NCBI GenBank assembly: GCA_016841945.1
Contig: JAENYC010000030.1
Coordinates: 1-40,819, forward strand
Direction of reading: 5' to 3'
Length of the DNA stretch: 40,819 nt
From: Haloplasma contractile
GTDB lineage: Bacteria > Bacillota_I > Bacilli_A > Haloplasmatales > Haloplasmataceae
The notes beneath the pieces were generated by a model that saw only the letters and a list, made by a program, of their open reading frames with translations, made no database searches and was not told the origin of the DNA. Made by a program: the position numbers and the translations under genes. This document shows positions 1 through 40,819 of this stretch, one piece after another; within the stretch, counting starts at the first letter, position 1, and every line of letters starts with the position of its first letter.

Positions 1-2
1 TT

Positions 3-332
3 TACTGCGGAAATTGCGGTGCAAAACTCAAAAGAAGGATCTGGAATAGTAACAACCCATCACGAAAAGTTGTTTGGCAATGCAGCAACTATATAAAAAA
101 CGGAGCACATCATTGCCCAGGAATTAGGATTAGTGAAGATACATTAAATAAAGCCGCTATTAATGGCGAGACTGTTATCAAGGAGGAGATTAAAGATGGA
201 AAGAAACATTACTGTTATACCAGCAAGGGTGAATATGACGAACCTAGCAGAAAAGTTAGAACCGCAACAAAAGCGAATGGCAGCATACTGCCGGGTATCA
301 ACAGACCAGGTAGAACAGTTATCAAGCTATGA
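3..332 (+). CDS. Large serine recombinase, C-terminal part (cut by window edge)
   Basis: Frame 3 is open from the window edge to a TGA at 330-332. It encodes the C-terminal end of a large serine recombinase. The visible part starts inside the zinc-ribbon domain (YCGNCGAKLKRR, then VVWQC and HHCPG supply the four zinc cysteines) and runs into a basic tail. The catalytic N-terminal domain lies upstream of the window. The stop falls 137 bases inside the next recombinase gene, so the two are translated from overlapping frames. Tandem large serine recombinases are common at the integrase end of Firmicutes prophages and integrative elements. The family is clear from the zinc ribbon and the neighbour; substrate and att sites are not visible. 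Confidence 0.8.
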   Translation, partial: YCGNCGAKLKRRIWNSNNPSRKVVWQCSNYIKNGAHHCPGIRISEDTLNKAAINGETVIKEEIKDGKKHYCYTSKGEYDEPSRKVRTATKANGSILPGINRPGRTVIKL

Positions 333-1608
333 AGCTCAGGTCAATTATTACACCAACTTTATTAACGGACATCCTGATTATGAAATGGCCGGAATCTATG
401 CTGATGAAGGAATATCAGGAACCAATACCAAAAAGCGTGGAGAGTTCCTAAAGATGATAGAGGATTGTAAAAAAGGTAAAATTGATATGATCATCACAAA
501 GTCAATTTCACGATTTGCGAGAAACACCCTGGATTGCCTGAATTATGTAAGACAATTAAAAGAACTAGGAATCGGTATCCTCTTTGAAAAAGAAAACATT
601 AATACATTAGATTCCAAAGGTGAGGTTCTCTTAAGTATCTTAAGCTCCTTAGCACAAGATGAGAGTAGATCAATTTCTGAAAACTCAACCTGGGGAATAA
701 GAAGAAGATTTGAACAAGGAAAGCTACACATCAATCACACCAAATTTCTTGGATACGATAAAAACGAAGATGGCGAACTTGTGATTAACCAAAGCCAAGC
801 TAAAGTGGTACAAAGGATATACCAAGAATACCTAAATGGGCATGGACCACAAAGAATAGCTAACATACTGAAAAAAGAAAAAGTTCCAAAATGGAACGGA
901 TCCTATAATTGGCATTACAGCAATATTAAACGAATTCTCGCGAATGAAAAATACAAAGGTGATGCACTTCTTCAAAAGACTTATACTGTTGATTTCTTAA
1001 GTAAGAAACGCGCAGTCAATGACGGTGATGTTCCACAATATTATGTGGAAAACAGTCATCCAGCGATAATTGATAAAGAAACATGGGAAGCAGTACAATT
1101 AGAGATGGAAAGACGAAGAGAGTATGGTTATCAACATGGAATCGATAAAGTGGACCATACAAATAATAAAAACCCATTCTCTGGAAGAGTGATATGCGGT
1201 AATTGCGGAAAGGCTTACTGGCGCAAAGGTTGGTACAATTATAAGGAAGAAAACATGCGATATGTATGGCAGTGTAAAGAAAAATATAAAGTGAAGGGTG
1301 TTATAGGCTGCACAAATAAACATGTTGATGATGGAATGTTATACGAGATATTTATAAATGCCTACAATAGCATGGTTTTAAATAAGGATGAATTAATGAA
1401 AAAATGGATCACTATGACGGAAGATGAAAATGAATGGAATCGAGTAACAGTAAAACGATTCATTGATCACTTTAAAGAAGCTAATGAGATAAATGTATTT
1501 TCTTCAAACTTATTTTATAAAACAGTTGAAAAGCTAACTGTTTTTGAATCGGGTAAGATAGTAGTAAGTTTCCTTGAAGGAACAGAAATTGAATGTGAAA
1601 TTGAATAA
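196..1608 (+). CDS. Large serine recombinase (site-specific integrase/excisionase)
   Basis: This 470-residue protein catalyses DNA strand exchange through a serine nucleophile. The start is ATG 196, with AGGAGGAG at 181-188; an in-frame upstream start at 163 has no ribosome site. Residues about 28-170 are the resolvase domain: YCRVSTD carries the likely catalytic Ser35, followed by ADEGISGTN and KSISRFARN. The recombinase domain follows, then a zinc ribbon with CGNCGKAYW and two later cysteines. The C-terminus is coiled-coil-like. The gene overlaps the preceding recombinase by 137 bases. It is the last gene of a mobile element entering from the left, so an attachment site may lie just downstream. 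It is full length for the family with no obvious defects. Confidence 0.93.
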   Translation: MERNITVIPARVNMTNLAEKLEPQQKRMAAYCRVSTDQVEQLSSYEAQVNYYTNFINGHPDYEMAGIYADEGISGTNTKKRGEFLKMIEDCKKGKIDMIITKSISRFARNTLDCLNYVRQLKELGIGILFEKENINTLDSKGEVLLSILSSLAQDESRSISENSTWGIRRRFEQGKLHINHTKFLGYDKNEDGELVINQSQAKVVQRIYQEYLNGHGPQRIANILKKEKVPKWNGSYNWHYSNIKRILANEKYKGDALLQKTYTVDFLSKKRAVNDGDVPQYYVENSHPAIIDKETWEAVQLEMERRREYGYQHGIDKVDHTNNKNPFSGRVICGNCGKAYWRKGWYNYKEENMRYVWQCKEKYKVKGVIGCTNKHVDDGMLYEIFINAYNSMVLNKDELMKKWITMTEDENEWNRVTVKRFIDHFKEANEINVFSSNLFYKTVEKLTVFESGKIVVSFLEGTEIECEIE

Positions 1609-1822
1609 AAAAGTAATAGCTAGCAGAAGGATAAATCTTATTTTTTTTAAATAATCTTACGAAAAGCATTATAATTCGAATAATTTTTTTGTCTATAGAC
1701 ATATTTTGACAAAAAAATCATAGTCATAAGTATATTATATAAGTATAAAGGTAATTCTATATGAATTACTGAAAATTATTATAAAAAATATTTATACAGA
1801 GAAAGGCAAATGGGGTGTTGTT
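1609..1822 (+). promoter_or_regulatory. Intergenic region with a candidate promoter for the radical-SAM operon
   Basis: No gene is seen here. A -35-like TTGACA lies at 1706-1711 and a -10-like TATATT at 1731-1736. The 19-bp spacer is long, so the promoter is tentative. A perfect 10-bp palindrome GTCTATAGAC at 1691-1700 sits just upstream and could bind a dimeric regulator. The ribosome site GGGGTG lies a few bases before ATG 1823. The region also lies next to the serine recombinase, so it might hold an attachment-site half; nothing in the sequence proves this. Confidence 0.45.
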
Positions 1823-3145
1823 ATGGAATTAAAAAAATCATATTATAATGAATTAATTAAAGAAAATGAAAGTGGAGAAAAGTTGATTTATAATTTCAAC
1901 ACTGGTGCATTTATATTAATGAATGAAAAAGCATATCAACTCATGGAAAATATTGAAATTTTAGAATTTAAGCAATTAGATGATGAAAGTATCGGATATT
2001 TAAAATTAATGAAAGAAAATGGATTAGTTGTTGAGAAAAAAATAGATGAGATTGAAATATTAGACTTTAAAGAAAAACTTGCAACATATGATAGTAATAG
2101 TTTAATATTAACAATTACACCTACAACAAATTGTAATATGAAATGTATTTATTGTTATGAAGCAAATAATAAAATACTTTCAAGCACAATGACAAAGGAA
2201 ATTCAGGATGCGATTGTTGAATTTGTTAAGAAAAAAATTAAGAATCTTTCTATTCTAAGTGTTGTATGGTATGGCGGGGAACCCCTTTTGGAAAAAGAAA
2301 TAATATATTATTTATCCCGAGAGTTTATTAAATTATCTGAACTGTATCATGTACAATACTCTGCATCTATGATTACAAATGGAGTCTTACTAGATTATAG
2401 CACTAGTGTATTCTTAAAAGAACAATGTAGGGTGAAATATGTTCAAATAACAATAGATGGTCTAAAAGAGTACCATGATAAACGAAGAATAATGAAAGAT
2501 GGTAGTCGTAGTTTTGATGTTATCATGGATAATATTGATAAAATAAAAGATATACTAAAAGTTACTATACGAGTTAATGTTGATCAAAATAATTTGAATC
2601 ATATTGAAAATTTTGTTTATTTTCTTATGAATGATAAAAAAATAGGGAATTCAGTTAATTTATATTTTGATAAAGTAAATGATTATACTGCAGCTTATAA
2701 TTGCGATATTTCAAGTTTTATCGGTCAAAAAGATTTGAATTCTTTATTAAAGAAAATTTATAGCAATATTGTGTATAACGGCAACAATAATTTAATATCT
2801 TTGGAGTCATATATCTCACCAAAAATTAAGAATTGTGGGGCAACTAATATAAACAATTACATAATAGACTCTGATGGATATATTTATAAATGTCTTACAT
2901 TAGTCGGAGTTAAGGAAGCTGCAATAGGTAAAATCACTGAAGAAATAGATGTGATAAAACATAAAAAATGGGTATTTCATGAATTAGACACAAAATGTAA
3001 AGTTTGCAAACAACGGCCACTGTGTCAAGGAGGATGCGTATTTAGGGAAATACAAAATAATGAAATGCATAGATGTAAATTTAATTCAGAAGATTATAAA
3101 TTTGCCCTCAATACAATCTATGAAATTGAAAGAGGAAATCTATGA
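1823..3145 (+). CDS. Radical SAM/SPASM peptide-modifying enzyme
   Basis: This 440-residue protein is a radical S-adenosylmethionine enzyme of the peptide-maturase type. Residues 1-85 form an N-terminal domain resembling the peptide-recognition region that precedes many RiPP radical SAM enzymes (YNFNTGAFILMNEKAYQL). The cluster motif CNMKCIYC gives C104, C108 and C111, and GGEP is at 151-154. The C-terminus carries a complete seven-cysteine SPASM domain: C338, C357, C392, C395, C401, C405 and C418. That pattern normally holds two extra iron-sulfur clusters. Such enzymes make thioether, C-C or epimerised bonds in ribosomal peptides; the reaction here is not known. It is the first gene of a five-gene operon and overlaps the next gene by 4 bases. 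The likely substrate is the small Cys-rich peptide at 7232. Confidence 0.9.
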   Translation: MELKKSYYNELIKENESGEKLIYNFNTGAFILMNEKAYQLMENIEILEFKQLDDESIGYLKLMKENGLVVEKKIDEIEILDFKEKLATYDSNSLILTITPTTNCNMKCIYCYEANNKILSSTMTKEIQDAIVEFVKKKIKNLSILSVVWYGGEPLLEKEIIYYLSREFIKLSELYHVQYSASMITNGVLLDYSTSVFLKEQCRVKYVQITIDGLKEYHDKRRIMKDGSRSFDVIMDNIDKIKDILKVTIRVNVDQNNLNHIENFVYFLMNDKKIGNSVNLYFDKVNDYTAAYNCDISSFIGQKDLNSLLKKIYSNIVYNGNNNLISLESYISPKIKNCGATNINNYIIDSDGYIYKCLTLVGVKEAAIGKITEEIDVIKHKKWVFHELDTKCKVCKQRPLCQGGCVFREIQNNEMHRCKFNSEDYKFALNTIYEIERGNL

Positions 3146-3843
3146 AAGTTTTGAATGAATCGAATAAATTAATAATTTATAGTATACAAGAAGACAATAA
3201 TTGTTATGAGGACATTATTAAATTTATAAAAAATCAATTAAAAAGATTAATTAACCAATATAATATAAAGTTAACTGAAACTCTAGAAATAATAATTTAC
3301 CCAGATATTATTTTGTTTCAAAGAACTAATAATATTAGTTTAGAGAAACCGTGGTTTGTAAGTAAAATTGAAGAAAATATAATAAAAATTGTATCACCGT
3401 TTAATCCAGGAACTATTCATAGTTATGAATCAATTTTGAAAATCTTTATTCATGAATTGATGAATATTCTTATTTTAAAATTGAATCCTAAAATCCCCAA
3501 TACGCATATGTGGTTTGTTGAAAGTTTATGTGTATATGAGGCTAATCTAAAAGAGCGTAGTCAGATTAATGCTAATCAGTTTTTACATTTAAAAGGTAAG
3601 TTTCTAAGTATTTTAAACTCTAAAAAAGCTGTTTATTATAACCATCTTGATATGGCATTTGTTTTCGTTGATTTCCTATATTCAAATCATAAACAAGATT
3701 TATTAATAGAAATAATTAATAATCCAAGTAAAATAATAGATATTATAAATAATAAAATAGATAATTTTGAAAATAAGATGTTTAACTTTTTGGTGGTAAA
3801 CTATCAATTAGAACAAGAATTAGGGGACCATTATTATGGTTAA
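3142..3843 (+). CDS. Peptidase MA-like protein with altered zinc motif (HELMN)
   Basis: This 233-residue protein resembles gluzincin metallopeptidases of the Peptidase_MA type: IIYPDIILF, then VSPFNPGTIHSYESILKIFI, a helix with H104-E105-L-M-N108, then WFVESLCVYEA with E127 as the expected third zinc ligand. The second histidine of HExxH is replaced by Asn108 (codon AAT), while the catalytic-base Glu and downstream Glu remain. It may therefore be a pseudo-peptidase that binds peptide, or an enzyme with unusual metal binding. No signal peptide or membrane segment is seen, so it is probably cytosolic. It overlaps the radical SAM genes on both sides (4 and 8 bases), so it is translationally coupled and likely acts on the same peptide. 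A leader-peptidase or leader-recognition role is inference. Confidence 0.7.
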   Translation: MKVLNESNKLIIYSIQEDNNCYEDIIKFIKNQLKRLINQYNIKLTETLEIIIYPDIILFQRTNNISLEKPWFVSKIEENIIKIVSPFNPGTIHSYESILKIFIHELMNILILKLNPKIPNTHMWFVESLCVYEANLKERSQINANQFLHLKGKFLSILNSKKAVYYNHLDMAFVFVDFLYSNHKQDLLIEIINNPSKIIDIINNKIDNFENKMFNFLVVNYQLEQELGDHYYG

Positions 3844-4744
3844 TATAGATACAATACTTTTGAAAGTAACAAATAAATGTAATGAAAAATGTGAATTCTG
3901 TTATATGAAGAAAGAAAAATCTCAAGAAATAGTTATAGAGGACTATTATAATTTATTTAAATCTTTTGAGAAGTTGGGTATTGAAATTGTTAATATATCA
4001 GGTGGTGAACCGTTAATGAGAGGAGATATAGGAGAAATTATTAAAATGCTTTCAAAATTAGGGATGTATTCAAGGCTAGCAACAAATGGAAAGTTATTAA
4101 ATAAGACTACCTTCATTAAATTACGTGATTCGGGTCTTTCCAATCTTCAAGTTAGTGTTGGAGATATGACTAATTTAATACAGGTTAATTCAATTTTAAA
4201 ATTGTTTTTAGAATTTAATGAAATTAAAAATAATTTGAAATTAGGAATTAATCTTATTACAAGTCACAATTTCTTTCAAACAAAGTATGAAAATATAAAT
4301 AATATATTGAATAATTTTAAAGTTGATTGGATAGATTTTTTACATCCTAAATTTGCGGGGAATTATGATTGGTATATAAAAAATAAAATGGATAAAGAGG
4401 ATATTCGTGCATTATCAAATTTAATTTTTGAAAAAAATATTAAAAATCATTCTTTTTCATGTGGTTATAATTTATATACAGCTTTAAATAATAACATTAT
4501 AAATTATGACTTGATAGAAAATAATTGTAATTTCCTTTCTTCACATATTCATTTTCTAGTGATATCATCTGATGGTAAAGTTTATCCTTGTCCATTTACA
4601 ATGACAAAAGATAATGAAATAGGAAATATATTAGATGAGGATATAGAGGTGATTATAGAGAAATATAGTATTATGAAATCTAAATTTACTAAATCTAAGC
4701 AAATAAACTTACCATGTATGCTTCGTACAAAAGAGATAAGTTAA
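3836..4744 (+). CDS. Second radical SAM enzyme with short C-terminal cluster domain
   Basis: This 302-residue radical SAM protein has CNEKCEFCY (C15, C19, C22) almost at its N-terminus and GGEP at 56-59. It lacks the recognition-like N-terminal domain of the first enzyme. The C-terminal part has four cysteines (C209, C231, C252, C294) around a SPASM-like strand VISSDGKVYPCPF. This fits a reduced SPASM or 'twitch' domain that would bind one auxiliary cluster. It starts 8 bases before the end of the peptidase-like gene. Two radical SAM enzymes in one small operon suggest two successive modifications of one peptide, or a modifying pair acting together. The reaction cannot be read from sequence. 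Confidence 0.87.
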   Translation: MVNIDTILLKVTNKCNEKCEFCYMKKEKSQEIVIEDYYNLFKSFEKLGIEIVNISGGEPLMRGDIGEIIKMLSKLGMYSRLATNGKLLNKTTFIKLRDSGLSNLQVSVGDMTNLIQVNSILKLFLEFNEIKNNLKLGINLITSHNFFQTKYENINNILNNFKVDWIDFLHPKFAGNYDWYIKNKMDKEDIRALSNLIFEKNIKNHSFSCGYNLYTALNNNIINYDLIENNCNFLSSHIHFLVISSDGKVYPCPFTMTKDNEIGNILDEDIEVIIEKYSIMKSKFTKSKQINLPCMLRTKEIS

Positions 4745-4772
4745 ATATTAATTGTGATAGGAGAGTCTAAAT

Positions 4773-5729
4773 ATGGGTAATTATATTTTGAAAGTTATTA
4801 ATTTAACAAAAATATATAAAACAAGAAGAGAGAATGAAATTAAAGCAGTAAATAATGTTTCTTTTAATATTAAAAATGGAGAAATTGTTGGCCTTTTAGG
4901 CCCAAATGGCGCTGGAAAAACTACAATTATAAAAATGATTTGTCGCTTAATTAATTCTACTAAAGGAAATATTCTCTATGAAAATGATATTAAACAAAAG
5001 AAAAGGTTAAATATGGCAAAAAATATAACTTGTGTACTAGAAGGCAATAGAAATGTATATTGGCGTTTAACTGTAAGAGAAAATCTAGAATTTTTGTCTA
5101 TTATTAAAGGTTATAACCCTAAAAAATTAAAAGAAAGAATAGATTATTATATTGATTTCTTTAATTTGCGAGACAAAGAACATGTTATTGCAGGTAAATT
5201 ATCACAAGGAATGAAACAAAAATTAAGTATTGCAGCATCTATGGTTCCCCCAACAAAAATTGTGTTATTAGATGAACCAACACTTGGATTGGATGTTAAA
5301 GCATCGTATGATATGAGAAAAATTTTAAAAAAAATTGCAGAGGAGGAAAATAGAACAATACTAATAACTACACATGATATGAAGGTAGTACAGAATGTTT
5401 GTAATCGTATCATTATAATCAATCAAGGTCAAATTATAGCAGATGATAAAATAAATAATCTATTACATTTATTTGAATTAAAGAATTATCATTTTTCAAT
5501 TGAAGGGTTTATTACAGATGAGCAAAGACAACTTCTTAATGATATACCGCATTTAGAAATTAAAGAAAATGATAAAAATACTGAAATCTCAGTTCATATC
5601 GATAAAATGAGTATATTTTATAGAATTGTAAGAGTATTAGAAAATGGAGGAAGTATAGTTAAATCTATCGAAAATTCAGAAATTGATTTTGAAAAAGCAT
5701 ATATTGAAATTTTAGGAGGGATTGTATAA
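4773..5729 (+). CDS. ABC transporter ATP-binding protein
   Basis: This 318-residue ATPase has Walker A GPNGAGKT (43-50), signature LSQGMKQK (143-150) and Walker B IVLLDEPT (163-170), followed by the H-loop region TTHD. It belongs to the one-domain ATPases that pair with ABC-2 permeases, as in bacteriocin export and self-immunity pumps. The C-terminal 90 residues form an extra domain of the type seen in drug or antibiotic exporters. The start ATG 4773 has GGAGAG upstream. It follows the second radical SAM gene by 28 bases and overlaps the permease by one base. It probably energises export of the modified peptide or immunity to it. Confidence 0.92.
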   Translation: MGNYILKVINLTKIYKTRRENEIKAVNNVSFNIKNGEIVGLLGPNGAGKTTIIKMICRLINSTKGNILYENDIKQKKRLNMAKNITCVLEGNRNVYWRLTVRENLEFLSIIKGYNPKKLKERIDYYIDFFNLRDKEHVIAGKLSQGMKQKLSIAASMVPPTKIVLLDEPTLGLDVKASYDMRKILKKIAEEENRTILITTHDMKVVQNVCNRIIIINQGQIIADDKINNLLHLFELKNYHFSIEGFITDEQRQLLNDIPHLEIKENDKNTEISVHIDKMSIFYRIVRVLENGGSIVKSIENSEIDFEKAYIEILGGIV

Positions 5730-6505
5730 TGGGAGGAAAGTGGTTATTACTTAAAGGATTTATCAAAAAAGAAAGAATTGAATTTTCTAGATATATTTTT
5801 GATACAATAGTAGGAATAATAGTGACCTTAGGATTGTTTTTACTTCTCTTTTATGGTATATCAAGTTTGGCTAATAATTATAATATAGGTACAACAAAAA
5901 GTGCACTAGTAGTAGGTTATGGATTGTTTATTTTATATATAGGAGCCTATAATTCTATAGCTGACACAATTATAACTGAAGGTAAAAATGGAACTTTAGA
6001 ACAACTATATATGTCAGCTTATCCATTTCGTTGGATTCTAATTATGAAAAATATTGCTTCAAGTATCCTTGGATTAATATTATTTGTATTTATTATTTTA
6101 ATCACAATGTTAATTACAGGAGTTTCATTAAATATAGATTTTTTTTCTGTTATACCCTTAGCTATTATTACAGCTCCATCTTTTTTAGGACTAGGCTTAA
6201 TTGCAGGTGGACTAGCCTTAGTTTTCAAAAAAGTTAATGGTCTTTTACAAATTCTTCAGTTCTCAATTTTGGGGTTTATCTCGTTGCCAATAAGTAAATC
6301 CTGGGTATTAAGGTTTTTACCAGGTACTTTAGGGACGAATATGATTCAAGATATAATGGTAAAAAGCAAAAATATATTTAGTTTTAATTTTATTACTTAT
6401 GTTGAACTAATAGGAATTGGATGTTTTTATCTAATAATTGGATCAGCTATTTATAATATATGTGAGAAAGTTGCAATGAATAAGGGAAGTATTGGGTATT
6501 ACTAA
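5729..6505 (+). CDS. ABC-2 type permease
   Basis: This 258-residue integral membrane protein has about six hydrophobic segments (around 20-45, 58-80, 104-130, 138-160, 170-190 and 225-245). The layout matches ABC-2 permeases that partner with the ATPase just upstream. The start ATG 5729 overlaps the ATPase stop region and has AGGAGGG a short distance upstream. It is the last gene of the operon proper. Its partner and the radical SAM genes suggest export of, or immunity to, the small peptide. Substrate is inferred from context only. Confidence 0.87.
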   Translation: MGGKWLLLKGFIKKERIEFSRYIFDTIVGIIVTLGLFLLLFYGISSLANNYNIGTTKSALVVGYGLFILYIGAYNSIADTIITEGKNGTLEQLYMSAYPFRWILIMKNIASSILGLILFVFIILITMLITGVSLNIDFFSVIPLAIITAPSFLGLGLIAGGLALVFKKVNGLLQILQFSILGFISLPISKSWVLRFLPGTLGTNMIQDIMVKSKNIFSFNFITYVELIGIGCFYLIIGSAIYNICEKVAMNKGSIGYY

Positions 6506-6579
6506 AAATAAACGAGGTACACTTTTTTATTTCTTAGGATTCTATCAAAAAGAAGTTGTAACGTTTCATTTTTAGGGTA

Positions 6580-7025
6580 AGAGTAACATTAAGTAGAGAA
6601 GTCCATCAATGGGACTTCTCCCTATACGAACCGTACGTGCGGATTTCCCGCATACGGCTCTAATCCCATGATTAATTTATTGAACCTACTTCGTTACACC
6701 TCATGTGCATAAATGAGTGCTGATATCTCATGTATACCTAGGAGGATATCTCATGCAAAGAATTCTGGTCCATTAATATACCAATGTCAGACTCGCCAAA
6801 CTCTAAGACTCCGCCATGCCCTATCTCTAGGTGTTGTCTGGGACGTATACAACCGTATCAGTACTTGGGACTTTATAGATTTCGTGGCTGAATTGTTTCA
6901 GGTTTCCCTTTTGGCTCGAATGCTTTCTTGTCTACGCTTACACTTAACATTACTGCTTCAGTGCAAGACTAGATAACAACCGTGGAGTTAGCTCTCTTTG
7001 TTGTGTGGGGGGGGATTCCACCGAC
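6580..7025 (-). other. Group II intron RNA without its reverse transcriptase ORF
   Basis: Read on the minus strand, 6660-6628 forms a classic group II domain V: GAGCCGTATGCGG, GAAA-type loop, CCGCACGTACGGTTC. It is followed by a domain VI-like hairpin with arms GAGAAGTCC and GGACTTCTC (6618-6593). Upstream on the same strand are domain I-like stretches such as AGAGAGCTAACTCCACGG and GATACGGTTGTATACGTCC. No reverse-transcriptase reading frame exists. The element is about 440 bases, so it is an ORF-less or internally deleted intron that would need a maturase in trans. The 5' and 3' ends are approximate because no clear GUGYG start was found. It lies antisense between the permease and the small peptide gene. 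Confidence 0.75.
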
Positions 7026-7156
7026 TATATATTAATAGCTTACAAATTACTTTTAAGTAAAATGAAATGTTTTACATTTACAGGACGCACAGTATAACAA
7101 AATTATAACTAAAAATTAATGGGACTACAACAATACTATACAGAAACAAATAAATC

Positions 7157-7183
7157 TCTAGAAATATCTAGGTATTTCTGGAT
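7157..7183 (+). promoter_or_regulatory. Inverted repeat upstream of the small peptide gene
   Basis: CTAGAAATA and TATTTCTGG form imperfect arms around TCTAGG, about 50 bases before the peptide start. It could be an operator or a leader hairpin. AT-rich DNA between it and the gene contains several possible -10 boxes, but no convincing -35, so the promoter cannot be fixed. Confidence 0.3.
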
Positions 7184-7231
7184 TTATATATATTAATTTA
7201 AATATATGTTAATAAAAGGAGGGGAAATTGA

Positions 7232-7327
7232 ATGAAAATAATTAGAGATGGAGACCAAGATTTGTCAAAAAGATACGATTGCTTTTGCAACCCTATTTGT
7301 AAATTAATTGTTCCAATACCTTGGTAA
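7232..7327 (+). CDS. Candidate RiPP precursor, 31-residue Cys-rich peptide
   Basis: A 31-codon gene starts at ATG 7232 with a strong ribosome site AGGAGGGG at 7217-7224 and ends at TAA 7325-7327. An intrinsic terminator follows at once, which supports a real gene. The N-terminal half is charged and polar (MKIIRDGDQDLSKR) and would act as a short leader. The C-terminal half, YDCFCNPICKLIVPIPW, has three cysteines close together and a hydrophobic Pro/Trp tail. This is the form expected for a substrate of radical SAM/SPASM enzymes that make cysteine crosslinks. It lies in the same orientation downstream of the two radical SAM genes and the exporter, separated by the antisense intron. I cannot assign it to a named peptide family. 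Short Cys-rich clostridial radical-SAM peptides are the nearest idea. Confidence 0.72.
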   Translation: MKIIRDGDQDLSKRYDCFCNPICKLIVPIPW

Positions 7328-7338
7328 TTTCATAGGGA

Positions 7339-7377
7339 AACCAAAAAGATCAAACTAGAATTTGGTCTTTTTTGGTT
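7339..7377 (+). terminator. Intrinsic terminator after the peptide gene
   Basis: Arms AACCAAAAAGATCAAA and TTTGGTCTTTTTTGGTT pair across a 6-base loop, with a U-rich second arm, 11 bases after the peptide stop. It ends a short transcript carrying only the peptide or closes the whole operon. Confidence 0.75.
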
Positions 7378-7427
7378 TAGAAAACGCCCAGTTATACTAA
7401 GGGTTCAATAAAACTTAAAATGCAAAA

Positions 7428-7867
7428 ATGAATCATGCATCATTAAATGCGGTAAAAGCCAGATTAATAAATATTAATGTTGTCGGCTCTTCAACATTTA
7501 TTGGAAATATCTGTGAAAGAAAGGTAGCACCAACAGAAAAAGGCAATGAATTATTGAAAGCTTTATTTAAAAGAAAAAATGAACACAGAGAAAAATGGCA
7601 TATCATCATTGAGTTAATTATAACAGGATGCCTTTCATTTCTATTTACACAAACTAAACTGGCCAGTATGATGAAGTAGTAATAATTGCAACTGAAATGT
7701 ATACGGAAAGAAACAAATTTTTCGAAGTGCATAGTAAATATGAAGCCATTATAAAAAAGAAGGGTCTATACAATTTTAGGGACAATGAATTTATGGAATT
7801 TAAAAGACTTTTTGATATCTATTCAGGCTATATTGATAAAAATATTGAACAGAGAAGTTTTGTTTAA
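7428..7867 (+). pseudogene. Decayed gene of unknown function in two frames
   Basis: An 83-codon reading frame (7428-7679) ends at TAG. A second frame overlapping its end continues as YDEVVIIATEMYTERNKFF and runs to TAA 7865-7867 with protein-like composition. The join at about 7668-7680 needs a frame change, so this is probably one broken gene. No ribosome site precedes 7428. The first half has a basic stretch (LFKRKNEHREKW) followed by a hydrophobic segment. I do not recognise the family. Confidence 0.4.
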
Positions 7868-7906
7868 TTACTTTAAATTCGGTAAAAGTATTATTTATTT
7901 GATGTA

Positions 7907-8164
7907 GTGTTTCTTTTTGATACAAGAAATTATGATTTGTTTAAATCAATGGCTTTACTGTTAAAGGATTGTGGGAAGGACGCTCTGATTACAAAATATA
8001 CAGAGGGTGATCTTATTGCTGTAAAAGCCCTTATTGATGCGGGGACATGTTATCCAACAAACTTTACCGGAATAGTCCCTATTGAGAAAATAGATGATAA
8101 ATATTACGAAAAAAGAAATATGGTAAGAACAAATTTATTCAAAAGGGATTTAAATAAAGATTAA
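7907..8164 (+). pseudogene. Short orphan reading frame, probable gene remnant
   Basis: An 85-codon frame opens at GTG 7907 without a ribosome site and reads protein-like (FDTRNYDLFKSMALLLKDCG, later KALIDAGTCYPTNFTGIVPI). It lies between another broken gene and a non-coding repeat. It may be the tail of a decayed gene. No family is recognised. Confidence 0.3.
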
Positions 8165-8275
8165 AATAACTTAAATTTATGTTCTTTTAAGTATTGAAGA
8201 TTTTAATAAGTACGAAGATCATAGCAGTCGATACTATATCTCGTTTTAAATTTAAGTATATAATAAAAATTGAAT

Positions 8276-8610
8276 ATTGCGTAAAAGTTCATATCTACAT
8301 TAAAAACGCCCCCCCTTAACAAAAGGTGGGAATACTATTTCGCAAAATATTTATATTGCGTAATACTAGGTTTTCTTAACCTCAAACACACGTCGAGAGT
8401 GTCGTTTTGCTAGTAAGAAAGTAACCTATATAAGTAGTTTTTTTAAATTAAGGCTATAATTAAGACTTAAAATATGTTTCCTCATACAAGTAAGTATGGG
8501 GGACTTTTTTACTATGGGGGTCGTACTAGCAACACGATAACTACAGTTTTGCGTATTTGTATAGTATTATGCGCAATAGTATAGGGTTTTTAGTGAAAAC
8601 GACCCCCCCT
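8276..8610 (+). repeat. Non-coding repeat element, copy 1
   Basis: This stretch is a diverged direct copy of 15586-15870, with about 50 extra bases near 8362-8415. Shared blocks include ATTGCGTAAAAGTT at the start, TTTTGCTAGTAAG, TTTTGCGTATTTGTATAG, and GGGTTTTTAGTGAAAACGAC before a C-run at the end. It holds a conserved terminator-like hairpin (CCTCATAC/GTATGGGG, then T6, 8480-8510). Near its end are two TGCG(T/C)A-N-(T)TGTATAG-like units 20 bp apart (8550 and 8570). No protein is encoded. It lies about 135 bases before an hsdM fragment, as copy 2 lies before hsdR. It may be a regulatory or leader region, a small RNA, or a mobile repeat. Confidence 0.75.
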
Positions 8611-8745
8611 ATAGATTTATGAAGAATTGCCGTTGATAATATGCGTTATAACCAGTATAATTAAGAGTATATACTATACAAAAACAATACTATTGATATG
8701 AATATTAATAACCGCTATTTTAGAAATACAATTGGAGGAAAACGT

Positions 8746-9012
8746 ATGAATAAAGAAATGATATCTTTATCACAGTTAGAAAGATTTTTATTAGAAGCTG
8801 CTGATATACTAAGAGGTAAAATGGATGCTTCTGAGTTCAAAGAATTTATATTTGGAATGTTATTTTTAAAAAGGATGTCAGATGAATTTGATTTAAAGCG
8901 TAAGATTTTAGTTGAAAGAGATTATGCACATTTAAAAGAAGAACCTGAATTATTAAATAAAATTTTAGAAGATAAGACATCATATGGAGAAACCTTTTTC
9001 GTGCCAGTGAGG
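8746..9012 (+). pseudogene. hsdM 5' fragment (type I methyltransferase subunit)
   Basis: A strong ribosome site TTGGAGGAAAA precedes ATG 8746. The first 89 or so residues ([20 protein letters not shown], later [14 protein letters not shown]) match the N-terminal helical domain of HsdM. Around 9010 the similarity stops and the DNA becomes the end of an IS256-family element read from the other strand. The open frame runs on to 9111 only by chance. The methyltransferase motifs are missing, so no active enzyme can be made. It differs in sequence from the second hsdM at 18447, so it comes from another type I system. Confidence 0.78.
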
Positions 9013-9235
9013 GCTGTAGACTGGGGGTTATATACTTCAATGAAATCCTTTACTAATTGTTTTATTTTTGGGTCTATCTTCTTACGTGCCATTATTCCTA
9101 CTCCTAAATAATTTAACATCCACCATTATACTAAAAAAGATTGTGTAAGTCACTAGAGCAAGTAGGCGCCTATTTCTATTCCAAACTCACTTGGATGAAA
9201 TGACTCACTCTAACTATATTACACAATCTATTTTA
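9013..9235 (-). mobile_element. IS256-family insertion sequence end with truncated transposase
   Basis: On the minus strand, ATG 9092 starts [20 protein letters not shown], the usual N-terminus of mutator/IS256-family transposases. After about 25 codons it runs into the hsdM fragment. Upstream of it (9120-9235) is the IS end, where AGATTGTGTAA occurs at 9138-9148 with its inverted copy TTACACAATCT about 80 bases further on. Most of the transposase and the other end are absent, and hsdM does not resume on the far side. A deletion or rearrangement therefore followed insertion. It cannot transpose by itself. Confidence 0.7.
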
Positions 9236-9327
9236 GACTGCCCATAAAACGGATTGCATTTGGTTACCGCAGCTTTTACCACTTTAAAGCTAGAATTCTC
9301 ATTACACAAGGTCTATGTACAATAATA

Positions 9328-9494
9328 AAAGGTCCAAGTATTTCTGCTTAAACCATTTAAATCAAGCTATTGGATATTATTTACCAACACCGTTTGACAA
9401 AGAACCCTAAAATGCAGAAAGGTCTAAGCATTTCCGCATAGACCAATCAAATCAGTTTATAAAATTTATTTACCAACATTACTGGACAAAGAAA
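9328..9494. repeat. Tandem hairpin-bearing repeat, two units
   Basis: Two related units (9328-9404 and 9418-9494) share AAAGGTC(C/T)AAG(T/C)ATTTC(T/C)GC, then ATCAA, TTTACCAACA and GACAAAGAA. Each begins with a small palindrome, best seen in unit 2, where GGTCTAAGCATTTCCGCATA is followed by GACC. They lie downstream of the minus-strand bacteriocin operon and beside the IS remnant. They may be IS debris or 3' regulatory hairpins. No gene is seen in 9236-9552. Confidence 0.5.
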
Positions 9495-9552
9495 CTTATA
9501 TAATCGAGGATATTTTTTGCTTTATCTCATACTATGACAGTTCTTTTAATCT

Positions 9553-9879
9553 CTATTCTTGTTTAATTTTTTTAATGACAAACCGATAATATCTTACCAT
9601 TAAATATGGCGCAATTACAATAGGTATCAAAAATACTTCGAGTTGAAAAGCCGATCCTAATCGAGCTCCGATTCTAGCGCCTTCATCAAATGATTTTTGA
9701 TTCAACCATTCACGGGAAAATAGAAATGAGGGTATAATACTAAATCCCCAAAGCGGTAAGAAGATATATAATAATATTTGTCCTAACTTGTTGGGATTGG
9801 GGTCTAAATAGATTAATAATACAATTACTGCTGCAAATAAAATTGAATTAATTAATGTAGTGATGGCTTGTCGTTTCAT
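9553..9879 (-). CDS. Small three-helix membrane protein, possible immunity protein
   Basis: This 108-residue protein starts at ATG 9879 with a strong site GAGGGGGAG. It has three hydrophobic segments (about 7-25, 33-51 and 80-97) and a basic C-terminus (RYYRFVIKKIKQE). It is the last gene of the minus-strand bacteriocin operon. Small membrane proteins at this place often protect the producer from its own bacteriocin, but nothing in the sequence itself proves this. No named family is recognised. Confidence 0.6.
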   Translation of the reverse strand: MKRQAITTLINSILFAAVIVLLIYLDPNPNKLGQILLYIFLPLWGFSIIPSFLFSREWLNQKSFDEGARIGARLGSAFQLEVFLIPIVIAPYLMVRYYRFVIKKIKQE

Positions 9880-9975
9880 TTTTTCTCCCCCTCTTAATCC
9901 TATTCGGCTGTACTAGTACAATTTACGACTAGAATCAGGTTTAATATATGAACAAGTTCTAATACCTATTTTATT

Positions 9976-10704
9976 CTAATTATTCGACTGCTTATCTTTA
10001 AAAAATCTTTCAACAATCGGAATAATTATTAAGCGACTTTTCACAATTTTTTCTGCTGCTTGATTAATGTCTTTGTTATTGAGAAAGTCAATAATCTCAA
10101 ACAAATATACCATTTCATTTTTCGATTTTGCCCATCTCGCAGTTTTTAATAAATAGCTCTTTTTCGCTATATATACTTCATGAATTTTTTTAAGTGCAGT
10201 ACTGTCATTATTAATGTAGTGAATTAGATAGAGTAGAAATATTGTGGATGAAAGATATCTTGCATTAGGTAGAAATTGTTTGTCGAGGTTAAATTTCTCC
10301 AAATATGTGATTGCTTGTGCTGGTTTATCTAATAATAATTCTAAATATCCCAAATAGTAAAGAATCATCTGGTTGATATTGTAAAAGCGATTAATCGAAG
10401 CAATTTTAAGTAAAAACTCTATGGCATCATTGTATTGTTTTAACTCAATGAAGTTGGCTACGTTTTTTTCAACTTTAGCTTTTCTAACAGCTTCTATTGA
10501 AAAGACGACGGTATTGGTAACTAGTAAAACTGAAATTATACAGAGCAGAATAATCCTTAACCATTGCGCCTCTTCGACGCTTTTTATGCCGATGTAAATA
10601 TAATAGATTATATATATTACTAAAAATGATGCTATCAAAATGAGATTAATAGTTTTATATGTTTTTAGCGTTGTTTTGTTGAAGTATTTAACATCAATCA
10701 TCAT
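9976..10704 (-). CDS. Membrane-anchored helical-repeat protein of the bacteriocin operon
   Basis: This 242-residue protein begins at ATG 10704 with AGGAGA upstream. Two transmembrane segments (about 20-40 and 49-71) anchor a cytoplasmic domain. That domain looks like TPR-type alpha-helical repeats: AIEFLLKIASINRFYNINQM, YLGYLELLLDKPAQAITYLE. The gene starts 17 bases after the end of the precursor frame, so it belongs to the same transcript. An immunity or regulatory role is plausible from its place next to the precursor. The family is not recognised. Confidence 0.6.
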   Translation of the reverse strand: MMIDVKYFNKTTLKTYKTINLILIASFLVIYIIYYIYIGIKSVEEAQWLRIILLCIISVLLVTNTVVFSIEAVRKAKVEKNVANFIELKQYNDAIEFLLKIASINRFYNINQMILYYLGYLELLLDKPAQAITYLEKFNLDKQFLPNARYLSSTIFLLYLIHYINNDSTALKKIHEVYIAKKSYLLKTARWAKSKNEMVYLFEIIDFLNNKDINQAAEKIVKSRLIIIPIVERFFKDKQSNN

Positions 10705-10720
10705 ACTCTATTCTCCTATC

Positions 10721-11262
10721 CTATGCAGTTACTAAACCGAAAGCGTATCCTGAAGCCGTAGCTGCTGCTGCACCACCTAAACCTCCACCGAAACCGCCTA
10801 GGAATGATGCAATTTTTTGGCCAATATCAATATTATAATTAATTTTAGCAAATGGAATCCAAATATCAACTAGCGTTACTTTAGATGGGCCACTAGTTCC
10901 GTAAATCATATTATTTACTGTTTTAGAAAGAGCATAACCTGTAATACCACCAATTGCTGTTGAGATGAGTGCACCTGCCCATCCGGCCATTGCTCCAATC
11001 TTAGTAAATTTTGCAGTGATATATCCTACAACAAATCCGGTGACCACACCTGTGGCAAGGCCACTAACTGCGCCACCAATCGTGCAAGTAATTGTTGGAA
11101 TCGTCCTCCTCCATCAACATATTCCATTTCATCATAAGACATATCTGTTGCTGAAACTGGAACAATTAATTCACTATCAACGGCTTGCTTAGCACTTCGG
11201 TTCATTTTACTAATCGCAAATGAACTACCAAACACTTCTTGATTCATTCTCAAAATATTCAA
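10721..11262 (-). pseudogene. Double-glycine bacteriocin-like precursor, frameshifted
   Basis: From a TTG start at 11262 (AAAGGGG upstream; internal ATG at 11247) the frame encodes a leader ending SYDEMEYVDGGG, a textbook double-glycine cleavage site for C39 peptidases. Right after it the frame runs out of register and stops at 11026. The other frame, open from this point to 10721, reads RTIPTITCTIGGAVSGLATG and continues for about 127 residues. These are very hydrophobic, rich in Gly and Ala, with GxxxG patterns and ending GGLGGAAAATASGYAFGLVT. A -1 shift at GGAGGAGGACG would join leader and core. As read, the gene is broken by one missing base; this may be real or a sequence error. It is unusually large for a class II bacteriocin. 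Confidence 0.72.
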
Positions 11263-11293
11263 AATAAAAGACCCCTTTCTATTATTTTAAATT

Positions 11294-11322
11294 ATAATAG
11301 CATATATTATATAAAATGTCAA
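11294..11322 (-). promoter_or_regulatory. Sigma-A-like promoter of the bacteriocin precursor
   Basis: On the minus strand TTGACA (11322-11317) and TATTAT (11299-11294) are separated by exactly 17 bases, about 30 bases before the precursor start. This gives the precursor and its downstream genes a promoter separate from that of the transporter. Confidence 0.75.
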
Positions 11323-11328
11323 TTATTA

Positions 11329-12411
11329 CTAGTTAAATCCGATCTTTTTTAGAAACCAATTCAGCCAAGTAGTTTCTTCATACTTGATTCTCACTTCACC
11401 GGTTTGCCCGACAACTAGATTAATATCTGATAATTTGATTTCACTGGGTTTGATTTCTAGTTTGTAATAGACTTTACCTTCAGACATGATACTATCTGCA
11501 GAAATATGACTTATCTTACCCTTTAATGTCCCATATTCAGTCTGTGGTAGTCCGGACACAACAATATCCACTGTAAGATTATCTTCTAAATATACCCTGC
11601 TTTTGGCATCAATATAAACTTCGATAAGGGCATTATCTTTGGTCAATTTTTCATTAATTGTTCCTATTGGATCATTACCAATCACCATGCCATCACTCAA
11701 TAAAACTGAATAATTGATATAACCTGAGTTTCCTGCATAAATTTTATATGAATTCAAGGTTAACTCATTTGCTTCTTTTTGTCCCTCAACACTAATGTAT
11801 TCATATTCGTACTGTTTTTTTTGATTATAGTATTGAGATAGGAACTGGTTTGCGATTTTAATCCTTTCTTCCCTAAGTTCACTCATTGTTTTATCGACGA
11901 GGGAGCCTGTTACATCTGTCTTTTTTGTTTCAACATTGGCTATTGCTTCTAAAAACGAATCGTATTGGATATGAAAATCTCCATCTTCAAATGGGTTTTG
12001 ATTATTTTCAATATTATCATAATCATAAGCTTTAATCGATTCAATAAATAAATCTAAATCATCTACTTGGTCTTTTAAAAACATCAATTTATAATCTAAC
12101 GCAATGATTTGTGCATCGACTTGGAGGGTATCTAACTCTAAGATTAAATCGCCCTTTTCAACATGTTCTCCGTTATGTTTGTCGATCGTCTTAATTTTTC
12201 CCCCAGTTGGACTGGTGATATATGTTTTGTTCGTGGTTGATAAAACACCAACGGCCTTAACAACTTCTGTCTTCTTGACAAAATGAGCTGAAATGATAAT
12301 TCCGATTAATAACACCAAAGTGATACCAATAATCATAAACCCCATTTTGGGATCCTTTTTATGATACTGCATAAGGCTACTTTTCAGTTCATGTAACTTA
12401 TACTCCTTCAT
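11329..12411 (-). CDS. HlyD-like membrane fusion/accessory protein for bacteriocin export
   Basis: This 360-residue protein has one N-terminal transmembrane helix (about 22-44), then a biotinyl-lipoyl-like half motif (TSPTGGKIKTIDKHNGEHVE, then KGDLILELD). A coiled-coil stretch (about 140-215) follows, then the second lipoyl half and a beta-barrel region (YVDAKS-like strand, KGKISHIS). This is the layout of the HlyD/LcnD accessory family that works with C39 ABC transporters. The gene overlaps the preceding one by 14 bases on the minus strand. It would link the transporter to the outside in a Gram-positive cell wall. Confidence 0.85.
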   Translation of the reverse strand: MKEYKLHELKSSLMQYHKKDPKMGFMIIGITLVLLIGIIISAHFVKKTEVVKAVGVLSTTNKTYITSPTGGKIKTIDKHNGEHVEKGDLILELDTLQVDAQIIALDYKLMFLKDQVDDLDLFIESIKAYDYDNIENNQNPFEDGDFHIQYDSFLEAIANVETKKTDVTGSLVDKTMSELREERIKIANQFLSQYYNQKKQYEYEYISVEGQKEANELTLNSYKIYAGNSGYINYSVLLSDGMVIGNDPIGTINEKLTKDNALIEVYIDAKSRVYLEDNLTVDIVVSGLPQTEYGTLKGKISHISADSIMSEGKVYYKLEIKPSEIKLSDINLVVGQTGEVRIKYEETTWLNWFLKKIGFN

Positions 12412-12880
12412 GTTTTATCCTCCCAACAATCGGAATAAATGTATCAATGATTGAGTAATTTTCATTTCTCTCTTTAAAAACGGAGTATGATTCTGAACCT
12501 AAAACAATGCTGTTTTCATAAGCATAAACTTGCATCTTACCTTGTGCCAAACTTGAAAATTGTTCATTGCCTTCAAATCTTGCAAATAAACAAGGTCCCA
12601 CTTTTAGTTCTTTATGAAATTTAAATGGTACAAGTACTTTAGGATGATTACTTTGGGTCTGAATAATCACAGTAATTATTAATTTAGAATTATCATCGTC
12701 TTCGATATACGTTTTAATAATAAGTGGTCCAAAAGTTTCAATATTATGAACTTTCAAGTAACTTTCAAACATATGCATCTTTTTATCTAGGGAGTCTTCA
12801 TCATCAAAGGAAAACTCTCGCATTAATACATTTTTTAGTTTTAATACTTTATTTTCTTCAATTAATATTTCCTTATTCAT
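12398..12880 (-). CDS. GyrI-like/DUF5085-like small protein in bacteriocin operon
   Basis: This 160-residue soluble protein starts at ATG 12880 with GAGGTG upstream and overlaps the transporter gene by 8 bases. Its C-terminal half (VPFKFHKELKVGPCLFARFE, later YSIIDTFIPIVG) resembles the effector-binding fold of the AraC/GyrI type or DUF5085. I cannot place it with certainty. Its position between transporter and HlyD-like genes is tight, so it should act with them. It might bind a small ligand or the precursor; this is inference. Confidence 0.55.
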   Translation of the reverse strand: MNKEILIEENKVLKLKNVLMREFSFDDEDSLDKKMHMFESYLKVHNIETFGPLIIKTYIEDDDNSKLIITVIIQTQSNHPKVLVPFKFHKELKVGPCLFARFEGNEQFSSLAQGKMQVYAYENSIVLGSESYSVFKERNENYSIIDTFIPIVGRIKHEGV

Positions 12881-15095
12881 AAGTCACCTCATCAATATTT
12901 GAACCAAAATCTTTTGGTTCTTCATTTTCTATCTCAATTATATTGATTTCATTATTTTGTGTTTTCCACAATTTTGAATAGAACCCTTCTTTTAACAATA
13001 ATTCCTCATGATTACCAATTTCCACAAGTTGTCCACGGTCCAAAACTAAAATACGATCACAGGATTTGATTGAAGATAATCGATGAGCAATGAAAATCAT
13101 CGTTTGTTTAAAAGTACTATTGAAGATATTTTGATAAATTTTATTTTCACTGAGAAAATCCAAGTTCGATGTTGCTTCATCAAGAATTAACAAATAGAAG
13201 TCTTTAGAAAGGGAACGCGCCAAAGCAAGCCTTTGTCGCTCTCCTCCTGACAAATTGGCTCCTGCTTCTTCTAAGTAAGTGTCTATCCCTGCCGGAAGGT
13301 TACTTACAAAATTGGCATCAGCTATACTAAGTGCTGTCCGGATATCCTTTCTTGAAACATTTGGGTTAACTAACTTAATATTGTCATAAACGCTACCACT
13401 AAATAACTCAACATTTTGATTAACATAAGCAATTTTGTTTCGTAATGATGCCAAATCAATATCATTAAGATTTAATTCATCAATTAGGATATTGCCTTCT
13501 TTAACTTTCCACAGACCTAATAGTAGTTTAGCTATCGTCGTTTTTCCACTTCCAGATTCACCAACAATGGCGATTTTTTTTCCTGCCTGAATTTCAAAGT
13601 TAATATTTTTTAAGACTGGGGCTCGACTACCATAACTAAATGTGACATTCTCAAATTTAATCTTACCTTCAATATTAGTGATAACTTCACCCTCAATTTC
13701 TTGTTCACGATCAACATCAAAGATTTCGGATAATCTTTTCATCGCAATTTGCGATTCCTGTATTTCTAATTGTAGACCAATCATTCGACCAATAGGATCC
13801 ATGAACATTCCTGCCATGGAGGTAAATGTCATCAATGTCCCAAGGGTTAACTCTCCCCCCATTACTGCAGTAGCTCCAACCCATAACATCACGATACTAA
13901 TAGTTGCACTTATTAATGCCGAAACCGATTGTTGAGTAATTGAAAGTATCCCCACTCGATAACCTGTTTTAATGGTATCTATATAGTTGTTTTCAATTTT
14001 TTCCATTGCGTTATTTTCCATAGCATTAGACTTAACCGTTTCGATACCTCTAAGTGATTCAATGACAGAAGAATTTAATATTGCGCTTTGTTCCATTTGT
14101 CGTAAATTAATCTCTTTGTAAGGTTTTCTAAAGATATAAACTAACAAGATATTGATCATAGTTGCGATTAAAACAATTAAGAATAGTTTCGGACTCATTG
14201 TAAACAATACAATACCAATGACAATGATCATCACTATATCAATTAAAATCGATAAAGCAATACCTGTAAAAACATTTTTGATTGTTTGGGCATCACTAAA
14301 TCTCGTTAAAATGTCACCAGTTTTTCTTGTGCCAAAAAAATTCATTGGCGAGGAAAAAATATGATTATAATATCCTAAAGTTAATGGAATATCAATTTTA
14401 ATGGATAATCTCAATAATATATAAGACCGAACTGCACTCAGTAAAATATTAACAATTCCCACTGCCAAAAATCCTAATGCAAACACTGTCAATTGATTTT
14501 TTAAATTATAGGGCAAGATTTCATCAATTAAAATCTTATTAAAATAATTTGAAATAATACCAAGGACCGTTAAAATTACGCTGCCGATTATTGCCCAAAT
14601 AAAATATCTTTTATGTGGGGCCAATAATTTTACGAAGCGAGAAAACATGCTTTTTTCTTTTAGTTTCCCCGTCACAAATTCATCATTTGGTTTTAAAAGG
14701 ATAATTACACCATCAAAGGTTTTCGCAAACTCATCTTTTGTAATTACTTTTTTATTGATGGATGGATCATTTACATATAAATTATTATTCTTAATCTTAT
14801 ATACGACAATAAAATGCGACATTTGCTCCTCCGTTATAATATGAGCAATCAAGGGCATAGTCATTTTTTCTGTCATCAATGAGTTTAGATCTAATCTGAC
14901 CGCTTTAGCATCAAAACCTAATTGATGTGCGCCTGTAACGAGACCTTTTACATTAGTTCCTTTAATATCCGTTCCTAAAATATCTCTTAATTTGGTAATA
15001 GAGATTTCTCTTCCATAATACATTGAAATCGATGCTAAACAAGCCGCAGCACAATCTGTAGCATCATGTTGTTTGACATAAATACTTTTCCCCAT
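12873..15095 (-). CDS. Peptidase-containing ABC transporter (C39) for a GG-leader bacteriocin
   Basis: This 740-residue protein cleaves double-glycine leaders and exports the mature peptide. The N-terminal C39 protease domain (1-135) has DCAAACL with catalytic Cys15, His94 in QMSHFIVVYK and Asp110 in VNDPS. Five to six transmembrane helices follow (about 165-430). The C-terminal ATPase has Walker A GESGSGKTT (512-520), signature LSGGER (615-620), Walker B LLILDE (635-640) and H-loop His671. All catalytic parts are intact. It is the first gene of the minus-strand operon, with AAGGAGAG before the start. Its natural substrate is likely the adjacent frameshifted precursor. Confidence 0.93.
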   Translation of the reverse strand: MGKSIYVKQHDATDCAAACLASISMYYGREISITKLRDILGTDIKGTNVKGLVTGAHQLGFDAKAVRLDLNSLMTEKMTMPLIAHIITEEQMSHFIVVYKIKNNNLYVNDPSINKKVITKDEFAKTFDGVIILLKPNDEFVTGKLKEKSMFSRFVKLLAPHKRYFIWAIIGSVILTVLGIISNYFNKILIDEILPYNLKNQLTVFALGFLAVGIVNILLSAVRSYILLRLSIKIDIPLTLGYYNHIFSSPMNFFGTRKTGDILTRFSDAQTIKNVFTGIALSILIDIVMIIVIGIVLFTMSPKLFLIVLIATMINILLVYIFRKPYKEINLRQMEQSAILNSSVIESLRGIETVKSNAMENNAMEKIENNYIDTIKTGYRVGILSITQQSVSALISATISIVMLWVGATAVMGGELTLGTLMTFTSMAGMFMDPIGRMIGLQLEIQESQIAMKRLSEIFDVDREQEIEGEVITNIEGKIKFENVTFSYGSRAPVLKNINFEIQAGKKIAIVGESGSGKTTIAKLLLGLWKVKEGNILIDELNLNDIDLASLRNKIAYVNQNVELFSGSVYDNIKLVNPNVSRKDIRTALSIADANFVSNLPAGIDTYLEEAGANLSGGERQRLALARSLSKDFYLLILDEATSNLDFLSENKIYQNIFNSTFKQTMIFIAHRLSSIKSCDRILVLDRGQLVEIGNHEELLLKEGFYSKLWKTQNNEINIIEIENEEPKDFGSNIDEVTYE

Positions 15096-15220
15096 ACTTC
15101 TTTTCTCTCCTTAATTGATTTTCTAAAAAGTGAATGTCTAGTTGTTGATGTAATAATTCCTAAATAAAAAAATCAGTTGACTTTTTTTATTCATGTTAAA
15201 AATGGCATATCTTGAATAAA

Positions 15221-15249
15221 ATTATAACACTTTCATTTTTATATCTCAA
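15221..15249 (-). promoter_or_regulatory. Promoter of the bacteriocin transporter operon
   Basis: On the minus strand TTGAGA (15249-15244) and TATAAT (15226-15221) are 17 bases apart, leaving a leader of about 120 bases before ATG 15095. Within the leader is a near-palindrome AAAAAATCAGTTGACTTTTTT-like stretch (15167-15187) that may be an operator or attenuator. Confidence 0.7.
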
Positions 15250-15585
15250 CTATATATAAATAATATTTAATTAAAAAAGGCTTGGTTAATCTCTCATCAT
15301 CAAAACTGATAGATTTATGGTTGACATTAACAATTGTTAGAATATCTTTATAGATATTAAATTTTTTTGAATGCTTATATATGTTAAGTGACTAAAAAGT
15401 TGTTAAAGAAAAAATAATGAATTGGGTAAACATAAAATAATTTAAGAATATTTATATTTTGATTACAATTATTAAAAGTGATAATCCTTCGTTGTTATTT
15501 ATTAACAACTCAATTTAAAGGTAAATAATATGATTGAATTTTAAGGATTAAAAGAAAGTCTTAATGTATAATAGGTCAAATAAAA
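15250..15585. other. Gene-free AT-rich spacer
   Basis: No reading frame with a ribosome site, no clear hairpin terminator and no RNA gene could be recognised between the transporter promoter and the repeat element. Confidence 0.5.
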
Positions 15586-15870
15586 ATTGCGTAAAAGTTT
15601 AAAAATCTAAAAAAACGACCCCCTTAACAAAAGTGGGCGGTACATCTTTACGCAAAACTATTTATTTTGCTAGTAAGGAAATAGTGTTATATATAAGGTT
15701 TTTTAAATATAAGGCACTTAATTGAAGATTATAATATGTTCCCTCATACCGAGAGTATGGGCGCATTTTTTATTTAGGGGGTCGGAATAGCTATACGATA
15801 ACCACAGTTTTGCGTATTTGTATAGTATTCTGCGTAATTGTATAGGGTTTTTAGTGAAAACGACCCCCCT
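15586..15870 (+). repeat. Non-coding repeat element, copy 2
   Basis: This is the shorter copy of the element at 8276-8610, in the same orientation. It keeps a terminator-like hairpin CCTCATAC/GTATGGG followed by a T-run (15742-15772) and two TGCGTA-N-TTGTATAG units 20 bases apart (15811 and 15831). The octamer CGACCCCC occurs twice, with an inverted GGGGGTCG between (about 15606, 15777 and 15861). It ends about 175 bases before hsdR. The 20-base spacing equals two helical turns and suggests a protein-binding site. Function is unknown. Confidence 0.75.
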
Positions 15871-16045
15871 AAAAATTTTAGAAGTTAATATCAATGAACT
15901 TAAATTTTATCATTTATACACCTCTAATAACACTGTAAGGTTTTCTTTAATTTTCGTTAAGAAATGTGCTATAATGTAATTATATTATAAAATAAGAACT
16001 GTATTAAATTAAAAATATTAGGTGCAAGGGGAAAGGAAGGAGACC

Positions 16046-18418
16046 ATGGGAAAGAGACATTTATCTGAAGAAGATATTAAAGCAAGATATATAACACCAG
16101 CGATCACTGATGCTGGATGGGATATTAAGAAACAGGTACGATTGGAATATGCATTTACTGCAGGTCGGATTATCCTACGTGGGAATGTTACTGTTAGAGG
16201 GAAGAAGAAACGTGCGGATTATGTTCTTTTTTATAAAAGTAATTTTCCTTTGGCAGTTATTGAAGCGAAAGATAATAACCATCCAATTGGGGCCGGTTTA
16301 CAACAAGCTATTAGTTATGCAAAAGCATTAGATATTTATTATGTTTATGCTTCAAATGGTGATGGCTTTGTAGAGCAAAACTTAATTACTGGTGAAGTAA
16401 GAGAGTTAAAACTGAATGAATTTCCATCACCAGATGAGTTATATAGTCGCTATTTAAACGATAAGGATATCAACGTCACTGAAGAAAAAGTAATGCTAGA
16501 GCCTTATTACTATATTCCTGACTATAAGACGCCAAGGTATTATCAAAGGGTTGCAATCAATAGAACGGTTGATGCAGTTGCTAAAGGGAAGAATCGAGTG
16601 CTTTTAGTCAGTGCCACTGGTACGGGTAAAACATTTATGACTTTTCAAATAATTTATAGATTGTGGAAATCAGGAATTAAAAAGAAGATTTTATTTTTAG
16701 CTGACAGAAATATTTTAATCGACCAAACAATCTCTGGTGATTTTAAACCCTTTAGTGGTAAAATGACTAAAGTAACAAACAAGAAACTTGATAGTTCATA
16801 TGAAATTTATTTAGCACTTTATCAACAACTTACTGGAGACGAAGGTGAAGAAACTTTCCGTCAATTCCAACCGAACTTCTTTGATTTGATTGTGATTGAT
16901 GAGTGTCATAGAGGAAGTGCTAAGGAAGAATCTGCATGGAGAAAGGTATTAGATTACTTCTCATCAGCAACACATGTTGGATGTACAGCAACACCGATTG
17001 AAACAAAAGAAGCATCAAGCTTCACTTATTTTGGTGAGCCTATTTATGAATATTCTTTGAAGCAAGGAATTGATGATGGGTTCTTAGCCCCTTATAAAGT
17101 GATTCGAATCGGTTTAGATAAGGACTTAGAAGGTTACCGACCAGAAGCTGGTAAAGTTGATAAGCACGGATATGAAATTGAAGATAGAGAATACAATGTG
17201 AAAGATTATGATCGTTCGTTAGTTATTGATGATCGAACAAAAGTTGTAGCTAGAAAGATTACAGAATTCTTAAAGAAAACAAATCGATTCAGTAAAACAA
17301 TTGTATTTTGTGTGGATGTAGAACACGCAGAACGAATGAGACAAGCACTTATTAATGAAAACAAAGATTTATATGCTGAAAATGATCGGTACATCATGCG
17401 GATAACTGGCGATAATGATGAAGGTAAAGCACAACTAGAAAATTTCATTGATGAAGAGAGTACCTATCCTGTCATCGCAGTTACTAGTGAATTAATGACC
17501 ACAGGTGTGGATGCAAAAATGTGTAAACTTATTGTGTTAGATAATACGTTTGGTGAGCATGGAATGACTAAATTCAAGCAGATTATTGGTCGTGGAACAA
17601 GACTTCTAGAAGAGTATGGTAAAACGTACTTCACCATTATGGATTTCCGTAATGCTAGCCGATTATTTGCAGACCCAGCCTTTGATGGTAGACCAGAAGT
17701 GGTTATTGACCTAGATGAAAATGATCCAGTTGATGAACCAGAATCGGTAATGGAAGCAAATGATGAAGATTTTGGACATGACGATGGTGAAGTTCATGAA
17801 GATAATGAAGATTATATCATTGGTGACGACGAATCATTCGATGATGACGATAAACCGAGAAAGTATTATGTTCATGATGTAATGGTTAAGGTATTATCAG
17901 AACGTGTTCAATATGTCGATAAGGATGGAAAATTAATTACTGAGAGTTTAATAGACTATACAAAGAAAAATATCTTAGAGCAATATGCTAAATTAGATGA
18001 TTTCTTAAGAACATGGACAGAGGCGGAGAAAAAACAAGCGATTATCGATGAATTACAAGATAGTGGTGTGCTTTTAGATGCAGTTAAAGAGGAACTAGGT
18101 AAAACAGAACTCGATGATTTTGATTTGATTTGTCATTTAGCCTATGATAAACCACCACTAACTAAAAGAGAGCGAGCAGAGAATGTAAAGAAACGTCATT
18201 ACTTATATAAATATTCCGATGTTGCTCAAAAAGTAATTGAAGCACTCCTTGACAAATATGCCAATGATGGTATAAAAGAGATTGAAGATACAAAGGTACT
18301 TCAGCTTAAGGAGTTTGCTAAAATTGGTAGTCCAATGAAAATTGTTAAAGCCTTTGGAGGCAAAAAAGCATATTTAAAGGCAGTGCAAGAACTAGAAAAT
18401 GAGATTTATTACGCTTAA
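16046..18418 (+). CDS. hsdR: Type I restriction enzyme, R subunit
   Basis: This 790-residue HsdR is the motor and nuclease of a type I restriction-modification complex; it translocates and cuts unmethylated DNA. The start ATG 16046 has GGAAGGAG directly upstream; an earlier GTG at 16022 lies before that site. The nuclease motif is RADYVLF (Asp58) with VIEAKD (Glu73, Lys75). The helicase part has Walker A ATGTGKT (190-196), DECH (285-288), GCTATPIE and a late QIIGRGTRL motif. An acidic linker (about 570-615) precedes the C-terminal HsdM-binding region. The gene is intact. The order R-M-S follows, with hsdM 28 bases downstream. Confidence 0.95.
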   Translation: MGKRHLSEEDIKARYITPAITDAGWDIKKQVRLEYAFTAGRIILRGNVTVRGKKKRADYVLFYKSNFPLAVIEAKDNNHPIGAGLQQAISYAKALDIYYVYASNGDGFVEQNLITGEVRELKLNEFPSPDELYSRYLNDKDINVTEEKVMLEPYYYIPDYKTPRYYQRVAINRTVDAVAKGKNRVLLVSATGTGKTFMTFQIIYRLWKSGIKKKILFLADRNILIDQTISGDFKPFSGKMTKVTNKKLDSSYEIYLALYQQLTGDEGEETFRQFQPNFFDLIVIDECHRGSAKEESAWRKVLDYFSSATHVGCTATPIETKEASSFTYFGEPIYEYSLKQGIDDGFLAPYKVIRIGLDKDLEGYRPEAGKVDKHGYEIEDREYNVKDYDRSLVIDDRTKVVARKITEFLKKTNRFSKTIVFCVDVEHAERMRQALINENKDLYAENDRYIMRITGDNDEGKAQLENFIDEESTYPVIAVTSELMTTGVDAKMCKLIVLDNTFGEHGMTKFKQIIGRGTRLLEEYGKTYFTIMDFRNASRLFADPAFDGRPEVVIDLDENDPVDEPESVMEANDEDFGHDDGEVHEDNEDYIIGDDESFDDDDKPRKYYVHDVMVKVLSERVQYVDKDGKLITESLIDYTKKNILEQYAKLDDFLRTWTEAEKKQAIIDELQDSGVLLDAVKEELGKTELDDFDLICHLAYDKPPLTKRERAENVKKRHYLYKYSDVAQKVIEALLDKYANDGIKEIEDTKVLQLKEFAKIGSPMKIVKAFGGKKAYLKAVQELENEIYYA

Positions 18419-18446
18419 AACAAAATAATAAAGGCAGGTAAGGTAT

Positions 18447-19915
18447 ATGGCAATAAGTAATTTTGTAAAGAGAATACAAGATGTAATGCGAAATGATTCT
18501 GGTGTTAATGGAGATGCCCAAAGAATCGAACAAATCGTATGGATTTTATTTTAAAGATTTATGATGCAAAAGAAGAAGCATGGGAACTTTATGATGATAA
18601 CTATCAGTCGATTATTCCAGATGATTTAAAATGGAGAGAATGGGCTGTTGATAATAAAGACGGTGAAGCATTAACAGGAGATGCTTTACTAAACTTTGTG
18701 AACAATGAATTATTTCCAACCCTTAAAAATTTAGAAATTGATGAAGCAACACCGATGAGTCAAGTTATTGTTAAGTATGCATTTGAAGATGCCAACAACT
18801 ATCAAAAAGATGGTGTGTTACTTCGTCAAGTGATAAATATTATTGATGAGATTGATTTTACAGAGTATAAAGAACGTCACGAGTTTGGAACAATTTATGA
18901 ATCATTCCTTAAAGACCTTCAAAGTGCTGGTAATGCTGGTGAGTTTTATACGCCAAGAGCAGTTACTGACTTTATGGTCAAAGTTGTTAAACCAGTGTTA
19001 GGAGAAAAAGTTGGGGACTTTGCTTGTGGTACAGGTGGTTTCTTAACTTCGGCTTTAAATGAATTAGATAAGCAAGTTGGTAACTCACTAGAAAATCGTG
19101 AGATTTACAATAAATCAGTTTATGGGATTGAGAAGAAGTCACTTCCCCATATGCTTTGTGTAACCAATATGTTGATTCATGATATTGATGATCCTAACAT
19201 ATTACATGGTAATGCGTTAGAAATCGATTATAAAGACCTAAGAAAAATGGATCCTTTCGATGTTATATTAATGAACCCACCTTATGGAGGAAGTGAAAAA
19301 GATAGTGTCAAAGTAAACTTCCCAACAGAACTGAGAAGTTCAGAAACTGCTGATTTATTTATGAATGTGATTATGTATCGACTTAAGAAAAATGGTCGAT
19401 GTGGAGTGATCATTCCAGATGGGTTCTTATTTGGTACTGATAATGCGAAATTCAATATTAAAAAGAAATTATTTGAAGAATTTAATCTTCACACGGTAAT
19501 AAGACTACCACATAGTGTCTTTGCACCTTATACATCGATTAGAACGAATATTTTATTCTTTGACAATACAGAACCGACCAAAGAAACATGGTTTTATCGT
19601 GTAGATATGCCAGAAGGCTATAAAAACTTCTCTAAAACTAGACCAATGAAGTTAGAGCATTTTAATGAGACACTTAATTGGTGGGATAACCGAGAAGAGA
19701 TAGAAGTGGATGGGTTCCCTAAAGCAAAGAAATATACAATTGATGAAATTATAGAAAGAAGTTACAATATTGACCTTTGTGGATTTCCTCATGAAGAAGA
19801 AGTGATCCTTGAGCCAATGGATTTGATTCAAGAGTATCAAGAAAAACGAGCTTCACTTAATGCTGAAATAGATCATGTGTTAGAACAAATTACTTCTATG
19901 CTTGGAGGTAATTAA
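18447..19915 (+). pseudogene. hsdM: Type I methyltransferase subunit HsdM, one-base frameshift near N-terminus
   Basis: HsdM methylates adenine at the sequence read by HsdS and is needed for both modification and restriction. ATG 18447 (AGGCAGG upstream) starts MAISNFVKRIQDVMRNDSGV and reaches TAA at 18552-18554 after 35 codons. The rest continues in the -1 frame as LKIYDAKEEAWELYDD to 19915. One extra T in the TTTT at 18549-18552 would restore a protein of about 490 residues. Downstream parts are intact: motif I DFACGTGGF and NPPY (residues 160-168 and 246-249 counted from the internal ATG 18539). ATG 18539 could restart translation and give a protein lacking the first 35 or so residues. It may be a real mutation, a phase switch or a sequence error. 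Confidence 0.88.
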
Positions 19916-19916
19916 G

Positions 19917-21365
19917 GTGAATGGACAAGATTTAAAGAATAGTATTCTTCAACTTGCGATTCAAGGAAAACTTGTAGAACAGCGAGAAGAAGAGGGTACT
20001 GCGAAGGAATTATTAGAAAAAATAGAAGCTGAAAAGAAACGGCTGATTAAAGAAGGAAAGATAAAAAAACAAAAGAAGCTCCAAGAAATTAGGGAAGATG
20101 AGATACCATTTGAAATCCCTGATAACTGGGAATGGGTACGAGTGGGAGATATTGGTTCATGGGGTGCAGGCGCCACACCTTCAAGATCGAATCCTAAGTT
20201 CTATGGTGGAGATATACCTTGGCTAAAAACAGGAGATTTGAATGATGGCTATATTATAGAAGTGCCAGAGTTCATCTCAGAAGAAGCCTTAAAGAAGACA
20301 TCAGTAAGACTAAATCCAACGGGATCAGTGCTGATGGCAATGTATGGTGCAACAATTGGAAAACTTGGTATTTTGGATATTGAAGCTACTACAAATCAAG
20401 CCTGTTGTGCTTGTATACCCTATAGCATTATCTATAATAAGTACTTATTTTATTTCTTGATGGGTCAGCGCCGAGTCTATGTTAAAATGGGAGCAGGTGG
20501 AGCGCAGCCAAATATTTCTAAAGATAAAATTGTTAATTCATTAATCCCTCTCCCACCACTTGAAGAACAAAAGCGTATTGTAGCAAAGATTGAAGAGTTA
20601 ATGCCATATGTAGATAAATACGATATAGCCTATTCTGAAGTGGAAGAGCTTAATAAAAAGTTCCCTGAAGATATGCAAAAGTCTATTCTGCAATATGCTA
20701 TTCAAGGTAAGTTGGCAGAACAGCGGGAAGAAGATGGAACGGCAGAAGATCTTTATAAGCAGATTCAAGAAGAAAAGAAAAAGCTGATTAAGGAAGGTAA
20801 GATTAAAAAGAGTAAGGCACTTCCAGAGATAACAGAAGACGAAATACCATTTGATATTCCCGAGAATTGGAAGTGGGTTAGGATTGCAGAAATAATAGAT
20901 TATGACCTTGGTGGAGGTACTCCTTCAAAGCAAAAACCGTCGTACTGGAATGGTAATATTCCGTGGATGAGTGTAAAAGATTATGTAAACAATCCAAGTG
21001 GGATTAATGATACCTTAGAAAAAATAACTGAAGAAGGGTTAAAAAATAGTTCTTCAAATCTTATTCCTGCAGGTAATATAATTGTTTGTACGAGAGTTGG
21101 ATTAGGAAAAATAGCAATAAATAATGTCAATATTGCGATAAATCAAGACTTAAGAGCTTTGATTCTATCGAAGTATATTAATAAAAATTACTTTATTTAT
21201 TACTATAATAGAATAAATATTGTTGGAAAAGGAACAACGGTAAAAGGGATTAAAAGAGAAGAGTTATTAAATTTTGTATTTCCACTACCACCTCTTAAAG
21301 AACAAAAAAGAATAGTTGACAAAATAGAAGAATTACTACCTTATTGTAAACAACTTGTTAAATAA
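19917..21365 (+). CDS. hsdS: Type I specificity subunit HsdS
   Basis: This 482-residue protein recognises the bipartite DNA target of the type I system. GTG 19917 is the likely start (GGAGG at 19904-19908); the earlier TTG 19902 lies on the ribosome site. Two target-recognition domains (about 70-230 and 310-460) are present. Each is preceded by a conserved repeat (NSILQLAIQGKL and KSILQYAIQGKL). Each is followed by PLPP(L)xEQKRIV helices. The internal repeats are similar also at DNA level, so domain exchange by recombination is possible. It begins two bases after the hsdM stop codon. The recognised sequence cannot be predicted here. Confidence 0.94.
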   Translation: MNGQDLKNSILQLAIQGKLVEQREEEGTAKELLEKIEAEKKRLIKEGKIKKQKKLQEIREDEIPFEIPDNWEWVRVGDIGSWGAGATPSRSNPKFYGGDIPWLKTGDLNDGYIIEVPEFISEEALKKTSVRLNPTGSVLMAMYGATIGKLGILDIEATTNQACCACIPYSIIYNKYLFYFLMGQRRVYVKMGAGGAQPNISKDKIVNSLIPLPPLEEQKRIVAKIEELMPYVDKYDIAYSEVEELNKKFPEDMQKSILQYAIQGKLAEQREEDGTAEDLYKQIQEEKKKLIKEGKIKKSKALPEITEDEIPFDIPENWKWVRIAEIIDYDLGGGTPSKQKPSYWNGNIPWMSVKDYVNNPSGINDTLEKITEEGLKNSSSNLIPAGNIIVCTRVGLGKIAINNVNIAINQDLRALILSKYINKNYFIYYYNRINIVGKGTTVKGIKREELLNFVFPLPPLKEQKRIVDKIEELLPYCKQLVK

Positions 21366-21437
21366 TTTGATATAAATAAAAATAAAAACTAACAAGTTAG
21401 AAGGTATACAATACTTATTATTATAAAGGGTGATTAT

Positions 21438-22274
21438 ATGGATGTTATTTTGGATTCAGTCCATTTAAAGGCGATTTGTGATATTTTAGCAAATAACCTC
21501 ACACATAGTAAAATAGATAGGTACTTAGCCTTTAGTAATATACAAAATAAGGGAATACCAACAACAAGCAATGGTTACAGTTATAAAATCGGTAGTAATA
21601 AGACAGACAAAATATATAATTCATTATCTAGTGAAATGAATAAAACTAAATCAACAAAACCATTAATAACCTTTTTAGAAAATATATGCACCCCTGCTAA
21701 TTATACTGATTTCAGTAATAGAGATGGATATAAAATTTTAGTGTCAGATTTAAATAAGGTGCTTCTATTGTTGGGACATGAAATTAATGAGCAAGGTAAA
21801 TTTATTAGAGTACGTAAGGCAAACACATTAGATGAAGTAGATGAAAGACTGAAATCATTCAAAAACGAAATCGATAAACGTAACATGCACTATATGGTAA
21901 AAAAGTATTGTTCGCGTGAATATTTGAAAGAAGATTATTTTCATGCCATATCAGAATCTGTAAAAGGTGTTTGTGATAGAATAAGGAATATTACAAATCT
22001 AACAGAGGATGGTACCAAACTTATTAATAAATCATTTTCAACAAAAGATCCGTTTATTATTTTAAATTCACTTCAAACTGAAAGCGAGAGAAGTGAATAT
22101 ATTGGGCTTGCAAAACTAATAGAAGGACTTAACATGATGATTAGAAATGTTACGGCACATACACCTCGCATTAAGTGGGAAGTGGATGAAAAATTAGCGT
22201 TAGAAGTGTTTAATATAGTTTCTTTTATTCACAGATATTTAGACGAATGTATCAAAAATCCACAAAAGATATAG
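21438..22274 (+). CDS. TIGR02391-like protein linked to restriction-modification
   Basis: This 278-residue protein has a C-terminal domain typical of the TIGR02391 (Ymh) family: YFHAISESVKGVCDRIRNIT, then NSLQTESERSEY, and ending NMMIRNVTAHTPRIKW with the conserved R-N-x-x-AH element. The N-terminal part (1-130) is not recognised. The family is common beside type I restriction systems and in abortive-infection-like contexts; its activity is not established here. It follows hsdS by 72 bases with a separate ribosome site (AAAGGGTGAT) and is closed by a strong terminator. A role as defence accessory is inference. Confidence 0.75.
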   Translation: MDVILDSVHLKAICDILANNLTHSKIDRYLAFSNIQNKGIPTTSNGYSYKIGSNKTDKIYNSLSSEMNKTKSTKPLITFLENICTPANYTDFSNRDGYKILVSDLNKVLLLLGHEINEQGKFIRVRKANTLDEVDERLKSFKNEIDKRNMHYMVKKYCSREYLKEDYFHAISESVKGVCDRIRNITNLTEDGTKLINKSFSTKDPFIILNSLQTESERSEYIGLAKLIEGLNMMIRNVTAHTPRIKWEVDEKLALEVFNIVSFIHRYLDECIKNPQKI

Positions 22275-22302
22275 AATGATACTTTATAATACACAAATAG
22301 TC

Positions 22303-22336
22303 AAACCCCCTGCTCAAATTAGAGCAAGGGGTTTTT
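22303..22336. terminator. Bidirectional intrinsic terminator
   Basis: Arms AAACCCCCTGCTC and GAGCAAGGGGTTT with a 6-base loop and T/A-runs on both sides lie between the TIGR02391-like gene and the convergent phage repressor gene. It separates host-side cargo from the prophage. Confidence 0.88.
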
Positions 22337-22366
22337 ATGTTCAAGTACTCTTTGTAGAAGCATATA

Positions 22367-22789
22367 TCAAAACTTTCTAGAGTTCTTCATTAGTTCAAAA
22401 ATCTTAAAGTTTAGGAAGGACTTTAATTCTCCACTCAATTTTTCGATATCATTTTGAGCTATTTCGAATTCGCCTTCTTTACCTTTTAAAACAATGTATC
22501 CATTCTGTTCATCATAGATGATTTTGTATCCAAGTAGGTGTAGCTGCATTTCCATAAAATAATCGAAGCTTTCCTTAACTTCGGGAGTCTCATCCCAATC
22601 CATTAAATAGGTCGGTGTTACTCTAAGCGCATCAGCCAATGCTTTAATCTTGTCTTTTCTTACATTCTTAATTTCTCCACTTTCATATCTTTGAATCGTA
22701 GGTGCACTAACACCTACTGCTTTAGCAACATCTTCTAAAGTAAGTCCTAACTCTAGTCTGCGACGCTTTACTTTATCTTTAAATTGCAT
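22367..22789 (-). CDS. Phage repressor, XRE/CI-like
   Basis: This 140-residue protein starts at ATG 22789 (AGGTGAG upstream; an earlier in-frame ATG at 22807 is less likely). Residues 1-60 are an XRE helix-turn-helix: LGLTLEDVAKAVGVSAPTIQ, then RYESGE. The C-terminal part (YDEQNGYIVLKGKEGEFEIA) is small and lacks a visible peptidase S24 motif, so induction may not go by self-cleavage. It faces away from a Cro-like gene across a shared control region with operators, which is the normal lysogeny switch. It marks the left end of the prophage genes. Confidence 0.88.
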   Translation of the reverse strand: MQFKDKVKRRRLELGLTLEDVAKAVGVSAPTIQRYESGEIKNVRKDKIKALADALRVTPTYLMDWDETPEVKESFDYFMEMQLHLLGYKIIYDEQNGYIVLKGKEGEFEIAQNDIEKLSGELKSFLNFKIFELMKNSRKF

Positions 22790-22826
22790 AAACTCACCTG
22801 CTCTCATGAAAAATTAATTTAACCTT

Positions 22827-22944
22827 ACTATACATCATAATTTGCGTATTTGCAATATAAATATAAAAATACGAGAAAAATATTGCGTTTACGTATTGAC
22901 GAATGTATGCTAATGGATTAAAATAAAATTACGTAAACGCAAAA
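22827..22944. promoter_or_regulatory. Divergent lysogeny switch with two promoters and operators
   Basis: Leftward promoter: TTGCAA (minus strand of 22855-22850, which reads TTGCAA on both strands) and TATAGT (22832-22827), spacer 17. Rightward promoter: TTGACG (22896-22901) and TAAAAT (22919-22924), spacer 17. Operator-like sites are TTTGCGTATTTGCAA (22841-22855, inside the leftward promoter), TTGCGTTTACGTA (22883-22895, touching the rightward -35) and TTACGTAAACGCAAAA (22929-22944). A further copy, TTACGCAAACGCAAAA, lies at 23165-23180 after the cro-like gene. Positions suit control of both promoters by the repressor and the Cro-like protein. Confidence 0.72.
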
Positions 22945-22962
22945 TATAGTGGAGGTGATTAG

Positions 22963-23160
22963 ATGTTTGATCAGAAGAAATTTAAAGCATTACTTGTTAT
23001 GAAAGGAAAAACAATGCAAGATATTGCTAGTTTACTGAATATTAACCAAGCTACATTATATCGTAAAATCAATGGAAGCAGTGATTTCTTCAGGAAAGAG
23101 ATTCAGGCTATCTGCGAATATCTTGAGATTGAAAATCCTAACGATATTTTTTTTGCTTAA
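22963..23160 (+). CDS. Cro-like small DNA-binding protein
   Basis: This 65-residue protein starts at ATG 22963 with GGAGGTGATT upstream. It is a single helix-turn-helix domain (KGKTMQDIASLLNINQATLY, then RKINGSS) ending with PNDIFFA, a form common in phage antirepressor or Cro genes. It is the first rightward gene after the divergent switch and would compete with the repressor for the operators. An operator copy lies right after it. Confidence 0.85.
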   Translation: MFDQKKFKALLVMKGKTMQDIASLLNINQATLYRKINGSSDFFRKEIQAICEYLEIENPNDIFFA

Positions 23161-23359
23161 CATATTACGCAAACGCAAAATTATTTAACTTTCATTCTTG
23201 CTCTAAATTTTAATGATTAAAAAGATGGCAAAAGGGGCTTCGATTTCCGTATTCCCGTGGCTTATATATAGAGGAACAAAATAAGGAGGAAACTGATATG
23301 AATAAAAATAGTGGATAAACAGTTTTAAAAAAATTAGTAGATTATGAAAGGAGAATGCT
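23161..23359 (+). other. Early-region gap with operator copy and a six-codon ORF
   Basis: TTACGCAAACGCAAAA (23165-23180) repeats the operator of the switch. AGGAGGAAACTGAT then leads into ATG 23298, but the frame stops after six codons (MNKNSG). A good ribosome site before such a short frame suggests a deleted early gene or a leader peptide. In related phages several replication genes sit between cro and vapE, so a deletion is plausible. Confidence 0.5.
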
Positions 23360-25741
23360 ATGAAATTTACCATATGCACTGGCAATAGTAGAAAAGATAC
23401 ACACTGGAAAGAAAAAACGATCACTTGGGATGAGTTTGTAGAGAGGCTCTCTCATACAACTGTTACTAGTGAAACCCAAGATGAATACCGTCGCATGAAA
23501 AAGTACCAGCAAGATAATATAAAAGATGTTGGTGGGTTTGTAGCGGGAACATTAAAAGATGGAAGTCGCAAAAAAGAGAATGTCCTATCACGTTCTATGC
23601 TAACACTTGATATGGATTATGCTAAAGAAGTAGAAGCAGTTGTTCATCAAATTAAACAAATTTTCAATTTCACTTTCTGCGTATACTCAACTCATAAGCA
23701 CATGCCAGAAAAACCAAGATTAAGACTGATCATCCCGTTATCTAGACCAGTGTCAGCGGATGAATATCAGGCTATCAGTCGACAAATTGCTTCTGAAATA
23801 GGTATTGAACTTTTTGATGATACCACTTATGAACCGAATCGACTAATGTACTGGCCTAGTACATCTAGTGACGGTGAGTATGTGTTTAAAGAGTATAGAG
23901 GATATTACCTGGATCCAGATTCCATATTATTAAAATATAAGGATTGGAGGGATACTTCCTCATGGCCAGTGTCATCAAGACAAAAAGAGGTCATCAATCG
24001 TAAAAGAAAGAAACAAGAGGATCCAACACTGAAATCCGGATTAGTTGGAGCCTTTTGTAGGAGTTATAGTATTACTGAATCAATTCAAACATTTTTATCT
24101 GATGTATATCAGCCTAGTGTAATTTCAGAACGATATGACTATATTCCAGCGGATTCTTCAGCAGGTGTTATTGTCTACGATGATAAGTATGCTTATTCAC
24201 ATCATGCCACTGATCCTGCTTGCGGGATGTTATTGAATGCTTTTGACCTCGTACGGGTCCATCACTTTTTGGATCTCGATGAATATGTAAGGGAAGGAAC
24301 TCCTTCCATTCAGCTACCCTCTTATAAAGCCATGTTACAGTTTGCTGCAGAAGATGAGAAGGTAAGACTTCAACTAGCAGAGGACCGTAAAAAGCAAATT
24401 GAAGAGGACTTCTCGGAAAAAGGAGATGATGATTCTTGGCAATTAAAACTTGAAGTCAACAAAAATGGAAGTGTGAAAGATACTCTGAGTAATATTACAG
24501 AGATCTTGCGTCATGATGAATTATTCACATCCATTGCCTACAATGAACTATCACATCGTTTAGATGTCAAAGGGAAGTTACCTTGGCAGCAAGTCAAAGA
24601 TGGATGGAATGATTCAGATTTATCTCAAGCAAAAGTGATCCTTGATAAAAAATACGGAATCTATTCACCAGCTAAATTTAAAGATGCACTAATTACCACT
24701 GCTTCAGAAAGAGCCTTTCATCCCATTAAAGATTATTTTGATAGCCTCCCTATTTGGGACGGAATCAAAAGGGTGGATACACTACTAATCGACTATTTTG
24801 GAGCAGATGATAACTGCTATACAAGGGAAGTCATGAGAAAGACTTTATTAGCTGCAGTAGCTAGAGTCTATGAACCAGGCGTAAAGTTTGATAATGTGCT
24901 GATCTTAATTGGTGAGCAAGGTATTGGGAAATCAAGCTTCTTCGCGAAACTAGCAATGGACTGGTTCTCCGATAGCTTAACATTAACGGATATGCGCGAT
25001 AAAGCATCAGCTGAAAAACTTCAAGGATACTGGGTGTTAGAACTAGGGGAGTTGGCAGGGTTACGAAAGATTGACTTGGAATTGGTAAAGGCCTTTATTA
25101 CACGGCGAGATGATAAATTTAGACACAGCTATGGTGTATATGTTGAAAGTCATCCAAGGCAGTGCATCATTGTAGGAACAACCAACTCAGAAAAAGGGAT
25201 TCTAAGAGATGTAACTGGAAATAGACGATACTGGCCTGTTTCGGTAATAAAAGGTAAAAAGACTTTATGGGATGATTTAACCCAGGATGAAGTTAATCAG
25301 ATATGGGCGGAAGTGTTACTTCTATACCAGCAAGGGGAGAAATTAATTCTTGGAAACGAAGCAGCAGAGCTAGCCTATCGTTATCAACAAGAAGCGATGG
25401 AGGAAGATGATAGAGAAGGACTAGTGAAAGATTACCTAGAAACCTTACTTCCGGAGAACTGGGATAATATGAAACTATATGAGCGACGTATGTATTTGGC
25501 TGGTGAATCTGACTTTGATAGCGAGCCGAAAAAAGGAACAATTAAAAGATCACGAGTATGCTTTCAGGAAATCTGGTGTGAGTGTTTTGGGAAAGACAAG
25601 TCAGATTTGAAGCGAGGTATATCATCTGAACTTCAAGGAATCCTTATGAAGATTGGAGGGTGGAAACGTTATGATGGCAATAAAACCGGTAAGATGAAGC
25701 ATCCCATCTATGGAGTCCAGGTGACTTATGTTCGAGATTAG
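23360..25741 (+). CDS. Phage VapE/VirE-type primase-helicase
   Basis: This 793-residue protein combines an N-terminal primase-like domain with a C-terminal SF3/VapE ATPase. N-terminal motifs fit archaeo-eukaryotic-type primases: TLDMD with Asp84 and Asp86, then YSTHKH (His112) and PRLRLIIPL. The ATPase part has Walker A GEQGIGKS (518-525), LELGELAGL as Walker B region, and GTTN followed by GNRRYWP. Such proteins start phage or satellite DNA replication. ATG 23360 has GGAGA upstream. No DNA polymerase, nuclease or separate helicase genes follow, so host enzymes must do the rest. Repeats just downstream may be its origin. Confidence 0.9.
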   Translation: MKFTICTGNSRKDTHWKEKTITWDEFVERLSHTTVTSETQDEYRRMKKYQQDNIKDVGGFVAGTLKDGSRKKENVLSRSMLTLDMDYAKEVEAVVHQIKQIFNFTFCVYSTHKHMPEKPRLRLIIPLSRPVSADEYQAISRQIASEIGIELFDDTTYEPNRLMYWPSTSSDGEYVFKEYRGYYLDPDSILLKYKDWRDTSSWPVSSRQKEVINRKRKKQEDPTLKSGLVGAFCRSYSITESIQTFLSDVYQPSVISERYDYIPADSSAGVIVYDDKYAYSHHATDPACGMLLNAFDLVRVHHFLDLDEYVREGTPSIQLPSYKAMLQFAAEDEKVRLQLAEDRKKQIEEDFSEKGDDDSWQLKLEVNKNGSVKDTLSNITEILRHDELFTSIAYNELSHRLDVKGKLPWQQVKDGWNDSDLSQAKVILDKKYGIYSPAKFKDALITTASERAFHPIKDYFDSLPIWDGIKRVDTLLIDYFGADDNCYTREVMRKTLLAAVARVYEPGVKFDNVLILIGEQGIGKSSFFAKLAMDWFSDSLTLTDMRDKASAEKLQGYWVLELGELAGLRKIDLELVKAFITRRDDKFRHSYGVYVESHPRQCIIVGTTNSEKGILRDVTGNRRYWPVSVIKGKKTLWDDLTQDEVNQIWAEVLLLYQQGEKLILGNEAAELAYRYQQEAMEEDDREGLVKDYLETLLPENWDNMKLYERRMYLAGESDFDSEPKKGTIKRSRVCFQEIWCECFGKDKSDLKRGISSELQGILMKIGGWKRYDGNKTGKMKHPIYGVQVTYVRD

Positions 25742-25744
25742 TTT

Positions 25745-26047
25745 AAGGTTTCCTTAAGTGGTAACTCGATTCATTCTTAGGCAACCGATAGGCTTTTCAA
25801 GCAACTCATAGGCAACCAAGGAAAAAGCCGAAAAGTTGCTCAAGGTTTCCTTAAAGTTGCCTAAGCAACCTCATAGGCAACCGGTTTAAATCCAGTAATA
25901 TCAAAGGGTCTAGCGTTTATAAGTACTAAAGTACTAACTACTATTAGAATAGTTATACGAGAGTATATATAGAGGATATAGGCCTATAAAGAGTATAAAA
26001 TACACTCTAGAGAAAAGTTGAACAGTTTTTATTAGACTTAGGCAACC
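25745..26047 (+). repeat. Iteron-like repeats after vapE, candidate phage origin
   Basis: TAGGCAACC occurs four times in one orientation (25778, 25809, 25874, 26039), with variants AAGCAAC (25799, 25864) and an inverted AAGTTGCCTAA (about 25854-25864). AAGGTTTCCTTAA occurs twice (25745-25757 and 25842-25854). Between 25920 and 26010 the DNA is very AT-rich with several TATA steps. Repeats plus an AT-rich zone beside a primase-helicase gene are the usual form of a replication origin. The 370-base region has no gene. Proof of origin function is lacking. Confidence 0.55.
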
Positions 26048-26114
26048 GAAGGAAAAAAGCAGTAAAAAGTTAAACTGAAAACAAAAGGTGAAATGATTTT
26101 TAGGAGGAAATGAA

Positions 26115-26552
26115 ATGGATAGAATATACGCTGAAAATAAAATGAATCAAGAAAAGATTGGAGGAGTTCAACACATGAATGAGACGCATGTTCTTTCAGA
26201 AAACAACTACGTATCAATTAAGAAAGCTATCGCAGCTAAGGTAATGACTGACGATCATGTTAGCTTTATTGAGGTCCAAAGAATATTCGATGAATATGAT
26301 TTTGATTATAGAGGTAATAGAATAATCTGTCATCCGAATTATACGAACCTTGTATTATGGGGTGGTTGGAATGATGCAGCATTAAAATTAATGACAGAGG
26401 TTTTACAAGAGTATCCAATAAATATGACCACTGCGAATATTATGATTTATCTTATTGACGGTGGTGGGTTAGAGATACCTATAGCTAAGAAGGCAAGATC
26501 ATATCAAAAGGAACGTTGGTATCCAGTCGTGTTAAGACCGGAACAGGTATAA
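26115..26552 (+). CDS. Conserved phage protein of unknown function
   Basis: This 145-residue protein starts at ATG 26115 (AGGAGG 7 bases upstream). An internal ATG 26175 has an equally good site (GGAGGAG), so a 125-residue form (MNETHVLSEN) may also be made. It contains no motif that I can name. The stretch NLVLWGGWNDAALKLMTEVL and the C-terminus ARSYQKERWYPVVLRPE look well ordered and cytosolic. It sits between the replication gene and the late regulator, as small unknown genes often do in such prophages. Confidence 0.75.
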   Translation: MDRIYAENKMNQEKIGGVQHMNETHVLSENNYVSIKKAIAAKVMTDDHVSFIEVQRIFDEYDFDYRGNRIICHPNYTNLVLWGGWNDAALKLMTEVLQEYPINMTTANIMIYLIDGGGLEIPIAKKARSYQKERWYPVVLRPEQV

Positions 26553-26588
26553 GCACATTACTAATTTTAAATAAGAAGGAGGAGAAAG

Positions 26589-27023
26589 ATGCAAGTAAAA
26601 GAATTCTTATCACAAGCTACTTCGATTGATACTATGATCAAGTCTAAACTTGAACAGTTAGAAAAATCAAAAAGTCTTTCAATGAAAGTAATATCAAATT
26701 TAAAAGGTAATAGAATTGATGTTTCCGATGAAAAGAATAATGAAGTGGTAGAAAACATCATTGTAAAAATGAAGAACTTTGAAAATACTCTTAAAGATGA
26801 TATTGACCGATATGTAGATTTAAAAAGGGAGATTGAGGATACCGTTAATTTGACATCGGATGTAAACTATCGTCTTATCCTTCAACTAAGATACATTGCA
26901 GGTAAGCCATGGGATGAAATTGCAGACACACTTGGCTATGATTTGAGAACAGTATATCGACTACATACCAAAGCCATAAGAGAAATCGAAAGCAAGTGGA
27001 AACCTTATAAAAAAAGTTCTTAA
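26589..27023 (+). CDS. Sigma-like late regulator (DUF1492/ArpU-like)
   Basis: This 144-residue protein starts at ATG 26589 with AAGGAGGAG upstream. Residues 1-95 are helical and charged. The C-terminal part is a sigma region-4-like helix-turn-helix: LILQLRYIAGKPWDEIADTL, then GYDLRTVYRLHTKAIREIE. This is the form of the DUF1492/ArpU/RinA-type regulators that switch on late phage genes. It lies directly upstream of a TGTCA repeat and the packaging genes, which fits that role. Promoter recognition is inferred, not shown. Confidence 0.8.
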   Translation: MQVKEFLSQATSIDTMIKSKLEQLEKSKSLSMKVISNLKGNRIDVSDEKNNEVVENIIVKMKNFENTLKDDIDRYVDLKREIEDTVNLTSDVNYRLILQLRYIAGKPWDEIADTLGYDLRTVYRLHTKAIREIESKWKPYKKSS

Positions 27024-27033
27024 TATTAAAAGT

Positions 27034-27100
27034 TGTCACTAAATGTCATTGAATTGTAGATGTAATCTGTAGTATTATTAAGATAAAGAAGTAGGCTAAA
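27034..27100 (+). promoter_or_regulatory. Candidate late promoter with TGTCA repeats
   Basis: TTGTCACTAAATGTCATTGA contains two TGTCA boxes 10 bases apart (27034-27038 and 27044-27048), about one helical turn. An AT-rich TAGTATTATTA follows at about 27070. It lies directly after the sigma-like gene and before the packaging module. It may be the site read by that regulator. Confidence 0.5.
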
Positions 27101-27118
27101 ATACCTTAATTAAAAAGA

Positions 27119-27155
27119 AGCTCTTTAAGGACACGATCCTTTAAGGGCTTTTTCT
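27119..27155 (+). terminator. Intrinsic terminator or attenuator before the HNH region
   Basis: AGCTCTTTAAGGA and TCCTTTAAGGGCT form a 13-base stem over a 5-base loop, followed by TTTTTC. It is only about 50-70 bases downstream of the candidate late promoter, so it may control read-through. Confidence 0.8.
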
Positions 27156-27197
27156 ATTTCTATGATATCCAAAATCTTTAGCTGAAGTGGAACATGA

Positions 27198-27344
27198 GAT
27201 AAAAGTCCATTAGAAAATGCAGAGGTAAAAAAGCGTGTACATGAAAAATTATATAAACCCATAAAAGGAAGTTTTGAATTTAATGCTAAGTTGAATACAG
27301 GTGTACTAAGTGTGTACTGCAATTTCAAACAACATAAGGTATAA
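27198..27344 (+). pseudogene. Short protein-like remnant without start codon
   Basis: An open stretch of 48 codons (SPLENAEVKKRVHEKLYKPI, then KGSFEFNAKLNTGVLSVYCN) ends at TAA 27342-27344 and has no start codon or ribosome site. A fragment in another frame just before it reads AEVEHEIKVH. It looks like a broken phage gene; the family is unknown. Confidence 0.3.
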
Positions 27345-27389
27345 TTATAATTGAAATAGTGTATAGAGTTATATAAAACTTAAAATAAC

Positions 27390-27417
27390 AGCCTTGGTAG
27401 AAACACCGGGGCTTTTA
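27390..27417 (+). terminator. Intrinsic terminator just before the HNH gene
   Basis: AGCCTTGGT and ACCGGGGCT pair across a short loop, followed by TTTTATTA. It ends 26 bases before the HNH start codon, so late transcripts must read through it or begin after it. Confidence 0.7.
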
Positions 27418-27442
27418 TTATTCAATGAAAGGAGTACGGACA

Positions 27443-27796
27443 ATGCCAAGAACACCTATGAAACCTTGTAAGCATCCAGGTTGTCCATTATTAACACATA
27501 ATAGATTTTGTGAGTGTCATGTAAGATTACATGTTGACGACAGGCCTAATGCGAGTAGACGTGGTTATGATAGTCAATGGAGGAAAGCCAGTAAGAAGTT
27601 CTTAAAGTTGAATCCTCTTTGTAAGCACTGCGATAAAAATGGTATGCTGACCCCATCTACTGTAGTGGATCATATCATACCTCATAGAGGAGACAAGAAT
27701 TTGTTTTGGGATAAAGGTAATTGGCAGCCCCTTTGTAAGAGCTGCCATGATAGAAAGACACGAACAGAAGATCAACATCCTGAGTACAAATATTAA
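27443..27796 (+). CDS. Phage HNH endonuclease
   Basis: This 117-residue protein starts at ATG 27443 (AAAGGAG 9 bases upstream). It has an N-terminal zinc-binding group (CKHPGCPLLTHNRFCECH) and an HNH nuclease domain: NPLCKHC, VVDHIIPHRGD, then NWQPLCKSCHDRKT, with paired cysteines for a structural zinc. In HK97-like phages this enzyme acts with the terminase in cos cleavage. Its place shortly before the terminase genes agrees with that. It meets the minus-strand gene head on with no space between the stops. Confidence 0.9.
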   Translation: MPRTPMKPCKHPGCPLLTHNRFCECHVRLHVDDRPNASRRGYDSQWRKASKKFLKLNPLCKHCDKNGMLTPSTVVDHIIPHRGDKNLFWDKGNWQPLCKSCHDRKTRTEDQHPEYKY

Positions 27797-28069
27797 TTAC
27801 CAGAGAGATTCTCGAATGCGATCATCCATAAGAATTGCATACAGGTATGAAGGTGCTTGTAGATGTTGAACAGGTAATGTGTTTGTTAGAGGAACAAATT
27901 CCAATGCTCTTTTAATCGTATTTTTTGTAAAGCTACGATTAGTAGAGTTAAGATAAACAGTATTTTGTGATACTGAGTAAGTGAAAATCTTACCACGTAT
28001 TTGTTTAAACTCATTTCCTGCATTGTCACATATTCGTTTCCAAACAAGGTCAATATTTACAGAACTCAT
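27797..28069 (-). CDS. Small conserved protein, antisense in the late region
   Basis: This 90-residue protein starts at ATG 28069 with GGGAGG upstream; the frame extends further 5' but without a better start. It reads MSSVNIDLVWKRICDNAGNE and ends with QAPSYLYAILMDDRIRESLW. I know similar short proteins only as unnamed proteins in mobile elements, often near defence genes. It is the only minus-strand gene among the late genes and so is expressed on its own, perhaps in the lysogen. Function is unknown. Confidence 0.65.
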   Translation of the reverse strand: MSSVNIDLVWKRICDNAGNEFKQIRGKIFTYSVSQNTVYLNSTNRSFTKNTIKRALEFVPLTNTLPVQHLQAPSYLYAILMDDRIRESLW

Positions 28070-28133
28070 ATAATAACCTCCCTTTTTCTCTAATAGTAGC
28101 ACAATTAAATGGGTTGTCAAGATGAGTTAACAC

Positions 28134-28226
28134 GAACCCCCAGGGGCGGTAAAAATCTCTACAACTATTCATATTTAGACCGCGCCCCCCTCACGCGCGA
28201 ATTTTCGCGTTATTTAATAAGGGGGG
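28134..28226. other. Candidate cos (packaging) site
   Basis: A GC-rich island in AT-rich DNA lies between the HNH gene and the genes leading to terminase. It has CCCCCAGGGG (28137-28146), a C6-run (28185-28190), a palindrome CGCGAATTTTCGCG (28196-28209) and a G6-run (28221-28226). C6 and G6 form nested arms around the palindrome. Phages with an HNH gene beside terminase are mostly cos phages, and their cos site often lies here. The cut position is not determined. Confidence 0.5.
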
Positions 28227-28474
28227 TAATGAATTAAATAATAAAATGTTATAAATTTATTGATATATCTTGATATTTTACACATTAATTATTGCGTAAA
28301 TGTTATATTCTGAAAATAAAAGGAATTAGAAATACCTAGATATATCAATAAAAAATAATGATTTAGTGGAATTTAATAATATCTAAATACCTATTGAAAA
28401 CAGCAAAAAGTATAGTTTTAATAGGTTTTTTATTGCATTTTTGTTTAATCATAACGCAGAAAGGAGAATGAGCG
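28227..28474. other. AT-rich gene-free spacer
   Basis: No gene was recognised between the GC-rich island and the HTH/zinc gene. One ATTGCGTAAA motif (about 28291) and AGAAATACCTAGATAT (28328-28343) occur. They may be binding sites, but nothing supports this further. Confidence 0.4.
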
Positions 28475-28912
28475 ATGACTGAGTTTGAAAAGGAACAAAT
28501 ATATGATTTAAGATTAAAAGGCGTGGGCTATAAAGCAATTGCTGCTGTACTTGGATTAACACGTGATAGTGTGAGAGGGTATTGTAAAAGAAATGGTCTT
28601 GATGGTGATTCAGAAGTTGTGGCACTGAATGTTGAAGAACAAATGAAACAGCATCTGCTCTGTACTTGCTGTGGAAAACCAATCAAACAAAAAGATAAAG
28701 GAAGAACACGTAAGTTTTGTAGTGAAGAGTGCAGACGTAAATGATGGAAAAACAATCCGCAAGAAAGAAATAAAAATGAAACTGCAGTTTACCATTATAC
28801 ATGCCCACATTGCGGTAAAGAGTTTAGTTGTTATGGAAATAAGAAAAGAAAGTATTGTAGTCACGTTTGTTATATAAAAGATAGATTTTGGAGTGAAGAA
28901 GATGGAATTTAA
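28475..28912 (+). pseudogene. HTH and zinc-ribbon phage protein interrupted by in-frame TGA
   Basis: ATG 28475 (AAAGGAGAATGAGCG upstream) starts a helix-turn-helix (LKGVGYKAIAAVLGLTRDSV) followed by CTCCGKPI...RKFCSEECRRK, a zinc-binding group. A TGA at 28742-28744 stops this after 89 codons. The same frame then continues WKNNPQERNKNETAVYHYTC and PHCGKEFSCYGNKKRKYCSH to TAA 28910-28912, giving a second zinc group. So one G-to-A change in a Trp codon probably cut a 145-residue protein. The first part alone may still bind DNA. The end overlaps the start of the methyltransferase gene by 11 bases. Confidence 0.75.
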
Positions 28913-30131
28913 AAAAATAAAAATAGAGGAGCTAATTCCTGCAAGTTATAATCCAAGGAAAAAACTTAAACCAGGAGATAGTGAATTTGAGAAAATTAAA
29001 AATAGTATAAAGCAATTTGGTTATGTTGATCCGGTTATTGTAAATAAGGATTTGACGGTAATTGGTGGACATCAAAGAATTAGTGTTTTAAAGACATTAG
29101 GATACACTGAAATTGACTGTGTAATGATCGATATCGATAAAACAAAAGAGAAGGCATTAAATATCGCCTTAAATAAAATTAGTGGTGAGTGGAACAAAGA
29201 GTTATTAGCTGATTTAATAAAGGATTTACAATCATTAGATTACAATGTTGAGTTTACAGGTTTTGAACCTCCTGAGATTGATCAATTATTTAACGAAGTT
29301 CATGATAAAGATATTAAAGAAGATGACTTTGATGTTGATAAAGAATTGAAAGAACCAGCTATAACAAAACCTGGCGATGTTTGGATATTAGGCCGACACA
29401 GATTAGTATGCGGTGATAGCACCGATGAAGAAACCTACCGCATTTTAATGGACGGACCAAAAGCCAATCTGGTCGTGACGGACCCTCCGTATAATGTAAA
29501 TTACTCTTCTCAAGCAGGTACCATTCAAAATGATAATTTGAAAGACGAGGAGTTCTACAACTTCTTATTAAAAGCATACAAGAACATGCTAAATTGGATA
29601 GAGAAAGATGCGTCTATTTATGTATTCCATGCGGACACCGAAGGCTACAATTTTAGAAAAGCATTTAAAGATGCTGGCTTCTATTTGTCAGGAGTATGCA
29701 TATGGGCTAAACAAAGTTTAGTGCTAGGTCGCAGCCCTTACCAGTGGAAACATGAACCCATACTATTTGGTTGGATTAAAGGTGGAAAGCATAATTGGTA
29801 TACAGACAGAAAGCAAAGTACGATCTGGAACTTCGATCGACCATCTAAAAATGAATTACATCCAACGATGAAACCGGTAGGGTTATGTGCTTATCCAATT
29901 CAAAATAGTAGTATGAGTAATTGTATTGTTTTGGATCCATTCGGTGGTTCAGGAAGTACCTTAATCGCGTGTGAACAAACGAATCGGATTTGTTATACGA
30001 TTGAACTTAATGAAAAATATGCAGATGTGATAACTAAAAGATATATCGATAATGTTGGAACCGATTCTAACGTCTTTTTAGTAAGAGATGGAAAGAAAAT
30101 GTCATATAAAGATGTACCAAAACCATCTTAA
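28902..30131 (+). CDS. ParB-like/DNA methyltransferase fusion
   Basis: This 409-residue protein joins a ParB/Srx-like N-terminal domain (LIPASYNPRK, GGHQR at 55-59) to a DNA methyltransferase of the N6-adenine/N4-cytosine type. DPPY is at 194-197 and the SAM-binding motif PFGGSGS at 346-352, so the order is catalytic motif first (beta class). ATG 28902 is preferred to GTG 28893. Such fusions are frequent in Firmicutes prophages and may protect phage DNA from host restriction, including systems like the type I locus nearby. The DNA sequence it methylates is not known. Confidence 0.9.
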   Translation: MEFKKIKIEELIPASYNPRKKLKPGDSEFEKIKNSIKQFGYVDPVIVNKDLTVIGGHQRISVLKTLGYTEIDCVMIDIDKTKEKALNIALNKISGEWNKELLADLIKDLQSLDYNVEFTGFEPPEIDQLFNEVHDKDIKEDDFDVDKELKEPAITKPGDVWILGRHRLVCGDSTDEETYRILMDGPKANLVVTDPPYNVNYSSQAGTIQNDNLKDEEFYNFLLKAYKNMLNWIEKDASIYVFHADTEGYNFRKAFKDAGFYLSGVCIWAKQSLVLGRSPYQWKHEPILFGWIKGGKHNWYTDRKQSTIWNFDRPSKNELHPTMKPVGLCAYPIQNSSMSNCIVLDPFGGSGSTLIACEQTNRICYTIELNEKYADVITKRYIDNVGTDSNVFLVRDGKKMSYKDVPKPS

Positions 30132-30135
30132 TTAC

Positions 30136-30168
30136 TTGCTTTATTTTGTGTTTAGAGTGATATATAGA
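30136..30168 (+). promoter_or_regulatory. Repeated phage promoter element, copy 1
   Basis: TTGCTT (30136-30141) and TATATA (30161-30166) flank a 19-base spacer ending TTTAGAGTGA. The 23-base core starting TTGTGTTTAGAGTGATATA recurs exactly at 30540-30562 before another gene. Confidence 0.55.
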
Positions 30169-30194
30169 ATAACAAAATTAAGGAGGATAAAGTT

Positions 30195-30494
30195 ATGAAA
30201 GAGTCAGTTAAAGCTCTTGTTGGGAGAAAAATTCCTAACTTAAAGGAGTTAAAAGAATTTACTGAAGGAGCATTAAAGGATGGAATTGTTGGTACTTTCT
30301 ATGAAGTAACTTCAGAAGTAAAACTTAATAATAAAGAGTTTAAAAAATTTACAGATCATTTTCTAAATGATTATGATTGGATTGATCCAACTGCTGATTG
30401 TATTCGTGTTATCAATGAAGATACAGATGAGAAAATTATTGTATTTCCTGAAGGATATCAATATGCTCGGTACACAGCATTAGAAGTAGATTAA
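30195..30494 (+). CDS. Small phage protein of unknown function
   Basis: This 99-residue acidic protein starts at ATG 30195 with AAGGAGGAT upstream. It reads MKESVKALVGRKIPNLKELK and ends PEGYQYARYTALEVD. Similar small proteins occur in this type of prophage without a known function. It is preceded by the repeated promoter element and followed by a weak hairpin (30493-30520), so it may be transcribed as a short unit. Confidence 0.75.
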   Translation: MKESVKALVGRKIPNLKELKEFTEGALKDGIVGTFYEVTSEVKLNNKEFKKFTDHFLNDYDWIDPTADCIRVINEDTDEKIIVFPEGYQYARYTALEVD

Positions 30495-30520
30495 TTAAGG
30501 GTGAAATCGTCCTTTTTTAA
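30493..30520 (+). terminator. Weak terminator-like hairpin
   Basis: TTAAGG and CCTTTTTTAA flank a loop GTGAAATCGT right after the stop codon. The stem is short and AT-rich, so function is uncertain. Confidence 0.4.
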
Positions 30521-30529
30521 ATTAAAGAC

Positions 30530-30562
30530 TTGATTATTCTTGTGTTTAGAGTGATATATAGA
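30530..30562 (+). promoter_or_regulatory. Repeated phage promoter element, copy 2
   Basis: TTGATT (30530-30535) and TATATA (30555-30560) are again 19 bases apart, with the same 23-base core as copy 1. It lies 25 bases before the ATG of the next gene. Confidence 0.55.
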
Positions 30563-30587
30563 TTACAAAAACACAGGAGGTATGTTT

Positions 30588-31349
30588 ATGGAACGAAAGG
30601 TTCTTGTCAAAAAACTCGGTGAGTACTTTGGAATCAAACCAAAGTATCTCGGTGCACCAAGTTTTGCGTATGCATTAGTCACCGGTAATGAAGTTTATAC
30701 TGTTTTAAAAGATGGTAAAATAACAACTTCAAATGGAGAAATCGTAAGTTTCGAGACACTCACACAGCAAGAAGTTAGTGATATAGCCAGCGATACAGAA
30801 AATAATGATGATGGTGAATTTGAGATTTACTTTCCAATGAAAGATCATACTGGAAAGACATTACTAAATATTATTAATATGTTAGCAAGTAAACAAAACT
30901 TGATAATCCCTTCATTGGGATTAAACACACTACTCGTTGACGAAGAGTTTTCCACAGTATTAAATGAACAGACCATTAATAGTATTAAAGATTTCAAAGG
31001 TTCTTTTGAAAAAGCTGGTCCTGAAAATTGTAGCGGATTAACGATTGACTTTGATACTGAATTACTAACATTTCATATTAATGGTGATGACTTAAACAAT
31101 GATAGAATTAATGCATTTGCTGATTTAGCAGTATTCATAAACAAAAACGCGAAAATATTATCTAGGACTTCACCGAAACCTGCACAAACCAATAATCCTA
31201 AATACGCGTTTAGGACTTGGTTAATCCGTCTAGGTATGAATGGAGAAGAATTTAAACAAGTCAGAAAAGTATTACTTTCAAGTTTAGAAGGGAATAGTGC
31301 TTTTAGAATTCCAAAATCAAAAGAAATGGGTGAAGAACATAATGGATAA
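30588..31349 (+). CDS. Prophage 'virulence-related protein'-like gene
   Basis: This 253-residue protein starts at ATG 30588; AGGAGG at 30574-30579 fits this start rather than ATG 30582. The N-terminus MERKVLVKKLGEYFGIKPKY, then LGAPSFAY, is a form seen in prophage proteins often labelled virulence-related without proof. The C-terminal part (AFRTWLIRLGMNGEEFKQVR) is helical and basic. No catalytic motif is visible. It has its own promoter element and overlaps the next small gene by 8 bases. Function is unknown. Confidence 0.7.
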   Translation: MERKVLVKKLGEYFGIKPKYLGAPSFAYALVTGNEVYTVLKDGKITTSNGEIVSFETLTQQEVSDIASDTENNDDGEFEIYFPMKDHTGKTLLNIINMLASKQNLIIPSLGLNTLLVDEEFSTVLNEQTINSIKDFKGSFEKAGPENCSGLTIDFDTELLTFHINGDDLNNDRINAFADLAVFINKNAKILSRTSPKPAQTNNPKYAFRTWLIRLGMNGEEFKQVRKVLLSSLEGNSAFRIPKSKEMGEEHNG

Positions 31350-31551
31350 ATTTTTTACACATAAATACTGTGATAGATGCCATGGTAGCTTAGAAGGTGG
31401 CAGGACAATGTCAATGTATAATACGGATTGCATCTGTATAAAATGTAAAGAGGAAGAAACAAAAAGACCGGATTATAAAAAGGCAGTTAATGCTGACCAT
31501 GAAGAGATTAAAAAAGGAAATTACAACTATTCGGGAATCGATAATAGATAA
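31342..31551 (+). CDS. Small zinc-finger phage protein
   Basis: This 69-residue protein starts at ATG 31342 within the end of the previous gene (GTGAAGA upstream). It contains CDRCHGSL and CICIKCKEEE, two CxxC pairs that would bind one zinc. The tail is charged. Similar tiny zinc-binding proteins are common before terminase genes. No function is known. An intrinsic terminator follows. Confidence 0.75.
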   Translation: MDKFFTHKYCDRCHGSLEGGRTMSMYNTDCICIKCKEEETKRPDYKKAVNADHEEIKKGNYNYSGIDNR

Positions 31552-31556
31552 ATCTT

Positions 31557-31582
31557 GAAGAGGGCCACATCGGCTCTTTTTT
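31557..31582 (+). terminator. Intrinsic terminator just before the small terminase gene
   Basis: AAGAGGGCC and GGCTCTT pair across ACATC (one bulged G), followed by T6. It ends 26 bases before the terminase start codon. Confidence 0.7.
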
Positions 31583-31607
31583 GATTTCTATAAAGGAGGT
31601 GATACCT

Positions 31608-32090
31608 GTGGCTGATAGAGGAAGAAAACCTAAACCAACAGCACTGAAAATATTAGAAGGAAATCCAGGAAAACGTTCACTTAATAATCAGGAACCAAAA
31701 CCAAAAAAGAAGGCACCACGATGTCCTTCATGGCTTGACTCAGAAGCAAAGAAAGAATGGAGGAGATTATCAAAACAACTTGAAAAACTAGGAATATTAT
31801 CAGAAATAGATATGGCTGCATTTGCTGGATATTGCCAAGCCTATGCAAGATGGAAAGAAGCTGAGGAGTTTATAACAAAACATGGAACGATTGTTAAAAC
31901 TCCATCCGGATACTGGCAACAAGTGCCACAGGTATCAATCGCTCAAACTTACTTAAAAATAATGAACCGCTTTTGCGAGCAATTCGGATTAACACCTTCA
32001 GCTAGAAGTAGAATTGTGACAGATAAAACAAGTGAAACAGATGACCCATTAGAATTTATGCTTTATAAGGGTAGTGGTAAGAGTGTTTGA
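31608..32090 (+). CDS. terS: Terminase small subunit (P27 family)
   Basis: This 160-residue protein starts at GTG 31608 (AAAGGAGGTGAT upstream). It begins with the basic stretch ADRGRKPKPTALKILEGNPG and RCPSWLDSEAKKEWRRL, which are typical of P27-type small terminases. The later part (FAGYCQAYARWKEAEEFI, then EQFGLTPSARSRI) completes the family pattern. The subunit recognises the packaging site and hands DNA to the large subunit. Its end overlaps the large-subunit gene by 17 bases. Confidence 0.92.
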   Translation: MADRGRKPKPTALKILEGNPGKRSLNNQEPKPKKKAPRCPSWLDSEAKKEWRRLSKQLEKLGILSEIDMAAFAGYCQAYARWKEAEEFITKHGTIVKTPSGYWQQVPQVSIAQTYLKIMNRFCEQFGLTPSARSRIVTDKTSETDDPLEFMLYKGSGKSV

Positions 32091-33627
32091 TGAAAAGAAA
32101 GCTGCCCATGCAATTAATTTTATAAATTATTTGAAACATACAAAAGGTCAATGGCGAGGTGTTCCCTTTGACCTTTTACCATGGCAAGAACAAATCATTA
32201 GAGATATATTTGGGACAGTAAAAGAAAATGGTTATCGTCAATATAATACTGCCTATATTGAAGTCCCAAAGAAAAATGGAAAAAGTGAACTAGCAGCTGC
32301 GGTTGCTCTACTAATGACATGCGCTGATAATGAATGGGGTGCAGAAGTTTATGGATGTGCATCCGATAGACAACAAGCATCCATTGTATTTGATGTTGCT
32401 GTTGATATGATCGATCAGTCTCCAGCTTTAAAGAAACGATTTAAACCCATCATGTCAGTAAAAAGATTAGTATATAAACCTACGAATAGTTTTTATCAAG
32501 TTTTATCTGCTGAAGCTTATACAAAGCATGGTCTTAATGTTCATGCGGTTGTCTTTGACGAACTACATGCGCAACCAAATAGAGAGTTATATGATGTAAT
32601 GACGAAAGGTTCAGGAGATGCAAGACGCCAACCATTATTTTTTCTTATCACAACAGCGGGAACAGATCGAAATAGTATTTGTTATGAGGTGCATCAGAAA
32701 GCAACCGATATATTAGAAGGAAGAAAAATCGATCCAACATTCTACCCTATTATTTATGGAATAGGAGATAATGATGATTGGGCCAATGAAAATAACTGGT
32801 ATAAGGCTAACCCATCACTTGGTCATACCATTGATATAGAGAAAGTTAGAAATGCTTATTTAAGTGCAAAGGACAATCCTGCTGAAGAAAATATCTTTAG
32901 ACAATTAAGATTAAATCAATGGGTAAAACAATCCACACGTTGGATGCAAATGGATAAATGGGACCTTTGTGATGACAAGGTTGATATTGAGTTCCTAAAA
33001 GGTAGAGAATGTTACGCTGGACTAGACCTTTCAAGTACAACAGATATTACCGCATTTGTTTTAGTTTTCCCACCAAGAAAAAATGGTGAAAAGTATATTG
33101 TGCTTCCTTACTTTTGGATTCCGGATGAAAACTTAAGAACCAGAGTTAGACGAGATCATGTCCCTTATGATATCTGGGAGAAACAAGGGTATTTAAAAAC
33201 GACTGAAGGAAATGTTGTGCATTACGGTTTTATTGAAAATTTTATTGAAGAGTTAGGAAAAATTTATAACATAAAAGAGATAGCATTTGATAGATGGGGT
33301 GCTGTACAAATGGTTCAGAATCTAGAAGGAATGGGATTTACTGTTGTACCATTCGGGCAAGGATATAAAGATATGTCACCTCCATCAAAGGAATTAATGA
33401 AACTAGCTCTTGAACAAAAAATATCACATGGTGGACACCCTGTACTTAGATGGATGATGGATAATATTTATGTAAAAACCGATCCAGCAGGAAATATAAA
33501 ACCAGACAAAGAAAAAAGCACCGAAAAAATAGACGGTGCTGTTGCTTTAATAATGGCCCTAGATAGAGCTATTAGAAATGAGAATAAAGAAAGTGTTTAT
33601 AACGATAGAGGAATTTTGATATTATAA
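32074..33627 (+). CDS. terL: Terminase large subunit
   Basis: This 517-residue packaging motor has an ATPase domain with Walker A-like VPKKNGKS (64-71) and Walker B VVFDE (159-163). A C-terminal nuclease domain starts YAGLDLSSTTDITAF near residue 310 and has a later acidic AFDRWGA. GTG 32074 is the likely start and overlaps terS. The family is the HK97/phi-type two-domain terminase used by cos phages with an HNH partner. It is intact. The next gene downstream is not the portal, as would be usual, but an inserted cargo gene. Confidence 0.95.
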   Translation: MVRVFDEKKAAHAINFINYLKHTKGQWRGVPFDLLPWQEQIIRDIFGTVKENGYRQYNTAYIEVPKKNGKSELAAAVALLMTCADNEWGAEVYGCASDRQQASIVFDVAVDMIDQSPALKKRFKPIMSVKRLVYKPTNSFYQVLSAEAYTKHGLNVHAVVFDELHAQPNRELYDVMTKGSGDARRQPLFFLITTAGTDRNSICYEVHQKATDILEGRKIDPTFYPIIYGIGDNDDWANENNWYKANPSLGHTIDIEKVRNAYLSAKDNPAEENIFRQLRLNQWVKQSTRWMQMDKWDLCDDKVDIEFLKGRECYAGLDLSSTTDITAFVLVFPPRKNGEKYIVLPYFWIPDENLRTRVRRDHVPYDIWEKQGYLKTTEGNVVHYGFIENFIEELGKIYNIKEIAFDRWGAVQMVQNLEGMGFTVVPFGQGYKDMSPPSKELMKLALEQKISHGGHPVLRWMMDNIYVKTDPAGNIKPDKEKSTEKIDGAVALIMALDRAIRNENKESVYNDRGILIL

Positions 33628-33641
33628 TATGTTAGAACAAC

Positions 33642-33671
33642 TTGTTTAATCATGTATATATATGATAGTAT
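33642..33671 (+). promoter_or_regulatory. Candidate promoter of the cargo gene
   Basis: TTGTTT (33642-33647) and TAGTAT (33666-33671) are 18 bases apart, in the gap after terL. The gap is otherwise empty and unusually AT-rich for the late region. It would let the cargo gene be expressed in the lysogen. Confidence 0.5.
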
Positions 33672-33706
33672 TTAATTAATATATTAATATGAAGGGTGAA
33701 AATGTT

Positions 33707-34720
33707 ATGTCAAATCCAAAATACCACCACTTAATTCCTCAAACATATATGAAAGCATGGTGTTATAGTAATCAAAGTGTATATATCTCTTATATAGAAA
33801 ATTTAAGTGAATCCGAAACAAAAAATATAGAAAATTTAGGAGGAGTCCAAAATTATCATACTCTCAAAGCGGGTATGCAAGGTTTGCAAAAATCTGATAC
33901 AGATAAAATATTTGAAGTAACGAAAGATTATAACATTAAGTATGATGGGAAAGTAATCACTGATACACTGGAACTTAATAATATATATGGATTATTCGAT
34001 GACTGGGAAGTATCATATTTAAATGGGAATCCTGCTAGTAAAAAGAAACTAAAACATGCTATTGATACAGCAACTATCAAAGAAATTGAAACTCTTTGGA
34101 GTAAAGTATATGAAAATGGATGGAATGAATTATATAAAAAAATTAACTCTCAAATTTTAGGGTCACACAAGCGTAAAGTTCAAGAGTTTGATAAAGAATA
34201 TTTAATGGAGTTCTCCGTAGCGTTGAATTGGCGTAGTTTTAACTCTAATGACATCTTTAGTGATGCATATGAAAACATGGCACACCCTCTAAAATCAATC
34301 TTGATACCTCCAAAAGAAAGAATATTTCCATTCTTAGAAACAGCATATGATGAGATCTATCATTGTATTTTATTAAAAAAATATAGAGAATTCTTAAATG
34401 AAAAAGGTATGATATATGAAAATGCTCTAATTTATATAAAGTATATGTCATTTCATTTTTATGTAGCAGATGGTAATACTACATTTATTACGAGTGATAA
34501 TCCATCTTTTAGTTTTAAGAGGGATGAAGATGATCTTAAAGCAGCTATGTTACCAATTTCTCCTAAAATATTAATGATTATAGGGAGAAACTCAACAAAG
34601 GAAACTAATTATTATATTAGTAGAGTATCCGATGAAGTAGTGAAAAAATACAATAAAATTATTCTAGAACATGCAAGGAAATATATAATTATAGATGATC
34701 CAAATATTAACCATTTTTAA
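33707..34720 (+). CDS. DUF4238-like cargo protein between terminase and portal
   Basis: This 337-residue protein starts at ATG 33707 (AAGGGTGA 7 bases upstream; the frame also opens at 33689). The N-terminus KYHHLIPQTYMKAWCYSNQS and a later TTFITSDNPSFSF match the DUF4238 pattern (HHxxPQxYLKxW near the start, ITSDNP in the C-terminal half). The biochemical activity of this domain is not established. The gene has its own promoter-like site and terminator and lies in a place where late phage genes are normally tightly joined. It is therefore a cargo ('moron') gene. A role in excluding other phages or altering the host is inference. Confidence 0.75.
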   Translation: MSNPKYHHLIPQTYMKAWCYSNQSVYISYIENLSESETKNIENLGGVQNYHTLKAGMQGLQKSDTDKIFEVTKDYNIKYDGKVITDTLELNNIYGLFDDWEVSYLNGNPASKKKLKHAIDTATIKEIETLWSKVYENGWNELYKKINSQILGSHKRKVQEFDKEYLMEFSVALNWRSFNSNDIFSDAYENMAHPLKSILIPPKERIFPFLETAYDEIYHCILLKKYREFLNEKGMIYENALIYIKYMSFHFYVADGNTTFITSDNPSFSFKRDEDDLKAAMLPISPKILMIIGRNSTKETNYYISRVSDEVVKKYNKIILEHARKYIIIDDPNINHF

Positions 34721-34726
34721 CTTTTT

Positions 34727-34754
34727 AGCATCTGAAAAATCAGGTGCTTTTTTT
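34727..34754 (+). terminator. Terminator after the cargo gene
   Basis: AGCATCTGA and TCAGGTGCT form a 9-base stem with a 4-base loop and T7. It closes the cargo gene and sits 26 bases before the portal start codon. Confidence 0.85.
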
Positions 34755-34779
34755 ATACCCATTTTCAGGAGGTGATATA

Positions 34780-36021
34780 TTGAAAATTCCTATTTTATCA
34801 AAATTATTTCATTCAAGAGGTAGTCCTAATAACTTTTGGAGTAGTGCATATAGTTTTTTCTTTGGTACAACAAGTAGCGGAAAAACAGTTAATGAAAAAA
34901 CTGCGATGCAAACTACCGCAGTATATGCTTGTGTTAGAGTTCTAGCAGAAGCGATTGCATCTCTTCCACTTCATACTTATCGCTATACAGATGGTGGAAA
35001 AGAAAAGGCGACAGACCATAATCTTTATCATATTTTACATAGTGAACCAAATCCGGAGATGACTTCATTTGTGTTTAGAGAAACACTGATGGGTCATCTT
35101 TTACTTTGGGGAAATGCTTATGCACAAATAATTAGAGATGGTAGAGGTAAAGTCATGGCCCTGTACCCATTAATGCCTGATAAGATTACCATTGAACGTA
35201 CAGAAAAAGGAGAGCTATATTATCTTTATCAAAAAGATGGGGAATTTTATCCATTACGAAATGATGAGGTATTACATATTCCTGGTCTTGGATTTGATGG
35301 ACTTATTGGTTATTCACCCATTGCCATGGCCAAGAATGCGATTGGTATGGCAATAGCCACGGAAGAATACGGAGCTAAGTTTTTTGCTAATGGTGCAAAT
35401 CCAGGAGGAGTTTTAGAACATCCCGGTGTTGTTAAGGACCCATCAAAAATTCGTGAAAGTTGGAATGCTGTTTATCAAGGAAGTGGGAACGCACATCGTG
35501 TTGCAGTCTTAGAAGAGGGAATGAAATATCAAACCATCGGTATTCCACCAGAGCAAGCACAATTTCTAGAAACTCGTAAGTTTCAAATAAATGAGATAGC
35601 ACGAATCTTTAGAGTGCCACCTCATATGGTTGGGGATTTAGAGAAATCGAGTTTTTCTAATATTGAACAACAATCACTAGAGTTTATAATGTATACCTTG
35701 GATCCTTGGGTTTCAAGGTGGGAACAAGCTATAAAACGAGCACTTCTATCACCAGATGAGAAGAAAGAATACTTTGTTAAGTTTAATGTCAATGGACTCC
35801 TTCGTGGTGATTATCAAAGCAGAATGCAAGGGTATGCTGTAGGTAGACAAAACGGATGGCTATCAGCTGATGATATCAGAGAGTTAGAAGATATGAATAA
35901 ACTTACTGAAGGTATGGGAGGAGATAAATATCTGGTAAATGGAAACATGATTGATATTGCTCAAGCGGGAGCGTGGGCAAATCAAAATAAAAAAGGATTG
36001 GAGGATGATAAAAATGAATAA
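34780..36021 (+). CDS. Portal protein (HK97 type)
   Basis: This 413-residue protein starts at TTG 34780, fixed by AGGAGGTGAT at 34768-34777. Sequence features of HK97-type portals are seen: TAVYACVRVLAEAIASLPLH, DEVLHIPGLGFDGLIGYSPI, GGVLEHPG and RIFRVPPHMVGDLEKSSFSN. Twelve copies form the ring through which DNA enters the capsid. It overlaps the protease gene by 8 bases. It is full length and intact. Confidence 0.95.
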   Translation: MKIPILSKLFHSRGSPNNFWSSAYSFFFGTTSSGKTVNEKTAMQTTAVYACVRVLAEAIASLPLHTYRYTDGGKEKATDHNLYHILHSEPNPEMTSFVFRETLMGHLLLWGNAYAQIIRDGRGKVMALYPLMPDKITIERTEKGELYYLYQKDGEFYPLRNDEVLHIPGLGFDGLIGYSPIAMAKNAIGMAIATEEYGAKFFANGANPGGVLEHPGVVKDPSKIRESWNAVYQGSGNAHRVAVLEEGMKYQTIGIPPEQAQFLETRKFQINEIARIFRVPPHMVGDLEKSSFSNIEQQSLEFIMYTLDPWVSRWEQAIKRALLSPDEKKEYFVKFNVNGLLRGDYQSRMQGYAVGRQNGWLSADDIRELEDMNKLTEGMGGDKYLVNGNMIDIAQAGAWANQNKKGLEDDKNE

Positions 36022-36736
36022 GCGATTTTGGAATTGGGTTGAACAAGAAAACGGTCGGACACTTTATCTGGATGGTTATATCGCAGAAGATAGCTGGTTT
36101 GAGGATGACATCACACCGAAGCAGTTTAAATCAGAACTATACGGTTCAAAGGATAATATCACTATTTTTCTTAACTCACCAGGGGGCGACGTTTTCGCTG
36201 CAAGTCAGATTTATACCATGTTAAGAGAATATCCCGGTAAAGTAACAGTAAAAATTGAAGGAATTGCCGCAAGTGCAGCATCAGTTATTGCGATGGCTGC
36301 TGATGAGATCGAAATGTCACCAGTTGCCATGATGATGATTCATAATCCAGCAACAGTTGTATTTGGAGAAGCATCTGATTTAAAAACAGGAATTGAAATG
36401 TTGTCAGAAGTAAAGGAAAGTATCATTAATGCTTATGAACAAAAAACTGGATTATCACGAACGAAAATTGCACACATGATGGATGCTGAAACCTGGTTTA
36501 ATGCAAAAAAAGCAGTTGATTTAGGTTTTGCTGATATGGTCCTATATGAAGAAGAACCAAATAATCAAATTTATGAGTCGCCTAGTGCGGCTTTTTTGTT
36601 TGACAAATTAACCGTCACCAATGCACTGATTAAGAAATTACCGATTAATCAAGTGAAGCAAAAGTCAAAGATTGAGAAGCCAAATAATACAACCCCGATC
36701 AGTCAATTAGAAAAAAGACTGAACTTAATTAAATAA
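36014..36736 (+). CDS. ClpP-like prohead protease
   Basis: This 240-residue serine protease starts at ATG 36014 (GGAGG upstream). It has the ClpP fold motifs: LNSPGGDVFAASQIY, GIAASAASVIAM with likely nucleophile Ser87, MMIHNP with His110, and MMDAETWFNAKKAVDLGFAD with the acidic member. It would cleave the capsid precursor during head maturation. A hairpin with T6 (36576-36597) lies inside the gene near codon 190; the last 45 residues after it are basic and linker-like. The gene is followed directly by the capsid gene. Confidence 0.93.
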   Translation: MNKRFWNWVEQENGRTLYLDGYIAEDSWFEDDITPKQFKSELYGSKDNITIFLNSPGGDVFAASQIYTMLREYPGKVTVKIEGIAASAASVIAMAADEIEMSPVAMMMIHNPATVVFGEASDLKTGIEMLSEVKESIINAYEQKTGLSRTKIAHMMDAETWFNAKKAVDLGFADMVLYEEEPNNQIYESPSAAFLFDKLTVTNALIKKLPINQVKQKSKIEKPNNTTPISQLEKRLNLIK

Positions 36737-36755
36737 AAAAATTGGAGGAATGAAA

Positions 36756-37952
36756 ATGAATAAAATTTTAGAGTTACGTGAAAAACGTGCAAAATTATGG
36801 GATAGCACTAAAGCTTTCCTAGATAGTAGAAGAAATGAAAGTGGATTACTAACAGCTGAAGATACTGCAACCTATGAAAGAATGGAAGCAGATGTTGTTA
36901 ACATGGGAAAAGAAATTGAACGTCTAGAACGTCAAGCTTCACTTGATTTAGAATTATCAAAACCTGTTAATACCGCAATTAAAAATAATCCTAATAGGGA
37001 CTTAGATGACTCTAAAAAGGGAAGAGCATCCAATGAGTACAACAGAGCATTCTGGAAAACGATGCGAAACAAGAATAGCTATGATGTACAAAATGCTCTC
37101 CAAATTGGTACTGATTCTGAAGGTGGATATCTTGTGCCGGATGAGTTTGAAAGAACATTAATTGAAGCACTTCAAGAAGAAAACATCTTTAGACAATTAG
37201 CTAAAGTAATTACAACATCAAGTGGTGATCGTAAAATACCGGTTGTAGCAACAAAAGGTACTGCTTCATGGGTGGATGAAGAAGGACAAATTCCTGAATC
37301 AGATGATGCGTTTTCTCAAATTTCTATTGGTGCTTATAAGGTAGCAACAATGATAAAAGTATCAGAAGAATTATTAAATGATAACGTATTTAATCTAGAA
37401 GCTTATATTGCCAGAGAATTCGCCCGAAGAATCGGAGCTAAGGAAGAAGAAGCCTTCTTTATTGGTGATGGCATTGGCAAGCCAACCGGTATATTCAACG
37501 CCACAGGAGGCGCAGAAATCGGGGTAACGGGGGCATCTGCAACTTCTATTTCAGCAGATAGCTTACTAGATTTATTCTATAGCTTAAAATCTCCTTATCG
37601 AAAAAAGGGAGTATTTGTGATGAATGATGCAACGATTAAAGCGATTCGTAAATTAAAAGATGGACAAGGCCAGTATCTATGGCAACCATCCATTGCGGCT
37701 GGACAACCTGATACAATATTAAATCGGCCAGTAAAAACATCTGCTTATGTTCCAACCATTGCAGCTGGTGCGAAGACAATAGCCTTTGGTGATTTCAACT
37801 ATTATTGGGTAGCAGATAGACAAGGTCGTTCATTCCAACGCTTGAACGAATTGTATGCTGCAACCGGTCAAGTTGGATTTAAAGGAACACAACGTGTTGA
37901 CGGGAAACTAATCCTTCCTGAAGCAATTAAAGTCTATCAACAAAAAGCGTAG
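36756..37952 (+). CDS. Major capsid protein (HK97 fold)
   Basis: This 398-residue protein starts at ATG 36756 (GGAGG 8 bases upstream; ATG 36750 is too near). Residues 1-75 form a charged coiled coil (EDTATYERMEADVVNMGKEI), the scaffolding delta domain removed by the protease. The rest has HK97 capsid features: GTDSEGGYLVPDEFERTLIE, EEEAFFIGDGIGKPTGIF and the late FGDFNYYWVADRQG. It builds the icosahedral head. It is intact and of the usual length. Confidence 0.95.
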   Translation: MNKILELREKRAKLWDSTKAFLDSRRNESGLLTAEDTATYERMEADVVNMGKEIERLERQASLDLELSKPVNTAIKNNPNRDLDDSKKGRASNEYNRAFWKTMRNKNSYDVQNALQIGTDSEGGYLVPDEFERTLIEALQEENIFRQLAKVITTSSGDRKIPVVATKGTASWVDEEGQIPESDDAFSQISIGAYKVATMIKVSEELLNDNVFNLEAYIAREFARRIGAKEEEAFFIGDGIGKPTGIFNATGGAEIGVTGASATSISADSLLDLFYSLKSPYRKKGVFVMNDATIKAIRKLKDGQGQYLWQPSIAAGQPDTILNRPVKTSAYVPTIAAGAKTIAFGDFNYYWVADRQGRSFQRLNELYAATGQVGFKGTQRVDGKLILPEAIKVYQQKA

Positions 37953-37961
37953 GTGAAAAAT

Positions 37962-38183
37962 ATGAGTAATGTTAAAAATTATACCGAACAAGGTGGAGAG
38001 AAAACTGTTATTAATGGCCAGTTAGAAATTTCGAGTGTTGGGAAGTTAACATTTAATGAGGGTGAAGTAAAACCAGCTCTCGCGCAAGCTGATAGTACTG
38101 CAACAGATGTCGCAGGTTTAGTTGCTGATTTTAATGCGCTTTTAGCTAAATTAAAAGCTGCTGGGTTAATGTCATCTGAATAA
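37962..38183 (+). CDS. Small head-associated protein
   Basis: This 73-residue protein starts at ATG 37962 (AGGTG upstream). It reads MSNVKNYTEQGGEKTVINGQ and ends with an alanine-rich helix VADFNALLAKLKAAG. Proteins of this kind follow the capsid gene in many siphoviruses and may be head-fibre or decoration proteins. The assignment is by place and size only. Confidence 0.7.
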   Translation: MSNVKNYTEQGGEKTVINGQLEISSVGKLTFNEGEVKPALAQADSTATDVAGLVADFNALLAKLKAAGLMSSE

Positions 38184-38201
38184 AAGGGGAGGTAAGCGGT
38201 G

Positions 38202-38513
38202 ATGGAATCACTATTAACGAAAGTAAAACAAAACTTAATAATCAATCATAACGAGGATGATAGTTTAATACAGAGCTTTATCACTGCTGCCACTGCTTAT
38301 GCGGAAGGTTATCAAAAGAAACTAGATGGTTTTTATAAAGATAATCCGATGGATCCCATAACAGAACAAGCCATCATCATGCTATCATCCCACTTTTACG
38401 AAAGTCGGGATGGTAGTACAGGTGGCTTTTTTAATGATAAAGTGGATGCTAGTGAACAAGTATGGATTGTGGTTAATACACTCCTTCGCATTAATAGAGT
38501 TGTGATTATATGA
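38202..38513 (+). CDS. Head-tail connector (gp6-like adaptor)
   Basis: This roughly 103-residue protein starts at ATG 38202 or GTG 38199 (GGGAGG upstream suits both). The sequence LTKVKQNLIINHNEDDSLIQ, SFITAATAYAEGYQ and ITEQAIIMLSSHFYESRDG is the pattern of gp6-like head-tail connector proteins, which attach below the portal. It overlaps the next gene by 4 bases (ATGA). Confidence 0.85.
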   Translation: MESLLTKVKQNLIINHNEDDSLIQSFITAATAYAEGYQKKLDGFYKDNPMDPITEQAIIMLSSHFYESRDGSTGGFFNDKVDASEQVWIVVNTLLRINRVVII

Positions 38514-38845
38514 GTTTTGGAAAAATGAAAACTATTATTGAAATATATGAAACTATTACTGTAAAGGACCATGAAGGCTTTGCACAAAAAGAGAATCGAT
38601 TATTAACAACGATACGTGCATATAAAGAGGATCGGCATGGAAGCGAGGCATGGAAAAACCGGGCCAGCTTTTCTAGTGCTACCTCTTTATTTCGTTTTCG
38701 TAAACCGCGCAACTTCGAGTTAACCACAAATTTAGAAATAGTGTGTAAAGGCAAAAAATACAATATCCTAAGTGTAGAAGATATCCTAGAGCGTGGGATG
38801 TATGTAGAAATACTGGCTGAACAAATAACGAGTTCGAAGGGGTGA
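38510..38845 (+). CDS. Head-closure protein (head-tail adaptor family)
   Basis: This 111-residue protein overlaps the connector gene by 4 bases. It is a small beta-rich protein (IIEIYETITVKDHEGFAQKE, later FELTTNLEIVCKGKKYNILS) typical of SPP1 gp16-like head closure or phage head-tail adaptors. It seals the DNA-filled head before tail joining. Family membership is by pattern and gene order. Confidence 0.83.
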   Translation: MSFGKMKTIIEIYETITVKDHEGFAQKENRLLTTIRAYKEDRHGSEAWKNRASFSSATSLFRFRKPRNFELTTNLEIVCKGKKYNILSVEDILERGMYVEILAEQITSSKG

Positions 38846-38849
38846 TAAG

Positions 38850-39284
38850 GTGGCAAGAGCATCATTTAAAATGCCAGAGGATTTTTTAGAAAAGTTATCA
38901 AGGTTAAATGATAGGTTTGATGATATTGCACCTAAAGTACTTAAAGCAGGGGCCAAACCAGTATTCGATCAAGCCAGGCGTAATCTAAAGAGTCGAATTG
39001 GAGAAGGAACGAAATATTCTTCACAATCATCTGGAGAATTACTTGATTCATTAGAAATTACAGAACCAGTACTTGATAAAAATGATAATTGGCGCGTAAG
39101 AGTAGGAGCTCAAGCTACATTGGATAGTGAAGGTGTATCAAATGCTTTAAAAGCAGCTGTTATGGAATATGGGAAATCAGGTCAACCACCGAAACCGTGG
39201 TTAAAGCCGACCAAATCTAAAACAAAAAAGGCGTGTATTGAAAAAATGAGAAAGACATTAGATGAGGAGATTGATAAATTATGA
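38850..39284 (+). CDS. HK97 gp10-like head-tail protein
   Basis: This 144-residue protein starts at GTG 38850 (AAGGGGTGATAAG upstream). It has the HK97 gp10 form: an N-terminal helix (FLEKLSRLNDRFDDIAPKVL), basic middle NLKSRIGEG, a strand NWRVRVGAQA and C-terminal YGKSGQPPKPWLKPT. The protein joins tail to head. It overlaps the next gene by 4 bases. Confidence 0.88.
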   Translation: MARASFKMPEDFLEKLSRLNDRFDDIAPKVLKAGAKPVFDQARRNLKSRIGEGTKYSSQSSGELLDSLEITEPVLDKNDNWRVRVGAQATLDSEGVSNALKAAVMEYGKSGQPPKPWLKPTKSKTKKACIEKMRKTLDEEIDKL

Positions 39285-39625
39285 GTATATTATCTGATTT
39301 AATAAATATAATGTATCCGATTAATATCCCTGTAGAAACTGGTGTCTTTTCTGATACACCACCAGATGAATACATCGTCATTACCCCAATGTCAGACAGA
39401 CTTGATTTATATGCTAACGATAAAGCACAATCCGTTATTGAAGAAGCACGCCTTTCAATTTTTACAAAATATAATTATCAAACACTTAAAAATAAAATAA
39501 CCAAACAATTACTTAATCAGGATATCATTATCACCGATAGACAATATATCGGATATGAAAATGATACAAAATACCATCATTACGCTATTGATGTAATGAA
39601 AGAATACGAAATGGAGGAATATTAA
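39281..39625 (+). CDS. Tail completion/terminator protein
   Basis: This 114-residue protein overlaps the gp10-like gene by 4 bases. It reads LSDLINIMYPINIPVETGVF, DTPPDEYIVITPMSDRLDLY and ends with a strand region YHHYAIDVMKEYEMEEY. Its size and position between gp10 and the major tail protein indicate a tail terminator. The assignment rests on position and fold-like pattern. Confidence 0.78.
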   Translation: MSILSDLINIMYPINIPVETGVFSDTPPDEYIVITPMSDRLDLYANDKAQSVIEEARLSIFTKYNYQTLKNKITKQLLNQDIIITDRQYIGYENDTKYHHYAIDVMKEYEMEEY

Positions 39626-40510
39626 ATGGCTACAATAGGCTTAGATAGTCTTTACTATGCTCAAATTACTGAAGATGAAAATGGGAATGAAACCTATGGT
39701 ACTCCAAAAATACTTGCAAAAGCCATGACCGCTGAACTCAGTGTTGAGTTAATAGAAGCAATCCTTTATGCCGATGATGGAGCATCAGAAGTTGTAAAGG
39801 AATTTGGAAGTGGTGCATTAACTCTTGGAATTGATGACATCGGTTCAAAAGTGGCTCAAGATTTAACCGGTAGTAAAATCGATAGTAACAATGTCGTGAT
39901 TTCAAGAAGTGAAGACGGAGGAAGTCCTGTCGCAATTGGATTTAGAGCGAAGAAGTCAAATGGTAAATACCGTTACTTCTGGTTATACCGAGTGATTTTT
40001 AGTGTACCAACCACAAGTTTACAAACAAAAGGAGATTCCATTACCTTTAGTAGTCCAACGATTGAAGGGACAGTCTTTAGACGAAATAAACTAGATGGTG
40101 AAAATAAACATCCTTGGAAGGCAGAAGTCACAGAAGGGGATGCAGGCGTTGTATTATCAACGATTACTGGTTGGTTTACATCTGTTTATGAACCAGATTT
40201 TACTGAAATTACACCACTGATTACAATTACTACCGGGCCGCAAGCAACAACAGATGTTGTAGAAGGTAGTATCAGTGGAAGTTTATCTGTTGTAGCAACA
40301 GGTAATACAAGTGATCCAATAACTTATCAGTGGTATGAAAATGCAACTGCAACAACAGGTGGTACTCCAATTAATGGTGAAACATCTGCAAGTTTTGATA
40401 TACCAACGGATTTAACAGTTGGTAATTATTATTACTACTGTGTGTTAAGTTTAAGTGGAGCATCTGATGTAACAACAGACGTGGCAACAGTGAATGTTAC
40501 TATAGCTTAA
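39626..40510 (+). CDS. Major tail protein with C-terminal Ig-like domain
   Basis: This 294-residue protein starts at ATG 39626 (GGAGG a few bases upstream). Residues 1-185 match the phi13-type major tail tube protein: GLDSLYYAQITEDENGNETY, KFDGEN-type loops and RYFWLYRVIFSVPTTSLQTK. Residues 195-294 form an Ig-like domain (YQWYENATATTGGTPINGET, YYYYCVLSLSGASDVTTDVA), rich in Thr and Ser. Such domains stand out from the tail tube and may bind surface sugars. The gene is intact. Confidence 0.9.
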   Translation: MATIGLDSLYYAQITEDENGNETYGTPKILAKAMTAELSVELIEAILYADDGASEVVKEFGSGALTLGIDDIGSKVAQDLTGSKIDSNNVVISRSEDGGSPVAIGFRAKKSNGKYRYFWLYRVIFSVPTTSLQTKGDSITFSSPTIEGTVFRRNKLDGENKHPWKAEVTEGDAGVVLSTITGWFTSVYEPDFTEITPLITITTGPQATTDVVEGSISGSLSVVATGNTSDPITYQWYENATATTGGTPINGETSASFDIPTDLTVGNYYYYCVLSLSGASDVTTDVATVNVTIA

Positions 40511-40526
40511 GGAAGGAGTTTTATAA

Positions 40527-40819
40527 ATGAGTACTAAACAATTAACATTAGATCTTGGAATTGATGGTGAAGATAGAAGTACTGTTATTACCATAGGTAA
40601 TGAAGAATATAAACTAATTTTAACAACCAAAGCAACCAAAGAAATCGCAAAACGCTATGGTGGATTAGAAAATTTAGGTGAGAAGTTAATGAAAACAGAG
40701 AACTTTGAACTGGCTATTGATGAGGTAGTATGGTTAATTACTTTGCTTTCTAATCAATCTATTTTAATTCATAATCTGAGAAACAAAGAAAATAAAAAGG
40801 ATTTATTAAAAGAGGAGGA
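40527..40819 (+). CDS. Tail assembly chaperone, N-terminal part (cut by window edge)
   Basis: ATG 40527 follows GGAAGGAG and begins MSTKQLTLDLGIDGEDRSTV. The frame is open for 97 codons to the window end. The sequence YKLILTTKATKEIAKRYGGL and DEVVWLITLLSNQSILIHN suits the tail assembly chaperones that lie between the major tail protein and the tape measure. Many of these are made in two forms by a -1 frameshift, whose site would lie beyond the window. Confidence 0.8.
   Translation, partial: MSTKQLTLDLGIDGEDRSTVITIGNEEYKLILTTKATKEIAKRYGGLENLGEKLMKTENFELAIDEVVWLITLLSNQSILIHNLRNKENKKDLLKEE

What the first reader, a model, noticed from the sequence alone, without database searches (positions are those of the whole stretch)
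1823..7327. Radical-SAM peptide cluster with an easily overlooked 31-residue Cys-rich precursor
Seen: two radical SAM genes, a peptidase-like gene and an ABC pair in one tightly coupled operon. Downstream is a 31-codon gene with a strong ribosome site, the tail YDCFCNPICKLIVPIPW and its own terminator. Known: SPASM radical SAM enzymes commonly crosslink Cys-containing peptides. Inference: the small gene is the substrate. The combination of a full seven-Cys SPASM enzyme, a short radical SAM enzyme and an altered peptidase does not match the Skf or Yyd arrangements I know.
Basis: partly seen in the sequence, partly recalled or inferred. Interest (0 to 1): 0.85.

Follow-up and report, generated by a model that had tools for sequence, protein, structure and literature searches.

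The report
Tiny precursor of radical-SAM modified peptide
A bacterium carries a small gene cluster that very probably makes a chemically cross-linked peptide from a 31-amino-acid precursor that is easily overlooked; it is a new combination of known kinds of parts (two radical-SAM enzymes and a damaged-looking peptidase) rather than a new kind of system.

Summary
In detail: a coupled operon (seven-Cys SPASM radical SAM, peptidase-like protein, short radical SAM, ABC ATPase, permease; 1823-6505), then a 31-codon ORF (7232-7327) with an AAGGAGG ribosome site and a terminator. Only 0.4% of shuffles of the downstream region give such an ORF. The peptide gene has its own operator-like 22-bp dyad, shared at similar spacing with two other genes of the bacterial family, so it looks real and separately transcribed. 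New support for the precursor reading: its N-terminus (MKIIR) resembles small ORFs beside related maturases (MKFIRKP, MKVIRNV, MRIIKNG, and a 20-aa MKLIGKSG in the closest relative). None of 505 SD-bearing control ORFs scores as well, but a locus-level test is only borderline (p=0.07) and a Clo7bot profile does not find the peptide. The peptidase-like protein is a gluzincin relative whose HExxH has become HELMN. Closest systems are Clo7bot and thuricin CD; membership fails for both. No homologous operon was found. Verdict: probable RiPP cluster, substrate assignment about 0.8, new variant of a known kind.

The parts
1823..3145 (+). rSAM1: radical SAM/SPASM peptide maturase, 440 aa, seven SPASM Cys
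   Evidence: best NCBIfam TIGR04334 (Clo7bot maturase) 245 bits, below its cut-off of 600
3142..3843 (+). P2: gluzincin-like protein, 233 aa, HExxH replaced by HELMN (residues 104-108); probably no longer a zinc peptidase
   Evidence: BLASTP 3e-9 to a HEFVH protein of another genome, weak match to the HEFIH protein next to a Clo7bot maturase, alignment
3836..4744 (+). rSAM2: short radical SAM enzyme, 302 aa, twitch-like C-terminus, no N-terminal domain
   Evidence: SPASM 25.5 bits over cut-off 21.5; MoaA-like core
4773..5729 (+). ABC transporter ATPase, DrrA-like
5729..6505 (+). ABC-2 type permease
   Evidence: (weak ABC2_membrane_3 match, 25.5 bits below cut-off 31.6) and position after the ATPase
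6588..7090 (-). group II intron remnant, without intron-encoded protein, between operon and peptide gene
   Evidence: Rfam RF00029 and RF02005; GTGCG 5' end at 7090; 80-86% identical pieces in a relative
7159..7180 (.). 22-bp dyad TAGAAATATCTAGGTATTTCTG, operator-like, 51 nt before the peptide start
   Evidence: four places in the genome, none for the reversed control; same spacing before an alcohol dehydrogenase gene and a 23-codon ORF in the family
7216..7222 (+). Shine-Dalgarno AAGGAGG of the peptide gene
7232..7327 (+). 31-aa precursor peptide MKIIRDGDQDLSKR-YDCFCNPICKLIVPIPW (proposed leader - proposed core; Cys 17, 19, 23)
7348..7373 (+). intrinsic terminator of the peptide gene
   Evidence: z = -2.96 for 7322-7390

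Best explanation
This is a RiPP cluster. The 31-aa peptide is made from its own regulated promoter. Its first 14 or so residues (MKIIRDGDQDLSKR) act as a mini-leader, recognised through an MK-hydrophobic-I-[KR] start by the N-terminal domain of rSAM1. rSAM1, with one SAM cluster and two auxiliary clusters, makes one to three Cys thioether links in YDCFCNPICKLIVPIPW; N20-P-I-C23 is an NxxC arrangement like the Cys-Asn link of NxxcA. rSAM2, with its twitch end, helps as a partner of rSAM1 or adds a second modification. P2, a gluzincin that lost a zinc ligand, serves as a binding or scaffold protein rather than as the leader peptidase. The ABC pair exports the product or protects the producer. 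Shown: gene content, motifs, SD, terminator, dyad, N-terminal resemblance. Inferred: substrate identity, chemistry, roles of rSAM2, P2 and transporter.
For: rSAM1 matches many RiPP maturase families, best Clo7bot, and all seven SPASM Cys are present. The peptide ORF is rare by chance, has the promoter region of a regulated gene and a terminator. Its N-terminus scores above all 505 SD-bearing control ORFs with a score trained without it, and resembles ORFs directly beside related maturases, including the closest one. The maturase plus small gluzincin pair recurs in a Clo7bot locus. A full-SPASM plus twitch pair acts jointly in thuricin CD (PMC12093266).
Against: The peptide gene is separated from the operon by an intron remnant and has its own promoter. 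Locus-level enrichment of the N-terminal motif is only 7 of 23 against 2 of 23 (p = 0.07), one of the seven being disrupted by a transposase gene. A Clo7bot peptide profile does not find the ORF. MKII[KR][ND]G starts occur in phage small ORFs with no radical SAM gene nearby. No homologous operon is known to show Cys conservation. The rSAM2 and P2 roles rest on analogy.
Confidence: 0.62

Rival explanations
1. The 31-aa ORF is a real small gene (a regulatory or toxin-like peptide) but not the substrate; the true precursor lies elsewhere in the genome or was lost when the intron entered and decayed.
For: Own promoter region shared with unrelated genes; intron remnant between operon and ORF; maturases can act on distant substrates (general knowledge).
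Against: No other SD-bearing Cys ORF beside the operon; N-terminus fits ORFs beside related maturases; three Cys in 31 residues.
Confidence: 0.17
2. The operon is a decaying, non-functional mobile-element cargo: lost zinc site in P2, intron remnant, serine recombinase next to it.
For: HELMN, intron remnant, recombinase at 163-1608, no match to P2 in the other genomes of the family.
Against: All five ORFs are intact, with coupled starts and stops and preserved radical SAM and SPASM Cys; the peptide keeps SD and terminator.
Confidence: 0.1
3. P2 is an active metallopeptidase with an unusual HExxN site and removes the leader after K13-R14 (a variant of the best explanation).
For: HE and the downstream Glu (WFVES against WLNEG) are kept in the alignment with the HEFIH homologue; a dibasic KR precedes the proposed core.
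Against: The second His of HExxH is a zinc ligand in known gluzincins (general knowledge).
Confidence: 0.15

Closest known systems
Clo7bot system (TIGR04334 maturase CtpM with Clo7bot Cys-rich peptides), Paraclostridium plasmid locus L005
   Same: Maturase 32-33% identical over its length; the gene overlaps a gene for a small gluzincin-like protein; peptides start MKFI[KR]KP with a first Cys at residue 16, against MKIIR and Cys17 here
   Different: Maturase scores 245 bits against cut-off 600; peptides of 41-53 aa in tandem with 5-8 Cys against one of 31 aa with 3; intact HEFIH; no second radical SAM gene in that locus; peptide profile does not match
Thuricin CD (TrnC/TrnD), two-enzyme sactipeptide system
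   Same: One enzyme with seven-Cys SPASM and one with truncated twitch; small Cys peptide substrate (PMC12093266)
   Different: TrnD has an N-terminal RRE-like domain, rSAM2 begins at the radical SAM core; two precursors there, one here; direct sequence comparison with TrnC/TrnD not made
Ranthipeptide NxxcA (Streptococcus orisratti)
   Same: A thioether between Cys23 and Asn20 there (PMC8326336); the window peptide has N20-P-I-C23
   Different: Maturase relationship not tested; two further Cys here; resemblance of motif only
Sarcina sp. JB2 plasmid p8 locus (L003)
   Same: Closest rSAM1 relative found (35-36%); an unannotated 20-codon ORF MKLIGKSGLEVDSICGVQIG with SD GAGGTGA stands 63 nt before the enzyme gene
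   Different: No second radical SAM gene and no gluzincin gene; an MFS transporter instead of ABC; one Cys

Membership tests
Radical-SAM (SPASM) RiPP cluster | Radical SAM CX3CX2C and SPASM Cys motif in the maturase | tested here: met
Radical-SAM (SPASM) RiPP cluster | Small precursor ORF with leader and Cys core in the cluster | tested here: met
   identity as substrate inferred
Radical-SAM (SPASM) RiPP cluster | RRE-type N-terminal domain in the maturase | tested here: inconclusive
   profile of rSAM1 relatives aligns from residue 4 with the solved SPASM enzyme 8vpo; no fold of rSAM1 made
Radical-SAM (SPASM) RiPP cluster | Modified product | not testable with these tools
   needs mass spectrometry
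Clo7bot system | Maturase over the TIGR04334 cut-off | tested here: not met
   245.5 bits, cut-off 600
Clo7bot system | Clo7bot-type Cys-rich peptide | tested here: not met
   profile from nine Clo7bot peptides does not list the ORF at E up to 20; only the first five residues resemble
Thuricin CD-like sactipeptide system | Seven-Cys SPASM enzyme together with a twitch enzyme | tested here: met
   against PMC12093266; by Cys pattern only
Thuricin CD-like sactipeptide system | RRE-like N-terminal domain in the twitch enzyme | tested here: not met
   rSAM2 CX3CX2C starts at residue 15; TrnD has Cys109/113 there
Thuricin CD-like sactipeptide system | Two precursor peptides | tested here: not met
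   one candidate ORF only
Ranthipeptide of PapB type | PapB family maturase and CX3D repeats in the precursor | tested here: not met
   151 bits, cut-off 340; no CX3D in the peptide; CX3D from general knowledge
Peptidase_MA_2 (PF13485) for P2 | Profile match and HExxH | tested here: not met
   no Pfam match, HELMN; relationship only through a homologue
Skf or Yyd cluster | Their gene sets (general knowledge: SkfA-H; YydF-J) | tested here: not met
   gene content; SkfB similarity only generic

The most novel reading that the evidence does not exclude
A three-protein modification complex (SPASM maturase, twitch radical SAM enzyme without N-terminal domain, catalytically dead gluzincin as peptide holder) acts on a very short precursor with a leader of about 14 residues, and related maturases use equally tiny, mostly unannotated precursors recognised by an MK-hydrophobic-I-[KR] start.
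Probability: 0.25. Interest if true: 0.68.

Novelty: new variant of a known kind. Interest (0 to 1): 0.5.

Why it matters
If right, the shared start of these peptides is a handle for finding precursors of 20-40 codons that annotation misses, such as the unannotated 20-codon ORF in front of the closest relative. The set also offers a compact test of why some clusters need a second, truncated radical SAM enzyme, and of what a peptidase-like protein without its zinc site does in peptide maturation.

Tried and rejected
Scan of 84,980 species genomes with rSAM2 found no relative, and with rSAM1 one weak and irrelevant one; both use exact 8-residue words from one protein, so even moderately distant relatives can be missed. 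P2 gave no match in plasmids or viral contigs, and apart from itself only weak matches in 395 genomes of the class. A viral-contig search with a broad rSAM1 profile gave mostly generic SPASM enzymes. AlphaFold of P2 from a single sequence was poor, pLDDT 41; not relied on, and no fold search was run. A Clo7bot peptide profile does not find the 31-aa ORF, so I do not call it a Clo7bot peptide. A 43-codon Cys ORF upstream of the Sarcina enzyme was first suspected but has no SD; the 20-codon ORF replaced it. The Thermus 33-codon ORF with a matching start runs into a transposase gene, only its first 21 codons matching as unique sequence, so it counts for little. MKII[KR][ND]G with an SD in viral contigs: 16 hits, none near a radical SAM gene, so the motif alone is not diagnostic. 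Searches of rSAM2 relatives in the class gave only generic enzymes up to 36% over part of the length. Whole-genome download was not available. Literature searches for Clo7bot and for MKFIKKP returned nothing. The rSAM1 tree is a quick one with long branches and is used only for the nearest neighbour.

Full report
What is there. The window is one contig of a 3.43-Mb genome. From 1823 to 6505 five genes lie head to tail, three of the four junctions overlapping: a 440-aa radical SAM enzyme with a complete seven-Cys SPASM motif (rSAM1), a 233-aa peptidase-like protein (P2), a 302-aa radical SAM enzyme with a truncated, twitch-like SPASM end (rSAM2), an ABC ATPase and a permease. At 7232-7327 lies a 31-codon ORF, MKIIRDGDQDLSKRYDCFCNPICKLIVPIPW, with AAGGAGG nine bases before the ATG and an intrinsic terminator behind.

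Is the small ORF more than chance? Of all ORFs of 20-70 codons in the window, only one other has an SD match of seven or more, a 65-aa ORF at the left end of the prophage. In dinucleotide shuffles of the 2.2-kb region downstream of the operon, 5% give any ORF with such an SD and 0.4% one with three or more Cys. The criterion was set after seeing the ORF. All share a 22-bp dyad (TAGAAATAYCTAGRTATTTCTA) about 51-53 nt before a start codon. The dyad occurs at four places in the genome, at none for the reversed control pattern. So the ORF appears to have the promoter region of a regulated gene.

Between permease and peptide gene lies a group II intron remnant on the minus strand (Rfam hits 6588-6662 and 6799-7019), with a GTGCG 5' end at 7090. 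It is about 500 nt long and has no room for the usual intron protein. Pieces 80-86% identical occur in a relative. The peptide gene is therefore a separate transcription unit, which weakens the operon argument for the substrate and makes other evidence necessary.

Relatives of rSAM1 and P2. The best NCBIfam match of rSAM1 is TIGR04334, the Clo7bot maturase, at 245 bits against a cut-off of 600: a relative, not a member. The nearest sequence found is a radical SAM gene on Sarcina plasmid p8 (35-36%). In a Paraclostridium Clo7bot locus the maturase gene overlaps a gene for a small HEFIH protein, the same pairing as rSAM1 and P2; P2 resembles that protein only weakly. P2 matches a HEFVH protein of another genome at BLASTP 3e-9, with HELMN in place of the zinc motif. 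P2 is therefore a gluzincin relative that has probably lost zinc binding.

Link between peptide and enzyme. I listed small ORFs with an SD next to rSAM1 relatives. Several start alike: MKFI[KR]KP (Clo7bot), MKVIRNV (40 aa), MRVIKRP (45 aa), MRIIKNGSDVLDQADCLTINCC (37 aa, faecal scaffold), and, directly in front of the closest relative, an unannotated 20-codon ORF MKLIGKSGLEVDSICGVQIG. A score trained on seven such starts without the window ranks the window peptide second of 367 small ORFs in the window and above all 505 SD-bearing small ORFs from other AT-rich loci. Without the SD condition 16 of 5083 control ORFs score as well, about 0.3%. The limits are plain. The training starts were chosen by eye. 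Counted by locus the enrichment is 7 of 23 against 2 of 23 on the opposite strand, p = 0.07, and one of the seven is disrupted. A full Clo7bot profile does not find the peptide. A similar start occurs in small phage proteins with no radical SAM gene nearby. I read this as moderate support and put the substrate assignment at about 0.8.

How it probably works (inference). The N-terminal domain of rSAM1 holds the leader of about 14 residues; rSAM1 forms thioethers from Cys17, 19 or 23. N20-P-I-C23 recalls the Cys23-Asn20 link of NxxcA (PMC8326336). The enzyme pair resembles thuricin CD, where a full SPASM enzyme (TrnC) needs a twitch partner (TrnD) whose own radical chemistry is not essential (PMC12093266); here, however, rSAM2 has no N-terminal domain. 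P2 may hold the peptide. The ABC pair exports the product or protects the cell.

Distribution. No homologous operon was found: no P2 match in the seven other genomes held of the family, none of the weak P2 hits in 395 genomes of the class next to an rSAM1 hit (one genome has both, on different contigs), none in scans of species genomes, plasmids and viral contigs within the limits of those searches. The taxonomic name of the host could not be obtained.

Verdict.

Noticed in passing
window 9553-15095, minus strand: A second peptide-export locus: C39-peptidase ABC transporter (over the TIGR01193 cut-off), HlyD-like protein and a glycine-rich hydrophobic 108-aa protein (10721-11047) that looks like a bacteriocin precursor or immunity protein.
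   Followed up: partly
window 7159-7180 and 28327-28348: 22-bp palindrome TAGAAATAYCTAGRTATTTCTA, four places in the genome, two of them in this window (the second in the prophage); in a related genome it stands 51 nt before an alcohol dehydrogenase gene. Probably an operator; its regulator is unknown.
   Followed up: partly
window 8276-8610 and 15583-15884: An intergenic element repeated many times in this genome and in several genomes of the family (70-91% identity, often on contig C61), standing before an hsdM fragment (8698-9111) and before hsdR in the window; no Rfam match.
   Followed up: partly
window 8698-9111: Duplicated N-terminal fragment of hsdM, ending in frame-shifted sequence, 7 kb before the type I restriction genes at 16022-21365.
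   Followed up: no
L003:2352-2414 (Sarcina sp. JB2 plasmid p8): Unannotated 20-codon ORF MKLIGKSGLEVDSICGVQIG with SD and hairpin, directly before a SPASM radical SAM gene: a likely overlooked precursor.
   Followed up: yes
L144:684-797 (faecal scaffold MT839674.1): 37-codon ORF MRIIKNGSDVLDQADCLTINCCSGAVGAFPDEVEDEL directly before a radical SAM gene and an ABC transporter gene, on a human faecal scaffold filed as phage.
   Followed up: partly
own genome C61:9688-9757, minus strand (L162): A 23-codon ORF MYGDIIAFDQYGFGGDYFMVSTS behind the same dyad and spacing as the 31-aa peptide gene; function unknown.
   Followed up: no
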